A DNA stretch of 64,000 nt from Bacteroidales bacterium (lineage in GTDB: Bacteria; Bacteroidota; Bacteroidia; Bacteroidales; JAADGE01). A program made the position numbers and the translations under genes. The notes beneath the pieces were generated by a model, which had not been told where the DNA came from, ran no database searches, and worked only from the letters and a program-made list of their open reading frames with translations. Positions 1 to 64,000 of the stretch are shown piece after piece. The stretch is taken from positions 1 to 64,000 of the forward strand of contig JAKISF010000009.1 of the NCBI GenBank assembly GCA_021648725.1, in the 5' to 3' direction. Position 1 is the stretch's first letter; each line of letters begins with the position of its first letter.

Positions 1-153
1 AAATGGGCATTTTCAAATTTAACTTCATTAAACAGAATGCACCTTATGAATTATATAAATATTTATAAATTTTTGGAAAATCCTGAAAAATCCTGGCAAG
101 AATTGAATGAAAGACAAAAAAACAAGTGTAAAAACTCACTTTTCCCGACATAA
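1..153 (+). CDS. IS4-type transposase, C-terminal end (cut by window edge)
   Basis: Frame 1 is open from base 1 to the TAA at 151-153, giving 50 residues with no start inside the window. The pattern W-x-FSNL-x-x-L-x-R-x-x-L-x-x-Y, then FLENP, resembles the conserved tail of Bacteroidota IS4-family DDE transposases (seen; family assignment from memory). The catalytic core would lie to the left of the window. The sequence just after the stop is AT-rich, and the stretch near 226-245 is a possible terminal inverted repeat, but its partner end is out of view. It could also be an isolated remnant rather than the end of an intact element. Confidence 0.55.
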   Translation, partial: KWAFSNLTSLNRMHLMNYINIYKFLENPEKSWQELNERQKNKCKNSLFPT

Positions 154-702
154 GGGGGTTATTTTTAAAAATAAAAAAACTATATTTGATTTTCAGACAC
201 TTAAATTAACTTTTTATTTAAATCTGATTTTTATCGGACAACAATGATTAAATAAATAAAATATTAGTTTAGCAATTTGCCCAACTTAACACAAGGCTCC
301 TGCCTCGTATATAATATCGACACACTTATTTTATATTTATACTGTGATATACTGTATATTTGTAAGTTCTTAAAAAAAATCAAATAGCAAATCCATAACA
401 AGCTGTTGCATAAATTTCTGGCTTATAAAACTCAATTTGCCAGACGGTGTCTGGCAAATTTCATAATACTATTAATCAAAGAATTACAATTCGTCCGTCA
501 CTAACGGACCAAATTCACATTTTATATAACTGGTTATTTTTTGTCATAATTATTTCCTTTTTATGTGATAATATCTGGTAAAATCTACATAAAAGCTGTT
601 TGTTATAATAAAGTCATACCTTATAAATAAATTTGTTTTATTATCCGGTTTAAAATAAATCACAGATAATTATTAATTTTACGGCAAAATCAAATTACTA
701 CA
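154..702. other. 549-bp AT-rich gap without a convincing gene
   Basis: No open frame here looks like a protein. The stretch holds the presumed right flank of the IS4-type element and two compact hairpins (434-460 and 493-509). I see no tRNA-like fold and no clear -7 box for the downstream regulator gene. Confidence 0.6.
434..460. repeat. Perfect 12-bp inverted repeat, 3-base loop
   Basis: AATTTGCCAGAC at 434-445 pairs perfectly with GTCTGGCAAATT at 449-460 around a GGT loop. No T-run follows, so it is not an obvious terminator. A second small hairpin, GTCCGT at 493-498 with ACGGAC at 504-509, lies 33 bases on. The pair could be an operator, an RNA structure or debris from the neighbouring mobile element. 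Confidence 0.6.
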
Positions 703-2109
703 ATGCACAAAAAAATAATACAATCCGGAGAAGGCATAAAAACAGAATTTAAAGAAGCAAAGGATAAATTACCAAAATCTTTGTTTGAAACCGTATGTGC
801 ATTTTTAAATACCGAGGGCGGTAAAATATTTCTTGGTGTAAATGATAACGGAAAAATAACCGGTATTGATGAGAATTTCAAAACCAAACTAAAAACAGAT
901 ATTGCAAACATGTCTAACAACCGGCAAAAGTTAGAACCTGTTTTCATGCTCTATACAAATGAAATTGAAATTGAAGGAAAAACTGTTCTTGTAATTGATG
1001 TTCCTGAAAGTTCACAAGTTCACAAAACATCCGGTGAAATATATGCAAGAAATGAAGACGGTGATTATAAAATTTCACAACCGGAAAAAATTGCAGCTAT
1101 TGTAAATCGTAAGTTAAGCTATTATACAGAGCAAAGAGTTTATCCACAAATTACATCGGATGATTTAAAGCCTGAATTATTTGAACGTACAAAACGACTA
1201 ATTGCAATTAATTATCCGGAACATCCTTGGTTAGAACTTTCATTTGAAACTTTTTTACAACGTGCAGGTTTCAAAAGAAAAACAGATAACGGAACAGAAG
1301 CCTATACGCTTGCAGCAGTTCTGATGTTCGGTACAGATATAGCCATTCAAACAGTAGCTCCGGCATATAAAATTGATGCAATGGTCAGAAAGTTCAATTT
1401 AGACCGTTACGATGACCGGTTAACAATCCGCACAAACCTTATTGATGCCTATGATTTACTTATGGATTTCATGGCAAAACACTTAAATGAACCGTTCTAT
1501 TTGGAGGGAACAACACGAATAAGTTTAAGAGATGCAATTTTCAGAGAATTAGTTTCCAACATAATTGCTCACAGAGAATATCTTGACGGTCGTCCGGCTA
1601 CAATTGTAATTTATAAAGACAAAGTTATTTTCTCAAATCCGAATATCACAAGAAATAAGGGAATAATAGACCCAAAAGAATTTACACCCTTTTCAAAGAA
1701 CCCGACCATCAGCAAGCTGATGCTTCAAATGGGACGAGTTGAAGAAGTCGGTTCCGGTATGCGAAATGTCTTTAAATATTTGCCTCACTATTCTAAATCC
1801 GGCAAAGCCGAATTTAGAGAAGATGATATTTTTACGACAACTATTTTAATATCCGAACCAGAAGGGTTGGGTGATAGGTTGGGTGATAGGTTGGGTGATA
1901 GGTTGGGTGATAGGTTGGGTGATACTCAAATAAAAATATTAGAGGAAATAAATAAAGATAATCAAATCTCTATTCCGGGTTTGAGTAAAAAAATCGGGGT
2001 TAGTACTACAACCATTGAAAAACACCTCTCAAAACTAAAAGAAATGAAAATAATTTCGAGAGAAGGTTCAGCAGTTTCAGGGCATTGGGAGATATTGGTT
2101 GATTTATAA
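703..2109 (+). CDS. AlbA/Schlafen-type putative transcriptional regulator
   Basis: A 468-residue cytoplasmic protein. Residues about 8-130 match the AlbA_2 (divergent AAA_4, Schlafen-like) domain: an EFKEA block is followed by FLNTEGGKIFLGV and an NDNG-x-x-x-GI turn. Residues about 265-385 match the GHKL/HATPase-like region usual in these RecG-like proteins, including ELVSNIIAHREY. The last 60 residues look like a winged helix (SIPGLSKKIGVSTTTIEKHL). Family members act as DNA- or RNA-binding regulators, often in accessory DNA; this one's target is unknown. Between the second domain and the winged helix lie five LGD units, four of them followed by R, encoded by a perfect 12-bp repeat. It stands alone, with a strong hairpin downstream at 2232-2263. 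Confidence 0.8.
   Translation: MHKKIIQSGEGIKTEFKEAKDKLPKSLFETVCAFLNTEGGKIFLGVNDNGKITGIDENFKTKLKTDIANMSNNRQKLEPVFMLYTNEIEIEGKTVLVIDVPESSQVHKTSGEIYARNEDGDYKISQPEKIAAIVNRKLSYYTEQRVYPQITSDDLKPELFERTKRLIAINYPEHPWLELSFETFLQRAGFKRKTDNGTEAYTLAAVLMFGTDIAIQTVAPAYKIDAMVRKFNLDRYDDRLTIRTNLIDAYDLLMDFMAKHLNEPFYLEGTTRISLRDAIFRELVSNIIAHREYLDGRPATIVIYKDKVIFSNPNITRNKGIIDPKEFTPFSKNPTISKLMLQMGRVEEVGSGMRNVFKYLPHYSKSGKAEFREDDIFTTTILISEPEGLGDRLGDRLGDRLGDRLGDTQIKILEEINKDNQISIPGLSKKIGVSTTTIEKHLSKLKEMKIISREGSAVSGHWEILVDL
1865..1924 (+). repeat. Five perfect copies of a 12-bp tandem repeat
   Basis: GGTTGGGTGATA occurs five times in a row without a mismatch at 1865, 1877, 1889, 1901 and 1913. The unit is four codons, so changes in copy number keep the frame and only lengthen or shorten the linker before the winged helix. 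The repeat is G-rich against AT-rich surroundings. Confidence 0.95.
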
Positions 2110-2231
2110 AAAGGCATTTATTTGCTTTTGTTCTGTGATACATTTGTGATACAAAAATATTTAAAAATTAGCGTTAACTCTAATATAGTCAGCTTAGTAT
2201 GCTTTGTGGAGTATGGTCTTGTATCGCCCAC

Positions 2232-2263
2232 AAAAAAGGCAGTCAATTTTGGCTGTCTTTTTT
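2232..2263 (+). terminator. Rho-independent terminator-like hairpin
   Basis: AAAAAAGGCAGTC (2232-2244) pairs with GGCTGTCTTTTTT (2251-2263) around a six-base loop, 13 pairs with two G-U. The A-run and T-run make it usable from either strand. It would end transcription of the regulator gene upstream. Confidence 0.75.
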
Positions 2264-2410
2264 ATTTATAACTATTCCTGTTTCTTATACCTTGTTTTTC
2301 TGGGTCAAGCAAAATATACGTAGAGTAAGCTTTTTAGGCATAAATTTTAGACAATCTAATATAAGAAAAAAGGCATTCTTTTTATTTTATATACTTCTGA
2401 CATATTTTGT
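2258..2410 (+). pseudogene. Decayed GIY-YIG endonuclease-like gene
   Basis: One reading frame (TTT at 2258 onward) shows scattered pieces of a small GIY-YIG (UPF0213-type) protein: FFIY, then FLGQAK like the FYIGQTK block, then FRHKF like RHNS, then YKKKGI and LYTSDIF like the YTKKGIPW and VYTSEF blocks. At least three in-frame stops (TAG, TAG, TAA) break it. The family match is from memory and the remnant is short. An 81-codon open frame in another phase (2199-2444) covers the same bases and is probably meaningless. Confidence 0.4.
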
Positions 2411-2456
2411 TTGCTCTTTTATTGATAAATGCTATTGCATTTAAGTTGTTTATTAG

Positions 2457-2495
2457 CAAAGCAGCGAAGACACTACTCTGAACTGCTTTGTTTTT
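2457..2495. terminator. Hairpin with downstream T-run
   Basis: CAAAGCAG at 2457-2464 pairs with CTGCTTTG at 2483-2490, followed on the plus strand by TTTTT. It lies between the GIY-YIG remnant and the end of the minus-strand channel gene and could block read-through from the plus side. Confidence 0.5.
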
Positions 2496-2520
2496 ATTGT
2501 TTTACTACGCTGAACCGGTT

Positions 2521-3237
2521 TCAACCCTCAATTTTTTCCTTAATAAACTTCTCAATTTTAAAATACATATCTTTATTATTTGCAAAAATCGTTATTTCTA
2601 ACAAATAAGTATTATTTGTTTCAGAAACAGGTTTAATTTCAGGAGTTTGCTTTATTGATACCCAAGGTAATAAAATAATTGTTTGCTCAATTGACTTTAT
2701 AAGTTCATCAAGTTTCTTTTTTTTGGAAGTTGTAATTTCAAACGAGTGAGCCGATATTGAACGGGAACGTTTTTCTTTTACTAAACTTTTGTTAAGTATT
2801 TCTGAATAAGGAATTTTTGCAATGCTTTTATTTTGAAGTTCCAACTCTAATGTTCTGTAATTAAATTTTGATATTATACCGGAAAAATTCGAAGTTGTTA
2901 TAAAATCTCCCGTTGAAATTGAAGAATCACTTTTCAAAATTATACCTGCAACAAAATCGCTTAAAAAAATTCTTACGGATAATATTGAAATAACCAACAT
3001 TATTACAAATAAAGCAATTGCAAAATATTGATTATAAATTAAAAATTCTCGAAATACCCAAACGGAAAAGATAATCCAGACAATAAACTCAAGTACGGGT
3101 AAGTTTCTTTTAATAAAAGTTGCATTTTTTTTATTTTTTATGAGTATCGGATTCAAAAAAAACAATACTCTGAAGAATGCAAATAAAAGAAATGCAAAAA
3201 AAAGGAATTTATAGATTATAAGACTCGAAAATGTCAT
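2521..3237 (-). CDS. Small MscS-like mechanosensitive channel protein
   Basis: A 238-residue inner-membrane protein. Three hydrophobic segments lie at about residues 5-30, 46-66 and 70-95. The third runs into LSDFVAGIIL and then a beta-domain-like stretch with GDFI and a GIISKFNYRTLEL block, the usual layout of the MscS pore helix and beta domain. MscS channels release solutes during osmotic downshock. It is shorter than E. coli MscS (286) and lacks a large cytoplasmic cage. It is the last gene after DUF368 and aroE, 40 bp behind aroE, so probably co-transcribed. The remote family match could also be an MscS-like domain protein of another role. Confidence 0.7.
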   Translation of the reverse strand: MTFSSLIIYKFLFFAFLLFAFFRVLFFLNPILIKNKKNATFIKRNLPVLEFIVWIIFSVWVFREFLIYNQYFAIALFVIMLVISILSVRIFLSDFVAGIILKSDSSISTGDFITTSNFSGIISKFNYRTLELELQNKSIAKIPYSEILNKSLVKEKRSRSISAHSFEITTSKKKKLDELIKSIEQTIILLPWVSIKQTPEIKPVSETNNTYLLEITIFANNKDMYFKIEKFIKEKIEG

Positions 3238-3277
3238 TCCCTTATTTTTTAATTAGTTTCAAAAATAACATAAAATA

Positions 3278-4030
3278 TCAGGAATTAAAAATTTCCCATG
3301 CTTTTTCAGCTTGATATTTAAGCATTTCGTAACCGTTAACAATTGTTGCTCCCTTTTTTTCTCCTTCTTTTAAAAATAGTGTTTTCGTAGGATTATAAAT
3401 TAAGTCAAACAGGAGATGTTTGTTTGTAATAAATTGATACGGGATATCAGGTTTTTTATTAATATCGGGGAATAGCCCCAAAGGAGTTGCATTAACAATA
3501 AGTAAGTTATTTTTTACAACTTCCGAATTCAATTCAGAATAGAGCAGGGTTTTATTATTCTTTTTGTTATTTTTAGATGTTACAAATTTAAAATTAATCT
3601 TTAATATTTCCAGAGCAGATGCAACAGCTTTTGCTGCACCTCCCGTTCCGAGTATTAAAGCATTGTTTACATCTTCGGGAATATGTTCTTTTAAAGAGGT
3701 CATAAATCCGAATACATCAGTATTATAGCCTATTAATTTTTGCTTACTGTTTTTATTGATTATTTTAATTACATTAACAGCCCCTATTTTACGAGCTGTT
3801 TCATCAAGTTCGTCTAAATACGGTATTATTTGTTCTTTATACGGCGAAGTAACATTAATACCTGCAATACCGTTAACTGTTTTCAATATATCGGAAAATA
3901 ATTTAACGGATAAAATAGGTAAGTTTAAATAACTTACGTCTTTTATATTCTCATCTTTAAACTTATTGGTAAAATACGTTTTAGAAAAAGAATGAGTTAA
4001 AGGATATCCTATTAAACCGTAAACTTTCAT
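3278..4030 (-). CDS. aroE: Shikimate dehydrogenase
   Basis: A 250-residue enzyme that reduces 3-dehydroshikimate to shikimate with NADPH in aromatic amino-acid synthesis. The substrate motif LTHSFSK is at residues 11-17. The catalytic pair is Lys65 (in NVTSPYKE) and Asp105 (in YNTDVFGF). The nucleotide-binding loop GTGGAAKA starts at 128. Length is a little below the usual 270. Its start lies two bases after the stop of the DUF368 gene, so the two are translated from one message. No other aromatic-pathway gene is nearby. Confidence 0.95.
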   Translation of the reverse strand: MKVYGLIGYPLTHSFSKTYFTNKFKDENIKDVSYLNLPILSVKLFSDILKTVNGIAGINVTSPYKEQIIPYLDELDETARKIGAVNVIKIINKNSKQKLIGYNTDVFGFMTSLKEHIPEDVNNALILGTGGAAKAVASALEILKINFKFVTSKNNKKNNKTLLYSELNSEVVKNNLLIVNATPLGLFPDINKKPDIPYQFITNKHLLFDLIYNPTKTLFLKEGEKKGATIVNGYEMLKYQAEKAWEIFNS

Positions 4031-4032
4031 AA

Positions 4033-4959
4033 TTAAGATTCTTTTTTTGCTGCTATTCGTTCAACAATCCACAATGATAAAATGCCCGTTAAGAAAAATG
4101 CAACTGCCAATAAAACTTCTGCACTTAATGTTTCAGGAATAAAACGCTGATATCCGCTTATTATTTTTTCACCTTCTTTATTTAAAACATCAAAACCGTT
4201 TGCATCAATTAAGTATTCTTGATTTTTCCAAGGCCAAAGAATAATTAATGAACCGAAAATAAAACCGGTTAATGATGCAATTGTTTGGTTTTTAAACTTC
4301 TTATAAACCCATGACAAAATATTTGAAAAAGCAGGCAGTCCAATCACAACGCCAATTACAACAGGCAATAGCACATTAAAATCCAGCACGTTAACCGAAC
4401 GCAAAATCAAAGTATAATTTCCCATTAATATAAGAACAAACGAGCCTGACAGCCCCGGAAGAATCATGCTGATAATTGCAATTACACCGCAAATTATTAA
4501 AAACCAAAATGAATCGTTTTCTGTTGCCGGGTTTAAAAATGAAATCCAAACTGCGATAAGCGTTCCTACGATGAATGACAAAATTACAGGCAGAGAATAG
4601 TTTTCAACAGTTCTTCCTACAAAATAAACAGATGCGAAAATTAAACCGAAAAAATATGCCCAAACATATACTTGGTAATTATCAAAAAGAAATTCAAGTA
4701 ATCTTGCTAAAGTTAAAATACTGACAGCAACCCCTAAAAATATGAAAATAAGAAATTTTAAGTCAGTATGTTTTGCAAAATCTTTAAATTTAAGTTTGTA
4801 TAAAAGTTTAAGAGCTTTTATGTTAAACGATTTCAGAGCATCAATTAAACGTTCAAAAATTCCGGTAATTAATGCTATTGTACCGCCCGAAACACCGGGA
4901 ATAACATTTGCCGCACCTATTCCGAAACCTTTTACAAACCATGATATTATTTCTTTCAT
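4033..4959 (-). CDS. DUF368 membrane protein, probable undecaprenyl-phosphate translocase
   Basis: A 308-residue polytopic membrane protein. The signature GFGIGAANVIPGVSGGT at residues 11-27 and the later ISMILPGLSGSFVL block are the paired motifs of DUF368. Recent work on this family (PopT) and on DedA proteins identified them as flippases that return undecaprenyl phosphate across the inner membrane for wall and surface-glycan synthesis (established for other bacteria; inferred here). A hydrophilic loop lies near residues 245-275. It heads a three-gene unit with aroE and the MscS-like gene, behind its own -7 box at 4987-4994. Confidence 0.85.
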   Translation of the reverse strand: MKEIISWFVKGFGIGAANVIPGVSGGTIALITGIFERLIDALKSFNIKALKLLYKLKFKDFAKHTDLKFLIFIFLGVAVSILTLARLLEFLFDNYQVYVWAYFFGLIFASVYFVGRTVENYSLPVILSFIVGTLIAVWISFLNPATENDSFWFLIICGVIAIISMILPGLSGSFVLILMGNYTLILRSVNVLDFNVLLPVVIGVVIGLPAFSNILSWVYKKFKNQTIASLTGFIFGSLIILWPWKNQEYLIDANGFDVLNKEGEKIISGYQRFIPETLSAEVLLAVAFFLTGILSLWIVERIAAKKES

Positions 4960-4986
4960 CTGTTTCTTTCTGAGTTATAAAGCATA

Positions 4987-4994
4987 CAAAATTA
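4987..4994 (-). promoter_or_regulatory. Bacteroidota -7 box for the DUF368-aroE-mscS unit
   Basis: On the minus strand TAATTTTG matches TAnnTTTG exactly. It ends 27 bases before the DUF368 ATG. A possible -33 TTG (minus strand, 5013-5011) is only 16 bases upstream, a little close. Confidence 0.5.
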
Positions 4995-5047
4995 TAAAAA
5001 TATATTTAATCAAGTTGTAATATGCTATTATTTGCTTTTAACAGCTG

Positions 5048-5066
5048 CAGGGCTTTGTAAGCCCTG
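5048..5066 (-). terminator. Perfect hairpin after truA
   Basis: CAGGGCTT (5048-5055) pairs with AAGCCCTG (5059-5066) around TGT. It sits just beyond the truA stop on the minus strand. No T-run follows in that direction, so it is either a weak terminator or a transcript-end stabiliser. Confidence 0.45.
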
Positions 5067-5074
5067 AAAAGATT

Positions 5075-5824
5075 CTATTCCGACAGGATTTCGTCAGGAT
5101 ATCTAATTTCTGTTAAAAATAAACCGTGAGCAGGAACTGAAACTCCTGCATTTGACCTGTTTTTACTTTCTATAACTTTTCTGAAATCATTTAAATTTAT
5201 TTTTCCTTTTCCTATTTCCAGCAATGTACCGGTTATTGCTCTTACCATATTTCGCAAGAATCTGTCGGCTTCAATCGTAAAAATCATCTGCTCACCTCTT
5301 TGCTTCCAATTTGCTTTAATTATTTTGCAAATATTTGTTTTTGTATCTGTATGTAATTTGCTGAAACTTGTAAAATCCTCATATTCAAACAAAAGCATTG
5401 CTGCTTTATTCATTTTTTCAAAATTAAGACGGGAATTTATATAATATGATACATCTTTAAGAAACGGATTTTTGGTTTTATGAATTCTGTATTCATAAGT
5501 TCTTGATATTGCCGAAAACCTGCTGTGAACATCATCTTTTACTTTATAAATATCATAAATTGCAATATCTTGATTCAGGAAACTGTTTGCTTTATAAAGT
5601 AATTTCGGAATATCGGGAATTTGTTCATTTACATCGATGTGAGCAATGTAATTAATTGCATGAACACCTGTATCTGTTCTTCCTGCACCTGTTATTTTAA
5701 TATTTGAATTAAGCAAAAGTGAAAAAACTTTTTCAAGTTCTTCCTGTACAGTTATTGCATTAGGTTGAAATTGCCAACCGTGATAATTTGTTCCTTTGTA
5801 TGAAAGTTCAATGAAATATCTCAC
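5075..5824 (-). CDS. truA: tRNA pseudouridine(38-40) synthase
   Basis: A 249-residue enzyme that isomerises uridines 38-40 in the tRNA anticodon arm. The catalytic Asp51 lies in GAGRTDTGVHA, and FLRNMVRAITGTLLEIGKGK near the C-terminus is the other family hallmark. Length is normal for the family. It follows the secreted unknown by 34 bp and is followed by a hairpin, so it probably closes the transcript from the acetate genes. Confidence 0.96.
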   Translation of the reverse strand: MRYFIELSYKGTNYHGWQFQPNAITVQEELEKVFSLLLNSNIKITGAGRTDTGVHAINYIAHIDVNEQIPDIPKLLYKANSFLNQDIAIYDIYKVKDDVHSRFSAISRTYEYRIHKTKNPFLKDVSYYINSRLNFEKMNKAAMLLFEYEDFTSFSKLHTDTKTNICKIIKANWKQRGEQMIFTIEADRFLRNMVRAITGTLLEIGKGKINLNDFRKVIESKNRSNAGVSVPAHGLFLTEIRYPDEILSE

Positions 5825-5858
5825 TGTTCAGTTAAAAGTGTAAAGGTCAAAATAAAAA

Positions 5859-6623
5859 TTACCAACCTGTTCTTAATAAATTTCTTGCTCCTTTAATTCC
5901 GCATTTTTGATAATAATTATAAGCATTTGCAGCTCTGGTTCTTATTTGTTCATCAGTTTCGTTAAGTACCCATCCGTCTAATGCCCATTCTAAAGTATAT
6001 GCTTCGGCTGACATTAATCCTGTTGACCAAATTAAGGGATTTGCTCCTGCATCTTCAATATACGGTTCAAAATAATCTTTACTGTAACAGCCGATTATAA
6101 TAACATCTCTTATTTTGTCGCCTTTTTTCTTTAAATTCGGGTTAATTTGCACATCCATTAATCCGTTATGCCCCACATAGGCACATAAACCAGAAGCTCC
6201 TCCGAAGTTGTATGTAATTGAATCAATTTTTACGCTTGTTTGAAAATAACCTGACGAAGCATATAAAAAATCCAAAACTGTTTGTTTTATTTCTGCTCCG
6301 TCATAAGCATCGGCAAGAAGATAAGTATTTGTTCTTACATGCTTAAATACAACACGTTCCAAAATTTTCTCTTTCGGGTTTTTAATTGTTTTAATCAGTT
6401 TCCAATCTTTGCTTTTTACGTTGAAGTAATTTTTAACGCCGTAACCCGCTCCCCAATATAAGTTATGATAAGGATCTTGTCCGTTGCCTATTCTTACAGG
6501 AACAGGAACAATTCCTTGGTTTTCATTATCGCATAAGGCAACAAAAACATGAATTGTTTTTATCTCTTGTGAAAAAACAGATTTTAAGAAAAATATGAAT
6601 ATTAAAACAAGTCTTATTTTCAT
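5859..6623 (-). CDS. Exported protein of unknown function
   Basis: A 254-residue protein with a signal peptide (MKIRLVLIFIFFLKSVFS, then QEIK), so periplasmic or secreted. The mature part starts IHVFVALCDNENQGIVPVP and has YWGAGYGVKNYF, ADAYDGAEIKQT and GCYSKDYFEPY blocks, with GGASGLCAYVGHNGLMD in the middle. I recall similar uncharacterised proteins in other Bacteroidota but no function. The HVFVALCDN and AYVGHNGLMD stretches may form an active site; that is only a guess. It lies 48 bp after ackA and 34 bp before truA in one orientation. Confidence 0.75.
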   Translation of the reverse strand: MKIRLVLIFIFFLKSVFSQEIKTIHVFVALCDNENQGIVPVPVRIGNGQDPYHNLYWGAGYGVKNYFNVKSKDWKLIKTIKNPKEKILERVVFKHVRTNTYLLADAYDGAEIKQTVLDFLYASSGYFQTSVKIDSITYNFGGASGLCAYVGHNGLMDVQINPNLKKKGDKIRDVIIIGCYSKDYFEPYIEDAGANPLIWSTGLMSAEAYTLEWALDGWVLNETDEQIRTRAANAYNYYQKCGIKGARNLLRTGW

Positions 6624-6671
6624 TATTGTATTTCATCTTATTATTAAAATATCTGCCGACATTACAACAGA

Positions 6672-7871
6672 TTAGTAAGACTTAACAATCTCATAAGTAT
6701 CTTCAGCAATTACAAGTTCCTCATCGGTAGGTATAATGAGAATTTTTGCTTTTGAAGTATCTTTTGAAATAATTGTTTCTTGACCTCTTATGTTATTCTT
6801 TTCAATATCTAAATCTAAACCTAAGAAATCCAGCCCCTTACAAATGTCAGCTCGAATATTTATTGCATTCTCCCCTATTCCGCCGGTAAATATCAGAGCA
6901 TCAACACCTCCCATTGCAGCAACATAGGAACCTATATATTTTTTTACTCTGTAAGCATACATTTCTAATCCCAGTTTTGCTCTTTCGTTCCCTTCTTCGG
7001 CTTTCTCTTCTATTTCTCTCATATCGGAAGAAACACCTGTTACACCTAACATTCCGCTGAATTTGTTTATTAAAACCGCAGATGTTTCTAAACCGATTTC
7101 TTCCTTTCGCATAATATATGTGAAAGCTCCTATATCTAAATCGCCGGAACGAGTTCCCATAATTAATCCTTCTACGGGAGTAAATCCCATTGATGTATCT
7201 GCAGACTTACCGTTTTTAATTGCGGCAACAGAAGCACCGTTACCCAAATGACACGAAATTATTCTTTTATCTTTCGATTTATAACCCAATATTTCACATA
7301 CTCTGCCGTAAACATATCTGTGGCTTGTTCCGTGAAAACCGTATCGACGAATTTTGTATTTTTTATAGAGAGCGTACGGAATTCCGTACATATATACTTC
7401 GGGTTTCATAGATTGGTGAAATGCAGTATCGAAAACAGCAACTTGCGGAACATCAGGTAATAATGCTTGAAGTGCATATATTCCTTTTAAATTAGCAGGG
7501 TTATGCAAAGGGGCTAATTCAACATTTTTTTCAAGAACTTCAATAACTTCTTTACTGATAAAAACGCTTCCGCTGAAGTCTTCTCCTCCGTGCACAACTC
7601 GGTGTCCAATTGCTTCAATTTCGTTCAAATCTTTAAGTGCTCCGTGTTTTTCGCTGCTTAAAATTCCTAAAATATATTCAACTCCTATTTTGTGGTCTAA
7701 GACATCTCCCGTAAACTTAACCTCTTCTCCATCAGGCTTTTCTAACAACAAAAAAGAACCTTTCATTCCTACTTTTTCAACTGTTCCTTTTGACAATACG
7801 GTTTTACCGGACATTTTAAATAATTCAAATTTTATTGATGAGCTTCCGCAATTTAAAACTAATACTTTCAT
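6672..7871 (-). CDS. ackA: Acetate kinase
   Basis: A 399-residue cytoplasmic kinase converting acetyl phosphate and ADP to acetate and ATP, or the reverse. The catalytic residues fall at Arg91 (GHRVVHGG), Asp148 (VFDTAFH), Arg241 (GTRSGD) and Glu384 (PTDEE), the same numbers as in the Methanosarcina thermophila enzyme. The N-terminal NCGSSSIKF phosphate loop is intact. It follows the dehydrogenase gene by 13 bp and pta lies one gene upstream, so the Pta-AckA pathway is encoded here as one unit. Confidence 0.97.
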   Translation of the reverse strand: MKVLVLNCGSSSIKFELFKMSGKTVLSKGTVEKVGMKGSFLLLEKPDGEEVKFTGDVLDHKIGVEYILGILSSEKHGALKDLNEIEAIGHRVVHGGEDFSGSVFISKEVIEVLEKNVELAPLHNPANLKGIYALQALLPDVPQVAVFDTAFHQSMKPEVYMYGIPYALYKKYKIRRYGFHGTSHRYVYGRVCEILGYKSKDKRIISCHLGNGASVAAIKNGKSADTSMGFTPVEGLIMGTRSGDLDIGAFTYIMRKEEIGLETSAVLINKFSGMLGVTGVSSDMREIEEKAEEGNERAKLGLEMYAYRVKKYIGSYVAAMGGVDALIFTGGIGENAINIRADICKGLDFLGLDLDIEKNNIRGQETIISKDTSKAKILIIPTDEELVIAEDTYEIVKSY

Positions 7872-7884
7872 TTTATTTCATTAT

Positions 7885-8871
7885 TTAAAATATATTCGAA
7901 CAATTAACTTCTTTATATTGGTCTTTTAATTTATACCCTAATTCGTCATATTTATAGAAACCTTCGCAAGTCTTTCTTCCATAGCGTTTTGCTCTTACAA
8001 GTTTTTTAATAATCGGGGACGGTTTATATTTTCTGTCACCAAATTCGTTATACAAATTATCCATCCACCTTACAACTCTTTCCAAGCCTATTTTATCAGC
8101 CATTTCAAACGGGCCGAGTGACATTCCGAGACCTTTTTTCATTACGAAGTCAATGTCTTCTTTTGAGCCGACTCCTTCCATTAACAAATCACACGCTTCC
8201 GCAATAATGCTTACTCCTAACCTTACGCTGATTAAACCGGGAGATTCTTCAACATGCACCGGAGTTTTATTTATAAGTTTTGCAAATTTCTGAATATTAA
8301 TACTTACTTCTTCAGAGGAATAAAGCCCCATAACTACTTCAACTATTTGAGCATCAGGAGATGTTGTTGAGAAATGAAGACTTACACAGCGGTCTTTATA
8401 TTTTAGTTCTGATGCTAATTCCGTAATTACGGAAGATGTTGAATTTGTTGCAATAATAGTATTTCTCTCAACATGCTCTTCAATTTGCTTAAATATTGCT
8501 TGCCTTATATCTTTACTGAATTCCCGGGTTTTGGAAAGAATTGATTCTATAACGATATCACAGCCTTTCAGGTCTTTATAATCTAATGAACCTTTAATTC
8601 GAGATAAAATCAGTTTTTCATCATTCTTGGTTAAGCCCCAATGATTAATTTTTTCATCCAACCGTTCTTGCATTTCACTAAATGCCTCATCAATTAGTTC
8701 TTGCGTTAACTCAAGAAATACAACTTCTATTCCTCTGCTTGCAATCATCAGTGTTATACTTTGACCGGTTGACCCGCATCCTACAATTCCTACTTTTGAG
8801 AATTTCATTCGAGGAGTTGTACTTTCGCTTAAACGGTATTGTTCTATTGATTCTGTTAATATTTCAGACAT
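7885..8871 (-). CDS. 3-hydroxyacyl-CoA (3-hydroxybutyryl-CoA) dehydrogenase
   Basis: A 328-residue NAD(P)-dependent dehydrogenase interconverting 3-hydroxyacyl-CoA and 3-oxoacyl-CoA. The Rossmann loop VGIVGCGSTGQS spans residues 27-38. The likely catalytic His166 and Glu178 are present, but the usual HFFNP reads HFSTTSP, and GPFEMADKIGLE is conserved at 253-264. The first 20 residues (with IEQYRLS) precede the core; I recall similar extensions in Bacteroidota homologues, which supports this start. It lies between pta and ackA (25 and 13 bp gaps), which ties it to acyl-CoA and acetate metabolism. The direction in vivo is not shown. Confidence 0.88.
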   Translation of the reverse strand: MSEILTESIEQYRLSESTTPRMKFSKVGIVGCGSTGQSITLMIASRGIEVVFLELTQELIDEAFSEMQERLDEKINHWGLTKNDEKLILSRIKGSLDYKDLKGCDIVIESILSKTREFSKDIRQAIFKQIEEHVERNTIIATNSTSSVITELASELKYKDRCVSLHFSTTSPDAQIVEVVMGLYSSEEVSINIQKFAKLINKTPVHVEESPGLISVRLGVSIIAEACDLLMEGVGSKEDIDFVMKKGLGMSLGPFEMADKIGLERVVRWMDNLYNEFGDRKYKPSPIIKKLVRAKRYGRKTCEGFYKYDELGYKLKDQYKEVNCSNIF

Positions 8872-8896
8872 AATTAATCTGTTTTAATAGTTAGTT

Positions 8897-9898
8897 TTAT
8901 TTATCTGCTGCCTGATTAGATGTTATTGCAATAAGATTAACAATATCACTGACTGAACAACCTCTTGATAAATCGTTAATAGGTGCAGCCATTCCTTGCA
9001 AAATAGGTCCTATTGCTTCTGCTCCGGCTAATCTTTGCACTAATTTATAAGATATATTTCCTGATTGAAGGTCAGGAAATACAAGAACATTTGCTTTTCC
9101 TGCAATTTTACTGTTCGGTGCTTTTTTCTTTCCTATTGCTTCAACAATTGCGGCATCTGCTTGCATTTCTCCGTCAATTTGCATATCGGGAGCCATTTTT
9201 TTTGCAATTTCGGTTGCTTGAATAACTTTATCGACTAATTCATGTTTTGCACTTCCTTTTGTAGAGAAGCTGAGCATTGCAATTTTGGGTTCTATACCTG
9301 CAATTGCTCGGGCGGTTTTACCGGTAGAAACTGCAATTTGTGCAAGTTCTTCAGCTGTCGGATCAGGATGAACGGCACAATCAGCAAACAGCATTAAACC
9401 GTCATTCCCGAACTGTTTATCATCAACAAACATTAAAAAAGTTCCGGAAACGACACTTATACCGGGTGCTGTTTTCACAAATTGGAATGCAGGTCTTAAT
9501 ACATTTCCTGTTGCATTTGCCGCTCCTGCAACTTCACCGTCTGCATCTCCTGCTTTTATCATTAAAACTGCTAAATATAAAGGGTTCTTAAGAAGTTCTA
9601 ATGCATCTTCTTTGGTAAGTCCTTTGTGTTTTCTTAATTCGACCATTAAATCTGCATATTCATTAATTTTTGAGTATGTATCATAATCAACAATTTGAAT
9701 ATTGCTTACATTTTTCAATCCGAATTCTTCTGCATCTTTAAGAATTTTATTTTTATTTCCTATTAAAATAACTTCTGCTAAGTTTTCTTTAAATGCAATG
9801 TCGGCAGCCTTTAATGTTCTTTCGTCAAAACTTTCGGGTAATACTATTCTTTTATTAAGTTTTTTTGCTTTTTGCTTTATTTCATTTATTAAATCCAT
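8897..9898 (-). CDS. pta: Phosphate acetyltransferase
   Basis: A 333-residue enzyme exchanging the CoA of acetyl-CoA for phosphate. It is the short form without the N-terminal regulatory domain of E. coli Pta. Family blocks include RIVLPESFDERTLKAA, GAANATGNVLRPAFQ and PDLQSGNISYKLVQRLAGA with GPILQGM. It heads the pta-dehydrogenase-ackA unit and has a -7 box at 9913-9920 directly upstream. Confidence 0.96.
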   Translation of the reverse strand: MDLINEIKQKAKKLNKRIVLPESFDERTLKAADIAFKENLAEVILIGNKNKILKDAEEFGLKNVSNIQIVDYDTYSKINEYADLMVELRKHKGLTKEDALELLKNPLYLAVLMIKAGDADGEVAGAANATGNVLRPAFQFVKTAPGISVVSGTFLMFVDDKQFGNDGLMLFADCAVHPDPTAEELAQIAVSTGKTARAIAGIEPKIAMLSFSTKGSAKHELVDKVIQATEIAKKMAPDMQIDGEMQADAAIVEAIGKKKAPNSKIAGKANVLVFPDLQSGNISYKLVQRLAGAEAIGPILQGMAAPINDLSRGCSVSDIVNLIAITSNQAADK

Positions 9899-9912
9899 AT
9901 CGTATTTTTTTA

Positions 9913-9920
9913 CAAAATTA
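9913..9920 (-). promoter_or_regulatory. -7 box for the pta unit
   Basis: On the minus strand TAATTTTG matches TAnnTTTG. It ends 14 bases before the pta ATG, which predicts a very short leader. No TTTG is found at the -33 position; GTTTA lies nearby. Confidence 0.5.
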
Positions 9921-10041
9921 AGTATTATTATGATTTAAACTTATTAATTTATAATGAATATTGTCATTTAATGATATGTTTGACAACAATTACGCTTACA
10001 ATATTTTTAAATAAAATAAGTATGAAGTTAATGTTTTTTTC

Positions 10042-10049
10042 TAATTTTG
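10042..10049 (+). promoter_or_regulatory. -7 box for the DUF4293 gene
   Basis: TAATTTTG matches TAnnTTTG and ends 16 bases before the ATG at 10066. No clear -33 element is seen. Confidence 0.5.
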
Positions 10050-10065
10050 CAGAAAATATAATACT

Positions 10066-10515
10066 ATGATTCAAAGAATTCAAACTTTATGGTTTTTATT
10101 TGCTGTTGCAACTGCCGTATTAATGTTCTTTTTTCCTGTAATTGAATTATCGACTGACAGCAGCATTCGTATTTATCAATATGATTCAATAAGTATTGCG
10201 GGTTTTGATAATATTATTCAAAGCGGGTATATTGTTGCCGGATTAACCGGAGTTATTGCTTTTTTGAGTTTTTTCGGTATTTTTCTGTATAAAAACAGAA
10301 ATTTACAAATGAGAATATGCACATTTATAAGTTTATTGGTTCTTTTTCTTGTTGCTTTAATTTCTTATTTTTCATTAACAAAAGGCGGAAACACGATTGC
10401 AACAATCGGATTATCGGCAATTTTACCGATAATAATTTTCATTTTTATATTAATGGCAAGAAGAGGAATTCGCAGAGATGAGTTGTTGGTTAAAGCAGCT
10501 GACAGGTTAAGATAA
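10066..10515 (+). CDS. DUF4293 family membrane protein
   Basis: A 149-residue protein that begins MIQRIQTLWFLFA, the recognisable DUF4293 start. Four hydrophobic segments lie at about residues 6-25, 50-72, 80-105 and 110-130, and the tail is basic (RRGIRRDELLVKAADRLR). The family is confined to Bacteroidota as far as I recall and has no known role. It is convergent with rpoD, with a small GAAGT/ACTTC hairpin between them, a neighbourhood I recall as common in this phylum. Confidence 0.85.
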   Translation: MIQRIQTLWFLFAVATAVLMFFFPVIELSTDSSIRIYQYDSISIAGFDNIIQSGYIVAGLTGVIAFLSFFGIFLYKNRNLQMRICTFISLLVLFLVALISYFSLTKGGNTIATIGLSAILPIIIFIFILMARRGIRRDELLVKAADRLR

Positions 10516-10541
10516 AAAACCGAAGTTAAAACTTCTGCTTT

Positions 10542-11405
10542 CTATCCTAAAAATGTTTTTAAATGTTTGCTTCTTGAGGTTTTTCTTAATTTTCTTAAAG
10601 CTCTTTCTTTAAGTTGCCTTACACGTTCTCTAGTTAATCCTAATTTCTCGCCTATTTCTCTTAATGACAGTTCTTCGTCATTAACACCGAAAAAATGTTT
10701 AATAATGATTGCTTCTCTTTCCGGTAATGTCGATAAGGCTCTGTCAATTTCTTTAAGCAACGACTCTCTCAGAAGCCTGTTATCTGAAGGGTCAATTCCT
10801 TCGTTTTCCATAATATCAACTAAGCTGTTGCTGTCGGAATCTGTTGTTAACGGAGCATCCATTGACATATGTTTTCCCGCAGCTTTCATTATTTGAGAAA
10901 TCTTTTTTTGGCTGATTTCTAATTCTTCTGATATTTCTCTTGCGGTCGGTTCTCGATGAAATTCTTGTTGAAACTTCGCAAAATAGCGATAAATTTTATT
11001 TACTGCTCCTACTTGATTTAGGGGTAATCTTACAATTCGTGATTGCTCGGCTAAAGCTTGTAGAATAGATTGTCGAATCCACCAAACTGCATAAGAAATA
11101 AATTTAAAACCTCTTGTTTCATCAAATTTCTTTGCTGCTTTCATCAATCCTAAATTTCCTTCATTAATTAAATCCGGCAAACTTAATCCTTGATGTTGAT
11201 ATTGTTTTGCAACAGATACAACAAACCTCAAATTAGCTTCTGTTAACTTCTCCAATGCTTCTTGGTCTCCTCTTCTTATTCTTTGGGCAAGTTCAACTTC
11301 TTCCTCTACCGAAATTAAATTGACTTTGCCTATATCTTGAAGATATTTATCTAATGATTCACTCTCTCTGTTCGTTATTGATTTTGTAATTTTTAATTGC
11401 CTCAT
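10542..11405 (-). CDS. rpoD: Primary RNA polymerase sigma factor, Bacteroidota type
   Basis: A 287-residue sigma-70 protein without the long region 1.1 and its insert, as is usual in this phylum. Region 1.2 starts ESLDKYLQDIGKV. Region 2 has DLINEGNLGL and FKFISYAVWWIRQSI; region 3 follows; region 4 ends in the helix-turn-helix SLREIGEKLGLTRERVRQL. It directs transcription from the TTTG/TAnnTTTG promoters seen through this window. The upstream 262-bp gap holds TATATTTA on the minus strand as a possible -7 box. Confidence 0.96.
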   Translation of the reverse strand: MRQLKITKSITNRESESLDKYLQDIGKVNLISVEEEVELAQRIRRGDQEALEKLTEANLRFVVSVAKQYQHQGLSLPDLINEGNLGLMKAAKKFDETRGFKFISYAVWWIRQSILQALAEQSRIVRLPLNQVGAVNKIYRYFAKFQQEFHREPTAREISEELEISQKKISQIMKAAGKHMSMDAPLTTDSDSNSLVDIMENEGIDPSDNRLLRESLLKEIDRALSTLPEREAIIIKHFFGVNDEELSLREIGEKLGLTRERVRQLKERALRKLRKTSRSKHLKTFLG

Positions 11406-11617
11406 ATATTTTCTTTCAATTTTATTCTTTATCCTTTAAATATACGAATTTTTATTATAAATGTTGCAAAACGTTATAGTAATTATCAATTCATTCATTT
11501 TTTTAAATACGACTGTTTTACTGTTTACAATTAGAAGATGTACACAAAATAACCACTATCTATCATACTATTAGATAATTACGCACAGGTATATTTAAAT
11601 TAAATCATTTTTAATTA

Positions 11618-11650
11618 CAAAAAAAACCGAGTAAAAAACTCGGTATTTTT
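11618..11650 (-). terminator. Terminator after the ferredoxin-NADP reductase gene
   Basis: CCGAG (11627-11631) pairs with CTCGG (11639-11643), flanked by an A-run on the left and a T-run on the right. Read on the minus strand it ends in a T-run, 25 bases after the reductase stop. Confidence 0.7.
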
Positions 11651-11667
11651 TATTTCATTTTCTAAAT

Positions 11668-12480
11668 TTACCCCCAACTCTCAATATGAATTTCCCCGGG
11701 GGATTTTCTTTTATGTTCTTTAAAACCGTCAGCTTCCAGATGCTTAAACATACTTTCTACCATTTTAGGATTTCCGCATAAGAAAATATGAGTATTCTCG
11801 GGTAAAGGCTTCTCCCCGAAAGCTTTTTCTATAACACCGTCAGCCCACATATCTTGAACAAATCTGGTATCTCCTCTCCACGGTGCAACTTCATTTTCAG
11901 CATCAATAATTGTAGGAATATATTTAAATCTGTCAGATAAACTCTCTAACAACATCAGTTCTGAGCTGTAACCTAAGTCCCAAGAATTTGCGGCACCATG
12001 AATAACCGCAATTTTACGTTTATTATTACTCATTATATTTGAACGCAGCATGCTTATATAAGGTGCGACTCCGGTTCCGGTTGCAACTAAAACAATATTG
12101 TTATCTTCAGGGACTTGCTCTAATGTGAACATACCGACCATTCTTTGTCCGAGTTCAATACTGTCACCTACTTTTAAGTTAAAAAGACGCGGTGTTAAAG
12201 CCCCTGAGCGCACTAAGGATATATAAAACTCGATAAATTCCTTCGATTTTGAGGAGGAAGCAATCGAATAAACTCTTTTAATCATTTTTCCTTCTTCATA
12301 CTCTTCGTAATCAGGAGTTGCTTCCGCTACTCTCTCTGCAGAAGCCGGTAATGATAAAGCTACAAATTGTCCTGAAATAAAATCGGGCAGTTCCCAACCT
12401 ACAGGTGAAATTCTAAAAATTTTCATTGAAGGTGAAACTTGAACTATCTGAGATACTATTGCATTAAATTTATTTTCCAT
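11668..12480 (-). CDS. Ferredoxin-NADP reductase
   Basis: A 270-residue FAD enzyme moving electrons between NADPH and ferredoxin or flavodoxin. The FAD motif RVYSIAS begins at Arg69 and the NADP loop ATGTGVAPY at about residue 133. An acidic insert (residues 52-66) lies in the FAD domain. The C-terminus GEIHIESWG is typical of Fpr-like proteins. It lies 23 bp after the dihydroorotate-dehydrogenase-like gene in one orientation, so the reductase could feed that flavoprotein (inference). Confidence 0.88.
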   Translation of the reverse strand: MENKFNAIVSQIVQVSPSMKIFRISPVGWELPDFISGQFVALSLPASAERVAEATPDYEEYEEGKMIKRVYSIASSSKSKEFIEFYISLVRSGALTPRLFNLKVGDSIELGQRMVGMFTLEQVPEDNNIVLVATGTGVAPYISMLRSNIMSNNKRKIAVIHGAANSWDLGYSSELMLLESLSDRFKYIPTIIDAENEVAPWRGDTRFVQDMWADGVIEKAFGEKPLPENTHIFLCGNPKMVESMFKHLEADGFKEHKRKSPGEIHIESWG

Positions 12481-12503
12481 TTCTTTATGTTTTAATAATT
12501 TAA

Positions 12504-13484
12504 TTAAGATATTCCTCCGAAATATTTCATAAACTGAACTCGTTCAAAGGCTCTGTTATACTTATTTTTATGAAAACTCAATTTCCCTTTCATATCTTCT
12601 ACAGAAGAAAAGTTATGCTTGGAAGCAATACTTTCAAATTCGGATAATATTGTTTTTATATATTCGGGACCGTGCTTATAAATTGCAGAAACAATTTGTA
12701 CTGCAGAAGCACCTGCTAATATTTGTTTTGCCATACTGCTTCCGTCATGTATCCCGGTTGTTGCTGCCATATCTGCATCAATTTTTCCGGATAACAATGC
12801 AATCCATCTTAACGGTAAAGTATATTCATCAGGTGTGCTGAAAACATTTGAAGATGATATCTCTAATGAATCTATATCAATATCAGGATTATAAAAACGA
12901 TTAAATAAAGTAATTCCTTTAATACTCCTTAATGTGCTAAGATTATATATAAGTTTAGCTAATCCGGCAGAATAGTAACTCATTTTTAAAGATACCGGAA
13001 TTGAAATAACACTACTTATTTTCTCCGTAATCTTATAATAAATATCTTCACTGTCACAACCGTCAGCAAACGGGTCAGAAGGCAATAACGCAATATTTAA
13101 TTCCAGTGCACTTGCTCCGGCATTTTCAATATCTTCGGCAAATTTAATCCACTCTGAATCCGTAACGCAATTAATACTTGCTATAACAGGAATATCAACA
13201 GCTTTTCCGGCATCCTCAATTAACTTTAAATATTCAGTAATTGTTTTATCTTTTGTATATTCTTTAATATATTCATAAGCCTCGGGATAATCATTATTAC
13301 CGGAATCTGTAACATTAAATACTTCCGCATTAATCTGTTCTTCAAACAATGACTTTAAAACAACTGCACCTGCATTATTGTCTTCAAGTTTTTTAATTTT
13401 ATCAACTTTATCAGTCAACCCTGAGCTTCCGACTATTAAGGGATTCTTCAAATTTAACCCCATATATCTTGTGGACAAATCCAT
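12504..13484 (-). CDS. Dihydroorotate dehydrogenase-like protein
   Basis: A 326-residue FMN TIM-barrel protein. It opens with DLSTRYMGLNLKNPLIVGSSGLT, and has PVIASINC, SLKMSYYS, an Asn-rich GASALELNIAL block and a GASAVQIVSAIY phosphate-binding segment near the C-terminus. It belongs to the DHOD-like group rather than canonical PyrD; the physiological substrate is uncertain. It forms a two-gene unit with the reductase gene downstream. No other pyrimidine gene is near, which argues against assigning pyrD. Confidence 0.82.
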   Translation of the reverse strand: MDLSTRYMGLNLKNPLIVGSSGLTDKVDKIKKLEDNNAGAVVLKSLFEEQINAEVFNVTDSGNNDYPEAYEYIKEYTKDKTITEYLKLIEDAGKAVDIPVIASINCVTDSEWIKFAEDIENAGASALELNIALLPSDPFADGCDSEDIYYKITEKISSVISIPVSLKMSYYSAGLAKLIYNLSTLRSIKGITLFNRFYNPDIDIDSLEISSSNVFSTPDEYTLPLRWIALLSGKIDADMAATTGIHDGSSMAKQILAGASAVQIVSAIYKHGPEYIKTILSEFESIASKHNFSSVEDMKGKLSFHKNKYNRAFERVQFMKYFGGIS

Positions 13485-13874
13485 ATAACTATTTTTTAAA
13501 TGTTGTACAAAATTAATCTTTTATTTTTTGTTGACCTAATATTAAAGAGCATATTTTTTCATAATAATCCTATTTAATATGATACTAAAAGCTGAAATAT
13601 AAACTCATACATTAGAATTTACAATTTAATACCATATTTATTTAAATTTAAACGTCTTTCCTGTAAAACATCAACTTTTCATGCCACATTCGCAAAATAG
13701 AATGATTATAAATTACAAAATCTTATCAAAAACTAAAAATATAAAAATCACTTTTAAAATCAATAAAAATGAACACCTGCAAATACATTTATGTTGCATC
13801 AACAATTAAGAGATAAAAATATATTTTAATACCATTATTTATTTTTATAATTTCGTGAAATAAATAGAAAATGT
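13485..13874. other. 390-bp AT-rich gap before the cbb3 locus
   Basis: No gene is visible. The right end should hold promoter sequence for ccoS: TAATTTCG at 13848-13855 is one base from TAnnTTTG and lies 19 bases before the start codon. A small palindrome TGTTG-CAT-CAACA (13792-13804) is the only other ordered element. In many Bacteroidota a copper ATPase gene (ccoI) precedes ccoS; it is not here. Confidence 0.6.
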
Positions 13875-14063
13875 ATGGCAGTAATATTTATTCTTATAGG
13901 TCTTAGTCTTATTGTTGCATTAATATTTTTATTTTTATATATTTGGTCGGTTAAAGACGGACAATATGAGGATGACCAAACTCCTGCCATAAGAATTTTA
14001 TTTGATGATGAAGAACTTAATGAACAAAAAAAGATAAATAAAAGTAAATTCAAGAACAAATAA
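13875..14063 (+). CDS. ccoS: cbb3 oxidase assembly protein CcoS
   Basis: A 62-residue single-span membrane protein. The hydrophobic helix (residues 2-24) is followed by WSVKDGQYEDDQTPAIRILFDDE, the family core in which Gln-Tyr-Glu-Asp and the P-A-x-R-I-L stretch are typical. CcoS is needed for cofactor insertion in the catalytic subunit of cbb3 oxidase. It is 11 bp ahead of the ccoNO fusion and surely co-transcribed. Confidence 0.92.
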   Translation: MAVIFILIGLSLIVALIFLFLYIWSVKDGQYEDDQTPAIRILFDDEELNEQKKINKSKFKNK

Positions 14064-14074
14064 ATTAAATTAGT

Positions 14075-16669
14075 ATGACTCAAGAAAAATTCTACTATGA
14101 CAATAAGATTGTTAAGCTTTTTGCTTATGCAACGCTTTTTTGGGGAGTTGTAGGTATGTTGGTCGGTTTATTAGCCGCTGCTCAAATTGCATTTCCGTCT
14201 TTAAATTTCGGTTTGTCCTTTACAACATTCGGAAGAATAAGACCGGTACATACAAATGCAATTATTTTTGCATTTACAGGTAACGCAATATTTACGGGAG
14301 CATATTATTCAATGCAACGCCTTTTAAAAACAAGAATGTTCAGCGACTTTTTAAGTAAATTAAACTTCTGGGGTTGGCAAACAATTATTTTGCTTGCTGC
14401 AATAACTCTTCTTTCAGGTTTTACAACAAGTAAAGAATATGCTGAATTAGAATGGCCTATTGATATTTTAATAGCAATTGTCTGGGTAGCTTTCGGCTGG
14501 AATATTATAGGAACAATGATAAAAAGACGTGTTCAGCACATTTACGTTGCTGTTTGGTTTTTCTTGGCCAGCTTTGTTGCTGTTGCAGTATTACACATCG
14601 GAAACTCTATTGAAATTCCGGTAAGTATGTTCAAAAGCTATACTGTATATGCAGGAGTTCAAGATGCAGTAGTACAATGGTGGTACGGTCACAATGCAGT
14701 CGCATTTTTTCTTACAACTCCTTTCTTGGGAATAATGTATTATTTCTTACCAAAAGCAGCTAATCGTCCTGTCTATTCATACAGGTTATCAATTGTACAT
14801 TTTTGGTCTTTGATTTTTATTTATATGTGGGCAGGTCCTCATCATTTATTGTATCAAGCATTACCCGATTGGGCACAAACTCTCGGCGTTGTTTTCTCAA
14901 TTATGCTCCTTGCTCCTTCGTGGGGAGGTATGATAAACGGTTTATTAACTTTAAGAGGAGCATGGGACAAAGTCAGAGACAGTGCAATTCTTAAGTTTTT
15001 TGTTGTTGGTGTAACTGCATACGGAATGTCAACTTTTGAAGGTCCTATGTTATCTTTAAAAACAGTTAATGCTTTAAGTCATTTTACTGATTGGACAATT
15101 GCACATGTACACATAGGCGGTATGGGTTGGAACGGATTTATGACATTCGGAATGCTGTATTGGTTAATACCTAAACTTTTTAATACAAAATTACACTCAG
15201 AAAAAGGTGCAAATCGTCATTTTTGGATTGCAACACTCGGAATGCTGTTATATTCAATACCTCTATATTGGGCTGCATTTACACAAACCCTTATGTGGAA
15301 AGAATTTACTGATTCAGGATTCTTAGCATACCCTGATTTCTTAGATACTGTTACGCAAATTATGCCGATGTATATTACTCGTACTTTAGGCGGTTTATTA
15401 TACTTTGCAGGAATAATTATGATGATTCCTAATATTGTAAAAACAATAAAATCCGGTCATATTGTTAATAACGAAGAAGCACATGCTGCTCCGAGAGAAA
15501 AAATTGCAAAGAAAAGGCTTGCAGGAGAAACTCCTCACAGATGGATTGAAAGAAAAGCTGTTCATTTTACGGTTTGGGTGCTTATAGCCATTATAATAGG
15601 AGGTCTTGTAGAAATTATTCCTATACTGACCATAAAATCTAATATTCCTACAATTGAAAGCGTCAAACCTTATACTCCACTTGAGCTGGAAGGAAGAGAT
15701 ATATATGTCAGAGAAGGTTGTTATACTTGCCACTCTCAAATGGTAAGACCTTTCCGTTCTGAAACTGAACGTTACGGAGAATACTCCAAGCAAGGAGAAT
15801 TTGTTTATGATTATCCGTTTCAATGGGGATCAAAAAGAACAGGCCCTGACTTGGCACGTTCAGGCTACCGAGGAGGGTTGATGTTCAGACCGGCAATATG
15901 GCATTATGAACATTTCTTAAATCCGCAAGAGATTTTCGAAAAGTCAATTATGCCTGCTTATCCCTGGTTCTTTGAAAACACGCTGGATATCAGCAGCCTG
16001 AAAAGAAAAATTGAAGTAATGCAAATATTAGGAGTTCCGTATCCGGAAGGCTATGCAGAACAAGCCGAAAGAGACTATGAGGATCAAGCAAAAGAAATTG
16101 AATCTGAATTATTACCGACTTTAATTTCTAATCTAAAGTTGAAAGAGAATAACATTAAAAAAGAAATTGAAGCTGCAGATGCAAATAAAAAGAAAAAATT
16201 GAAAGAAAAGCTGGAAGAAACTATTTCGGAAAGAGAATCTCTTGAGAAAAACGGAATTTGGAATAAAGAAATAATAGCAATGATTGCATACTTGCATAAA
16301 CTCGGGAAAGATATATCTCTTGCAAAAGAGGATAATTCTGAGGGTGTTTCTGTTACAAGTTTTGAAGTCTCGGAAAATCCGGAAGATTTAAGTTCCGGCA
16401 AAAAGTTATTCAAAGCTAATTGTGCATCATGCCACGGTCAAAACGGTGAAGGTATAATCGGTCCTAATTTAGGAGATAATTATACTGTTCACGGAGAATT
16501 ACCGGCTGATATTTACAATGTTATTTCTAACGGAGCAGGAATAATGACCGGATACAAATCTAACTTTGATGAAGTCCAAATGAAAAACATTGTCAGTTAC
16601 GTGCACTTATTAATCGGAACAAATCCTGAAAACGGAAAAGATGCAGAAGGTAACGAAATAAAAAAATAA
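14075..16669 (+). CDS. ccoNO: cbb3 cytochrome c oxidase, fused CcoN-CcoO with an extra C-terminal cytochrome c
   Basis: An 864-residue inner-membrane protein. Residues about 1-470 are CcoN, the haem-copper subunit, with family blocks RPVHTNAIIF, YGHNAVAFFLTTP, AGPHHLLYQALP and AHVHIGGMGWNGF supplying haem and CuB histidines. A linker and one membrane helix (about 490-515) lead into CcoO, whose haem c site is CYTCH (Cys549, Cys552, His553) with QMVRPFRSE. A charged coiled coil follows (about 675-730). A further class I cytochrome c domain is at the C-terminus (CASCH, Cys783-His787). CcoN-CcoO fusions are known in Bacteroidota; the added cytochrome is notable because the separate CcoP has only one haem. 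It reduces oxygen to water with high affinity. Confidence 0.95.
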   Translation: MTQEKFYYDNKIVKLFAYATLFWGVVGMLVGLLAAAQIAFPSLNFGLSFTTFGRIRPVHTNAIIFAFTGNAIFTGAYYSMQRLLKTRMFSDFLSKLNFWGWQTIILLAAITLLSGFTTSKEYAELEWPIDILIAIVWVAFGWNIIGTMIKRRVQHIYVAVWFFLASFVAVAVLHIGNSIEIPVSMFKSYTVYAGVQDAVVQWWYGHNAVAFFLTTPFLGIMYYFLPKAANRPVYSYRLSIVHFWSLIFIYMWAGPHHLLYQALPDWAQTLGVVFSIMLLAPSWGGMINGLLTLRGAWDKVRDSAILKFFVVGVTAYGMSTFEGPMLSLKTVNALSHFTDWTIAHVHIGGMGWNGFMTFGMLYWLIPKLFNTKLHSEKGANRHFWIATLGMLLYSIPLYWAAFTQTLMWKEFTDSGFLAYPDFLDTVTQIMPMYITRTLGGLLYFAGIIMMIPNIVKTIKSGHIVNNEEAHAAPREKIAKKRLAGETPHRWIERKAVHFTVWVLIAIIIGGLVEIIPILTIKSNIPTIESVKPYTPLELEGRDIYVREGCYTCHSQMVRPFRSETERYGEYSKQGEFVYDYPFQWGSKRTGPDLARSGYRGGLMFRPAIWHYEHFLNPQEIFEKSIMPAYPWFFENTLDISSLKRKIEVMQILGVPYPEGYAEQAERDYEDQAKEIESELLPTLISNLKLKENNIKKEIEAADANKKKKLKEKLEETISERESLEKNGIWNKEIIAMIAYLHKLGKDISLAKEDNSEGVSVTSFEVSENPEDLSSGKKLFKANCASCHGQNGEGIIGPNLGDNYTVHGELPADIYNVISNGAGIMTGYKSNFDEVQMKNIVSYVHLLIGTNPENGKDAEGNEIKK

Positions 16670-16673
16670 TGTT

Positions 16674-16883
16674 ATGCTGGGAGAAAAACTAAAATATCTG
16701 AACGAACATGATTGGATAACAATTTGGCCGACGATATCCGTTATACTTTTTACAATTATTTTTTTATATATAGTTTATACAGCTATTAAATTTAAAAAGA
16801 AAGATGTTGCAAAATGGGAATCAATGCCTTTAGATGAAAACCAAGATACTCAAGACAATTTAATTAACAAAACTTCATTTTAA
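16674..16883 (+). CDS. ccoQ: CcoQ-like small cbb3 subunit
   Basis: A 69-residue protein with one membrane helix (about residues 20-40, after DWITIWPTI) and a charged tail containing KKKDVAKWESMPLDE. Position between ccoNO and ccoP, four bases after the ccoNO stop, and size identify it as CcoQ, which stabilises the oxidase. Sequence conservation in this family is weak, so context carries the call. Confidence 0.8.
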   Translation: MLGEKLKYLNEHDWITIWPTISVILFTIIFLYIVYTAIKFKKKDVAKWESMPLDENQDTQDNLINKTSF

Positions 16884-16898
16884 CTTAAAAAAAATAAA

Positions 16899-17519
16899 AT
16901 GGAAAATAAAAATACAGACACTCAAAAAGTTAAAAACGAAAACAACGAAATATCTGATAAAGAATTAATGATAGACCATGACTACGACGGCATTAAAGAA
17001 CTTGACAATCCGCCGCCGCCGTGGTTAATGTGGCTTTTCTACATTACGGTTATATGGGGAGTAGGATATGTTGCATATTTTCATTGGTTTTCAGTAGGCG
17101 ATTTACAAGAAGCCGAATATGAAAGAATAATGAGCGAAGCTGCCGATAAATATAAAGATGTTGCAACGGATACGGAAACCATAAATATATTAACAACAGA
17201 AGCCGATTTAACAAAAGGAGCTGAAATTTACACAAAATCTTGTTCAGCATGTCACGGTGCAGAAGGAAAAGGAGGAATCGGCCCTGACTTTACTGACAAT
17301 AAATGGATATACGGAAATAATATAAAAGATGTTTTCGGAGTAATTAAAAACGGAACAGATAAAGGTATGCCTCCGTTTAAAAGCCTTGAAGATGACGGGA
17401 TTCTGCAAGTTGCAAGTTATGTTCTTACAAAATTCGGAACAGTTTCTTTAAACGAAGAAGTTAATAGTGAAATTGATTCAACAGAAATAACAGAAGAAAA
17501 AACTACTGATGAGAGTTAA
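16899..17519 (+). CDS. ccoP: cbb3 oxidase subunit CcoP, mono-haem form
   Basis: A 206-residue membrane-anchored cytochrome c. The N-terminal CcoP domain has DHDYDGIKELDNPPPPWLMW followed by one helix (residues 41-64). One class I cytochrome c domain follows with CSACH (Cys115, Cys118, His119) and a probable axial Met157 in KGMPPF. Textbook CcoP has two haem c groups and about 300 residues; this one lacks the second domain, which may be replaced by the extra domain on ccoNO. It passes electrons to CcoO. A terminator follows at 17541-17572. Confidence 0.93.
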   Translation: MENKNTDTQKVKNENNEISDKELMIDHDYDGIKELDNPPPPWLMWLFYITVIWGVGYVAYFHWFSVGDLQEAEYERIMSEAADKYKDVATDTETINILTTEADLTKGAEIYTKSCSACHGAEGKGGIGPDFTDNKWIYGNNIKDVFGVIKNGTDKGMPPFKSLEDDGILQVASYVLTKFGTVSLNEEVNSEIDSTEITEEKTTDES

Positions 17520-17540
17520 TAAAATATACAAAAGCTTAAG

Positions 17541-17572
17541 AAACTACAACTTTAAAAGGTTGTGGTTTTTTT
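17541..17572 (+). terminator. Terminator after ccoP
   Basis: AAACTACAAC (17541-17550) pairs with GTTGTGGTTT (17559-17568), with one G-U, and a T-run follows. It divides the structural oxidase genes from the ccoG assembly unit, which has its own promoter just downstream. Confidence 0.8.
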
Positions 17573-17590
17573 AATAAACAACAAAAGCAA

Positions 17591-17604
17591 TTGATATTTA
17601 TCAA
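17591..17604 (+). promoter_or_regulatory. FNR-type operator upstream of ccoG
   Basis: TTGAT-ATTT-ATCAA is a perfect match to the FNR consensus TTGATnnnnATCAA. Its centre is about 40 bases before the start point predicted from the -7 box at 17624-17631, the classic spacing for class II activation. A second imperfect copy, TTGATTGACCAA, follows at 17609-17620. No FNR/CRP family gene is in the window. Confidence 0.7.
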
Positions 17605-17623
17605 ACTATTGATTGACCAAAAT

Positions 17624-17631
17624 TACCTTTC
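17624..17631 (+). promoter_or_regulatory. -7 box for the ccoG unit
   Basis: TACCTTTC (followed by G) differs from TAnnTTTG in the last position. It ends 10 bases before the ccoG ATG, which predicts a leader of only a few bases. The weak box fits a promoter that needs an activator. Confidence 0.45.
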
Positions 17632-17641
17632 GTAAAATGCC

Positions 17642-19051
17642 ATGAAACTTGACAGTAAGCATGAAATAACATACAGAGATTCAATATCAACTGTTGATGA
17701 AGCAGGTAAAAGAATATGGGTACACGCAAAAAAGCCCAAAGGAAAGTTGTATAATTACAGGCAATTTTTCGGTTACTTTCTTGTAGCATTTCTTTTTGTA
17801 GTTCCGCTTATTAAAGTAAACAAAGCCCCTCTTATGCTGTTCAATGTTATTGAGCGAAAATTTATAATATTCGGTATTATCTTCTGGCCGCAAGATTCAT
17901 TCTTATTTTACTTAATGATGCTGTCTTTTATTCTGTTTATTATTTTGTTTACGGTAGTTTACGGCAGGCTTTGGTGCGGTTGGGCATGTCCTCAAACAAT
18001 ATTTTTAGAACTAATTTTCAGAAAAATTGAATGGTTAATTGACGGCAATCCTTCAAAGCAACGAAAATTAAAAGCCCAAAAGTTAAATTTCAGAAAATTT
18101 ATAAAACGATTTACTAAACATTTGCTGTTTTGGTTAATTTCATTTTTTATAGTTACCGCATTACTTTCTTTTATCTTAAGTGTTAATACGGTTACAGAAT
18201 TTTTGAAACACCCCTTTCCCGAACATACTTCCGGCTTTATCGCATTAATTATTTTTACCTCTGCTTTTTATTTTATTTACTCGTGGTTCAGAGAGCAGGT
18301 ATGTACAATTATGTGTCCCTACGGAAGGTTGCAGGGAGTATTATTAGATTCAAACTCAATAATAGTTTCTTACGATTATTTAAGAGGCGAACCCCGAGGA
18401 ATCGTAAAAAAAGGAAATGACGAAGCTACGGCAAAATCAGGAGATTGTATTGATTGCAAACAATGTGTACAGGTATGCCCTACAAATATAGATATACGAA
18501 ACGGCACTCAATTAGAATGTGTAAATTGCACAGCTTGTATAGATGCTTGTAATTCTACAATGAAAAAAATCGAAAAACCTAAAGGCTTAATAAGATTTGC
18601 TTCCGAAAACGGTATTAAAACAGGACAAAAATTTAAAATGACTCCTAGAAATATCGGGTATTCAATCGTTCTTTCCGGTATTCTTATCTTTTTCTTTACT
18701 TTGCTGTTAACAAGATCCGATATTGAAACTAATATTCTCAGAGACAGAAACTTTATGTACCAAGAACAAGAAACAGGTGTTCTAAGCAATATTTATAATA
18801 TAAGAATTTTAAACAAAACACATAAAACAATGAATTTAACAATAAAGTTAAGTTCAAATGAAGGAGAAATTAAACTGTTCGGAGATGATTTACATATAGA
18901 AAGTGGTGAAAAAGCAGAACCAAAAATGATTGTTTATATCTCAAAAAATAAGTTGAAACGCAAAAACACAAAACTTAAATTTCAAATTTATTCAGGAAAT
19001 AAACTATTAGACGAAGTTGAAACAAATTTTGTGGGACCGGATATTTATTAA
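17642..19051 (+). CDS. ccoG: cbb3 oxidase accessory ferredoxin CcoG
   Basis: A 469-residue membrane iron-sulfur protein (RdxA/FixG family). Helices lie near residues 40-60, 80-105 and 155-180, and WCGWACPQT and IMCPYGRLQG are present. Two 4Fe-4S sites follow: CIDCKQCVQVCP and CVNCTACIDAC (about residues 270-305). A last helix near 340-360 leads to a periplasmic Ig-like tail. CcoG is a cupric reductase that helps supply copper to the CcoN subunit. It starts the assembly unit with ccoH and the TauE-like gene, behind an FNR-type box. Confidence 0.95.
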   Translation: MKLDSKHEITYRDSISTVDEAGKRIWVHAKKPKGKLYNYRQFFGYFLVAFLFVVPLIKVNKAPLMLFNVIERKFIIFGIIFWPQDSFLFYLMMLSFILFIILFTVVYGRLWCGWACPQTIFLELIFRKIEWLIDGNPSKQRKLKAQKLNFRKFIKRFTKHLLFWLISFFIVTALLSFILSVNTVTEFLKHPFPEHTSGFIALIIFTSAFYFIYSWFREQVCTIMCPYGRLQGVLLDSNSIIVSYDYLRGEPRGIVKKGNDEATAKSGDCIDCKQCVQVCPTNIDIRNGTQLECVNCTACIDACNSTMKKIEKPKGLIRFASENGIKTGQKFKMTPRNIGYSIVLSGILIFFFTLLLTRSDIETNILRDRNFMYQEQETGVLSNIYNIRILNKTHKTMNLTIKLSSNEGEIKLFGDDLHIESGEKAEPKMIVYISKNKLKRKNTKLKFQIYSGNKLLDEVETNFVGPDIY

Positions 19052-19101
19052 CTGTAAAATGCCGTAATTAAGAAACTGAATCTTTTAACTAATACATAAT
19101 C

Positions 19102-19548
19102 ATGAAAATAAAGATTAATTGGGGAACCGGAATATTTATTACAATATTTATTTTTGTAAGTTTTTTTATAAGTTTTATCTTTTTCAGCCTTACACAAAAT
19201 GTAAACCTTGTAACTGATGACTATTTTCCTGACGAAATAGCCTATGAAAGTAAGTTAGATAAAATCAGAAACACAAATATTTTAACCGAAAAAATAACAT
19301 TAAAAAAAGAAAACAATAAATTAATAATTCTTTTTCCGGAAATAATCAATAACAAAAAAATATCGGGTAAAATTCTGCTTTATTACATTACCGATAATAA
19401 TTATGATATAGAATTAAACATTGAACCCGACAAAACAAGAAAGCAAATTATATATACTAAAAAAATTAAAAAAGGAAGATATTATATTAAAATAGATTGG
19501 AATCTTTCAGGAAAAAAATATTTTCAAGAATTTAAAATTACAATTTAA
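19102..19548 (+). CDS. ccoH: CcoH/FixH family protein
   Basis: A 148-residue protein with one N-terminal membrane helix (about residues 8-30, rich in Phe and Ile), then DDYFPDEIAYESKLD, typical of FixH, and a beta-rich periplasmic domain ending in WNLSGKKYFQEFKITI. FixH proteins assist cbb3 assembly or stability. The stop overlaps the start of the next gene by one base, so translation is coupled. Confidence 0.88.
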   Translation: MKIKINWGTGIFITIFIFVSFFISFIFFSLTQNVNLVTDDYFPDEIAYESKLDKIRNTNILTEKITLKKENNKLIILFPEIINNKKISGKILLYYITDNNYDIELNIEPDKTRKQIIYTKKIKKGRYYIKIDWNLSGKKYFQEFKITI

Positions 19549-20282
19549 TGGACTTTCAAATTATCGGGTCTGCATTTTTCTTTGGTTTAGTTACCGGAAT
19601 TCATTGCATGGGTATGTGCGGGCCTATTGCAATTTCATTACCTCTTAAAGAAACAAGTAACTTTTCAAGAATTTCAAGTTCTGTATTATACAACACAGGA
19701 CGTTCCGTAACATACGCCGTTATGGGAATGATTTTCGGTTTTCTCGGTCAAAGCTTTGTAATGGCAGGTTTTCAAAAATGGGTAAGTATTGTTATGGGAA
19801 CAATAATGATTTTATATGTCATTTTTCCTCTCTTTTTTAAAACCAAATTATCCGTTGAAAATTTCGAATATCAATATACGGGAGCACTAAGAAATAAACT
19901 GTCAAAACTGTTAGGCAAACGTTCATACTCAAGCCTTTTTATTATAGGCATATTGAACGGGTTATTACCTTGCGGGCCTGTTTATGCCGCACTTGCCGGA
20001 GCTATTGCAACAGGAAGCGTAATTTACGGAACAGTTTTCATGTTTCTTTTTGGGCTGGGAACAATACCTGTTATGTTAACTCTTTCGTTAATCGGAAATA
20101 AAATCAGCAATAAATTAAGGACAAAACTTGCAAAACTAATTCCTGCTACAATTATTATCCTCGGCATATTGTTTATTTTAAGAGGATTAGGATTAGGAAT
20201 AATGTTTGTAAGCCCTCCGGATAAAAAACTGAAAGTTCCTGTCGAACAAAAATCAGAAGGAAATCATTCTCATTGTATGTAA
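19548..20282 (+). CDS. TauE/SafE (DsbD/UreH-like) membrane protein of the cbb3 locus
   Basis: A 244-residue polytopic membrane protein. Two related halves begin GIHCMGMCGPIAISLP (about residues 18-33) and GLLPCGPVYAALAGA (about 136-150), the paired Cys-containing motifs of the DsbD_2/TauE-like group. The C-terminus is His-rich (NHSHC). Its place right after ccoG and ccoH is, as I recall, common in Bacteroidota and suggests a metal-handling or maturation role for the oxidase; transport has not been shown. No ccoI copper ATPase is found in the window. Confidence 0.82.
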   Translation: MDFQIIGSAFFFGLVTGIHCMGMCGPIAISLPLKETSNFSRISSSVLYNTGRSVTYAVMGMIFGFLGQSFVMAGFQKWVSIVMGTIMILYVIFPLFFKTKLSVENFEYQYTGALRNKLSKLLGKRSYSSLFIIGILNGLLPCGPVYAALAGAIATGSVIYGTVFMFLFGLGTIPVMLTLSLIGNKISNKLRTKLAKLIPATIIILGILFILRGLGLGIMFVSPPDKKLKVPVEQKSEGNHSHCM

Positions 20283-20311
20283 AAAAATTATTAATTATAA
20301 AATATTTAAAA

Positions 20312-20319
20312 TATATTTG
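20312..20319 (+). promoter_or_regulatory. -7 box for the cytochrome c lipoprotein
   Basis: TATATTTG matches TAnnTTTG, 38 bases before the ATG at 20358. It indicates separate transcription from the ccoG unit. Confidence 0.5.
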
Positions 20320-20357
20320 TATCCTTAAATTTTCTAAACAATTTAATTAAAAATATA

Positions 20358-20789
20358 ATGAAAATGAAAAAATTAACATTATCAACCTTAGCAGTATTAT
20401 TTATATTCAGCCTTTCAAGTGTATTACTTTCATGCGGGGATGATGAAGAAAAAACAACAGATGAAACAACAACAGAAGTCACTGAAGTAACTACAGAAGA
20501 AATTACTGAAGTAAAGTCTGATTACTCGGCAGGCGAAAAAATATACACAACAACTTGTCAAGCATGTCATCAAGCAAACGGAGAAGGTGTAGAAGGTTCA
20601 TTCCCGGGTTTAAAAGGTAAAGCTGTTGATTTAAGTGCAATAACTAACGGCAGAGAAGGAACCGCTATGATTGCCTATAAAAATCAATTATCAGACCAAG
20701 AAATAGCAGATGTTGCAAATTTCGTAAATCATTCATTTGGGAATAATTTTGATGAAGTAACAGTCGAAGATATTGCTGCTGTTAAGTAA
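20358..20789 (+). CDS. Cytochrome c lipoprotein
   Basis: A 143-residue lipoprotein. The lipobox LLSC puts the lipidated cysteine at residue 26, followed by an acidic Thr/Glu-rich linker (about 28-53) and one class I cytochrome c domain: CQACH (Cys67, Cys70, His71), and a Met near 105 in GTAMIAYKNQLSD as likely axial ligand. It is probably the mobile or tethered donor to the cbb3 oxidase encoded upstream (inference from position). A terminator follows at 20819-20847. Confidence 0.9.
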   Translation: MKMKKLTLSTLAVLFIFSLSSVLLSCGDDEEKTTDETTTEVTEVTTEEITEVKSDYSAGEKIYTTTCQACHQANGEGVEGSFPGLKGKAVDLSAITNGREGTAMIAYKNQLSDQEIADVANFVNHSFGNNFDEVTVEDIAAVK

Positions 20790-20818
20790 CATTTTAAACC
20801 GAAACAAATTAAGTTTAT

Positions 20819-20847
20819 AAGCTGTCTGTATTGGCAGCTTTTTTTTT
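20819..20847 (+). terminator. Terminator after the cytochrome c lipoprotein
   Basis: AAGCTGTC (20819-20826) pairs with GGCAGCTT (20833-20840), one G-U, followed by a run of nine T in total. Confidence 0.85.
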
Positions 20848-20861
20848 ACTAAACAAATATA

Positions 20862-21908
20862 ATGGCTGAATTTAATTTTAATGATACCGAGTTAATGAAA
20901 CTTATAACTCATAAAACACGAGACAAGCATCTCGAAAATTTTTTTTGGTTAGCTGACAGAGAAACAAGTTTTAATCCTGAAACCGCAGAATATATAATGC
21001 AATATTTTCTGCAAAGTTTTAAACTACCTGAATTCTACAGTTTCGCATATTCTACTGAGCCTGAAACGAATAAAGCATATACATTCGTAAAACAAATATT
21101 TGAAGATGAAGGAAGTTTCATTGCTGCATCTAAAAATATTGCTAAATTATTGTATGAATCTTCCGAGCATCCTAAAATTAAAGACGGCGAATTGAATATT
21201 GCATATTTTAATTCGGTACAGATTGGTGATGAAATGACTGACGGAATAGGTATTTTTAAATCAGAAAACACATCTCCTTTTTTAAAAATGACACAAGAAA
21301 AAGAAAACTATAAAATTATTCATGATTACGGTCTTGAAATAAGAAAAATTGATAAAGCCTGCATTATTTTTAATACAAATAAAGAAAACGGGTACGTTGT
21401 ATTAATTATTGACAACTTAAATCGCTCAAACGATGCTCAATATTGGAAAAATGATTTTCTGAACTTAACACCTTTAAATGACAGCTATTATAATACTAAA
21501 GAATTTTTATCAATTACAAAAGACTTTGTAAGCAAAAAACTACCCGAAGAATTTGAAATTGATAACACCGATAAGATTCAACTTCTTAACCGATCAATAG
21601 ACTACTTCAAGAACAATGAAAGCTTTGACAAAGCAGAATTTGAAGAAAAAGTATTTCAAAATGAAGAATTAATCAGTTCATTCCGAAATTACGATGAAAA
21701 CTTCCGAACAGAAAACAATATTGAAATAAAAGATAATTTTGATATTTCAAACCAAGCAGTAAAAAAACAATCTCGTATTTTTAAAAGTGTATTAAAATTA
21801 GATAAGAACTTTCATGTTTATATTCACGGCGATAAAAACTTAATTGAAAAAGGAGTAGATAATAACGGCAGAAAGTATTACAAAATTTATTATGAAAATG
21901 AAACATAA
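20862..21908 (+). CDS. Nucleoid-associated protein, NA37/YejK-like
   Basis: A 348-residue protein resembling the 37-kDa nucleoid-associated family. The N-terminal half has NFFWLADRETSFNPETAEYIMQ-like helical sequence and SKNIAKLLYESSEHPKIKDGEL; the centre has a beta-rich IAYFNSVQIGDEMTDGIGIFKSE block with FLKM; the C-terminus ends in a basic YIHGDKNLIEKGVDNNGRKYYKIYY. The family binds nucleoid DNA, but the cellular role is poorly known. It starts 15 bases after the terminator T-run and is convergent with ribH. Confidence 0.75.
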   Translation: MAEFNFNDTELMKLITHKTRDKHLENFFWLADRETSFNPETAEYIMQYFLQSFKLPEFYSFAYSTEPETNKAYTFVKQIFEDEGSFIAASKNIAKLLYESSEHPKIKDGELNIAYFNSVQIGDEMTDGIGIFKSENTSPFLKMTQEKENYKIIHDYGLEIRKIDKACIIFNTNKENGYVVLIIDNLNRSNDAQYWKNDFLNLTPLNDSYYNTKEFLSITKDFVSKKLPEEFEIDNTDKIQLLNRSIDYFKNNESFDKAEFEEKVFQNEELISSFRNYDENFRTENNIEIKDNFDISNQAVKKQSRIFKSVLKLDKNFHVYIHGDKNLIEKGVDNNGRKYYKIYYENET

Positions 21909-21923
21909 TTTTTAAAACTGATA

Positions 21924-22409
21924 TTACATTTGCCTTCTCCTGTAAGCAACCATCTTAATTGCAGTTACGGCTGCTTCGTCTCCTTTATTGCCGTGCTTAC
22001 CTCCGGCTCTGTCAAGTGCCTGTTGTTGATTATCGGTAGTTAACACACCAAAAATAATCGGGGTTTTCCCTTCTCTGTTAATTTCAGTAATACCGTAAGC
22101 AACACCCTGACAAATAAAATCAAAATGACGAGTTTCTCCTTGAATCACACAACCTAATACAATTATAGCATCAAAATTCTTATAATCTGCCGTCAATTTA
22201 GCACCGTAGGTTAATTCAAATGTTCCCGGCACATATTCTTTAATAATATCATCCGGCTTTGCCCCGTGTTTTATTAAAGTTTTATACGCTCCGTCAAATA
22301 ATGCTTCAGTAATTTCGTTATTCCATTCAGAAACTATAATTCCGAACTTCATACCATTTGCATTCGGAACAGAACTTATATTATAATCAGACAGGTTTAC
22401 TGTTGCCAT
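21924..22409 (-). CDS. ribH: 6,7-dimethyl-8-ribityllumazine synthase
   Basis: A 161-residue enzyme condensing 5-amino-6-ribitylaminouracil with 3,4-dihydroxy-2-butanone 4-phosphate in riboflavin synthesis. Motifs are IIVSEWN, VPGTFEL, LGCVIQGETRHFDF (catalytic His95) and GVLTTDNQQQALDRAGG. Length is normal. The TPR membrane-protein gene that I recall as its usual upstream partner in Bacteroidota is 7.8 kb away here, with the ATP-grasp locus between them. A -7 box TACATTTG (minus strand, 22464-22471) lies upstream. Confidence 0.96.
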   Translation of the reverse strand: MATVNLSDYNISSVPNANGMKFGIIVSEWNNEITEALFDGAYKTLIKHGAKPDDIIKEYVPGTFELTYGAKLTADYKNFDAIIVLGCVIQGETRHFDFICQGVAYGITEINREGKTPIIFGVLTTDNQQQALDRAGGKHGNKGDEAAVTAIKMVAYRRRQM

Positions 22410-22463
22410 TTTATTATTTTATTAAATCTTTGACAAAAAAACAAAATTTATTATTTAAACCGC

Positions 22464-22471
22464 AAATGTAT
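22464..22471 (-). promoter_or_regulatory. -7 box for ribH
   Basis: On the minus strand TACATTTG matches TAnnTTTG. It overlaps the first ATG of the divergent AraC-type gene, so the two genes may compete for polymerase. Confidence 0.4.
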
Positions 22472-23059
22472 AATAAAAATAATACAGTAACTAAAAAGAT
22501 TAACATCAAAAATATGTTGAGCATTTGTTGTGTCAGAATGTTAAGGCATGATTTTGAAAATCATAATATTACAGTCAACAATATTGGGGTAGGTTTTGCC
22601 GAAATATCATATAACCCTGAAAAAATCAGCAATAAAGAAATTAACCGAATACTTGCTGTGTCCGGCTTAAGCATTATTTCAAATCGAGAAGAAAAGGTTG
22701 TAGAGGAAATAAAATTAGCCGTAACAGAATTAGTTCATTATATGAATAATGCAGATTCAATAGCAAAAAAATCAGAATATATTGTAGGAAAATTAGGCTT
22801 AAACTACCGTTATTTATCAAGATTATTCTCTAAATATGAAAATATTACTTTAGAAAAATATATTATACTCAATAAAATTGAACGTATTAAAAACTTAATT
22901 GACGAAGACGAATACACATTAAGCGAAATTGCATATATGATGGACTACAGCAGTGTTCAATATTTATCTGCACAATTCAAAAAAGAAACAGGATATTCCG
23001 TTTCTGATTATAAATTACTTGAATACAAAGAGAAAAAATCAATAAACGAACTCTTTTAA
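22466..23059 (+). CDS. AraC-type regulator with an HMA-like N-terminal domain
   Basis: A 197-residue protein from the ATG at 22466, chosen because the family begins with a short basic lead into I-x-I-K-N-M; a longer frame would run into ribH. Residues about 12-75 follow the fold order of a heavy-metal-associated domain, but the metal motif MxCxxC reads MLSICC, so the first cysteine is a serine. Residues about 100-190 form an AraC double helix-turn-helix (ITLEKYIILNKIERIKNLI, then LSEIAYMMDYSSVQYLSAQFKKETG). It is divergent from ribH and just ahead of the PqqD/ATP-grasp locus, so it may regulate either. An alternative start is Met17 at 22514. Confidence 0.78.
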   Translation: MYNKNNTVTKKINIKNMLSICCVRMLRHDFENHNITVNNIGVGFAEISYNPEKISNKEINRILAVSGLSIISNREEKVVEEIKLAVTELVHYMNNADSIAKKSEYIVGKLGLNYRYLSRLFSKYENITLEKYIILNKIERIKNLIDEDEYTLSEIAYMMDYSSVQYLSAQFKKETGYSVSDYKLLEYKEKKSINELF

Positions 23060-23116
23060 TTCAAATTTTATACATATTCCGTAAAATTTTGTAACATGTT
23101 TTTTAAACTTTAGATA

Positions 23117-23124
23117 TACTTTTG
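23117..23124 (+). promoter_or_regulatory. -7 box for the PqqD/ATP-grasp locus
   Basis: TACTTTTG matches TAnnTTTG. The nearest upstream TTTG (23088-23091) is 25 bases away, rather far for a -33 element. It predicts a leader of about 170 bases before the PqqD-like start. Confidence 0.45.
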
Positions 23125-23160
23125 TGTCGTAGATTTAATTAATACCATAAGTTATTTTTA

Positions 23161-23223
23161 ATGATGAATACAATAATATTATCAAATAACCTTTTTAATT
23201 CAATTTTAAAGAAATCAACCTAA
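23161..23223 (+). CDS. 20-codon ORF in the leader (possible leader peptide)
   Basis: ATGATG opens a 20-residue frame, MMNTIILSNNLFNSILKKST, ending at TAA 23221-23223. It lies 37 bases after the -7 box and 18 bases before a pair of alternative hairpins. It may be a leader peptide, a tiny precursor peptide for the modifying enzymes downstream, or chance. No core-like repeat, Cys pair or Gly-Gly cleavage site is present. Confidence 0.25.
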   Translation: MMNTIILSNNLFNSILKKST

Positions 23224-23241
23224 TAACCTTAAAGATGTTAA

Positions 23242-23290
23242 GCACTTTGATGTTTCGGAATTTCATCATTTGTGCCGAACACCTTTTTTT
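23242..23290 (+). promoter_or_regulatory. Possible attenuator: two mutually exclusive hairpins
   Basis: Hairpin A pairs GCAC (23242-23245) with GTGC (23272-23275) and GATG (23249-23252) with CATC (23264-23267). Hairpin B pairs TGTT(T)CGG (23251-23258) with CCGAACA (23275-23281) and is followed by CC and seven T. The arms overlap, so only one can form. B looks like a terminator and A like its antiterminator. The stems are short, so this rests on arrangement more than stability. Confidence 0.35.
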
Positions 23291-23303
23291 AATATAAACA
23301 AAT

Positions 23304-23552
23304 ATGAAAATAAGAAATAACATTGCCGTAAGCGAATCCGGCTTTCTATTCGACTCTAATACAGGCGATTCCTATTCTTTAAACGAAACAGGAAAACAAA
23401 TTGTAAAGATGTTAAATGAAAATAAATCGGAAGAAGAAATACGAAAATACTTCCTTGAAAATTACGATATTGAAGAAGGAACCTTTGAAAATAATTTTTA
23501 TGACTTCATAAATATGTTAAGCAAACTTAACTTACTTGAAAATGAGCAATAA
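23304..23552 (+). CDS. PqqD-like small protein
   Basis: An 82-residue protein with the PqqD / RRE-like winged-helix pattern: a short beta hairpin (IAVSESGFLFDSNTGDSYSLNETG), then helices (GKQIVKMLNENKSEEEIRKYFLENY, and a final NFYDFINMLSKLNLL). In PqqD-family proteins this fold binds leader peptides for modifying enzymes or delivers substrates to them. Its end overlaps the ATP-grasp gene by 11 bases, so the two are coupled. No obvious precursor peptide gene is present, so the substrate is unknown. Confidence 0.7.
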   Translation: MKIRNNIAVSESGFLFDSNTGDSYSLNETGKQIVKMLNENKSEEEIRKYFLENYDIEEGTFENNFYDFINMLSKLNLLENEQ

Positions 23553-24594
23553 AAAGAAGAAATATACAATTGCTGTTACGGGGCTTAATAATACTGACAA
23601 TCCGGGTCCGGGAGTTCCTGTTATAAGAGCATTGAGAGAAGCAAAAGATTTTGAGGTTCGTATTATCGGTTTAGTATATGAAAATTTAGAACCCGGAATT
23701 TACATGCAAAATATTGCCGACAAAATATACCAAATCCCCTACCCCTCAACAGGCTCAGACAGCCTTCTTGACAGAATAAAATACATACATTCAAAAGAAA
23801 ATTTACAAGTTCTTATACCTAATTTCGATGCCGAACTTTTTACATTTATGAAGTCAGAAGAAAAATTAAAATCAATGGGAATAGCAACCTTTTTGCCTAC
23901 TATTGAACAATTTGAAGAACGGCATAAATCAGAACTTCCCGAGTTCGGAAAAAAATACGACTTAGATATTCCGGAAAGCAAAGCAATTACAAGTTTAGCC
24001 GAAGTAAATAATTTACATCTCGAATTTGATTATCCGCTTCTTGTTAAAGGAAAGTTCTATGACGCTTATCTTGCATATAATGCATCACAAGTTATTGAAC
24101 ATTTCAATAAAATTTCATCGAAATGGGGACTTCCGATAATAATTCAGCAATTTATAAGAGGAACAGAAGTTAATGTTGTTGCTCTCGGCGACGGAAAAGG
24201 AAATACAATAGGTGCAGTGCCGATGCGTAAGCAATATATTACCGACAAAGGAAAAGCTTGGGGCGGAATTACGCTTACAGATAAAAATCTGTTAGATATC
24301 ACACACGATTTAATCAAAAAAACAAAATGGAGAGGCGGAATGGAGTTGGAAATAATAAAAACCAACGACAATAAATATTATATAATTGAAATTAATCCCA
24401 GAATTCCGGCTTGGGTTTATCTTGCAGTCGGTGCCGGCCAAAATTTACCTGAGGCTTTAGTAAAATTAGCTCTCGGAGAAAATGTTATACCTTTTAAAAA
24501 TTATGAAGCAGGTAAAATGTTTATTCGATATTCCTACGACATAATCGGAGATATATCACAATTTGAAAAACTTTCAATAACCGGAGAACTTTAA
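23542..24594 (+). CDS. ATP-grasp ligase of unknown substrate
   Basis: A 350-residue enzyme from the ATG at 23542 (a TTG two codons earlier is less likely). The N-terminal Rossmann-like part reads IAVTGLNNTDNPGPGVPVIRAL; the ATP-grasp core has YPLLVKG, PIIIQQFIRGTEVNVVALGDG and the metal-binding GGMELEIIK and YIIEINPRIPAW blocks. It resembles carbamoyl-phosphate-synthase and PylC-type ligases, which join a carboxylate to an amine through an acyl phosphate. It lies between the PqqD-like gene (11-base overlap) and a decarboxylase, suggesting action on a small peptide or amino acid. The product cannot be read from sequence. Confidence 0.82.
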   Translation: MSNKKKKYTIAVTGLNNTDNPGPGVPVIRALREAKDFEVRIIGLVYENLEPGIYMQNIADKIYQIPYPSTGSDSLLDRIKYIHSKENLQVLIPNFDAELFTFMKSEEKLKSMGIATFLPTIEQFEERHKSELPEFGKKYDLDIPESKAITSLAEVNNLHLEFDYPLLVKGKFYDAYLAYNASQVIEHFNKISSKWGLPIIIQQFIRGTEVNVVALGDGKGNTIGAVPMRKQYITDKGKAWGGITLTDKNLLDITHDLIKKTKWRGGMELEIIKTNDNKYYIIEINPRIPAWVYLAVGAGQNLPEALVKLALGENVIPFKNYEAGKMFIRYSYDIIGDISQFEKLSITGEL

Positions 24595-24623
24595 ACCTCT
24601 AAACTTTTTAATAAAACAAAAAA

Positions 24624-25979
24624 ATGACTACAAACGAAAAACTAAAATACGAAAGACCGGTAATAAATAAAATAAATGCCGGAGTAACAGATAAATTCGG
24701 AATGACATCTAAAATACCTGTCATTAGCGATATTGACAATGTAAAAGTTACAGACTTATTAAAAAACTACGGGTCGCCGGTTTTTGCCGTTTCCGAAAAA
24801 ACAATCAGAGAAACATATAACGAAGTTAAACAGGCATTTACAACAAGATACCCGAAAGTTCAATTTGCTTGGTCATACAAAACGAATTATTTAAATGCAA
24901 TATGTCAAATATATCACAGCGAAGGCTCTTGGGCAGAAGTTGTTTCAGGTTTTGAATATGATAAAGCAATTGCAAACGGTGTTTCGCCAAAAAAAATAAT
25001 CTTTAACGGACCCGATAAAAGTAAACTTGATTTAGAAAAAGCAATAAGCAACGGTTCATACATTCATATTGACCATTTTGATGAATTATATGATATTATT
25101 TCAATTTCAAAAACATCGAAAGAAAGACCGAAAGTTGCAATCAGGGTAAATATGGATACCGGAATTTATCCTCAATGGGATCGTTTCGGGTTTAACTATG
25201 AAAACGGAGAAGCCTGGAATGCACTTAACAGAATAATGCTTGCCAAAACTCTTGATTTAGTAGGTTTGCATACTCATATCGGAACATATATTATAACTCC
25301 GAATGCTTATGCTGTTGCTGCTTCAAAATTATCCGGTTTAGCTGTAAGATTAGACAAAAAGTTTAATCATAACATAAAATATATTGATATGGGAGGCGGT
25401 TTTGCATCTAAAAACACTTTAAAAGGTGCATACCTGCCCGGAAAAGATACTTGCCCTACTTTTGACCAATATGCCGAAGCAATTACAAATGCAATTATAA
25501 ATTCGGAAATTGACCCGAAGAAAATGCCCACATTATTTTTAGAAACCGGAAGAGCATTAATTGACGATGCAGGCTACATTGCAGGCACAGTTCTGGCAAA
25601 TAAACGCCTTGCAGACGGAAGACGTTCAATGATTATAGATACCGGAGTAAATATGCTTTTTACATCTTTTTGGTATGAACATGAAATATATCCGGCACAA
25701 GAAGTCGGCACACATACCGAAGACACTACTATTTACGGTCCTTTATGTATGAATATTGACATCATAAGAAGTTCTGTAAACTTTCCTTTACTGAACAAAG
25801 GAGATAATTATGTTCTGAAACGTGTAGGAGCATACAATATGACACAATGGATGCAGTTTATAACATTAAGACCGAATATTGTTTTAATTGATACCGAAGG
25901 AAAAACCCACGTAATTCGCAAAAGTGAAACAAACGAAACAATAACATCTTTAGAAAAAGTTCCCGAACATTTGAAATAA
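24624..25979 (+). CDS. PLP-dependent decarboxylase, diaminopimelate-decarboxylase-like
   Basis: A 451-residue fold type III PLP enzyme. PLP Lys86 lies in FAWSYKTN, the His-containing HTHIGTYI and glycine-rich DMGGGF bind the cofactor, ETGRALIDDAGYIAG corresponds to the EPGR block, and a cysteine at about 375 in GPLCMNID matches the GPxC motif of DAP decarboxylases, with Met-Asn replacing the usual Glu-Ser. It is longer than LysA (about 415) and has a 45-residue N-terminal lead. The changed active-site block and neighbours suggest a dedicated substrate rather than housekeeping lysine synthesis (inference). The ATP-grasp gene ends 29 bp upstream. Confidence 0.8.
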   Translation: MTTNEKLKYERPVINKINAGVTDKFGMTSKIPVISDIDNVKVTDLLKNYGSPVFAVSEKTIRETYNEVKQAFTTRYPKVQFAWSYKTNYLNAICQIYHSEGSWAEVVSGFEYDKAIANGVSPKKIIFNGPDKSKLDLEKAISNGSYIHIDHFDELYDIISISKTSKERPKVAIRVNMDTGIYPQWDRFGFNYENGEAWNALNRIMLAKTLDLVGLHTHIGTYIITPNAYAVAASKLSGLAVRLDKKFNHNIKYIDMGGGFASKNTLKGAYLPGKDTCPTFDQYAEAITNAIINSEIDPKKMPTLFLETGRALIDDAGYIAGTVLANKRLADGRRSMIIDTGVNMLFTSFWYEHEIYPAQEVGTHTEDTTIYGPLCMNIDIIRSSVNFPLLNKGDNYVLKRVGAYNMTQWMQFITLRPNIVLIDTEGKTHVIRKSETNETITSLEKVPEHLK

Positions 25980-26000
25980 ATATTTCATTTAAAACACTTA

Positions 26001-28187
26001 ATGAACCATACTTTTAACATAAAAGATTTTACGCATACAATTTTAAACAGTTATTCTCAGATTTTTTTTTCTGAGAATAAACTTTTTGCAGCTTTATTGA
26101 TACCTGTAAGTTTTTTAGATATTTGGGCAGGAGCATCCGGTTTGCTTGCAGTTCTTACAGCCAACATCACGGCTTATATCATGGGCTACAATAAGTTATC
26201 AATAAAAAAAGGCGTATATGGTTTTAATGCTTTACTTGTCGGTTTAGGAGCAGGTTTAAGTTTTTCTCCCGGAATTGAACTTTTTATTGTTGTATTTTTT
26301 GCATCAATCTTAACACTTTTCATTACTTTGGCTCTGCAAGGAATTCTGGCAAAATATACATTGCCCTTTCTGAGCATCCCTTTTTTACTCGGTATTTGGG
26401 CAGTAATTTTATCAACCAAAGATTTTTCGGCTCTCGGACTAAGCGAAAGAGGAATATACACTTATAATGAATTATACTCAATAGGCGGTAAAAATTTTAC
26501 CGATTTTTATGATTGGTTTTCAAGTTTAAACCTGCCTGAAAGTTTAAGAATATATTTCCTTTCGTTAGGAGCAATATTTTTTCAAAATAATATTCTTGCC
26601 GGAATTTTAATTTCTCTCGGGCTTTTGTATTATTCCAGAATTGTATTTTCACTTTCTTTAATCGGTTTCTTTGCAGCATTTTTATTTTACAAGTTCATAG
26701 GTGCCGATTTCTCGGAATTAGGATATACATTTATCGGTTTTAATTATATACTTACATCAATTGCAATCGGAAGTTATTTTGTATTAGCATCTTGGAGGTC
26801 TTATTTATGGACAGTCTTACTATTGCCCGTAACAGTAATAATTACTGCCGGTTTAGCAAAAGTTTTTGCTGTTTGGACACTGTCTATTTATTCTTTGCCT
26901 TTTAATATTATCGTAATAATGTTTATTTATGTTCTGAAATTAAGAACCGGAAAAAGGCAATATCTTACCGATAATTTTATAAAACAATCTAATCCCGAAA
27001 AAACAATATATCTGAATAGAACTGCAATTGAAGAAAACAAAAGCAAACTTTTTTATCCCGTAAATCTGCCGTTTTGGGGAGAATGGTCTGTAATGCAAGC
27101 ACATAACGGCGAATATACCCATAAAGACGAGTGGCAACATGCCTGGGATTTTGTTATTATTGATAAAAACGGAAAACAATTTAAAAATAACGGCAATAAT
27201 GTAGAAGATTATCTTTGTTACGGCAAATCTGTTTTAGCTCCTGCCGACGGAATAATATCCGATATTTTTGACGGAATAGAAGACAATAAGATAGGAGAAA
27301 TAAATACCGTTAAAAACTGGGGAAACTCAATTGTAATAAAACATACAGAATTACTTTATACACAAATAAGCCATATTAAAAAAGGTTCTTTCAAGATACA
27401 AAAAGGAGATTTTGTAAAAAAAGGAGATGTGCTGGCAGTTGTCGGAAATTCGGGGCATTCACCCTATCCTCACTTACATTTTCAAATACAGGCAACTCCT
27501 TATGTCGGCTCTGAAACTTTAGATTATCCGCTTCATAACTATATTACAGAAAAAGAAGAAAAACAAGAACTAATTACTTTCGGAAAACCGAAATTGAATC
27601 AAAAAATATCAACTGCCGAACAAAATGAAATAATATTTAATTCATTAAATTTTAAACCCGGGCAAAAAGTTAAAGCCGAAATTGAAATTAATAACAATAA
27701 AAAAGAGTTTATATGGGAAATTCATAAAACATCTTATAATGAAACTTACTTTTATTGTAAAGAAACAAAGTCAACGGCATTTTATTTTTCTGATGACACA
27801 GGCTTTTATTTTAAAAACTTTTACGGTAAAAAGAACTCGGCATTATTTACATTCTTTAAATCTGTGTATTCGGTAAAAAAAACATTTTACAAAAACATTA
27901 AACATACATCATGTATCAGAGCAGATTTATTTTTCAAAAAACATACATTGTTTGTTCAAGATTTCATTGCTCCGTTTTATCTATATTTAAAAACAAGATT
28001 TGAACTGAAATATATTGAAAAAGATGATGATTTATCTCCTGAATTTGTAAAATTGCAGTCAACTGTTGAAAAATCTCTATTCGGAAAAATAAATAAAACT
28101 GTTCAATCCGATATTTTAATTAAAGATACAGGAGAAATAATCATTAACATAAAAGAAAAATCGACAAAACTAACTGTTAAACCTTAA
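26001..28187 (+). CDS. Urea-transporter domain fused to an M23 peptidase domain
   Basis: A 728-residue membrane protein. Residues about 1-310 form ten or so helices in the urea-transporter pattern: repeated LLAVLTANITAYIMGY-like and GFNALLVGLGAGLSF blocks, then GFNYILTSIAIGSYF in the second half. Residues about 350-510 form an M23/LytM metallopeptidase domain with HAWDF, VLAPADGIISDIFDG, GNSIVIKH, KGDVLAVVGNSGHS and the zinc motif HLHFQI. A further 200 residues of beta-rich sequence follow. The first zinc motif is H-x-x-D rather than H-x3-D, so catalysis is not certain. It may move a small amide product and bind or cut peptidoglycan outside the membrane. Confidence 0.82.
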   Translation: MNHTFNIKDFTHTILNSYSQIFFSENKLFAALLIPVSFLDIWAGASGLLAVLTANITAYIMGYNKLSIKKGVYGFNALLVGLGAGLSFSPGIELFIVVFFASILTLFITLALQGILAKYTLPFLSIPFLLGIWAVILSTKDFSALGLSERGIYTYNELYSIGGKNFTDFYDWFSSLNLPESLRIYFLSLGAIFFQNNILAGILISLGLLYYSRIVFSLSLIGFFAAFLFYKFIGADFSELGYTFIGFNYILTSIAIGSYFVLASWRSYLWTVLLLPVTVIITAGLAKVFAVWTLSIYSLPFNIIVIMFIYVLKLRTGKRQYLTDNFIKQSNPEKTIYLNRTAIEENKSKLFYPVNLPFWGEWSVMQAHNGEYTHKDEWQHAWDFVIIDKNGKQFKNNGNNVEDYLCYGKSVLAPADGIISDIFDGIEDNKIGEINTVKNWGNSIVIKHTELLYTQISHIKKGSFKIQKGDFVKKGDVLAVVGNSGHSPYPHLHFQIQATPYVGSETLDYPLHNYITEKEEKQELITFGKPKLNQKISTAEQNEIIFNSLNFKPGQKVKAEIEINNNKKEFIWEIHKTSYNETYFYCKETKSTAFYFSDDTGFYFKNFYGKKNSALFTFFKSVYSVKKTFYKNIKHTSCIRADLFFKKHTLFVQDFIAPFYLYLKTRFELKYIEKDDDLSPEFVKLQSTVEKSLFGKINKTVQSDILIKDTGEIIINIKEKSTKLTVKP

Positions 28188-28189
28188 AA

Positions 28190-29512
28190 ATGAAACTGAA
28201 TAACTTTTATATAATTCTTTTATTAATCTTCTTTTCTTCCTACGGAACAGCACAGGAAATTATAAATTATCCTGAAACTGATAAAAAAACCTATAACCAA
28301 TATCTGAATAAAGATTGGGCAGGATTAATTAAAACCGGTAAAAAATCATTAAAATATGATATTGATTTTTACTATTTACAAGTAAGAATGGGAATTGCAT
28401 ATTATGAACTTAAAAAATACCCGAAAGCTGTTAAATATTTTGAAAATGCCTATAAGCAAAACAAAACAGATGAATTAATACAAGAATACCTATACTTTTC
28501 ATACATCTTTACCGGAAGATATGAAGATGCTCGAGTTCTGGGAGGAACATTTAAAAGAGAACTGAAGAAAAAACTGAGCATTTCGGCAGAACATCCGTTT
28601 ATAAGTGCATTATATCTTGACACAAAGCATGATATAAACGAAGATTATAAGTATATTCCTGATTTAACGGAAAGTTTGAGTCAAAAAGTAATAACTGATC
28701 AATCTTACTACAATGTAAGTTTAGAACACCTTATAGGAGATAAAATTACAGTTTTTCACGGCTACAGCAATATCGGAATTACAAATATTATTTATGATAA
28801 TAACATTAGTCTTCCTCCTGTGTATGAAGAAAAGATTCGTCAAAATGAATATTATGTTTCAATAAAAGCTCAAATAGCAAAAGGGCTGAATTTAAGCGGA
28901 GGTTTGCATTATCTGAATACAAATTATTTTGCTCCGAACCCTCTTTCTAGCGGAAGAATGAGAGGTTATTTACCGCTTTATAATTATTCTGGGAATTCTT
29001 TTGCAGCTGCAATAAATATATCTAAACACTTTTCTTTATTAAGAATTGCAGCAGGAACTTCATTTGCGAATATGAACAATAAAATTCAAATACAACCCGA
29101 ATTATCAATTAAAGTATATCCGTTTGGAAATTCAAAAATATATACCGAAAGTAAAGTTATACATTTAATTGAAAATGATTGGTTAACTATAACTCACAAC
29201 CCAGTATATAAACAAAGTTTAGGAATTAATTTCTTAAAATATTCTTGGTTTATTCCTTCGTTTACATACGGAAATATGAAAAACTTTACCGAATATAATG
29301 CTTTTATTGCAAATAATGATGTTGATTTAACAAAACAAAAATATGAGGCTTTATTAAACATCGGTTTTAAGAAAGGTACATTCAATATTTTATTTAAATA
29401 TCAATATAATATAAAAGAAAATGAATTTGAAGTTAATAATACAGAACAATTTAAAGAATATGTAAATCAATCAATTACCGTAGGAATTAAATGGTATTTT
29501 AAAAAATATTAA
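28190..29512 (+). CDS. Exported TPR protein with a C-terminal outer-membrane barrel
   Basis: A 440-residue protein with signal peptide (residues 1-21, ending YGTAQ). Residues about 30-125 hold two or three TPR-like helical pairs (YYLQVRMGIAYYELKKYPKAVKYFENAY). Residues about 165-440 alternate polar and aromatic beta strands and end in SITVGIKWYFKKY, typical of outer-membrane barrels (possibly YaiO-like). The ATG lies two bases after the fusion gene's stop, so the two are coupled; the barrel would be the outer-membrane part of this locus. Confidence 0.7.
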   Translation: MKLNNFYIILLLIFFSSYGTAQEIINYPETDKKTYNQYLNKDWAGLIKTGKKSLKYDIDFYYLQVRMGIAYYELKKYPKAVKYFENAYKQNKTDELIQEYLYFSYIFTGRYEDARVLGGTFKRELKKKLSISAEHPFISALYLDTKHDINEDYKYIPDLTESLSQKVITDQSYYNVSLEHLIGDKITVFHGYSNIGITNIIYDNNISLPPVYEEKIRQNEYYVSIKAQIAKGLNLSGGLHYLNTNYFAPNPLSSGRMRGYLPLYNYSGNSFAAAINISKHFSLLRIAAGTSFANMNNKIQIQPELSIKVYPFGNSKIYTESKVIHLIENDWLTITHNPVYKQSLGINFLKYSWFIPSFTYGNMKNFTEYNAFIANNDVDLTKQKYEALLNIGFKKGTFNILFKYQYNIKENEFEVNNTEQFKEYVNQSITVGIKWYFKKY

Positions 29513-29531
29513 CCTAATATAAATTAAAAAA

Positions 29532-30143
29532 ATGAAGAAACTAATCATTGTCACAAGTCTAATTTTCAGTTTTACAATCGCTGTTGCACAAAATTCAACA
29601 GAAGTAATAAATGCTTTTAAAAACAGTTATTCTCTTGAAAAAAATGGAGAATATAAAAAAGCAGTAAATGAATTAAAAAAAGTATATTCAAATGATTCTT
29701 ACGAGATTAATTTAAGAATCGGTTGGTTATCATATAATGCCGGTTTATTTGATGAATCAGCGGCACATTATCAAAAAGCTGTTAACCTTAAACCATATTC
29801 CGAAGAAGCAAAATTCGGATTAATTTACCCGAAAGCTGCACAAGGAAAATGGAGTGAAGTTATTAATTTATATAATAAAATTCTTGAAATAAACCCTAAA
29901 AACACAATTGCAAATTACAGATTGGGACTTATTTATTTCGGAAGCAAAAGTTACTCAAAATCAGCAAAATATTTTGAAAATGTTCTTAATCTTTACCCGT
30001 TTGATTACGATGCATTAATAATGCTTGCATGGACTGATTATTATCTCGGAAAAACCAAAGAAGCAAAAATTTTATTTACAAAAGTATTAATGAACACACC
30101 CGATGATAAATCAGCAAAAGAAGGTTTAAAATTGATTGAATAA
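29532..30143 (+). CDS. Exported TPR protein
   Basis: A 203-residue protein with signal peptide (residues 1-19, ending AVAQ). Four or five TPR units follow, with clear LGLIYFGSKSYSKSAKYFENVLNLYP and LAWTDYYLGKTKEAKILFTKVL pairs. It follows the barrel gene by 19 bp and ends the locus. It is probably a periplasmic scaffold for the barrel or the M23 domain. Confidence 0.75.
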   Translation: MKKLIIVTSLIFSFTIAVAQNSTEVINAFKNSYSLEKNGEYKKAVNELKKVYSNDSYEINLRIGWLSYNAGLFDESAAHYQKAVNLKPYSEEAKFGLIYPKAAQGKWSEVINLYNKILEINPKNTIANYRLGLIYFGSKSYSKSAKYFENVLNLYPFDYDALIMLAWTDYYLGKTKEAKILFTKVLMNTPDDKSAKEGLKLIE

Positions 30144-30146
30144 AAA

Positions 30147-30169
30147 AGACCGAGTAAAATTCTCGATCT
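30147..30169. terminator. Weak hairpin between convergent genes
   Basis: AGACCGAG (30147-30154) pairs with CTCGATCT (30162-30169) with one C-A mismatch, between an A-run and an AT-rich tail. It may end both the TPR gene on the plus strand and the TPR membrane gene on the minus strand. Confidence 0.4.
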
Positions 30170-30190
30170 CAGAATATTTTAATGTGTTTT

Positions 30191-30877
30191 TTACAAATGC
30201 ATTTTTGCTCTCGTAATAAACTTATCAATACTTCTGCCTTCTTCTGTATCAGCATAATCTTTTTTAACTTTTTCATAAGCAGCTAATGCTTCTTTCCAGT
30301 TTTGAATTTCTTCATTAACTCTGCCGTATTTTAAAAGAAATATCGGTGCCGATAATTTGTTATCACTTTCATCTGCTGCTTTTTTATAAAATTTTGCAGC
30401 ATCTTCAAATTCTCCCAATTCTGTATAAGAATCTCCTATTGCTCCAAATGAAATTGCAGACAATACTTCATCACTTGTTGAAAAATCCGATAAATAATCT
30501 ATTGCATTTTCATATTCGCCAAGTTTAAAATAAGAAATTCCTGCATAATAATAACACAATTCTGCAACATTTGTGGCACCGTAATCATCTATAATACCTA
30601 AAAAGCCCGGAAAATCACCGTCACCGTTTAATGCCAAATCAAATGAATCTCTTTCAAAATATTGCTGAGCAACAAAAACTTGTTCTTGTGCTTCTCCGCT
30701 TTGAGGTTCTACAATAAACTTCTTATAAGCAAAGATACCGCTTACAACAGCAAGAATAAAAATTGCCGCTATTGTCAGTTGTCTTTGATTCTTTTCAAGA
30801 AACTGCTCCGTTTTTGATATTGAACCCTCTAATGTTTCAAAACGACTGTCTAATTTTTGTTGTTTTTTCTTTGCCAT
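30191..30877 (-). CDS. Membrane-anchored TPR protein, YfgM-like
   Basis: A 228-residue protein. A basic N-terminus (MAKKKQQKL) and amphipathic stretch precede one membrane helix (about residues 34-54, AAIFILAVVSGIFAY). TPR pairs follow on the outer side: LCYYYAGISYFKLGEYENAIDYL, IGDSYTELGEFEDAAKFYKKA and NWKEALAAYEKVKKDY. The layout matches YfgM-type chaperone partners. It is divergent from recF; I recall it next to recF and ribH in many Bacteroidota, but here ribH is separated from it by 7.8 kb. Confidence 0.82.
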   Translation of the reverse strand: MAKKKQQKLDSRFETLEGSISKTEQFLEKNQRQLTIAAIFILAVVSGIFAYKKFIVEPQSGEAQEQVFVAQQYFERDSFDLALNGDGDFPGFLGIIDDYGATNVAELCYYYAGISYFKLGEYENAIDYLSDFSTSDEVLSAISFGAIGDSYTELGEFEDAAKFYKKAADESDNKLSAPIFLLKYGRVNEEIQNWKEALAAYEKVKKDYADTEEGRSIDKFITRAKMHL

Positions 30878-31026
30878 GATTTATTTCTGTTAAAAAATCG
30901 AACCGCAAAAGTATCAAAAAATACTTATTAACTAAAAAAAATAAGACAAAAATAAATATTTTGATAATTCATCTTATTATTTGTTTTGAATTGCTAATTT
31001 CGTTATTCATTTACATCTAAAAAATT

Positions 31027-32136
31027 GTGCATTTAAAGAACTTAAACATACTGAATTTTAAAAACTTAGAAGAAGTTAATATCAATCTGTCAAAAAAATT
31101 GAACTGCTTCACGGGAAAAAATGGTGCCGGGAAAACAAATTTACTGGATGCAATCTATTATCTTTCATTTACAAAAAGTTATTTTAACACATCAGATTCA
31201 ATGAATTTGAATATAAACAGCAACTTTTTTGTTATTCGGGGAAAATACAAAAGAAAAGACAAAAAAGAAGATATTTATTGCGGTTACACAAAAGAAAAAA
31301 AGAAAACTTTTAAACGTAATGATAAAGCTTATAAAAAATTTTCGGAACATATCGGTTTAATTCCCATTGTCATGGTTTCGCCTGATGATATTATATTAAT
31401 TTCGGGCTCAAGTGAGGAAAGAAGAAAATATATTGATTCGGTAATTTCGCAATACGACAAAGAATATCTGCACGTTTTAATTAAATACAATAAAGTTATT
31501 CAACAAAGAAACAGGCTGTTAAAAAATTATTCTCAATCGGGCTATTTTGACAAAGATACAATCAGCATATATAACTCACAACTAACAGAATACGGAACAC
31601 TAATTTATAATAAAAGACATCATTTTATTTTAGAATTACAAACAGTTTTTACAAAGTATTACGAAATCATTTCTAAAAATAATGAAACTGTTGAATTAAA
31701 TTATCAATCTCATTTAAATAATTCAGAATTACTTGAACTGTTAGAAGCTTCAATTGAAAAAGACAAAATTTTAGGTTATACTACAAAAGGAATTCACAGA
31801 GATGATTTAAATTTCGGAATTAACAGCTTTTCGTTAAGAAAAGCAGGTTCACAAGGGCAACAAAAAACATTTCTTATTTCATTAAAATTTGCTCAATATG
31901 AGTTCATTAAAGAAATAAGTAAAATAAGCCCTTTGCTGTTGCTCGATGACGTTTTTGATAAATTTGATGCCGAGCGTGTTGAAGAAATCATAAAACTTAC
32001 AAGTAATAATAATTTCGGACAAATATTTATAAGCGACACAAACCCCGAACGTGTAAAAAAAGTAATTGATAAAGAAAAAGGAAATTACAAGTTATTTAGT
32101 GTTGAAAAAGGAAAAATAACAGATATTACAGATTAG
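31027..32136 (+). CDS. recF: DNA replication and repair protein RecF
   Basis: A 369-residue SMC-like ATPase that loads RecA at gapped DNA. Walker A is GKNGAGKT at residues 30-37, the signature is SLRKAGSQGQQKT, and Walker B is LLLLDDVFDKFD. The start codon is GTG, chosen because HLKNLNILNFKN is the standard opening and no ATG lies nearby. The expected DUF721 gene does not follow it; a 200-bp gap without an ORF does. Confidence 0.95.
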   Translation: MHLKNLNILNFKNLEEVNINLSKKLNCFTGKNGAGKTNLLDAIYYLSFTKSYFNTSDSMNLNINSNFFVIRGKYKRKDKKEDIYCGYTKEKKKTFKRNDKAYKKFSEHIGLIPIVMVSPDDIILISGSSEERRKYIDSVISQYDKEYLHVLIKYNKVIQQRNRLLKNYSQSGYFDKDTISIYNSQLTEYGTLIYNKRHHFILELQTVFTKYYEIISKNNETVELNYQSHLNNSELLELLEASIEKDKILGYTTKGIHRDDLNFGINSFSLRKAGSQGQQKTFLISLKFAQYEFIKEISKISPLLLLDDVFDKFDAERVEEIIKLTSNNNFGQIFISDTNPERVKKVIDKEKGNYKLFSVEKGKITDITD

Positions 32137-32337
32137 CTTTAAGCCGGATTATTCATGAAAATTTAGACGGAAAAATCAGAAAACAAAAAAATAAATCATA
32201 AAAAACCTACTTTACATACTCATTATTAGCATAATGCAAAAAAAAACTTAATTTTTGTAGTTTCTCGTTCAAAAATCCAAAAAAAAGTATTAACTTTAAG
32301 AATCGAAAAATTGTAACTTAATTATTTAATCTAAAAC

Positions 32338-32946
32338 ATGAAAATCATGCGTGTTACTATATTTTTTTGTTCCGTATTGTTGATATTGACAGGAGGGTGT
32401 GCTTCATTCACTTCTTTTCAAACAGCAGATGTAATTCCCGAAGGAAAAACAGATATTACGATAAGCGGCAGTTTATTATATTCTCTACCGGAAACAGTTG
32501 GCGTATATGAGGAAGGCAACCAGTTTGTAACTCAATTAATGTTGCGAAAAGGCATTTCCGAAAATAATGAATTTCAAGCAGCAATATCTCCTAACTCAAT
32601 TAATGTAAACTACAAACACCTTTTCTATAAAGATAAAAAGTTTACTTCATCTTATACAACCGGATTAGCCTATTCTTTTCTGGCTTCAAGTTTTGATGAC
32701 CAAATACATATTGCCGATGTACCAATATCAATATACTGCACATATATGCCGAAACCGAATTTTGGTTTCACATTAAACCCTAAGGTTATGTATAGATTTA
32801 TTGGTGACGAATCAACAGTAATTTTCGGCAGTAGTTTTAGTTTAGTTATAGGAGATAAAATAAAGTTTTATCCCGAAGGAATAATATTTTACGATGCCAT
32901 AATCGGCAATTTATTTACGGGTGGCGGATTTGGCTTTTCATTTTAA
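32338..32946 (+). CDS. Lipoprotein with a small beta-barrel-like body
   Basis: A 202-residue protein with an export signal and a lipobox ending TGGC (Cys about residue 21). The rest is rich in alternating strands (TDITISGSLLYSLPE, EFQAAISPNSINVNYKHLFY, VMYRFIGDE) and ends GNLFTGGGFGFSF, with terminal Phe as in outer-membrane proteins. I do not recognise the family. The next lipoprotein gene begins nine bases after its stop, so they form a pair. Confidence 0.65.
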   Translation: MKIMRVTIFFCSVLLILTGGCASFTSFQTADVIPEGKTDITISGSLLYSLPETVGVYEEGNQFVTQLMLRKGISENNEFQAAISPNSINVNYKHLFYKDKKFTSSYTTGLAYSFLASSFDDQIHIADVPISIYCTYMPKPNFGFTLNPKVMYRFIGDESTVIFGSSFSLVIGDKIKFYPEGIIFYDAIIGNLFTGGGFGFSF

Positions 32947-32955
32947 TTTCAAATT

Positions 32956-33978
32956 ATGTGCAGTTATAAAAATGATACAATAAAGATTTTATTCAAGATG
33001 TTTATCTTGCTTGTCTTATCTATATCTGTCAGTTGCAGAAAAAATACAATTTCTGAAACAACACCCGACAGTTATCCGGAAATAACTTTATTCTCTCCCG
33101 AATCACCCCTTAATACTCCTATTCCTCCAAATCCTGAAGTTGACTCTAATTCAGACAAAATGCTTGAAAGTTTGATAAAAGATTATGAAGGCAAAGGCTT
33201 TTTTATTGCCCTTAAATCATTTTCCGAAACAGTATATTTCACAGGTCCTTCCACACCCCGTTATGATGTTGTATTAACAGCATCATGGGCTCCTAAACGC
33301 AAACTTCTAAACGTTCCTATACCTGATTATGCCGTTGTAGATCCGTCTGTTGATGCCGAAATGGTAATAATTGATACTGTCAACGGCTGCGAATATGACT
33401 TTTGGCAAATCAGAAAAATTCACGGAAGATGGTATGCATCATGGGGAAACTCATTGCCGATTGACGGAACGGGCATTTTTGAAAAAGGAATGTCTGCCCG
33501 AGGTTCTGGCTTTGCCCTGACAGCAGGAATTATGTGGCCTCATGAATTCAAAAACAAATCAATTAATCATGCTCTGATATTTACATTTGATTATACTAAA
33601 AGCGGCGGACCTGTTTTTCCTGCAACTGAAAGTGACGGCACATCCGGTTCAGAAACGGCAATACCCGAAGGAGCTTTGATTCAATTAAATCCAGACTTGG
33701 ATTTAAGCACGTTGGGACTTACCGATTATGAATACACAATTGCTGTTGCACTACAAAAATACGGTATGTATTTAGGAGATGACGGAGGCGGTTTAGAACT
33801 TGAGGCTGTAAATCCTCTTTCTTTTTCAAAGAATCTATACAAAGGATTCTTGCCCGATGTAGAATATGTTCCCCTCTCAAATATTCCTGTTAACGAATTC
33901 AGAATATTGAAACTTCCGCCTCAGGACTCAATATCCGAACCGCAAATTACAGAAAACAGTTGTGCTAAATTTCAGTAA
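32956..33978 (+). CDS. Lipoprotein of an uncharacterised secreted family
   Basis: A 340-residue protein with signal and lipobox (SVSC, Cys27). A Pro-rich stretch (FSPESPLNTPIPPNPEVDSNS) precedes a domain with VVDPSVDAEMVIIDTVNGCEYDFW, RGSGFALTAGIMWPHE, NHALIFTFDYT, and LQKYGMYLGDDGGGLE. I recall similar blocks (a conserved opening, a drug-like HALRF block, then KRYGM followed by D-x-G) in large secreted proteins of actinomycetes and other soil bacteria, without a firm name or activity. It may be a carbohydrate-related or adhesion domain. It pairs with the lipoprotein gene upstream. Confidence 0.6.
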   Translation: MCSYKNDTIKILFKMFILLVLSISVSCRKNTISETTPDSYPEITLFSPESPLNTPIPPNPEVDSNSDKMLESLIKDYEGKGFFIALKSFSETVYFTGPSTPRYDVVLTASWAPKRKLLNVPIPDYAVVDPSVDAEMVIIDTVNGCEYDFWQIRKIHGRWYASWGNSLPIDGTGIFEKGMSARGSGFALTAGIMWPHEFKNKSINHALIFTFDYTKSGGPVFPATESDGTSGSETAIPEGALIQLNPDLDLSTLGLTDYEYTIAVALQKYGMYLGDDGGGLELEAVNPLSFSKNLYKGFLPDVEYVPLSNIPVNEFRILKLPPQDSISEPQITENSCAKFQ

Positions 33979-34059
33979 TTAAGGTATTATAACCGCCCCA
34001 AATAACCGACCTAAAAAATAAATTTGTACTACAACATAAAAGGTTGTTAATAACTCAAA

Positions 34060-34090
34060 TTGCAAATTGCAGTTTTCTTTTATATTTTTG
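34060..34090 (+). promoter_or_regulatory. Promoter of dnaX
   Basis: The -7 box TATTTTTG (34083-34090) matches TAnnTTTG, and TTG at 34060-34062 lies 20 bases upstream at the -33 position. The dnaX ATG is at 34100, only 9 bases after the box, so transcription should start within a few bases of the ATG. Confidence 0.55.
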
Positions 34091-34099
34091 TTGCAGATT

Positions 34100-35761
34100 A
34101 TGGAAAATTATATTGTATCAGCCAGAAAATACAGACCTATTGATTTTAAATCCGTCGTAGGACAAAAATCTGTTACCGTTACTCTGAAAAACTCAATTAA
34201 GAACAGTCAACTTGCTCATGCATATTTGTTCTCAGGTCCGAGGGGTGTGGGAAAAACATCTTGTGCCAGAATTTTTGCAAAAACAATAAATTGCGAAAAC
34301 AGAAAAGATGATTTCGAAGCCTGTAACGAATGTGAATCATGTATTTCTTTCAATGAAGGCAGATCGTATAATATTCATGAACTTGATGCTGCTTCAAACA
34401 ATTCGGTTGAAGACATAAGAAACCTTATTGAACAAGTAAGAATTCCGCCGCAAATAGGAACACACAGCGTCTATATAATTGATGAGGTACACATGTTATC
34501 ATCTCAAGCATTTAATGCATTCCTGAAAACACTGGAAGAACCGCCTTCTTATGCAATTTTTGTTTTGGCAACAACCGAAAAGCACAAAATAATACCCACT
34601 ATCCTGTCAAGGTGCCAAATATTTGATTTTAACAGAATTAAAGTTGAAGATGCAGTAAACTATTTATCATATATTGCAACACAAGAAAAAATTGAAGCAG
34701 AAGAAGAAGCATTAAATATTATTGCTCAAAAAGCAGACGGTGCAATGAGAGATGCCTTATCTTTCTTTGACCAAATTGTAAGCTTCTCGGGTAAAAAAAT
34801 TACTTACCAAGCAACTATAGATAATTTAAATGTTCTTGATTACGATTACTATTTCAAATTAACCGATTTTATATACGAAAATAATCTATCGGAATCTTTA
34901 TTAATTTTTAATGAAATTCTTAACAACGGCTTCGACGGTCATCATTTCATAACAGGCTTAAGCTCTCATTTCAGAGATTTAATGGTTTGCAAAGATGCAA
35001 GCACAGTTCAACTGTTGGAAGTAGGTTCATCAATAAAAGACAAATATTTATCGCAAGCACAAAAAATAAATCTTAATTTTCTGCTTAAAGCTTTGGAAAT
35101 AAGCAATAAAACAGATCTTTCATACAGAGGCAGCAGAAATAAAAGATTACAAATTGAACTTGCATTAATGCAAATGTGCACAATAACAAACCAAGCTGTT
35201 GAGAAAAAAAAAACTGAACCCGCACAAGAAAAAACACCAATAGTTTCAGAAAAAAAAGAAGTATATCAAAAAGAAAATAAAACTGCCCCTAAACAGAATA
35301 CGATAATTAAAAAATCAGGTATTTCTTTAAATTCCGAAATAAAAAAAGAAACCGAAGAAACAACTGAAAATTCTGAAATTAATAATAGTATAGGAACTTC
35401 CGAAATTAATGAAGATTTACTTAATAAAGCCTGGGCTAAGTTCGCTGAAAAATTAAAATCTAAAATCAGACTCTATAATGCTTTAAAGGATAAAAAATTG
35501 ACTGTTATAAATAAAAATACGGCAGAATTAACAGTAACAAATAACAACTTAGAGCAAACATTAAACAAAATAAAGTCAAGAATGCTTGACGTGATGCGAA
35601 AAGAATTAAATAACAAATTCTTTGAATTACAAATTAAAGTACAAGAATTTGAAGAAAACAACTCAGAACACCTATATACCGACAGAGATAAATACAAATA
35701 TTTAGTAAATAAAAATCCGAACTTAGACAAACTAAAGAATAAATTCGATTTAGATTTTTAA
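34100..35761 (+). CDS. dnaX: DNA polymerase III subunits gamma and tau
   Basis: A 553-residue clamp-loader ATPase from the ATG at 34100; an upstream TTG in frame is rejected because it falls in the promoter. Walker A is GPRGVGKT (46-53), the zinc cysteines are Cys65, 75, 78 and 81, Walker B is DEVH at 128-131, and the LSRCQ block follows. A Lys/Glu-rich linker (about 365-440) leads to a C-terminal domain (LLNKAWAKFAEKLKSKI) usual in Bacteroidota DnaX. It loads the beta clamp and couples polymerases at the fork. Confidence 0.95.
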   Translation: MENYIVSARKYRPIDFKSVVGQKSVTVTLKNSIKNSQLAHAYLFSGPRGVGKTSCARIFAKTINCENRKDDFEACNECESCISFNEGRSYNIHELDAASNNSVEDIRNLIEQVRIPPQIGTHSVYIIDEVHMLSSQAFNAFLKTLEEPPSYAIFVLATTEKHKIIPTILSRCQIFDFNRIKVEDAVNYLSYIATQEKIEAEEEALNIIAQKADGAMRDALSFFDQIVSFSGKKITYQATIDNLNVLDYDYYFKLTDFIYENNLSESLLIFNEILNNGFDGHHFITGLSSHFRDLMVCKDASTVQLLEVGSSIKDKYLSQAQKINLNFLLKALEISNKTDLSYRGSRNKRLQIELALMQMCTITNQAVEKKKTEPAQEKTPIVSEKKEVYQKENKTAPKQNTIIKKSGISLNSEIKKETEETTENSEINNSIGTSEINEDLLNKAWAKFAEKLKSKIRLYNALKDKKLTVINKNTAELTVTNNNLEQTLNKIKSRMLDVMRKELNNKFFELQIKVQEFEENNSEHLYTDRDKYKYLVNKNPNLDKLKNKFDLDF

Positions 35762-35826
35762 ATTAATCCGAATTTAGTTTTGCATAAACAGAATCAAATA
35801 AACTTTTAAAGTCCTCTTATTTTATA

Positions 35827-35834
35827 TACATTTG
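35827..35834 (+). promoter_or_regulatory. -7 box for the isocitrate dehydrogenase gene
   Basis: TACATTTG matches TAnnTTTG, 116 bases before the ATG at 35951. It predicts a leader of about 110 bases that contains the folded region at 35844-35917. Confidence 0.5.
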
Positions 35835-35843
35835 CAGAAATTT

Positions 35844-35917
35844 CTTGCTCGGAGTATTTGCCATATATGGCTCATTTACAGAATATTAACAGAGAAGTGC
35901 AGTTCTCCCGAGATAAG
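35844..35917 (+). promoter_or_regulatory. Structured leader of the isocitrate dehydrogenase gene
   Basis: The bases can fold into a three-way junction. P1 pairs CTT-CTCGG (35844-35852, one-base gap) with CCGAG-AAG (35908-35917, two-base gap). P2 is the hairpin GCCA-TATA-TGGC (35860-35871). P3 pairs GAGAA (35892-35896) with TTCTC (35903-35907) and abuts P1. I do not recognise a known riboswitch class. It lies wholly within the predicted leader. Confidence 0.4.
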
Positions 35918-35950
35918 TAAGATTAGTATAAAAAAGTAAAATATTATAAG

Positions 35951-38185
35951 ATGACAAAACAAAACTCAAAAATTATTTGGACAAAAATTGACGAAGCTCC
36001 CGCTTTAGCAACATATTCATTGTTGCCAATAGTTAATGCTTTTACAAAAGCCGCAGGTGTTGTTGTTGAAACAAAAGATATTTCGCTTGCCGGCAGAATT
36101 ATTGCAAATTTTCCCGATGATTTAACCGAAGAGCAAAAAATTCCTGATTATTTGGCTGAACTCGGAAAATTAACACAATTCCCGGAAACAAACATTATTA
36201 AACTGCCGAATATCAGTGCTTCAATTCCGCAACTGCAAGAAGCAATAAAAGAATTACAAAAAAAAGGATATGATTTGCCCGATTATCCCGAGAACCCGAA
36301 AACAGATGCAGAAAAAGAGTTGGTAAAAAGATTTGCAGTTGTCTTAGGAAGTGCCGTAAACCCGGTATTAAGAGAAGGAAATGCCGACAGACGCTCAGCA
36401 GTTTCAGTAAAAAAACATGCACAAAAAAATCCGCATAAAATGATGAAAGATTGGAATAAGAATTCCAAAACACATGTTTCTTATATGTCGGAAGGTGACT
36501 TTTACGGAAATGAAAAATCCGTTATTACTGAAAAAGCAACAAATTTTAAGATAATTTTAGAGGATAAAAACGGGAACACAACAATTCTTGCAGATAATTT
36601 AAAATCTCTCGACGGCGAAATACTTGATACTACTTTTATGAGTGCTGCAAAATTAAGAGCATTTTTTAAAGAGCAAATCAAAGATGCAAAAAATAAAGAT
36701 GTATTATTTTCATTGCACCTTAAAGCAACAATGATGAAAGTTTCCGACCCTAAAATGTTCGGGCATGCTGTTGCAGTTTTCTATGAAACTGTTCTTGAAA
36801 AACATTCAGAAACTATTAAAAAACTCGGCGTAAATTTAAATAACGGTATTGCCGATTTATATTCAAGAATTCAAAACCTACCCGAAAGCAAAAGAACGGA
36901 AATTGAGAATGACATTACAGAACTCTATAAAGTTATGCCCGATATTGCAATGGTTGATTCCGACAAAGGTATAACAAATTTACATGTTCCTAATAACATT
37001 ATAATTGATGCTTCTATGCCTGTTATCATTCGCGACGGCGGACAAATGTGGAATGCACAAGGCAAACTTCAAGACACAAAAGCAATCATACCTGACAGAA
37101 GCTATGCTACATTATATCAGGTAGTTATTGAAGATTGCCAAACAAACGGACAATTTAATCCCGCAACAATGGGAAGTGTGGCAAATGTCGGCTTAATGGC
37201 TCAAAAAGCAGAGGAATACGGTTCACATCCTACAACATTTGAAATTCCGAAAGCAGGAACAGTAAAAGTTATTGATTCAGTCGGAAATACTTTAACAGAG
37301 CACGAAGTTGAAAAAGGTGATATTTGGAGAATGTCGAGAGCAAAAGACATTCCTGTTCAAGACTGGGTAAAACTTGCTGTTACAAGAGCAAAAGCAACAG
37401 GTTCTCCTGCAATTTTTTGGTTAGATAAAAACAGAGCACATGATGCAAATATAATTTCAAAAGTTGAAACGTATTTAAAAAACTATGATGTTTCCGGTCT
37501 GAATATCAGAATTATGAAACCTGATGATGCTATGAAATTCACTTTAGAAAGAACCAGAAAAGGAGAAAACACAATATCGGTAACCGGAAATGTTCTCAGA
37601 GATTATCTAACAGATTTATTTCCTATTCTTGAACTCGGAACAAGTGCAAAAATGCTTTCGATAGTTCCTTTATTAAAAGGCGGAGGTTTATTTGAAACAG
37701 GAGCCGGAGGTTCAGCACCGAAACATGTTCAACAATTCTTAAAAGAAGGGCATTTACGTTGGAATTCCTTAGGAGAATTTTTAGCATTAACAGTTTCATT
37801 AGAACATCTTGCAAATACTTTTAACAACAAAAGAGCACAAGTTCTTGCAGATACACTTGATGCAGCAGTAAGCGATTATCTTGAAAACAATAAAGCACCC
37901 TCGCGAAAAGCCGGAGAATTAGATAACAGAGGAACACATTATTTTCTTGCACAATATTGGGCAAAAGCTCTTGCAAATCAAAATGAAGATACAGATTTAA
38001 AAGAAAACTTTATAAATATATATGAAAAATTAAAGAATAACGAAGAGAAAATATTACATGAAATTGCAAACGCAGAAGGAAAACCTACCGATATCGGCGG
38101 CTATTATTATCCTGATACTGAAAAAGCAGGGGAAGCAATGCGACCTTCAGAAACATTCAATAAAATAATTGACAATATAAACTAA
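35951..38185 (+). CDS. icd: NADP-dependent isocitrate dehydrogenase, monomeric type
   Basis: A 744-residue enzyme oxidising isocitrate to 2-oxoglutarate and CO2 with NADP in the TCA cycle. Length and sequence are those of the monomeric IDH II family: [20 protein letters not shown] at the start, [14 protein letters not shown] (substrate serine and arginines), [11 protein letters not shown], and [13 protein letters not shown] with [19 protein letters not shown] near 570-600. It is unrelated in size to the dimeric Icd. Ferritin follows 12 bp downstream and may share the message. Confidence 0.96.
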
Positions 38186-38197
38186 AAGTTATTAATC

Positions 38198-38713
38198 ATG
38201 AACAGTAAAAAAGTAGAACAAGCATTAAATAAACAAATTGAGTTAGAGCATTTTTCTTCTCAATTATATTTGGCAATGGCATCTTGGACAGAAAAAAACG
38301 GATACAACGGCTCGGCAAATTTCTTATATGCTCATTCCGATGAAGAAAGAGAACACATGCTAAAACTGTTTCATTATGTTAACGACAGAGGCGGACATGC
38401 AATTGTTCCTAAAGTTGAGCAACCTGAACTGGAATATAAATCAATTCAAGACATCTACAAACAAATATTTGAACATGAAAAAATGATTTCAAATGAAATT
38501 AATGAGCTTGTAGGGCTTTGCTACGATGAAAGGGATTTTACGACACAAAGTTTCTTGCAATGGTATGTTGAAGAACAAATTGAAGAAGAAACCCTTTTCG
38601 GCAATATCTTGGACAAATTAAATTTGTTGGGAGGCGACAAAGCAGAAATGTATATGTTTGATAATGAAATGGAAAAATTAACCAACTCACAAGCACAAGA
38701 AACCGGAAAGTAA
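38198..38713 (+). CDS. ftnA: Ferritin
   Basis: A 171-residue non-haem bacterial ferritin that oxidises Fe(II) and stores it as a mineral core. The four-helix pattern is clear: NKQIELEHFSSQLYLAMASW with the first ferroxidase Glu, HSDEEREHMLKLFHY with Glu and His, then FEHEKMISNEI and FLQWYVEEQIEEE with the remaining ligands. It follows isocitrate dehydrogenase by 12 bp and is closed by a strong terminator at 38731-38763. Confidence 0.95.
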   Translation: MNSKKVEQALNKQIELEHFSSQLYLAMASWTEKNGYNGSANFLYAHSDEEREHMLKLFHYVNDRGGHAIVPKVEQPELEYKSIQDIYKQIFEHEKMISNEINELVGLCYDERDFTTQSFLQWYVEEQIEEETLFGNILDKLNLLGGDKAEMYMFDNEMEKLTNSQAQETGK

Positions 38714-38730
38714 AAACAAATACCGAATAG

Positions 38731-38763
38731 AAAGGCTCTTACTTTAATTAGTGAGGGCTTTTT
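38731..38763 (+). terminator. Terminator after ferritin
   Basis: A 13-pair stem joins 38731-38743 with 38750-38762, around a six-base loop, with G-U pairs, followed by T and a GTTTTT tail. Confidence 0.75.
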
Positions 38764-38810
38764 GTTTTTAACAATTTGCTTTTATGTTATATTTTTTGTA
38801 AATTTAACTA

Positions 38811-39043
38811 GGGTTTGCTGAAAAGCTCACAGGTGCATTAGATTTCAAGTTTCTCGTTTGAAGTCGTATATAAATACTGCGAAATAAGAGAAATTTGAAA
38901 GATAGTGTGCCTGTGGGCAGCTAAAATATTTTACACAAGTGCAGGGAAATAGGGCGAAATGAATTAAAAACCTTGCACTTGTATATGTAAATAATTTTAT
39001 AAATGACTGAAAAATAAATATATTAGCGTTTTTCAGCAAGCCC
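38811..39043. mobile_element. MITE, 233 bp, with 6-bp target duplication
   Basis: The ends GGGTTTGCTGAAAA (38811-38824) and TTTTCAGCAAGCCC (39030-39043) are inverted repeats with one mismatch in 14. TAACTA flanks it directly on both sides (38805-38810 and 39044-39049). It has no transposase; the 64-codon open frame on the minus strand is not a plausible protein. An internal inverted repeat, ACAAGTGCA (38935-38943) with TGCACTTGT (38974-38982), could fold. It must be moved by a transposase elsewhere that recognises the same ends. Confidence 0.85.
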
Positions 39044-39077
39044 TAACTAAACTGTTATCTAACCAAAATATAATACC

Positions 39078-39476
39078 ATGAAATACGAATACTTCTGTCC
39101 CACCTGCTCATCATCTTTAACCGTAAAAAACAATATTGTTCTTACAATTCAAAAGAACAACGGAATATCCGGAATAATATTCCTCGACACAAAATTAGGA
39201 GACTATTCAACAGTAAAGCATTCATCTTTAAAAGTTTCCGAAGGCGAAATTGTTAAAACTTTCTGTCCTGTTTGCCATAAAGATTTACTTTGTTTGCCGG
39301 ATAAAAATCTTGCAGGCTTAACAATGAAAGATAGTGACGGTGAAAACCTTACAGTTCTTTTTTCAGTAAAATACGGCGAGGAATCAACCTATGTTGTAAA
39401 AAATAAAAAAGTTAAAGAAACTTTTGGGAAGCATGCAAAGAATATGGACTTTGAATCTTTATCTTTGTGTAAGTAA
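39078..39476 (+). CDS. Small zinc-ribbon protein of unknown function
   Basis: A 132-residue cytoplasmic protein with two CPxC pairs: FCPTCSSSL (Cys8, Cys11) and FCPVCHKDL (about Cys64, Cys67), enough for one zinc site. A beta-rich second half ends KHAKNMDFESLSLCK. I do not recognise a family. It starts 29 bases after the MITE's target duplication, so the element may have replaced or modified its promoter. Confidence 0.7.
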   Translation: MKYEYFCPTCSSSLTVKNNIVLTIQKNNGISGIIFLDTKLGDYSTVKHSSLKVSEGEIVKTFCPVCHKDLLCLPDKNLAGLTMKDSDGENLTVLFSVKYGEESTYVVKNKKVKETFGKHAKNMDFESLSLCK

Positions 39477-39481
39477 ATAAG

Positions 39482-39514
39482 AAAAAGTCTCCTGAAGATT
39501 TTCAGAGACTTTTT
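39482..39514. terminator. Bidirectional terminator
   Basis: AAAAAGTCTC (39482-39491) pairs with GAGACTTTTT (39505-39514), and CTGAA with TTCAG extends the stem. A-run and T-run on the two sides serve the convergent zinc-ribbon and protease genes. Confidence 0.85.
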
Positions 39515-39523
39515 CTGTATTTT

Positions 39524-42500
39524 TTATTTAATCATCACTTTCGTATTATAAATAATTTCTCCTGAGTTTATTCTGATAAAATAAATCCCTTTTGATTGAT
39601 TACTCAAATCTATTTGATGAACATTTGAAGTACTGCCGGATTGATAAATAACTTTTCCGCTTACCGTTCGAACCTCAACTGTTATTTCGGAAGTATTTAA
39701 TTCTCCGAAATCAATTGCAAACATTCCGTTATTAGGATTCGGAATAATTGAAATATTATTTTCTAATGTTTCAACTGCATTTGATGCCATTATAACATTA
39801 ATTGTTTTATCAGCATCTGTATCAACTGCTCCTGTTGCATTATTATAACCGTTTTTAGTAACCGTATAAGCAACACCGGTTCCTTCTGCACAATTATTAA
39901 ATACAGCTATTCCGGATGCATCAGTATTAATTGTTTGGCTGTCAAAGTTAACAGCTGCTCCTTCAATTGCATTAGTTCCGTCATTTACATCAAATGTAAT
40001 AGTATAGGTTGCTACCCCGTCAACACAAGTAATATTAGTAACCCAGCCGTCTCTTGTTACTGAACCGTCACTTGTAAATACAAATGTTAATGCACCGTCT
40101 GCATTTGTAGCCGTAATATTTGTCGGAGGCATATTATCCTCATCATATTGTCCTATTAAGTTAGTTGCATCCGTTGCATCATAAACATACAAATAATCAT
40201 AACCGCCTTCTGTTGCAAATGATACAAATTCAACATTAATCATTTTTCCTGCTGTTCCGGGTAAAAATGTCATTGTAATATTTTCATCGCTTTGATAAGC
40301 TCCGTTTGCCCCGCCGGTATCATAAAACGCAGCATTACAAATTGTAACTGTTCCGCTTGTCATAGGATATTGTTCGCCGCCTGTATTAAAAGACCACACA
40401 TCGCAACCTGTTGCCGTACCGATACTATTTGTCGGCAATACAGCCCAATAATAAGTAGTTTCAGGATTAACCGTAATTGCAAACTCAGTTGAAGTAACTG
40501 TTACGGGAGTATTCGTATAAGGGTCAGGGTCTGTCCCGAAATAAACATCATAAGAAGTTGCTCCCATAGCAGAACTCCACGAAATATTTAATGGGAAAAC
40601 ATTGGTTGCTCCGTTTGAGGGAACAGGATTTATTGAACAAGCAGGAGGTGTTGTTGCAGAAAAGCAATAAACATCAGCTGCCCAACCCGAACGTGTTACA
40701 GATGCATCGCTTGTAAAATGAAATGTTAAACCGTTAGCTCCCATAAATGGTCCTGTCGGAGGTGCATCCTCATCAAAAGGACTTCCTGCTACTTGCGGGT
40801 AACTTGTATCCGGTCCGTCATGAATATACAAATAGTCATATCCGCCTTCTGTTGCAAACTCCGTAAATTCAACAACTACAAAATCTTCTCCTCCGCCGGG
40901 TAAGAAAGTTAATGTTTCGTTCTCGCTTGAAGCATACTCTCCTGTTTCACCGCCGGAATCATAAAATGTTCCGGTACAAACAGTATAAGGACCTGCATCG
41001 CTGATTAAATAAACAGGTATTATCCCTATAATAATATTTTGATTATCAACACCCGTATATTGATTTGATGCACCTGCTGCGATATCAATTTGCACCTCAA
41101 CCGGGCTGCCGAGAGGTGTTGCAACGTCAGCTGTTGCTCCGGTAAAAACAAAATCTTGTGAAGCTCCTGCCGCTAAGCTAACACCGGAAACAAAAGTTCC
41201 GCCGAGAGTCAAATAGTTATTAGGATCATTGCTTTCAGATAACGTTCCGTTGAAAACTGCTGTTGCATGTCCTGAATTTGTTATCGTAAAATTAATATCT
41301 GCTGTTTCAGCAGGGTCTAAAATGCCGTCTGCATTATCATCATTTGTAATAAATACACTTCCGATTGAAATTGCAGGAGCATTAACGGTTACATTTTTGG
41401 TATAATCCCAAGTATCTGTTCCGTCTGTTATTGAAATATCGACAGCAACCATATATTGATCTGGTAAATTGTCGGCAACAGTTAAGGTAAATACACCTGA
41501 ACTTGGTGCAGTAACAGTACCGACAGTAACATCACCATATACAAAAGTAGGGTTGGCAATACTTGCATTTACATCAGAAGTTGAAACAGTAGCAGAAACT
41601 CCTGTTGCAGGATCAGCTCCTACATTCTCTAAAGCTATATCTAAATTAATCGTTTGCCCGTAATCAACAACATTATTATAAGTATTTACAATCATATAAG
41701 GTCCGGATAGTGCAGCTGCCGGAACAGTTGTCATATAAGGAATATACTGAGGTTTTGTAACCACTATATCAACATCTCCGCCGGAAGTTACGGGAATAAT
41801 AGGGACATCAACAGTTCCTGTTGCATCAACTAATGCAGCACCGTGAAGAATACCGTCTTTTGAAATTGCAACATAAGAACCCGGCTCTGCATCAACCGTA
41901 TAAGTTGACATACCGATAGGTAATATTGCCATGTGGCTTACTGTATTTGTTGAACCTTGCGTATAAAAAGGAACTAAAGAAGGGTCTCCCAAACAATTAT
42001 ATGCCTCCCAATAATATAAAGGATTTGAATGTTGAGGATAGCCTGCAACATCAACTTCCGTTACAGCTAAATTTCCGAGAAAAACGGTTGCATCAACTGT
42101 TACATAGTCACTTACAAACATTCCGTCATATACTCCGTAAGTTGTTTCTCCAAAAGTAGGTACATACCCGCCATTGTCACCTTGAATGGGAAAAGCACCG
42201 ACTGCCCAATAAAAATCTTCAAACCAATAGGATGATGGTGATGAACCGATATAGGCAACTGCTCCTTTATTTTCTGCTCTTATCCATGCTTCGCCTATAC
42301 ATTCTAAATAACCGAAATCTGCCGATAAACAACAGTTTCCTACAGCAAGAGGATATTTGTTTGTATTTGTCATTGAATTTATATCAGAAATTGATAAACC
42401 AGGGTCAGCCCATACAGTTTCTGCACAATGTGCAGTATAATTTATGAATGAAACCGAAATTCTTGCATTATCATAGCATCCGGTATAAGATGATAAATAG

Positions 42501-43762
42501 TCATTAACATTTGTGAAACCGTGAGATGCATTAAAATAATTTTGTGTTCCGTATTGAATTGTAGGTTGACCGACATTCGGATTCCAGGTAGCATCAGCAC
42601 CTGCAATTAAAGTTACATCATCTAAATATGTAGGATCGGCAAATTCATATCGTTCATGATATAATGTTTTGTCTATAATTGGCTGTAACTCTGTTAAGTT
42701 ATTTGCAGAAAAACGCCCGTAATACATTTCAGGAAAATAATCTCCGTCTTGGCTGAAATAATAAAGGTCTGTTTGTTTGCCTGAATTTACACCTACTTGC
42801 GAGGAAGGAATTTGAGCAACATCACCTACAAATAAACAGAAACTCGGAGCAGGATCTGTTGGTGTTCCTGCATCGTAATGAGATTGCACCCATGCTTTAA
42901 TTGAAGCAACATCACTATACCCTTCGTCAGTATAATTTACAATAACATTAAAACCTTTTTTAGTTTTCCATAAAATATAGGGAGCTAATGCCGTTTCAAA
43001 CATTCTGTCGGCAAGAATCAACATTTTAACAGGATATTTTGTTAAATCAGGATGATCATCTATTACTGTTTTAGTATTCAGTAATTTACTGTAAACACTT
43101 TCGAAAAAAGGTGAATATGTAGCTTGTTTAATGTATTCGGTTTTACTTACATTACTATTTGTAAAGATTACTTCAACTTCTATGTTGTTATAAACTTTTA
43201 CTGTTCCGTCAGTCGGGTTATAATTTACGGGAGATACAGAAAGTTTAGCTATTCTGACACCACGCATGGTTCCTTGAATTTCAACATCTGCCATATTAAA
43301 AGCAGAATATGTTTTTGAAGCATAAGCTGCTTTATTATATCTGAACTTTACTTTTGTGGGGTCTTCACTTTTATTAACATCCGGTTGTGCAGGAATAATA
43401 AGGTTATTAATTCCGAAATCAGATAATTTATATTCTTGAACAGTATAGTTTTTAACTTTTACATTAACTTCGGCTCCGAAAGGAACTTCTATTAATTTAC
43501 TGTATGCAGGAAGTTTTGGGTCTCCTATATTACCGGTAAACCTTGCACCGGGAATTGAGATTTCATCAAATGTTCCTTCTGAAGTTTTAACCGTGAAACT
43601 TCTGATTTGAGAATGATTAAAAGTAAGATTTAACTTTTCGTAAGAATTTTCACTCATTTCAACTGCATTCTTCTCTGAACTTAATGGAATTACACCTTGT
43701 TGGGCAAACCCGGCAAACAGAAACAATACCATTGTCAGTAATGTAAGTAATATTTTTTTCAT
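39524..43762 (-). CDS. C25 gingipain-type protease with two CUB domains and a type IX sorting domain
   Basis: A 1412-residue secreted cysteine protease. A signal peptide (residues 1-21, ending GFAQ) and a propeptide-like region (to about 230) precede the C25 catalytic domain (about 240-620), with likely catalytic His near 444 in NYTAHCAE and Cys near 475 in VGNCCLSAD. Ig-like beta domains follow, then a CUB domain (about 925-1035), a fibronectin III-like domain (about 1040-1130), a second CUB domain (about 1139-1245), a carboxypeptidase-regulatory-like repeat, and a T9SS C-terminal domain (1334-1412, with SIIPNPNNG and KGIYFIRI). It is exported by the type IX system and attached at the surface. 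No T9SS machinery gene is in view. Confidence 0.92.
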   Translation of the reverse strand: MKKILLTLLTMVLFLFAGFAQQGVIPLSSEKNAVEMSENSYEKLNLTFNHSQIRSFTVKTSEGTFDEISIPGARFTGNIGDPKLPAYSKLIEVPFGAEVNVKVKNYTVQEYKLSDFGINNLIIPAQPDVNKSEDPTKVKFRYNKAAYASKTYSAFNMADVEIQGTMRGVRIAKLSVSPVNYNPTDGTVKVYNNIEVEVIFTNSNVSKTEYIKQATYSPFFESVYSKLLNTKTVIDDHPDLTKYPVKMLILADRMFETALAPYILWKTKKGFNVIVNYTDEGYSDVASIKAWVQSHYDAGTPTDPAPSFCLFVGDVAQIPSSQVGVNSGKQTDLYYFSQDGDYFPEMYYGRFSANNLTELQPIIDKTLYHERYEFADPTYLDDVTLIAGADATWNPNVGQPTIQYGTQNYFNASHGFTNVNDYLSSYTGCYDNARISVSFINYTAHCAETVWADPGLSISDINSMTNTNKYPLAVGNCCLSADFGYLECIGEAWIRAENKGAVAYIGSSPSSYWFEDFYWAVGAFPIQGDNGGYVPTFGETTYGVYDGMFVSDYVTVDATVFLGNLAVTEVDVAGYPQHSNPLYYWEAYNCLGDPSLVPFYTQGSTNTVSHMAILPIGMSTYTVDAEPGSYVAISKDGILHGAALVDATGTVDVPIIPVTSGGDVDIVVTKPQYIPYMTTVPAAALSGPYMIVNTYNNVVDYGQTINLDIALENVGADPATGVSATVSTSDVNASIANPTFVYGDVTVGTVTAPSSGVFTLTVADNLPDQYMVAVDISITDGTDTWDYTKNVTVNAPAISIGSVFITNDDNADGILDPAETADINFTITNSGHATAVFNGTLSESNDPNNYLTLGGTFVSGVSLAAGASQDFVFTGATADVATPLGSPVEVQIDIAAGASNQYTGVDNQNIIIGIIPVYLISDAGPYTVCTGTFYDSGGETGEYASSENETLTFLPGGGEDFVVVEFTEFATEGGYDYLYIHDGPDTSYPQVAGSPFDEDAPPTGPFMGANGLTFHFTSDASVTRSGWAADVYCFSATTPPACSINPVPSNGATNVFPLNISWSSAMGATSYDVYFGTDPDPYTNTPVTVTSTEFAITVNPETTYYWAVLPTNSIGTATGCDVWSFNTGGEQYPMTSGTVTICNAAFYDTGGANGAYQSDENITMTFLPGTAGKMINVEFVSFATEGGYDYLYVYDATDATNLIGQYDEDNMPPTNITATNADGALTFVFTSDGSVTRDGWVTNITCVDGVATYTITFDVNDGTNAIEGAAVNFDSQTINTDASGIAVFNNCAEGTGVAYTVTKNGYNNATGAVDTDADKTINVIMASNAVETLENNISIIPNPNNGMFAIDFGELNTSEITVEVRTVSGKVIYQSGSTSNVHQIDLSNQSKGIYFIRINSGEIIYNTKVMIK

Positions 43763-43919
43763 AATGTTAAATATTTTTTAATTTATACTTAGATAAGTGC
43801 AACTTAACTGATGATAAACAACAAGAAAGGTTGCATCAAAATTTCTGCAATATAGTAGAAAAAATAAAAATAACAATGGTTTTTTATCACATTTTTTTCT
43901 AAAAAAACAAAGCTTTAAT

Positions 43920-43927
43920 TAAATTTG
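43920..43927 (+). promoter_or_regulatory. -7 box for the MoxR gene
   Basis: TAAATTTG matches TAnnTTTG, 25 bases before the ATG at 43953. No clear -33 element is seen. Confidence 0.45.
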
Positions 43928-43952
43928 CAAATACAAAAAAAGATTAATAATT

Positions 43953-44939
43953 ATGATTGATATAAAAGAACTGAATGAAAAGATTAAAAACGAAAGTGTT
44001 TTCGCAGATACAATTCGTAATGAAATGAACCGTGTAATTGTCGGGCAGAAACACATGATTGACAGTTTACTGACAGGTTTACTCACAGGCGGTCATATAC
44101 TTTTAGAAGGTGTACCCGGGCTTGCAAAAACATTGGCAATAACATCGTTAGCAAAAATTATTAATGCCAAATTCAGCAGAATTCAGTTTACACCTGACTT
44201 GCTGCCTGCTGATTTATTGGGAACTATGATTTACAGCCATAAAACAGAAGAATTTATTACCAAAAAAGGACCTATTTTTGCAAATTTTATTCTCGCCGAT
44301 GAAATTAACAGATCCCCGGCAAAAGTACAAAGTGCTTTACTTGAAGCAATGCAGGAAAAACAAGTTACAATCGGACAAAATACATTCAAATTAGAAGAAC
44401 CTTTTATGGTTTTGGCAACTCAAAACCCTATTGAACAAGAAGGAACATACCCTTTACCGGAAGCACAAGTTGACAGATTTATGCTTAAAGTTATTATTGA
44501 TTACCCGAAAAAAGACGAAGAGCAACTAATTATACGACAGAATATTGCTAAAACATACCCGGAAATTAATACATTGTTAAGTACAGATACTATTTTAAGA
44601 GCAAGAGAGATTGTAAAAGAAATATATTTAGACGAAAAAATAGAACGGTACATAATTGATATTGTATTTGCATCTCGAAATCCGAAAGACTACGGTTTAA
44701 ACGAATACGAAAATTTAATTTCATTCGGTGCATCACCGAGAGCAGGAATAAATTTAGCATTAGCTGCAAAAGCTTATGCCTTTATTCAAGGCAGAGGGGC
44801 TGTATTCCCGGAAGATGTAAGAGCTGTTTGTAAAGATGTAATGCGTCACAGAATTGGTTTGACTTATGAAGCAGAAGCTGAAAATATAACATCCGAAGAT
44901 ATTATAACGGGAATATTGAATGTTGTTGAAGTTCCGTAG
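43953..44939 (+). CDS. MoxR family AAA+ ATPase
   Basis: A 328-residue cytoplasmic ATPase. Walker A is EGVPGLAKT, Walker B is ILADEINRSPAKVQSALLEAMQE, sensor 1 ATQNPIEQEGTYPLPEAQ, and the C-terminal lid has GASPRAG. MoxR proteins act as chaperones that activate partner proteins, usually with a DUF58/VWA gene cluster downstream. No such partner follows here; a terminator does, so this is a solitary copy. Confidence 0.92.
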   Translation: MIDIKELNEKIKNESVFADTIRNEMNRVIVGQKHMIDSLLTGLLTGGHILLEGVPGLAKTLAITSLAKIINAKFSRIQFTPDLLPADLLGTMIYSHKTEEFITKKGPIFANFILADEINRSPAKVQSALLEAMQEKQVTIGQNTFKLEEPFMVLATQNPIEQEGTYPLPEAQVDRFMLKVIIDYPKKDEEQLIIRQNIAKTYPEINTLLSTDTILRAREIVKEIYLDEKIERYIIDIVFASRNPKDYGLNEYENLISFGASPRAGINLALAAKAYAFIQGRGAVFPEDVRAVCKDVMRHRIGLTYEAEAENITSEDIITGILNVVEVP

Positions 44940-44976
44940 AAAATAAATAACCTGAGACTCAAAACATTTCAAAAAA

Positions 44977-45008
44977 GGCAGAAAACTTATTTATTTTCTG
45001 CCCTTTTT
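44977..45008. terminator. Bidirectional terminator
   Basis: GGCAGAAAA (44977-44985) pairs with TTTTCTGCC (44994-45002), with an A-run before and a T-run after. It serves the convergent MoxR and Pmp3-like genes. Confidence 0.85.
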
Positions 45009-45029
45009 AAATTATTGTACTTCTAATAT

Positions 45030-45428
45030 TTATTTCAGAATTAAATATAAAGCAAAAATTAGTCCCGGAAGATAAAATAGTAGCGTTAAGAGTAAATCAA
45101 GCCAGAAATTTGTTGTAAGACCGTTTTCTAACAGAAGAACAGCAAGAGGGGGAATTAAAATTGCAACAATTACAAGCAAAATAGTATCATATTTTGAATT
45201 TTCATTGTTTTTTATCCTTTTTGCTATTTTTGTAAGTCTTTTAGTAATAAGTCTCTGTTTAAATTTATTATTTTTTGTTACTTGTTTATCCTGTACAATT
45301 TTGTTATTGTCAGAGGTTAAAAAAGATGATTCTTTTTTATTAGCGGAATTACTTTCTGCTGCAAAAACTAAGTTTGAGCTAATACCGAAAAAAAATAAAA
45401 CGATTAATAGATACTTAACTGATTTCAT
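45030..45428 (-). CDS. Pmp3/YqaE-type protein with an N-terminal extension
   Basis: A 132-residue protein. A signal-like segment (residues 1-24) and a Lys/Asn-rich middle (about 28-75) precede the Pmp3/YqaE core: LLVIVAILIPPLAVLLLENGL, then LDLLLTLLFYLPGLIFALYLIL. The core alone is a 50-residue two-helix protein linked to membrane potential and stress in other organisms. The extension is a feature I recall from some Bacteroidota homologues. It lies 102 bp after guaA in the same orientation. Confidence 0.8.
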   Translation of the reverse strand: MKSVKYLLIVLFFFGISSNLVFAAESNSANKKESSFLTSDNNKIVQDKQVTKNNKFKQRLITKRLTKIAKRIKNNENSKYDTILLVIVAILIPPLAVLLLENGLTTNFWLDLLLTLLFYLPGLIFALYLILK

Positions 45429-45530
45429 GTGTATAAATTTTTATGATTAAATTAATTATTTTGCTGTTCTTAAATTTATCAACGTAAGTACAAAAATAAA
45501 AAAAATTAAATAATTGAAAAATAATTTCCA

Positions 45531-47060
45531 TTATTCCCATTCAATAGTTGCAGGAGGTTTTGAACTTATATCGTAAACAACTCTGTTAATTCCCCTCACA
45601 CGATTTATTATTTTATTAGAAACTTTTGCAAGAAATTCATGCGGAAGATGTGACCAATCCGCTGTCATTCCGTCTGTTGAACCGACAGCTCTTAAAACAA
45701 TTGTGCTTTCATAGGTTCGTTCATCGCCCATAACTCCTACCGATTTTACCGGCAATAATATTGTTGCTGCTTGCCAAACTTCATTATACAAATCTGCATC
45801 TTTCAATTCTCTTATAAAAATATCATCAGCATCCTGTAAAATACAAACTTTTTCAGGGGTAATATCTCCGAGAATTCGAATTCCCAACCCCGGTCCCGGG
45901 AAAGGATGCCTTCCTAAAAGTTCTTTTTTAATGCCGAGATTTTTTCCTATTCTTCTGACTTCATCTTTAAACAATAAACGTAAAGGTTCTACAATTTTTA
46001 ATTTCATGTAATCGGGCAATCCTCCTACATTATGATGAGATTTTATTGTAGCTGACGGGCCTTTAACCGAAACAGACTCAATAACGTCAGGATAAATAGT
46101 GCCTTGTGCAAGCCACTTAATATCAGCAAGTTTCGATGACTCTATATCGAAAACATCTATAAATTTACTGCCTATTGCTTTCCGTTTTTTTTCGGGTTCT
46201 GTTATTCCTTTTAACACTTTATAAAAATCTTCTTTTGCATCAACGCCCATCACATTTAAACCCATACCTTTGTATGAATTTAATACATCTTCGAACTCAT
46301 TTTTTCTGAGAAGTCCGTTATCTACAAAGATACAAGTTAAGTTTTTCCCTATTGCTTTATCCAGTAAAACTCCGGCAACTGTTGAATCAACGCCGCCCGA
46401 TAAACCGAGAATTACTTTATCATCCCCGATAATTTCTCGTAGTTCTTTAATTGAACTTTCAATAAAGGATTCCGGAGTCCAGTCTTGCTCAATTTTGCAA
46501 ATATCAACAATAAAATTTTTAAGAATCTGCTTTCCTTCTGATGTATGATACACCTCCGGATGAAATTGCAAACCGAATGTTTGTTCATCTTTAATTTGAA
46601 AAGCTCCGACTTCAACATCTTCTGTTCCGGCAGTTATTTCAAAGTTTTCGGGTATTTTCACTATAGTATCTGCATGCGACATCCAAACTTGTGTATCCGC
46701 GGTAACATTTTGGAACAACGGATTTTTGTTGTTTACAAACTTCAAATTTGCCCTGCCGTATTCTCTGTGTTTTGAAGGAACAACTTTTCCGCCGAAAGAA
46801 TGAGCTAAATGCTGTGCACCGTAACACACCCCGAGCAACGGCTTCAATCCTTTTATTTTTCTAATATCAGGAACAGGGGCATTTTTGTCTCTCACAGAAA
46901 ACGGACTTCCCGATAAAATTACACCTTTTACGGAAGTATCAATTTCAGGAAAATTATTAAACGGCCATACTTCACAATAAACATTTAATTCTCTTATTTT
47001 CCTTGCTATCAAACGAGTATATTGAGAGCCGAAATCTAATATAATAATCTTATTTTGCAT
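45531..47060 (-). CDS. guaA: GMP synthase (glutamine-hydrolysing)
   Basis: A 509-residue enzyme aminating XMP to GMP with glutamine and ATP. The glutaminase domain has the nucleophile in GVCYGAQ and FHPEVYHT; the ATP pyrophosphatase loop is [10 protein letters not shown]; the dimerisation domain has [24 protein letters not shown] and the ending PATIEWE. Length is normal. It is third in a minus-strand run after a small membrane protein and an exonuclease-family gene, 38 bp behind the latter. Confidence 0.97.
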
Positions 47061-47098
47061 CAGTTTGGAAAGATTGAAACTTTTTAATTATTTAAGAA

Positions 47099-48160
47099 TT
47101 ACTTTTTTATATAAAGATCTAAATAAATAGGTAAATGGTCACTGAATCCGTCATGAAATTTAAAGCCTATATAAGTTCTGAACGGTTTTACTCCGATATA
47201 TTGTTCATCCGGTTCTAAAAGAAACGGTGCTTCAAAAACATGAGCATCATCAACTGTCATATTTATTTTGTTATCTTTGTTTAATAACGAACCGGAAACG
47301 ATTATTTGATCTAATACTCCCCATTCTCCCTGATATTTATGAGTTCCTTTTCCTTTTTCTTCCTGAAGGTAATATGCTAAATTGTATAATGCCTCGTCAT
47401 TAATTAAATCATACTTATTTTTTGCTTTTAATGCATCTGTAACACTATGGTTATCAGGATAATCATTCAAATCACCCATAATAATAATATTCGGATTTAT
47501 ATCTGTCGAAAAAAGAGAATCAACCTTTCTTCGTAAAACTGTTGCTGCATAAACTCGCTTTCTGTCAGTTTCTAATTGTCCGCCCCATCTTGAAGGCCAA
47601 TGGTTTATAAAAATATGCAAAGTATCATTGTTAGTGTTATACCCTTTAACATATAGGATATCTCTTGTGGGTTTATTCACATCAAAAGGAAAAGTAACTC
47701 GAACAGCTTCATAATCAATCGGCGTAAATTTATCTTTTCGGTATAACAAACCTACATCAATACCTCTTCTGTCAGGAGATTCTTTATGAATAATTCTGTA
47801 CGGAAACTTTTTTAATGCTGTTTGTTTTATTATTCCTTCCAGAACAAACCTGTTTTCAATTTCGCACAAACCTACTATTTCAGGAAGTTCCCATTGACCT
47901 ATTGCCGTAATAACTTTTGAAACATTATTTATTTTTTTATAATACCTTCCTATACTCCAATGCCTTACACCTTCGGGAGTAAAAGCTTCATCAATTTTTA
48001 AAGTATCATCATAAATATCAAATAAGTTTTCGGTATTATAAAACATTATCCTCATATCGCCTCTCGGAAACTCATAATCATTTAATGATTGTGCATTAAT
48101 ACCTGCTGAAAAAACAATTAACAGCATGAATAAATATATTTGTCTGTAATTTAACATCAT
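47099..48160 (-). CDS. Exported endonuclease/exonuclease/phosphatase family protein
   Basis: A 353-residue protein with a signal peptide (residues 1-23, ending GINAQ). The EEP fold is clear: MRIMFYNTENLFDIYDD, GLCEIENR (metal Glu), FINHWPSRWGG, GDLNDYPDNHS and the catalytic SDHLPIYLDL. Members are secreted nucleases or phosphodiesterases; the substrate here is unknown. The stop of the upstream small membrane protein lies four bases before the ATG. Confidence 0.88.
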   Translation of the reverse strand: MMLNYRQIYLFMLLIVFSAGINAQSLNDYEFPRGDMRIMFYNTENLFDIYDDTLKIDEAFTPEGVRHWSIGRYYKKINNVSKVITAIGQWELPEIVGLCEIENRFVLEGIIKQTALKKFPYRIIHKESPDRRGIDVGLLYRKDKFTPIDYEAVRVTFPFDVNKPTRDILYVKGYNTNNDTLHIFINHWPSRWGGQLETDRKRVYAATVLRRKVDSLFSTDINPNIIIMGDLNDYPDNHSVTDALKAKNKYDLINDEALYNLAYYLQEEKGKGTHKYQGEWGVLDQIIVSGSLLNKDNKINMTVDDAHVFEAPFLLEPDEQYIGVKPFRTYIGFKFHDGFSDHLPIYLDLYIKK

Positions 48161-48164
48161 ATCT

Positions 48165-48449
48165 TTATTTGATAAATATTCTTTTAATATAGTGTATTAA
48201 TACTGCAATTATTATCCAAGAAATATTTACAAGCATAAATACAGTAAAAAATTTAAAAATTGCGGTTGAAGTATTAAAAATTGAATCAATACTTTTTTTG
48301 AATTTATATGTTTCAGTTTCAAAGTTTAAGGAAAAATGTGTAATTATTGCCATTACAGCATAAGTTATTAATGCGATTAAAAAAATAGAAAGTAGTGTTT
48401 TTAATACTGCCGGCATCTTATTTTCTTTATTTTTATTATCTTTACTCAT
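48165..48449 (-). CDS. Small two-helix membrane protein
   Basis: A 94-residue protein from the ATG at 48449; a frame opening at TTG 48458 is longer by three codons but that TTG is part of the promoter. Two hydrophobic helices (about residues 12-34 and 58-82) are joined by a polar stretch, with a basic tail (HYIKRIFIK). I recognise no family. It is the first gene before the exonuclease-family gene and guaA. Confidence 0.65.
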   Translation of the reverse strand: MSKDNKNKENKMPAVLKTLLSIFLIALITYAVMAIITHFSLNFETETYKFKKSIDSIFNTSTAIFKFFTVFMLVNISWIIIAVLIHYIKRIFIK

Positions 48450-48455
48450 TCGTTG

Positions 48456-48463
48456 CAAATTTA
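48456..48463 (-). promoter_or_regulatory. -7 box for the small membrane protein-guaA run
   Basis: On the minus strand TAAATTTG matches TAnnTTTG. The start codon begins only seven bases after the box, so transcription should begin at or next to the ATG. Confidence 0.5.
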
Positions 48464-48492
48464 ATATAAGATTTTAATAAAAATTATTAAAT

Positions 48493-51400
48493 ATGAATAA
48501 AATAATCCTTTTTATTTTTCTGTTTGCTATAGTTTCAACCAACAGTAATACCGGTTATTCACAAGTAAATCGAAAATTCACTGCCGACAGCTTAATTTCG
48601 GAGTTAAGGTCTTATTACACGCTGCAAGAAGTTGGTACTGAAACCAATAATGCAACTTCTGAAAAAGATTCGGTTATTTCAATACTTGAGAATAATTGGA
48701 ACTCCTCAATCAGTTCCGAAGAAAAAAATTCAATAATTAAAATCACAAATTATCAAATATCCAGGAGGTTCAACAAAAACACAACTATTTGGGATTTTTT
48801 CAGAACTGTTACCTATTTAAAACAAAACAATCAAACAAACTTCACTCCGTGGTTAAGTATGCTTGAATATATGTCAGGTTCTTCATTATTTACATCTGAA
48901 AAAGTAAAAAACTTTATTACAAACACCTATCTGTTATCTCACCAAAATTATCTTTCAAAAACATCTTCCGTAAGATGGAAAATAAAAGATAATACAAATT
49001 ATAAATTCGAATTTGATGAAAAAAATAAAACATTCAATATTTCGGTCCCTACAACTCAGTTAGAGGCATACAGTATTGATAATGATACAATAAGGATATT
49101 CAATACTAAAGGTAACTATAATATGCTTGAATCAAAGTGGACGGGAAAATACGGAAAAATTACTTGGGAAAAATATGACATTCCTTCTTCAACGATGAAT
49201 GTTAAATTAAAAAACTACAAAATTAACATGAAAAAAACGGAATTTACTGCTGATTCCGTAACATACACAAATAAAAATATTTTAAAAAATGAGATATTAG
49301 GTAAAGTAAAGCATATTGTATCTTTAAGAGCATATAAAGACGGCTTATTTCCGCAATTCAGATCATACAGAAACGATTATAAAATAAAAAGCAAGCAAGA
49401 AAATATAGTATTTACAAGCGGTATTGAAATGCGAGGAAAAACATTAAGATATGTCGGAACAGATGCAGTTCCTGCAATTGCCGAATATATAAAAGCCGGT
49501 AATAAGTATCTGAAATGCCGATCCGAAAGTTTCTCATCCTTAGAAAAATATTTAAAATCAAACCAAGCTTACATAACATTGTATATTGCTGATAATGATT
49601 CGATAACACACCCAAATGTTTCCTTAACTGTTAAAGAAGATGAATTTTCGTTCATAAGAAATCATGACGGTACAGGAAAAAGACCGTTTTATAATTCATA
49701 TCAAAAAACATATATTACAGTTGACAATATTGTTTGGAATATGAAGGATTCTTTAATTCGTTTTTATTCAAGACTCGGAAATGACGGACAATTTAAATCT
49801 TTTGATTATTTTACAAAAGCAGATTTTACTAAACACAGAATGTATGAAACAACAAATCCGCTATTTGACATAAAAAAATATACAAGAAAATTAGGTTCCC
49901 GAGAGTTTTTTGCACAAGATTATGCAGCTTTTATTCGCAAACCTCAAACAGCAACAATACACAGGCTAATGGGGCTTTGGTATGAAGGGTTTATTGATTA
50001 CAACCCTAAAACAAAATATGTAATTGTAAGACAAAAACTGTACGATTACATTAAATACTTCTTTGAAAAAAAGGATTATGATGTCATAAATATAACTGCC
50101 AAAGGAAAAACAAGAAAAGGAGAAACCGAGTTGTTTCCTCTCACAAATGCAGTTTATGATATTAAAACAAACCAAATGGCATTATTCGGAGTTGAGCAAG
50201 TAATTTTGAATGAACGAAAAAAAGTAGGATTAATACCGCACAGGCAAATGTTGATACTGGGATATAACAGAAATTTAATATTCTCGGGAAGGCTTCGTGT
50301 AGGTCTTGCAGATTTTTACGGAAACGGCTTTTCATTTAATTATAAGAACTATGACATAAGTTTTACCGAAATCGACTCCCTTATATACAGAGTTTGGGAT
50401 GAGGAATTAACAGAAAACGGAAAAAAGATGAAAGCTAAATTCTTGAATTCAACTATTGAAAACGTATCAGGAAAAATAAGGATTGATGTAAGCTCAAATA
50501 AATCCGGAGCAAAAAAGATAGAACAATTTCCTAAATTTATTTGCTCAGATACATCTTATGTATATTACGACAAAAGAAACAAACAAGGAAATGTCTATAG
50601 CAGAGATAAATTTTATTTCAAAAACTTCCCTTTTACTCACGACAGCTTACTTTATTTAACAAAAGATAACTTAACAATACCCGGAAGATTAATTGCAGGG
50701 GGCATATTACCGAATTTTGAAGATACTCTTTCAGTTCAGAAAGATTATTCTTTAGGTTTTATTCATCAAACTCCTGACGGCGGATTTCCGCTGTTCAGCG
50801 GCAAAGGAACATTATCATCATTAAACAACGAAATGAACAGCTACATCAAGCTAAGTAACAGCGGATTAGAGGCGAACGGAGTTGCAAAGTGGAACAATAC
50901 TACAATTGCAACAAAAGACTTTACACTCTATCCCGATTCTCTTACAACATTGGCTGATGAAATTGAAATAAGTGAATTTGTGAATCAAGAAACTTATGCC
51001 GAATTTCCTGTTGTAAAAGGAAAGTTAGTTCAAACAACTTGGGATGCACTCAGCGATGTAGTAAGATATAAAACCACCGGAATTGCAGCAGAAATGTATG
51101 ATGAAAAAGTTAAGTTCTCAGGTTCTTTTGAATACAGACCAAAAGAATTAACCGGAAGCGGAAGAGCAAAAGTTGATGAAGGAACTATTTATGCAGAAGA
51201 TTTTACATTTAATAAAAAATCATTCCTCTCTGATAAAGCTGATGTTATTATAAAAGAGGATAATTCCGAAGAAAAAGATGTAATAATTAAAAATATGAAA
51301 TCTTTTGTTGATATTAATTCAGGAAAAGCTGTTTTTCAAGAAAGAGAAGATGAAGAATCGTATGTTAATTTCGTAAATGATGAATATATGAGCTATCCGA

Positions 51401-53163
51401 ATCATTTGGTTTGGCATACCGGAAAAGGGAAAATTAATATGAACTATAATATGAATAAGTTTACAAATCCCCTGTTCTCAAAAGAAGAAATTCTGCTTGA
51501 CAGTGCATATTTAATTGATTATTGCAGATTTGATAAGGCTTTATTTTCAAGTACATACGGAGATTTAAAATTTATTTCTACAAATATTAATCAAGATTCT
51601 TTAATGTTTTTCGGAAGCAGAGCAAATTATTATACCGGCAACAAAAAAATAATTACAAAAGACGTTCAAAAAATTATTGTTGCAGATATAGTAGTAACAC
51701 CAAGCAGCAATGTAGTAATTGATGAAAACGGTGAAATGGAAAAGCTGTTAAAAACTACGGTAAAAGCAAGAGGCGTTCATAATATTTCGGAAGTTGACAT
51801 TAAAATAAACAGCAGTAAGAAATATGTTGCGTCATCAGGTATTTATCAATACGAAGACATGAATAGAAAATTACAAAATATTAATTTCGATAATATAACC
51901 TATGATGTTAAAAAAGAAGCATCTGTTGCTCACGGTTTTATAGAGCAATATGAAAAATTTACGTTAAACCCTTGGTTTGATTACTACGGAGATGTTTATT
52001 TTAATGCATCAAAAGACCGTTTAAATTTTGAAGGTTTTGCAAAACTAATACATACCTGCCCTTCCGTGCCGCAATGGTTTTATTTTAAATCAGAAATTAA
52101 CCCTGACAGTATTTATTTACCTCTTGAACCTCGTTTACACTCTGACATTGCATCTAACAAAGCAAGAGTTTATGCCGATGTTATGTCTTCAAAGGATTCA
52201 ATACACACTTTCCCGGTATTTTTGTCAGCCGACCCGTACGGAAATTCAGAGTCTATATTATCTCTGAGAGACAGTTCTTTCTACGTAGCTTATAATCAGA
52301 ATGAAAACATGTATCAAATAACAACTTTGAATAAATTTAACGACAGAACATTACCCGACAAATATTTAGATTTAAAAAGAAGTACATGTATTGTACACGG
52401 TGACGGCGACATAATACTTTCAAAATCAATCAAAATAAATGATTTCGGAAGTGTAGGCGAGCTCAGATTTGACACAAATGCCGATGAAGTTACTATGGGA
52501 ACTCTCACATATATGGATTTCTTCTTCTCTAAAAAAGCATTAGATATTTTAACTGAAAAACTTAAATTAAATATTAGTTTATCAGCAGTTCAAGTTCAAA
52601 ACAATACTTATAAAAAAACAATGAGCCAATTATTAGGTGTTGAAGAAACAGAAAAGATGCTCTCGGAAATGTCAATAAACGACGGAAAGCCAAAGAAATT
52701 CCCCGATAAACTTAAAAAAACAATTGTTTTTACAAATCTCGCTTTTAAATGGGATGCCGAATCAAAATCATTTAAATCAATAGGAAAAATAGGCATTTCA
52801 AATATAGGAAACCAAATGATTAATAAATATGTAAATGGTTATATTCAAATAAGAAAAAGAAGAACCGGCGATAAAATATTTATTTATCTTGAAACATCTG
52901 AAAAAGAATGGTTTTTCTTCACATTCTCAGGAGGAATAATGCGAACACTATCTTCTGTTAGTGAATACAACCAAACTATTGCAGATTTGAAAACAAAATA
53001 TAAAAAACAAAAAACCGAAAAAGGCATTTTTAATTATATGCTCACGAATACAGAAACAAAAAATCTTTTTATTTATGCGTTTACGGGTGTTCACCCTGCA
53101 ATTGATGATTTTGAGGATGAAGGAGAAAATAACAATGATGAAAATAACGAAGACAATTATTAA
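48493..53163 (+). CDS. Very large exported protein of unknown function
   Basis: A 1556-residue protein with a signal peptide (residues 1-24, ending GYSQ) and no other clear membrane helix. The first 160 residues are helical; the rest is a long series of beta strands (repeated patterns like GKITWEKYDIPSSTMNVKLKN, FNKKSFLSDKADVIIK, NHLVWHTGKGKINM) suggesting an elongated beta-solenoid or a large periplasmic beta structure. The C-terminus is acidic (DDFEDEGENNNDENNEDNY). No T9SS sorting domain is seen. I recognise no family, though the strand pattern faintly recalls LptA/AsmA-like proteins. Its stop overlaps the convergent radical SAM gene by four bases. Confidence 0.75.
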   Translation: MNKIILFIFLFAIVSTNSNTGYSQVNRKFTADSLISELRSYYTLQEVGTETNNATSEKDSVISILENNWNSSISSEEKNSIIKITNYQISRRFNKNTTIWDFFRTVTYLKQNNQTNFTPWLSMLEYMSGSSLFTSEKVKNFITNTYLLSHQNYLSKTSSVRWKIKDNTNYKFEFDEKNKTFNISVPTTQLEAYSIDNDTIRIFNTKGNYNMLESKWTGKYGKITWEKYDIPSSTMNVKLKNYKINMKKTEFTADSVTYTNKNILKNEILGKVKHIVSLRAYKDGLFPQFRSYRNDYKIKSKQENIVFTSGIEMRGKTLRYVGTDAVPAIAEYIKAGNKYLKCRSESFSSLEKYLKSNQAYITLYIADNDSITHPNVSLTVKEDEFSFIRNHDGTGKRPFYNSYQKTYITVDNIVWNMKDSLIRFYSRLGNDGQFKSFDYFTKADFTKHRMYETTNPLFDIKKYTRKLGSREFFAQDYAAFIRKPQTATIHRLMGLWYEGFIDYNPKTKYVIVRQKLYDYIKYFFEKKDYDVINITAKGKTRKGETELFPLTNAVYDIKTNQMALFGVEQVILNERKKVGLIPHRQMLILGYNRNLIFSGRLRVGLADFYGNGFSFNYKNYDISFTEIDSLIYRVWDEELTENGKKMKAKFLNSTIENVSGKIRIDVSSNKSGAKKIEQFPKFICSDTSYVYYDKRNKQGNVYSRDKFYFKNFPFTHDSLLYLTKDNLTIPGRLIAGGILPNFEDTLSVQKDYSLGFIHQTPDGGFPLFSGKGTLSSLNNEMNSYIKLSNSGLEANGVAKWNNTTIATKDFTLYPDSLTTLADEIEISEFVNQETYAEFPVVKGKLVQTTWDALSDVVRYKTTGIAAEMYDEKVKFSGSFEYRPKELTGSGRAKVDEGTIYAEDFTFNKKSFLSDKADVIIKEDNSEEKDVIIKNMKSFVDINSGKAVFQEREDEESYVNFVNDEYMSYPNHLVWHTGKGKINMNYNMNKFTNPLFSKEEILLDSAYLIDYCRFDKALFSSTYGDLKFISTNINQDSLMFFGSRANYYTGNKKIITKDVQKIIVADIVVTPSSNVVIDENGEMEKLLKTTVKARGVHNISEVDIKINSSKKYVASSGIYQYEDMNRKLQNINFDNITYDVKKEASVAHGFIEQYEKFTLNPWFDYYGDVYFNASKDRLNFEGFAKLIHTCPSVPQWFYFKSEINPDSIYLPLEPRLHSDIASNKARVYADVMSSKDSIHTFPVFLSADPYGNSESILSLRDSSFYVAYNQNENMYQITTLNKFNDRTLPDKYLDLKRSTCIVHGDGDIILSKSIKINDFGSVGELRFDTNADEVTMGTLTYMDFFFSKKALDILTEKLKLNISLSAVQVQNNTYKKTMSQLLGVEETEKMLSEMSINDGKPKKFPDKLKKTIVFTNLAFKWDAESKSFKSIGKIGISNIGNQMINKYVNGYIQIRKRRTGDKIFIYLETSEKEWFFFTFSGGIMRTLSSVSEYNQTIADLKTKYKKQKTEKGIFNYMLTNTETKNLFIYAFTGVHPAIDDFEDEGENNNDENNEDNY

Positions 53164-54107
53164 TACAACTTACCTTGCCGAGTATTTTGTTTTATAAATT
53201 GTTTTTTAATTTTTTCAACTATTTCAAAATTTTTAAGACCTCCCCATTTCGGAGCAATCAATAAATCTGCCGGAGATTCACTAATAAATCTTTCAATAAT
53301 AATCTCCGGTTTTAATCTTTCGGCAAATTGCACAACAAAATCAATATATTCTTCAGCTGAAAACAAATTAAACATTTCAGGAGTTTCCTTAAATTGCTTT
53401 GCCATTTTTGTGCCTTTTATTATTTGAAGTTGGTGTAATTTTAAAGTTTCAAAAGGCAAGTTTGATATTATTTTTGCATGAGATAAGTTTTCTTCTCTGC
53501 TGTCGCCCGGCAAACCGAGAACATAATGAACTCCTACATGCAAACCTCGTTTTTCAGACAATTCTAATGCAGAAACAGCCTGTGCAAAAGTATGTCCTCT
53601 GTTAATCTTCTTCAAAGTTTCTTCATTGCATGTTTCAATTCCGAATTCAAGAATAATATAATACGTTTCTGCAAGTTTTTGTAAATAATCTAAAATTTCT
53701 TCATTAACACAATCGGGTCTTGTAGCAACGACTAAGCCTGTAACTCCTTCAACTTTTAAGGCTTCGGCATAATAATTTTTTAAGGTTTGCAAATCAGCAT
53801 AAGTATTTGAATATGCCTGAAAATAAGCAAGGTACTTTTGCGTTTTATATTTTTCTGCAAAAAAAGCAATACCTTCTTTTAATTGTTGCGAAATTGTTTT
53901 TTTCGGACTGCAATAAAAAGGGTTAAACGTATTATTGTTACAATAAGTGCAACCTCCCCTGCCCTTGCTTCCGTCTCTGTTCGGGCATGTAAAACCGGCA
54001 TCAACTGCAATTTTTTGAATTCTGGTGTCAAATTTTTTCTTAAAATATGATGAAAAGTCGTTATATGGATTATTATTTCCCCAACTGTATGTTTTCTCTT
54101 TCTTCAA
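53160..54107 (-). CDS. Radical SAM protein, TIGR01212 family (YhcC-like)
   Basis: A 315-residue enzyme. The cluster cysteines are Cys41, Cys53 and Cys56 in CPNRDGSKGRGGCTYC, the spaced motif particular to this family. ATRPDCVNEEILDYL, LEFGIETCNEETLKKINRGH and GVHYVLGLPGD are the SAM-binding and barrel blocks. The family's reaction is unknown; some members lie near tRNA or RNA modification genes. It overlaps the end of the 1556-residue gene by four bases. Confidence 0.9.
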   Translation of the reverse strand: MKKEKTYSWGNNNPYNDFSSYFKKKFDTRIQKIAVDAGFTCPNRDGSKGRGGCTYCNNNTFNPFYCSPKKTISQQLKEGIAFFAEKYKTQKYLAYFQAYSNTYADLQTLKNYYAEALKVEGVTGLVVATRPDCVNEEILDYLQKLAETYYIILEFGIETCNEETLKKINRGHTFAQAVSALELSEKRGLHVGVHYVLGLPGDSREENLSHAKIISNLPFETLKLHQLQIIKGTKMAKQFKETPEMFNLFSAEEYIDFVVQFAERLKPEIIIERFISESPADLLIAPKWGGLKNFEIVEKIKKQFIKQNTRQGKLY

Positions 54108-54160
54108 ATTAGGAATAATAAATATAAAGCCGGCTTTATTGTTTAAAAAATTAAGTTAAT

Positions 54161-55735
54161 TTATTTTTTAGTTTCACTTTCAATAATATCAAAAGCTTGT
54201 TCGTAGCCTATTTTTTTTGCTATAATTTTTTTATCTTTATCTAATAAATAAAGAACCGGAGAAGATGTTATATCATAATTTTTTCTGAAAGAGTCAAAAG
54301 GATTCCAGGCATTTACCCAATCATTCAAATTATGTTTTTTAATGAACTCTAACCAATCTTTAATATCTTTTGTATGCTTTTTCCAGTCGGTTAAATCCTT
54401 TTGCATATACATTGCAATAACCTTAACATTTTTTTCTTTCATTCCTTTTTCAATATACATTTCATGAAACTTTGGGGTTTCTTCTCGGCAATGGCTACAG
54501 CTCGGTGTCCAAAACCAAATAATTGTATATTCTGCCGTAACATCTTTCAAAGCATAGGTTTCCTCAAACTTAGTCAAATAATCTTGCAATAACCCAACTT
54601 TTAAATTATACTTTATTATGCTGTCGGCTTCTGATTTTTCAATTTGCAAACCTTTGCTTTTATAATTTTCTTCTTCGTCCAATAAAGCATTAATTTTTAA
54701 AGTGTCAAAAGGAGCTAAGTTATAATTAATATTATATGCCTGATTTCCGATTAAACATTTCTTTTTATTTGCAATTTTATTTTTTAAATCGCTTATAAAT
54801 TTAGTATCACTCCATTCAGCTTCTTTTATGTAGTATTTTTCTGCAATATGAACATAAACGTTTTCTGCGGTCATAACTTGGCTCGAAGCATATTTATTAA
54901 ACAAATAAACCATCATAAATCTAAACAGTTCTTTGTTGGTTTTTGATTTTTCTATTAATATATCAACTTCGGGAATAAGAGTATCCGGATGTTGCATTAA
55001 AACTTTATCAATATATGTTTCAATTGTACTTTCATAAATTGGTGTACGCAATAAACCGGGGTCGGAAACATCAAAATTATCAAAATAGTGATGCCTGAAC
55101 CAAAAATATTGTTCTTTTTTATCTGTTATGGTTTTGGGAACTTCAGGGCGACGTGTTGCAATTAAAAATTTAATAAAAAACAAACCGGAGTTTTCCGAAA
55201 CAACTTTATTATGGTATTTATTCATATCTTCTCTTATTTGTTTCATCTGCCCGTCAATTTCTTTTACTTTATTTTTATCTGCTTTAAATTCTTCACGTTT
55301 TTTCATTAAATCTTCTTGCTCTTTACTTGCTTTACGCATATGTTTTTGGTAGTCCATAAAGATAAGGTTTTCCTCTGATTTCTTGAAACTTACTGTTTCT
55401 AAAAAGTTAGTTGTATCTGCAATAATTATAAAATCTTGGTCTTTATCTAATATAAAATCAAATTTGTTTTTATTAGGTAAAAATAAAAAGTACATTCCGG
55501 TCGGGTATGCTTCTTTTCCTTTAAACACACCAATTCCTTTTGTGTTTAATGTTATTGTATCATCCGGGATAAGTTGCTCATTAAAATAATGACCGATAAT
55601 CACATCTTGTTTTTTTAAATTCAGGATATTTACTTCAATATTATGTCCTTGCGAAAAACTAAAAAAAGAACCCGTAGCATAAATTAATGTCAATATTATT
55701 TTTTTCATCTTATTATTCATATTTAGATTTTTCAA
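54161..55735 (-). CDS. Exported thioredoxin-like protein (DUF4369/DUF5106 type)
   Basis: A 524-residue periplasmic protein. The start at 55735 gives a nine-residue lead before MKKIILTLIY; the signal peptide ends GSFFSFSQ, and an internal Met (tenth codon) may be the true start. An N-terminal beta domain (VNILNLKKQDVIIGHYF) resembles DUF4369, a long helical middle (about 115-330) contains a Lys/Glu coiled coil, and a thioredoxin domain lies at about 390-524 with the redox motif WTPSCSHCREETPKF. It likely reduces or rearranges periplasmic disulfides. It is upstream of and divergent from trkA. Confidence 0.83.
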   Translation of the reverse strand: MKNLNMNNKMKKIILTLIYATGSFFSFSQGHNIEVNILNLKKQDVIIGHYFNEQLIPDDTITLNTKGIGVFKGKEAYPTGMYFLFLPNKNKFDFILDKDQDFIIIADTTNFLETVSFKKSEENLIFMDYQKHMRKASKEQEDLMKKREEFKADKNKVKEIDGQMKQIREDMNKYHNKVVSENSGLFFIKFLIATRRPEVPKTITDKKEQYFWFRHHYFDNFDVSDPGLLRTPIYESTIETYIDKVLMQHPDTLIPEVDILIEKSKTNKELFRFMMVYLFNKYASSQVMTAENVYVHIAEKYYIKEAEWSDTKFISDLKNKIANKKKCLIGNQAYNINYNLAPFDTLKINALLDEEENYKSKGLQIEKSEADSIIKYNLKVGLLQDYLTKFEETYALKDVTAEYTIIWFWTPSCSHCREETPKFHEMYIEKGMKEKNVKVIAMYMQKDLTDWKKHTKDIKDWLEFIKKHNLNDWVNAWNPFDSFRKNYDITSSPVLYLLDKDKKIIAKKIGYEQAFDIIESETKK

Positions 55736-55806
55736 TTAAACGTCGTAAAATTAAAAATAATATAGTTTTCTTTAAGAAAACATAATTAATATTTGATACA
55801 TTATTA

Positions 55807-55814
55807 TAATTTTG
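55807..55814 (+). promoter_or_regulatory. -7 box for trkA
   Basis: TAATTTTG matches TAnnTTTG, 52 bases before the ATG at 55867. The nearest upstream TTTG (55792-55795) is only 11 bases away, too close for a -33 element. Confidence 0.45.
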
Positions 55815-55866
55815 TCGGTTCAAAGACTTAAAAACTCACATATTAGTTGCACAAAAAATCTTTTTT

Positions 55867-57204
55867 ATGAAAGTAATCATAGCAGGTGCAGGAGAAGCAG
55901 GAACACATTTAGCAAGTCTATTATATAAAGCAAAAAAAGACATTGTTATTCTGGATACGGATAATGAGCGTCTTGAATACCTTGATTCTCATTACGATTT
56001 CTTAACACAAAAAGGCTCTGCAACCTCAATAAATGATTTAAAAAAAGCCGGAATTCCTGATGCAGATTTATATATTGCCTTAACTCAAGCAGAAGAAACA
56101 AATATTACATCATGTATTTTAGCAAAAAAGTTAGGAGCAAAAAAAGTAATTGCCCGTGTTGATAATATTGAATATTTGGAAGGTGAAAATGAGGAATTTT
56201 TTAAAGAGTTAGGAATTGACTCATTAATTTATCCCGAAATTTTAGCAAGTAAAGAAATCCTTAATTTGCTGAACAGTACCGGAGCAAATAAAACCTTCTC
56301 ATTTGCAAAAGGGAAACTGCAACTTTTTGTTATTACAATTAAAAAAGATGCTCCCATTATATACAAAACCCTTCAAGAAGTTACAAAAGAAGCCGGTGAT
56401 TTAAATTTCAGAGCCGTTGCAATAACCCGAAAAGATAAAACTATAATACCGAAAGGGTTTAATGCTTTTCATGAAGGCGATAAGTTTTATGTAATTTGCA
56501 AAGAAGAAGGAATTGAAAAACTAATGAAGTTGTCGGGCAAAAAGCATTTTAAAGTCGAAAATGTTATGATTATGGGCGGAAGCAGAATCGGCATTAAAAC
56601 AGCTTTACAATGTGAAAAAAAATGCCACGTTAAACTTTTAGAAAGAAACAGAGAAAAGTGTGAAAAATTAAGTGAAAAGTTAGAAAATACATTAGTTATT
56701 CACAGCGACGGAAGAGATACAGAGCTTTTAAAAGAAGAAGGAATATCAGGCACAGATGTTTTTATTGCGGTTACCGGAGATTCCGAAACGAATATTTTAG
56801 CTTGTTTGCATGCAAAAAAACTAGGAGTAACAAAAACAATTGCCGAAATTGAAAATATGGACTATCTGCAACTTGCAGAGCAAATGGGCATCGAAAGCGT
56901 TATAAATAAAAAAACTATTGCAGCAGGTCATATATATTCTCATATTATGTCTGAGCAGGTTTCTTCCGTTCGATGTTTACTCGGCAGCGATGCTGAAATT
57001 TTAGAGTTTACAGTTCCTGACAATGCAAAAATTACAAAAAAGAAATTAAAAGATACAAAATTTCCTAAAAAAGCAATTATAGGAGGTGTAATAAGAGAGG
57101 AGGAAGTGTTTATTGCAACAGGTTCAACTCAGATATTACCGGACGATAAGGTTGTTTTATTTGCATTACCGGAAGCTATTGATAAAGTCAGTAAGTTCTT
57201 CTAA
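55867..57204 (+). CDS. trkA: Trk potassium uptake regulator TrkA
   Basis: A 445-residue cytoplasmic protein with two RCK_N/RCK_C halves. The first NAD-binding loop is IIAGAGEAGTHLASLL (residues 4-19), the second MIMGGSRIGIKTA (about 236-248). ATP or NAD(H) binding gates the TrkH-type channel for potassium uptake. No trkH gene is next to it in this window. The stop overlaps the threonine synthase stop by four bases. Confidence 0.95.
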   Translation: MKVIIAGAGEAGTHLASLLYKAKKDIVILDTDNERLEYLDSHYDFLTQKGSATSINDLKKAGIPDADLYIALTQAEETNITSCILAKKLGAKKVIARVDNIEYLEGENEEFFKELGIDSLIYPEILASKEILNLLNSTGANKTFSFAKGKLQLFVITIKKDAPIIYKTLQEVTKEAGDLNFRAVAITRKDKTIIPKGFNAFHEGDKFYVICKEEGIEKLMKLSGKKHFKVENVMIMGGSRIGIKTALQCEKKCHVKLLERNREKCEKLSEKLENTLVIHSDGRDTELLKEEGISGTDVFIAVTGDSETNILACLHAKKLGVTKTIAEIENMDYLQLAEQMGIESVINKKTIAAGHIYSHIMSEQVSSVRCLLGSDAEILEFTVPDNAKITKKKLKDTKFPKKAIIGGVIREEEVFIATGSTQILPDDKVVLFALPEAIDKVSKFF

Positions 57205-58520
57205 TACGTCTCAAAGGGTTCCCAAACTTGCTTTTTATAATCATCTCTATTGAAACGTTTTGCATCATCAGAAGTTTTAATATTTTCAGTTGTGTATGAA
57301 ACTTCTTTTAAGAAATCTGTTGCACGATTTGCACTTTCACCCATGTTTATAAAAACTGATTCTCCGTCTTTTATTAATCCACGTTTTAAAGCTTCAAAAA
57401 AACCTAAAACGCCGGCTGCTGATGCAGGTCCTATTTTTATAACGCGCTCAAAACCGACTAAACGAGCTAAAGGCACAGCTAATTCTTCATTAACGGGAAA
57501 AATTTCTCCTCCGCTTTTCTTAACCAAAGGTCCCATTAAGGGATACATACCGGGGTTACCGGTTGCAATGGTAGGAATTAATGTTTTAGGATTTTCATAA
57601 ACAGGATAATCTTTTTCCCAACCTTCAGGATATTTTTTTTCTTTTGCGTCTTTCCAAGCAGCAGCCATCGGCGCACAAAGATGCCCTTGTGACAATAAAA
57701 ATCTCGGTAATTTTCCGAAAATGTTTAGTTCTTCAAAGTCATTATATGCTTTTTCAACCGCAAAAGGTCCCGTTCCGCCGCTTAATGCTTGGATGTAAAC
57801 GTCAGGTGTTTTACCCGTTACTCGCATCATTTCAAATACTTGTGTTTTTTTAGCTTCTAAACGTAAAGGGTCTAAATTTCCGCCGGTAATTAATAAACCG
57901 TGTTTCTTTGCATATTCTGCTGCTACTTTTTTAGCATAAGCATAGTCGCCTTTTACTCGAAATAGCTTTTGACCGTAAGTTCCGATATGTGCTTCGCTGT
58001 CGGGTAAAGAATCCTCAGGAACAAATACCGAACATGAAACTCCTGCTTTTGCTAAATAATGTGCAAATGCACTTGCCGTGTTTCCGGTGCTTACAACCAC
58101 ATATTCTTTAATACCTTGCTCTTTAAGAACTGATGCAGCAACCGCACCGCCTTTGTCTTTAAATGTTCCTGTTGCAAAACTTTTATCGTTTCTGTTAATG
58201 TAAACTTCAAGATTTAAATTGTACTTTCTTTTGGCATAATCTTCAAAAAAGTCCCAACGTTCAATCGGAGCAACCCCTTCACCTTCTGTTACAATATTTT
58301 CTTTGTTTTCAAGCGGTAAGAAATCGAAATAATGCCAAAGACTTTCAGGTTTTGCATCTTTACTGATAAGTTCTAAAAGTTTTTTCTTATCTGTATTATA
58401 AACTGTATTGATTTTATTATCCCCACATTTCGGGCATTTTTGTCCGTGTGAAAACCATTCTTTAAAGCCGTTTATTCTATGTCCGCATGTGCGACATTTG
58501 AAGTGGAATTTTTTGTTCAT
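57201..58520 (-). CDS. thrC: Threonine synthase
   Basis: A 439-residue PLP enzyme converting O-phosphohomoserine to threonine. An N-terminal zinc ribbon (Cys9, Cys12, Cys29, Cys32) precedes the fold type II core. PLP lysine is Lys121 in ATGTFKDKGG, where the usual FKDRG has Lys for Arg, and VVVSTGNTASAFAHY is the Asn-containing loop. ALSGGTGPFAVEKA binds the phosphate. The zinc ribbon and changed FKDKGG suggest a thrC-like paralogue could have another substrate, but threonine synthase remains the best call. Confidence 0.85.
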   Translation of the reverse strand: MNKKFHFKCRTCGHRINGFKEWFSHGQKCPKCGDNKINTVYNTDKKKLLELISKDAKPESLWHYFDFLPLENKENIVTEGEGVAPIERWDFFEDYAKRKYNLNLEVYINRNDKSFATGTFKDKGGAVAASVLKEQGIKEYVVVSTGNTASAFAHYLAKAGVSCSVFVPEDSLPDSEAHIGTYGQKLFRVKGDYAYAKKVAAEYAKKHGLLITGGNLDPLRLEAKKTQVFEMMRVTGKTPDVYIQALSGGTGPFAVEKAYNDFEELNIFGKLPRFLLSQGHLCAPMAAAWKDAKEKKYPEGWEKDYPVYENPKTLIPTIATGNPGMYPLMGPLVKKSGGEIFPVNEELAVPLARLVGFERVIKIGPASAAGVLGFFEALKRGLIKDGESVFINMGESANRATDFLKEVSYTTENIKTSDDAKRFNRDDYKKQVWEPFETY

Positions 58521-58632
58521 TTTATATTTGTTTTTTTGTTTATCTGCAAAGTTATTATTTTCAGAGTTATTCCAAAGGTTTTATTGAACACTGATTATTT
58601 CAACTTTGCTCAATATAAATTCAAAAATCACA

Positions 58633-59439
58633 CTACCTTTTGACAATAAAATACGGATTTAAAAGATTCTCTTTATTATAAGCCAGCGGACTTCCGTCAA
58701 TTTGTGTAAGTGTTGCTCCCGATGCGTTTAAAATGGCATGACTTGCAGCTGTATCCCACTCCATTGTAGGGCCGAAACGCGGATAAATATCGGCTTTGCC
58801 TTCTGCAATCATACATTGTTTTAAGGAACTTCCGACCGGCATCATCTCAATTTCTCCGTGTTCTTTTTTAAGTTCTTTTATGTATTCAACTGTCTCATCT
58901 GATAAATGAGAACGACTGCTGACAACTGTATAAGGTTTGTCTACTGAAGGAAGCGGTAATTTTACAGCATCAAAAGATAATATTGAGAAGTTTTCTTTTT
59001 TGAAACCGGCTAAATCAATGTCTTCAATTTTAAAGGCTCCGGTTTCATTATCACCAAAATAAAGTGCTTTTGTAACAGGCACATAAATAATTCCCATAAT
59101 AGGATTTTGTCCTTTTATTAAAGCAATGTTTACGGTAAACTCTCCGTTTCGTTTAATGAATTCTTTTGTGCCGTCAAGCGGATCGACCAACCAAAAATAA
59201 TCCCATTTTTTCCTTTCTTCATATGGTAAATGCTTTCCTTCTTCACTTAAAACGGGTATATTCGTTTCTTTTAAAAATTCAAGAATTTTAAGGTCGGCAT
59301 TTCTGTCTGCTTTTGTTAAGGGTGATTTATCTTTTTTTGATTCAATTTGAAAATCATCGCTGTCATAGACATCCATAATTTCTTGTCCGGCATGAATTGA
59401 CGCTTCAATTGCAATTTTTAAAAAATTGTTTAAATTCAT
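58633..59439 (-). CDS. cysQ: 3'(2'),5'-bisphosphate nucleotidase CysQ
   Basis: A 268-residue inositol-monophosphatase-family enzyme that removes the 3' phosphate from PAP and PAPS, the by-products of sulfate activation. The metal-binding motifs are LSEEGKHL, WLVDPLDGTKEFI and MEWDTAASHAIL. The ATG lies one base before the stop of the dehydrogenase gene, so the two are coupled. Its position after cysDN and the SLC13 permease fits sulfate activation. Confidence 0.93.
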   Translation of the reverse strand: MNLNNFLKIAIEASIHAGQEIMDVYDSDDFQIESKKDKSPLTKADRNADLKILEFLKETNIPVLSEEGKHLPYEERKKWDYFWLVDPLDGTKEFIKRNGEFTVNIALIKGQNPIMGIIYVPVTKALYFGDNETGAFKIEDIDLAGFKKENFSILSFDAVKLPLPSVDKPYTVVSSRSHLSDETVEYIKELKKEHGEIEMMPVGSSLKQCMIAEGKADIYPRFGPTMEWDTAASHAILNASGATLTQIDGSPLAYNKENLLNPYFIVKR

Positions 59440-59440
59440 T

Positions 59441-60196
59441 TTATATTCTGTGTGTATGTGAAGAATTTGCCTGGTCAGTCGGCATAATTAACATATCATT
59501 TATGGTTACGTGCTTAGGTCTGGTAACTGCAAATTCAACTGCATCTGCAATATCTTGTGCGTATAAAGGTGTTAAGCCGTCATAAACTGTGCTTGCTGCT
59601 TGTTTACTACCCAGTCTGACTTCCGAAAATTCGGTATCAACCATTCCGGGGCTAATTGAGGTTACTCTTATTCCGTGTGGTAACATATCAATTCGCATGG
59701 CTTTTGTAATAGAATCTACGGCATGTTTTGTTGCACAATATACATTGCCCTTAAAGTAAGTTTCCTTACCTGCAATTGAACTTATATTAACAATATGCCC
59801 GTATTTTCTTTCGACCATTCCGGGCATAATTGCACGAGAAATATAAAGCAAACCCTTAACGTTTGTATCAATCATTTTTTCCCAATCATCAATATCGCCT
59901 TCGTGTATAAAATCTAAACCTGATGCTAAACCGGCATTATTAACAAGAATATCAATATTTTGCCATTCAGAGGGCAAGTTCTCAATTTGTTTTTTAGTTT
60001 CTTCTCTGTTTCTGATATCAAAATTTAAAGAACGGACTTTTGTATTGAATTGTGTTTTTAATTCTTCTGAAAGTTTATTTAAGCGTTCTTCTCTTCTGCC
60101 TGTTATAATTATGTTATAATTAAGCTTTGCAAGCATTATTGCCGTTGCTTTACCGATACCGGAAGTTGCTCCGGTTATGAGTGCTGTTTTATTCAT
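59441..60196 (-). CDS. Short-chain dehydrogenase/reductase, YdfG-like
   Basis: A 251-residue oxidoreductase. The NADP loop is TGATSGIGKA (residues 8-17), NNAG at about 86-89, and the catalytic triad Ser-Tyr-Lys in NISSIAGKE and VYCATKHAVD. It resembles YdfG, a 3-hydroxy acid dehydrogenase of broad range. It lies between the permease (one base) and cysQ (one base), but its tie to sulfur metabolism is unknown. Confidence 0.9.
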   Translation of the reverse strand: MNKTALITGATSGIGKATAIMLAKLNYNIIITGRREERLNKLSEELKTQFNTKVRSLNFDIRNREETKKQIENLPSEWQNIDILVNNAGLASGLDFIHEGDIDDWEKMIDTNVKGLLYISRAIMPGMVERKYGHIVNISSIAGKETYFKGNVYCATKHAVDSITKAMRIDMLPHGIRVTSISPGMVDTEFSEVRLGSKQAASTVYDGLTPLYAQDIADAVEFAVTRPKHVTINDMLIMPTDQANSSHTHRI

Positions 60197-60197
60197 A

Positions 60198-61973
60198 TTA
60201 AAAATACATTAAACTTAAAATTGTAATTGTAACTATCATATACAGTAATGTTAAAGGAGCGCCAATTTTAAAAAAATCTTTGAATTTATATCCTCCCGGA
60301 CCGTATATCATTAAATTTGTTTGATAACCTATCGGTGTCATAAAATTTGCGGCGGCAGCATAAGCAACAACAAGAATAAACGGCATCACATCAGCATTTA
60401 ATTCTAAAGCCAAGCTTAAAGACACAGGGAAAATTACTGCAACTGCAGCTTTGTTAGTAATATAAGCTGCAAGTATAGTGGTTATAAAATATATTCCGGT
60501 TAAAATACCAATTTTTCCGAATGGTCTGAAAACAGAAATAATCCCGTCTGAAAATAATTCTGCAACACCTGATTTCATCATTGCCATACCTAATGCCAAA
60601 GACAATGCTATCACAATAACCAGCTCATAATCAATGCTTTTTTCAAGATCTTTCGGTTTTGTAACTCCCATTACAACTAATCCGGTAATAAGAACAAGAA
60701 GTCCGTTAAAGAACTTTATTAAGCCGAATGCCGATAAGAAAATGACTAAAAATGTTCCTCCGACTAAAAATACAGTTCGGGGAATTCCCAACCGCCTTAT
60801 TTCTTTAACTCTTGAAATTAGAATAAAATCGGATGTATCTTTTAAACGAGCTTCAAAATAAGTTCCGGCAAGAAGTAAAACTGAATCGCCTGCTCTTAAT
60901 TCTTCCGAACCGAGTTTTCCGGCAACTGTTTCTCCGTCACGATTTATCGCAATTGCAGTTGCATCATATTTTGCTCTGAAATTAACTTCTTTAAGTGTTT
61001 TTCCTTTCAAAGTTGAATTATGTGAAATTACAATTTCAATAACTTCCGTATTCTTCTTTCGCGAAAACATACCGACTGACGGTATCTCAATCCCTTTTTT
61101 AGATTTTACAAAATCAGCAACTGCTTCCGTTGTTCCTGTAAACAAAAGAATATCTTCTTCAAGTAAAATTGTATCATGCGGAACAGCAGTTATTCTGATA
61201 TCATCTCTTAAAATTTCAAATAAAAATAAACCTTCTAAGTCTCTTAAACCTGCTTCATTAATTGTTTTACCAATTAGTGAGCTGTTAGTTTTAATTCTTC
61301 CCTCAACTATATAATTTCTGGTAATAGAAGGCAGCTTATCAATTACATTTTCATGATCTGGCAACATTTTTTGTCCGAAAAATAAAATATATGCTATCCC
61401 GATTACAACCATCGGTAATCCGACTGCTGCAAAATCAAAAATACCTAATTCCGGTAAATTAGGAATGATTTTCTGATCTGTAACTAAGCCATTTACGATA
61501 AGGTTTGTTGAAGTTCCTATTAAGGTTGCACACCCGCCTAATATAGCAGCAAATGATAGGGGTATTAATAGTTTTGAAACCGGAGCTTTAAATCGTTGAG
61601 CACTGTTATGAACATAAGGCATCATAAGAGCAACCAAAGGAGTATTATTCAGAAAAGCAGATAAGGGGGCAACAATTAACATCATTCTTGCAGAAAAGTT
61701 TCTGACTGATTTTGATTTTTTGAAGATAAAATCGAAAAAAATATCCAAAACCGAAGTTCTTCTGTAAATATCACCTAACAAAAGGAGCATAACAATAACT
61801 GCAACTTGCTCGTTTGCAAAGCCTTCTAATATTTCAGACGGTTCAAGAACATGAGTAATCCCGAGTACTATTACTGCAATAATAAATGTCATTGCAGGAC
61901 CTACAATTTCCTTATATAAGGATATCATAAGAAAAACAAGAACAATTATAACAACTATTGCATCAAATGACAT
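60198..61973 (-). CDS. SLC13/DASS-type permease with two RCK_C domains
   Basis: A 591-residue inner-membrane transporter of the divalent anion family. Helices flank conserved blocks: SAFLNNTPLVALMMPYVH (with the SNT anion motif), GGCATLIGTSTNLIVNGL, and in the C-terminal half FITTILAAYITNKAAVAVIFPV and NFMTPIGYQTNLM. Two TrkA_C-like domains lie in the central loop (about residues 215-385). The position after cysD and cysN makes sulfate the likely substrate (inference). It is the first gene after the gap at 61974-62140. Confidence 0.9.
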   Translation of the reverse strand: MSFDAIVVIIVLVFLMISLYKEIVGPAMTFIIAVIVLGITHVLEPSEILEGFANEQVAVIVMLLLLGDIYRRTSVLDIFFDFIFKKSKSVRNFSARMMLIVAPLSAFLNNTPLVALMMPYVHNSAQRFKAPVSKLLIPLSFAAILGGCATLIGTSTNLIVNGLVTDQKIIPNLPELGIFDFAAVGLPMVVIGIAYILFFGQKMLPDHENVIDKLPSITRNYIVEGRIKTNSSLIGKTINEAGLRDLEGLFLFEILRDDIRITAVPHDTILLEEDILLFTGTTEAVADFVKSKKGIEIPSVGMFSRKKNTEVIEIVISHNSTLKGKTLKEVNFRAKYDATAIAINRDGETVAGKLGSEELRAGDSVLLLAGTYFEARLKDTSDFILISRVKEIRRLGIPRTVFLVGGTFLVIFLSAFGLIKFFNGLLVLITGLVVMGVTKPKDLEKSIDYELVIVIALSLALGMAMMKSGVAELFSDGIISVFRPFGKIGILTGIYFITTILAAYITNKAAVAVIFPVSLSLALELNADVMPFILVVAYAAAANFMTPIGYQTNLMIYGPGGYKFKDFFKIGAPLTLLYMIVTITILSLMYF

Positions 61974-62004
61974 TGATAGTAATATTTCTTCAATAAGAAA
62001 ATAC

Positions 62005-62044
62005 TAAAAGTTGAAACTTTATTAATATTTTGTTTCAACTTTTA
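62005..62044 (-). terminator. Perfect 13-bp hairpin between cysN and the permease
   Basis: TAAAAGTTGAAAC (62005-62017) pairs perfectly with GTTTCAACTTTTA (62032-62044) around a 14-base loop. On the minus strand the stem runs into TTTTAGTATTTT, a terminator-like tail. It either ends the cysDN message or sits in the permease leader. Confidence 0.6.
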
Positions 62045-62074
62045 TATAATTTATGTCAAATTTAATTATTTTTT

Positions 62075-62117
62075 GTTAAAACTTTATTTTTTCGAGCCCT
62101 ATTAAAAAAGTTTTAAC
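62075..62117. terminator. Second hairpin after cysN
   Basis: GTTAAAACTTT (62075-62085) pairs perfectly with AAAGTTTTAAC (62107-62117). A T-run follows on the plus strand (62119-62125), while all nearby genes are on the minus strand, so it may stabilise the cysN 3' end or stop antisense transcription. Confidence 0.5.
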
Positions 62118-62140
62118 ATTTTTTTAGATATAGTACAAAT

Positions 62141-63436
62141 TTAAATTCTTTCAACAATCATTCCTGCACCTACGGTTTCATTTGTAACTTCATCAACAAG
62201 AACAAAACTTCCCGTAAATCTGTTTTTTCTGTATGAATCAAAAAACAAAGGCTTTGTTGTTCTTAAATGGATACGTGCTATATCGTTCATCTTTATTTCT
62301 TTATCCTCATAATTTCTGTCAAGAGAATTAATGTCCATTTTAAAACGGACTTCTTTAATCATACATCTTACTTCATTTGTTGTATGTTTCAGTGCATATT
62401 TCCCCCCTATTCGTAACGGACGTTCATTAAACCAAGATATCATTGCAGTAATATCCTGACTTTGTTGCGGAATATTATTTGATTTTACAATCATATCTCC
62501 TCTGCTTACGTCAATATCATCTTCTATTGTAATAGAAACTGATTGGGGTGCAAAAGCTGTTTTTAAACTTTCGTTTAATGTATCAATGGATTTTATTTTT
62601 GATTCAAAACCGGAGGGTAAAACCTTAACTTTATCTCCTACGCTAAATATTCCTCCGTCAATTCTTCCTCCGTAGCCTCTGTAATCGTGATATCCATCGC
62701 TTTGAGGTCTGATTACGTATTGAACAGGGAAACGTGCATCTACATGGTTATGGTCACCTGAAATATAGACGTTCTCTAATAAATGAAGAAGTGTAGAGCC
62801 TTCATACCAATCCATTTTTTCTGAACGATCAACAACATTGTCACCATGTAAAGCACTTATAGGTATAAAATCAATATCTTTTATATCTAACTTAGGAGCA
62901 AAACTCATAAATTGCTTCTTAATTTTAGTATATGCTTTTTCATCATAATCAACTAAATCCATTTTATTGATACACACTACAATATGAGGTATCTGTAAAA
63001 GAGATGCGATATAAGAATGACGTAGAGTTTGTTCAATTACACCGTGACGTGCATCAATTAAAATAATTGCAAGATTTGCAGTTGATGCTCCTGTTACCAT
63101 ATTTCTGGTGTATTGAATGTGTCCGGGTGTATCTGCAATAATGAACTTTCTTTTTGGTGTTGCAAAATAGCGGTATGCTACGTCAATTGTAATACCTTGT
63201 TCTCTTTCTGCACGCAAACCGTCAGTAAGCAGTGCTAAGTCTGCTTCTCCGTTTCCTTTGTTCTTACTTGCTTTTTCAAGAGCCTCAATTTGATCCTGAA
63301 ATATTGATTTACTGTCGTATAAAAGACGACCAATTAATGTACTTTTCCCGTCGTCAACGCTTCCTGCCGTTGTAAACCGAAGAAGTTCCATGTCAAGATA
63401 TCCGTTGGTACTGTTATTTATATTATCTTTTACCAT
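62141..63436 (-). CDS. cysN: Sulfate adenylyltransferase subunit 1, GTPase
   Basis: A 431-residue GTPase that drives ATP sulfurylase. The P-loop is GSVDDGKST (25-33), DTPGH at about 98-102, and NKMD near 153; EF-Tu-like barrels follow. It lacks the fused APS-kinase domain of NodQ-type proteins, and no cysC is seen. It follows cysD by 18 bp; together they make adenosine 5'-phosphosulfate from sulfate and ATP. Confidence 0.97.
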   Translation of the reverse strand: MVKDNINNSTNGYLDMELLRFTTAGSVDDGKSTLIGRLLYDSKSIFQDQIEALEKASKNKGNGEADLALLTDGLRAEREQGITIDVAYRYFATPKRKFIIADTPGHIQYTRNMVTGASTANLAIILIDARHGVIEQTLRHSYIASLLQIPHIVVCINKMDLVDYDEKAYTKIKKQFMSFAPKLDIKDIDFIPISALHGDNVVDRSEKMDWYEGSTLLHLLENVYISGDHNHVDARFPVQYVIRPQSDGYHDYRGYGGRIDGGIFSVGDKVKVLPSGFESKIKSIDTLNESLKTAFAPQSVSITIEDDIDVSRGDMIVKSNNIPQQSQDITAMISWFNERPLRIGGKYALKHTTNEVRCMIKEVRFKMDINSLDRNYEDKEIKMNDIARIHLRTTKPLFFDSYRKNRFTGSFVLVDEVTNETVGAGMIVERI

Positions 63437-63454
63437 GTTTTTGTTTTTCCTGAA

Positions 63455-64000
63455 TTAAAAATAACCTTCTTTTTTTCTGTCTTCCATTGCTGTTTCGGAA
63501 CGTTTATCATCAAATCGTTGTCCTCTTTCTGTTGTTCTTTCTGCTGCTATTTCGTCAATAATGTCTTCCAAATTATCAGCTTTTGATTGTGTAAGTCCTG
63601 TATTTGTAATATCCCCTATTGTTCTGCAACGAACATCTAAGACTTCGGATTTTTCATTAGGTTTCAGTTGCATAAATGAAGCTGCAGCTAACAACACACC
63701 GTCTCGTTTAAATACTTCTCTTCTGTGAGTGAAATATAAAGTCGGAATTTCAATGTTTTCCATATAAATATATTGCCAAACATCAAGTTCTGTCCAATTA
63801 CTGATAGGAAATACCCTGAAATGTTCACCCATTCTTTTTTTACCGTTAAATAAATTCCAAAGTTCAGGTCTTTGATTTTTAGGATCCCATTGTCCGAACT
63901 CGTCTCGGTGTGAGAAAAAGCGTTCCTTTGCTCTTGCTTTTTCTTCATCACGCCTTCCTCCGCCCATTGCCGCATCAAACTTATTTTCTTCAATTGCTTC
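63455..64000 (-). CDS. cysD: Sulfate adenylyltransferase subunit 2, C-terminal part (cut by window edge)
   Basis: 182 codons are visible; the frame stays open to base 64000, so the N-terminus with the PP-loop lies outside. Visible blocks are AAMGGGRRDEEKARAKER, FGQWDPKNQRPELWNLF, FRVFPISNWTELDVWQYI and the end SKADNLEDIIDEIAAERTTERGQR. It is the PAPS-reductase-like catalytic half of ATP sulfurylase. A start at the internal Met (63967) is wrong because the AA before it and more continue the family alignment. Confidence 0.95.
   Translation of the reverse strand, partial: EAIEENKFDAAMGGGRRDEEKARAKERFFSHRDEFGQWDPKNQRPELWNLFNGKKRMGEHFRVFPISNWTELDVWQYIYMENIEIPTLYFTHRREVFKRDGVLLAAASFMQLKPNEKSEVLDVRCRTIGDITNTGLTQSKADNLEDIIDEIAAERTTERGQRFDDKRSETAMEDRKKEGYF

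Follow-up and report, generated by a model that had tools for sequence, protein, structure and literature searches.

We sought to determine what a run of six genes on contig JAKISF010000009.1 of a Bacteroidales bacterium may make, and what its PqqD-like protein recognizes, since such a protein stands there beside an ATP-grasp ligase, a decarboxylase (DEC), a fusion of a UT channel to an M23 peptidase (UT-M23), a probable barrel and a TPR protein. The window comprises the first 64,000 nucleotides of the contig. As an earlier note on this DNA had described, the six ORFs called between 23304 and 30143 all lie on the plus strand and adjoin closely, with successive junctions of -11, 29, 21, 2 and 19 bp (Table 1). 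The start of the ATP-grasp gene was taken as the ATG at 23542, the TTG at 23536 being a possible alternative. An AraC-type regulator gene, absent from that note, ends 244 bp upstream of the PqqD-like gene; the position of its ATG was counted by hand.

Table 1. Features of the locus in window coordinates, with their evidence (bit scores are followed by the cut-off in parentheses)
Feature	Position	Strand	Evidence
AraC-type regulator (ORF from TTG 22358, homologue start ATG 22466)	22466..23059	+	Pfam HTH_18/HTH_AraC
PqqD-like discrete RRE, 82 aa	23304..23552	+	Pfam PqqD, E 9e-11, 42.3 bits (23.4)
Codon of PqqD residue 64, an Asn in this copy and predicted to contact the tail Tyr	23493..23495	+	Covariation
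ATP-grasp ligase, CPSase/PylC-like	23542..24594	+	Pfam ATPgrasp_Ter 39.3 (29.1), ATP-grasp_3 32.6 (23.2)
DEC, alanine-racemase (AR)-fold PLP decarboxylase, FigC/FslC-like	24624..25979	+	Orn_Arg_deC_N 103.5 bits (23.4)
DEC tail, residues 9-26, YERPVINKINAGVTDKFG, RRE-leader-like predicted docking peptide	24648..24701	+	AF2, conservation
UT channel, M23 metallopeptidase and beta-rich C-terminal region	26001..28187	+	UT 210.5 (25), Peptidase_M23 54.7 (28.7)
M23 domain, aa 351-528; putative zinc/catalytic H374, D383, H458, H491, H493	27051..27584	+	
TPR and probable outer-membrane beta-barrel	28190..29512	+	Signal sequence and features by eye
TPR protein, signal sequence by eye	29532..30143	+	Pfam TPR_2, E 4e-22

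The genome-neighbourhood search that the earlier note had proposed found the PqqD-like, ATP-grasp, DEC, UT-M23 and TPR genes grouped in 77 of the 84 loci with enough flanking DNA (78 of 84 with a slightly different ORF cut-off; 71 of 77 once dereplicated), so that the genes are not mostly separate elsewhere, the outcome named in the note as fatal to its proposal. Because the five genes are grouped in so many of the testable loci, we regard the six as one conserved system. The grouping fails at L090, L091, L105, L132, L146, L183 and L215; at L105 no DEC adjoins the PqqD-like and ATP-grasp genes, and at L090 and L132 the genes for UT-M23, barrel and TPR do not adjoin. Extra genes between DEC and UT-M23 were taken as insertions because they are mostly unrelated to one another, and those seen at single loci (an AAA_21 ATPase, AAA_14/DUF4143, histidine kinases, a PKD protein and an aminotransferase) were not counted as core. 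An acyltransferase-3/HGSNAT-like gene occupies this place in L091 and L149, and its family, which recurs in the flanks with eight ORFs from 5 of 74 ATP-grasp clusters, was rejected as a core member. Apparent ATP-grasp-DEC fusions at two loci proved to be runs of N in the record.

At greater distance (ATP-grasp identity 41-66%) the association goes beyond chance: the PqqD-like, ATP-grasp, DEC and UT-M23 genes were consecutive in 34 of 34 loci, with UT-M23 split into two frames in two of them and one gene between PqqD and ATP-grasp in another, and the TPR gene followed in 30; these counts were made by hand from the gene map, and one genome enters twice. Of 60 relatives, 29 had both ATP-grasp and UT-M23, 3 and 2 had one without the other, and 26 had neither (Fisher 2.5e-11, a statistic that ignores kinship). 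The operon is widespread in Bacteroidota: its ATP-grasp turned up in 154 of the 393 genomes sampled from the order and in 34 of the 395 sampled from the phylum. Cultured environmental carriers include Labilibaculum, Marinifilum and Ancylomarina (loci L096, L098, L099 and L102). For a system so frequent in the order, and with an unusual channel-peptidase fusion, our search of the open-access PMC literature yielded no description of the six genes, in line with the earlier note, which knew of no named system of this makeup. A defence function was set aside, as PADLOC gave only a marginal match (LmuC, E 0.00099), and Rfam placed no RNA family within the window.

The PqqD-like protein is related to solved RREs, the best PDB relatives of its profile being the lasso RREs TbiB1 (2e-12) and TfuB1 (3.5e-8), while its scores fall under the cut-offs of the named lasso PqqD families of NCBIfam. 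Discrete RREs bind a [Y/W]xxPx[L/V/I/F/A] leader motif, and in LppB D70 bonds the leader Tyr, N33 fixes the Pro kink, and F74 packs against the Pro and forms part of the lining of the second pocket (PMC13381572, excerpts). Assigned by spacing and alignment, N27, N64 and F68 are the putative counterparts of N33, D70 and F74, and the leader-contact Asn, Asp and Phe are all represented in the family: residue 27 is Asn in 252 of 255 loci (Ser in 3), and residue 68 is Phe in 247 (L or Y in 8).

A matching ligand is found on DEC itself. Its N-terminal tail, predicted to be disordered, carries a conserved motif, [Y/F]ERPxIxK...NKFG, which fits the motif that lasso-peptide RREs bind in their leaders. 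Residues 9-27 are the sole low-confidence segment of the AF2 model of DEC (from a shallow alignment of 22 sequences), and the tail is as conserved as the DEC body (mean entropy 1.21 versus 1.22; flanks 2.0-2.5). The motif was present in 91 of 92 distinct full-length DEC N-termini, the single miss being N-masked. Each of the 34 distant DEC entries had it too, 32 by pattern and two by eye, the latter lying further down, past an upstream start, and two of the 34 entries representing one genome; none of 12 LysA/ADC-type controls had it within the first 60 residues. In the tail-conservation set (223 tails, 28 of 251 rows having been left out), the Pro and K24 were kept in all 223 and G26 in 218; G20, which had seemed invariant in 22 sequences, was kept in only 199 of 223. 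Among 177,635 PDB sequences, the top match of the tail profile, at a non-significant E of 0.23, was TfuA, a lasso leader that is paired with TfuB1 in entry 6jx3. The conserved NKFG is situated past the leader motif and is not accounted for by docking alone.

The usual ligands of discrete RREs are the leaders of precursors (PMC7470986, excerpts), and the operon could accordingly be read as a classical RiPP pathway with its precursor located elsewhere or too short, the DEC tail merely mimicking a leader. No separate short precursor gene with a leader was found: by eye, the interval 22901-24700 contains no motif-bearing ORF of at least 20 aa, and over 40 related genomes the tail profile, which would miss a divergent precursor, gave 23 strong matches, all of them DEC-sized frames, with the next best at 16 bits. 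The earlier note, too, had seen no obvious precursor. As the covariation described below is also with DEC, we consider this reading improbable. The note's expectation that a PqqD fold presents a peptide or carrier is incomplete: the predicted ligand is the tail of the operon's own DEC, and presentation of some unseen peptide by the PqqD-like protein is most likely not its role.

The first residue of the tail covaries with PqqD residue 64, Tyr going with D/N and Phe with Y/S/A. Loci with a Tyr tail have D (101) or N (63) at residue 64, that is, 164 of 168, with H in the other 4; those with a Phe tail have Y (60), S (22), A (4) or H (1), so that the five His occur with either tail type. The pairing was readable in 255 of 289 loci (205 distinct in ATP-grasp), the other 34 rows comprising 28 without a gene call and 6 without a tail by pattern, of which five have a YERPxI tail together with D at residue 64, the sixth being masked. 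These sets count some genomes twice; in a dereplicated run of 168 loci, only residue 64, of 831 columns, tracked the tail aromatic to this extent (uncertainty coefficient 0.98, next column 0.47). Later-fetched loci, some from genomes in both sets, had their optimum at the same place (96 of 107 could be read; MI 0.91 versus 0.27 for the next). Mapped on a tree, the tail must have changed 7 times or more and residue 64 6 times or more; the branches with support hold four independent pairs, every one of them concordant (p 0.125, without four His rows). On a smaller tree, where His was scored as a change, the numbers of changes were 9 and 11, and of 3 supported pairs 2.9 were concordant on average. 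Since there are only four supported independent pairs, phylogenetic inertia may, formally, underlie the pairing. Overall, the predicted docking of the PqqD-like protein on the DEC tail is well supported in silico.

The body of DEC finds its best PDB match in 7kh2, an N-citrylornithine decarboxylase (1e-55 by sequence, 1e-38 by fold). The altered GPxC block to which the earlier note drew attention is real, reading GPLCMNID, and is less an oddity than a resemblance to FigC/FslC (GPSCMQHD), with which DEC shares GPxCM..D and VGAYN; 6 of 9 LysA-type controls from related genomes have GPxCES(S/T)D instead. DEC falls short of both the LysA family (TIGR01048, 213 of 297.9 bits, no CES block) and FslC (NF041039, 217.9 of 500 bits). 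It is nevertheless the sole match to LysA in the window genome, which has no LysA above the NCBIfam cut-off, and DEC could be the lysine-pathway enzyme of the organism, its association with PqqD being incidental. This is very improbable, as the relatives G005, G009, G015, G022, G027 and G030 have DEC plus an above-cut-off LysA, and the DEC block is not of the LysA type.

The FigC-like block and fold would also suit a rhizoferrin-like metallophore pathway, in which the ATP-grasp would replace the NIS synthetase, DEC would act as FigC/FslC and the AraC-type regulator would sense metal. Of the 108 loci that extend 1.5 kb or more upstream, 45 have such a regulator no further than 2.5 kb from PqqD. 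We take its N-terminal domain to be probably HMA-like, by recognition, the only database sign of this being an under-cut-off MerTP match (E 0.015). An NMxCxCC motif occurs in 19 of 46 aligned nearby copies, and its last CC is kept in 35. A ZIP transporter gene adjoins the operon at one locus, L184, and would fit the metallophore reading. Against it, the full motif is lacking in 27 of the 46 regulators, the lineage of the window included (Ser replaces the first Cys there), control of the operon by the regulator is putative, and the six genes contain, by Pfam, neither an NIS synthetase nor a TonB receptor. We regard a metallophore as unlikely.

The ATP-grasp protein, over the cut-off for both Pfam models, begins with a conserved TGLNNTDNPGPGxPVIR and has a mean column identity of 63% in a 22-sequence alignment; its PDB profile matches are the CPSase large chain and 2pn1. 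The UT-M23 model (AF2, mean pLDDT 87) matches UT structures over residues 2-344 (Z 36-38), supporting UT membership together with the Pfam score, and M23 domains over residues ~351-528 (Z 12-15), followed by the beta-rich region at about 540-728; the yut urea transporter equivalog TIGR03441 scores 130.2 of the 274.6 bits required. Pores of the UT type would be expected to admit solutes that are small and neutral. The putative zinc/catalytic residues of Table 1 are invariant in 25 diverse sequences, and the first His occurs only as H-x8-D, with no conserved His at the usual HxxxD spacing. As to the topology of M23, charges hint at the cytoplasm and the loops are mixed. The next protein is probably a TPR plus outer-membrane beta-barrel, judging by sequence features seen by eye: no Pfam barrel model matched it, its significant PDB profile matches lie only in the TPR part, and TPR_2 is just under the Pfam cut-off (E 9e-6; a family alignment was made).

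Together these results are rather in favour of a biosynthesis-and-transport system in which the RRE docks the FigC-like DEC beside the ATP-grasp, and UT-M23, barrel and TPR handle passage of the product. The RRE ligand would be the flexible N-terminal tail of DEC, not a free precursor, as the computational evidence supports; the [Y/F]xxPxI would lie in the RRE cleft in the manner of lasso/LPP leaders, with residue 64 touching the first residue of the tail, and DEC would thereby be kept beside the ATP-grasp, by analogy with discrete RREs in RiPP pathways. The ATP-grasp, going by its family, would join a carboxylate to an amino-acid amine, and DEC, to judge from its family and active-site block, would strip the alpha-carboxylate of the conjugate. 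The inner-membrane UT-M23 would then trim or release the product and, with the outer-membrane barrel and TPR, pass it outward or inward; we infer that the product is a small conjugate taking this route.

The tail could instead be the substrate, presented by the RRE to the ATP-grasp, which would attach a residue (e.g. to Lys24) for DEC to decarboxylate and M23 to release beside UT. The retention of K24 and G26 outside the RRE motif and the invariant putative M23 residues are consistent with this, and so are the AR-fold relatives MccE, SbnH and AcsE, which act on carried or conjugated substrates (PMC7857480, excerpts), and BtrK, labelled 'L-glutamyl-[BtrI acyl-carrier protein] decarboxylase' in the PDB match list. 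It would, however, consume one enzyme chain per product unless cycled, and NKFG could contact the ATP-grasp or the DEC body instead; we hold it to be unlikely. The stricter form, in which DEC is its own precursor, with leader and Lys24 attachment, self-decarboxylation and M23 release where the fused UT channel opens, is a slightly longer shot; if true, such an enzyme-as-precursor would represent peptide-tethered small-molecule synthesis coupled to a peptidase-channel.

Under the docking interpretation that we prefer, what appears to be new is an RRE apparently gripping the tail of the operon's own enzyme instead of an antibiotic-peptide precursor. RREs serve in genome mining for peptide natural products, and lasso-type RRE matches without lasso machinery were flagged as possible false positives (PMC7470986, excerpts); the operon points to enzymes as what some of these RREs grip, via a short motif readable from sequence alone, and the tail residue and the RRE residue should be swappable as a pair.

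Comparison with known systems places DEC closest, by sequence and fold, to FigC/FslC among solved relatives, yet at 28-29% identity in the fold alignment, and the FigC pathway uses an NIS synthetase, whereas here there is an ATP-grasp, plus a leader-like tail on DEC. The folds of UT-B/dvUT channels and of LytM/Csd M23 peptidases are both clearly present in UT-M23, which differs from them in being one chain, with an extra beta-rich region and an unusual first zinc-ligand spacing. In the butirosin side-chain pathway, where BtrJ is the ATP-grasp, BtrI/BtrJ/BtrK likewise combine an ATP-grasp with an AR-fold decarboxylase on a carried amino acid, the carrier being an acyl carrier protein as opposed to an RRE, and DEC is nearer to FigC than to BtrK. 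The pheganomycin pathway also uses an ATP-grasp. Graspetide and pheganomycin pathways share with the operon an ATP-grasp alongside RiPP-type recognition (the recognition, for pheganomycin, being described in PMC7470986, excerpts), but in the operon the ATP-grasp is of a CPSase/PylC-like kind and the search for a precursor found none; PMC8939145 mentions no decarboxylase, M23 or urea. TfuB1-TfuA, TbiB1 and LppB-LppA resemble the operon in RRE sequence, in the YxxPxI motif and, by spacing, in the N33/D70/F74 positions. Unlike the lasso/LppB systems, the six genes include no lasso cyclase, B2 peptidase or kinase, and the motif that lasso precursors and LppA carry on a precursor peptide is here carried by a 450-aa enzyme.

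The operon is a real and widespread system. Six same-strand genes had been claimed at 23304-30143, and an ORF reading found them at these coordinates on the forward strand, in the order PqqD-like protein, ATP-grasp, decarboxylase (DEC), urea transporter-M23 fusion (UT-M23), TPR-barrel and TPR, separated by junctions of -11, 29, 21, 2 and 19 bp. Their Pfam matches are PqqD, ATP-grasp, Orn/DAP/Arg decarboxylase, urea transporter plus M23, and TPR, and an AraC-type regulator gene lies upstream across a gap of 244 bp. The earlier note knew of no named system of such makeup, and literature searches gave no description.

Among 60 related genomes, ATP-grasp was present in 32 and full-length UT-M23 in 31 (thresholds chosen here, E ≤1e-50 and ≤1e-180, respectively; the M23 domain by itself matches everywhere): both occurred in 29, ATP-grasp alone in three, one of which has a UT fragment at a contig end, UT-M23 alone in two, and neither in 26 (Fisher 2.5e-11, uncorrected for relatedness). 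Synteny was counted in the 84 loci whose sequence extends 1 kb or more upstream of ATP-grasp and 6.5 kb or more downstream: PqqD was found nearby in 84, DEC in 83, UT-M23 in 81, TPR in 77 and, by BLAST, TPR-barrel in 60; the first four were all present in 77/84 loci, and in 71/77 after dereplication at 95% identity. The scanned GTDB species genomes hold at least 554 relatives, and the best 80 of these include cultured Ancylomarina, Marinifilum and Labilibaculum. ATP-grasp occurs in 154/393 sampled genomes of the order (E 1e-60), in 12/194 and 10/128 genomes of two other orders, and in 34/395 genomes of a phylum sample (E 1e-40), 28 of them from outside the class. Three loci (L090, L132 and L105) carry PqqD and ATP-grasp without adjacent UT-M23, barrel and TPR, with DEC kept in the first two, an arrangement that suggests two modules in the system.

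The predicted fold of UT-M23 is confident for both the UT channel (Z 36-38) and the M23 domain (Z 12-15). All 25 diverse sequences compared keep the five putative active-site residues of M23, the first His of which is unusually spaced. A signal sequence was recognised by eye at the start of the barrel protein and of the TPR protein; we infer a transport role for UT-M23, barrel and TPR. In 45 of 108 loci, an AraC-type regulator is encoded no more than 2.5 kb from PqqD; NMxCxCC is present in 19 of 46 aligned copies, and its last two Cys in 35. In another class, 15 of 74 ATP-grasp clusters have, 5′ of PqqD, a gene whose product combines FlgD-like and type-IX sorting domains (four members scanned), and in 15 of 74 TPR is followed by a distinct gene encoding about 280 aa; three such or similarly placed proteins comprised two without Pfam matches and one with a sub-cut-off match to an OmpG-type porin. 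The HGSNAT/acyltransferase-3-like family was found again in the flanks of 5/74 clusters.

Features adjoining the operon in collected loci (L-numbers), and neighbouring genes in the window
Feature	Locus	Coordinates
Small protein with type-IX sorting domain, adjoining operon	L199	10274-11125
Small protein with type-IX sorting domain, adjoining operon	L203	5611-6447
Small protein with type-IX sorting domain, adjoining operon	L286	3185-3973
Small protein with type-IX sorting domain, adjoining operon	L138	10735-11526
DUF2202 (rubrerythrin-like) gene between AraC-type regulator and PqqD	L062	3637-4239
DUF2202 (rubrerythrin-like) gene between AraC-type regulator and PqqD	L070	445-1047
DUF2202 (rubrerythrin-like) gene between AraC-type regulator and PqqD	L129	8854-9588
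HGSNAT/acyltransferase-3-like membrane protein between DEC and UT-M23	L091	12540-13580
HGSNAT/acyltransferase-3-like membrane protein between DEC and UT-M23	L149	2345-3385
cbb3-type cytochrome oxidase cluster, named by eye from ORF starts (CcoNO-, CcoP-, CcoG-, FixH- and SafE-like, cytochrome c)	Window	14075-20789
Two neighbouring exported-looking proteins, zero Pfam matches at E 0.1	Window	32338-33978

About 30 residues precede the decarboxylase fold in DEC, and within them residues 9-26 (YERPVINKINAGVTDKFG), the tail, form a conservation island, with a mean column entropy of 1.21 versus 1.22 for the body and 2.0 and 2.5 for the flanks; 46% of all 18-residue windows of DEC are more conserved. 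An AlphaFold2 model (22-sequence alignment) has a mean pLDDT of 86.7, and values below 50 at residues 9-27. Conserved and predicted to be flexible, the tail would be as expected of a binding peptide. Its motif, an aromatic residue followed by xx, P, x and an aliphatic one, is carried by 91 of the 92 complete and distinct N-termini (the one exception is masked) and by 34/34 distant DEC entries, with two of these identified by eye, versus 0/12 LysA/ADC-type decarboxylases of related genomes (first 60 residues). The Pro and Lys24 are invariant across 223 tails; Gly26 is retained in 218 and Gly20 in 199.

Leaders of the form [Y/W]xxPx[L/V/I/F/A] are recognised by discrete RiPP recognition elements (RREs) of lasso-peptide pathways, according to PMC12710340 and PMC13381572, and the best solved relatives of the PqqD profile are the lasso RREs TbiB1 (2e-12) and TfuB1 (3.5e-8). 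Among 177,635 PDB sequences searched with the tail profile, the TfuA leader in entry 6jx3 (MEKKKYTAPQLAKV; partner chain TfuB1) ranked first; with E = 0.23, this match proves nothing alone. In the LppB-LppA complex described in PMC13381572, the leader Tyr is bonded by D70 and the Pro kink is fixed by N33, with F74 packing against the Pro and forming part of the wall of the second pocket. The spacing is alike in the PqqD-like protein (37 from N27 to residue 64 and 4 from there to F68, as between N33, D70 and F74), where position 27 is Asn in 252/255 and position 68 Phe in 247/255. In profile alignments, residue 64 lines up with an Asp in both TbiB1 and TfuB1, and TfuA has Tyr.

Residue 64 tracks the first residue of the tail. 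Tyr tails are accompanied by D (101), N (63) or H (4), and Phe tails by Y (60), S (22), A (4) or H (1); no Tyr tail with Y/S/A or Phe tail with D/N was seen in the 255 of 289 loci counted (205 distinct ATP-grasp sequences). Initially detected in 129 loci, the pattern recurred in 96 of 107 later loci, in which residue 64 once more ranked first (MI 0.91, next 0.27), the two sets overlapping in some genomes. In 168 dereplicated loci, the uncertainty coefficient of residue 64 with the tail aromatic was 0.98, against maxima of 0.29 in other PqqD columns, 0.40 in 346 ATP-grasp columns and 0.47 in 404 DEC-body columns. A quick tree of ATP-grasp and DEC body has at least seven tail changes and at least six residue-64 changes; independent pairs on supported branches agree in 4/4 cases (p 0.125), all branches give six pairs, and earlier trees gave three and four supported pairs. 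The tree test is weak by itself. What persuades us is that one residue, by spacing a known contact, is singled out among 831 columns. In silico, the RRE very probably grips the tail of an enzyme, DEC.

With regard to a separate precursor, the tail profile gave 23 strong matches in 40 related genomes, all in DEC-sized frames (next best, 16 bits), and inspection by eye of ORFs of at least 20 aa in window 22901-24700 found no tail motif besides that of DEC. A divergent precursor peptide may be encoded elsewhere.

The possibility that DEC is the house LysA was rejected, both being present in six relatives; the window genome (98% complete) has no other LysA above the NCBIfam cut-off, unlike several relatives. 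The nearest solved relative of DEC is the N-citrylornithine decarboxylase FigC/FslC (7kh2; 1e-55 by sequence, 1e-38 by fold), the clade of which, in PMC7857480, also holds BtrK, SbnH, AcsE and MccE, with conjugated or carried substrates. Because of this relationship and these substrates, it is likely that ATP-grasp would ligate first and DEC would then decarboxylate the conjugate. DEC and FigC/FslC have GPxCM..D and VGAYN in common, whereas M. jannaschii LysA has CESSD and VGAYG instead.
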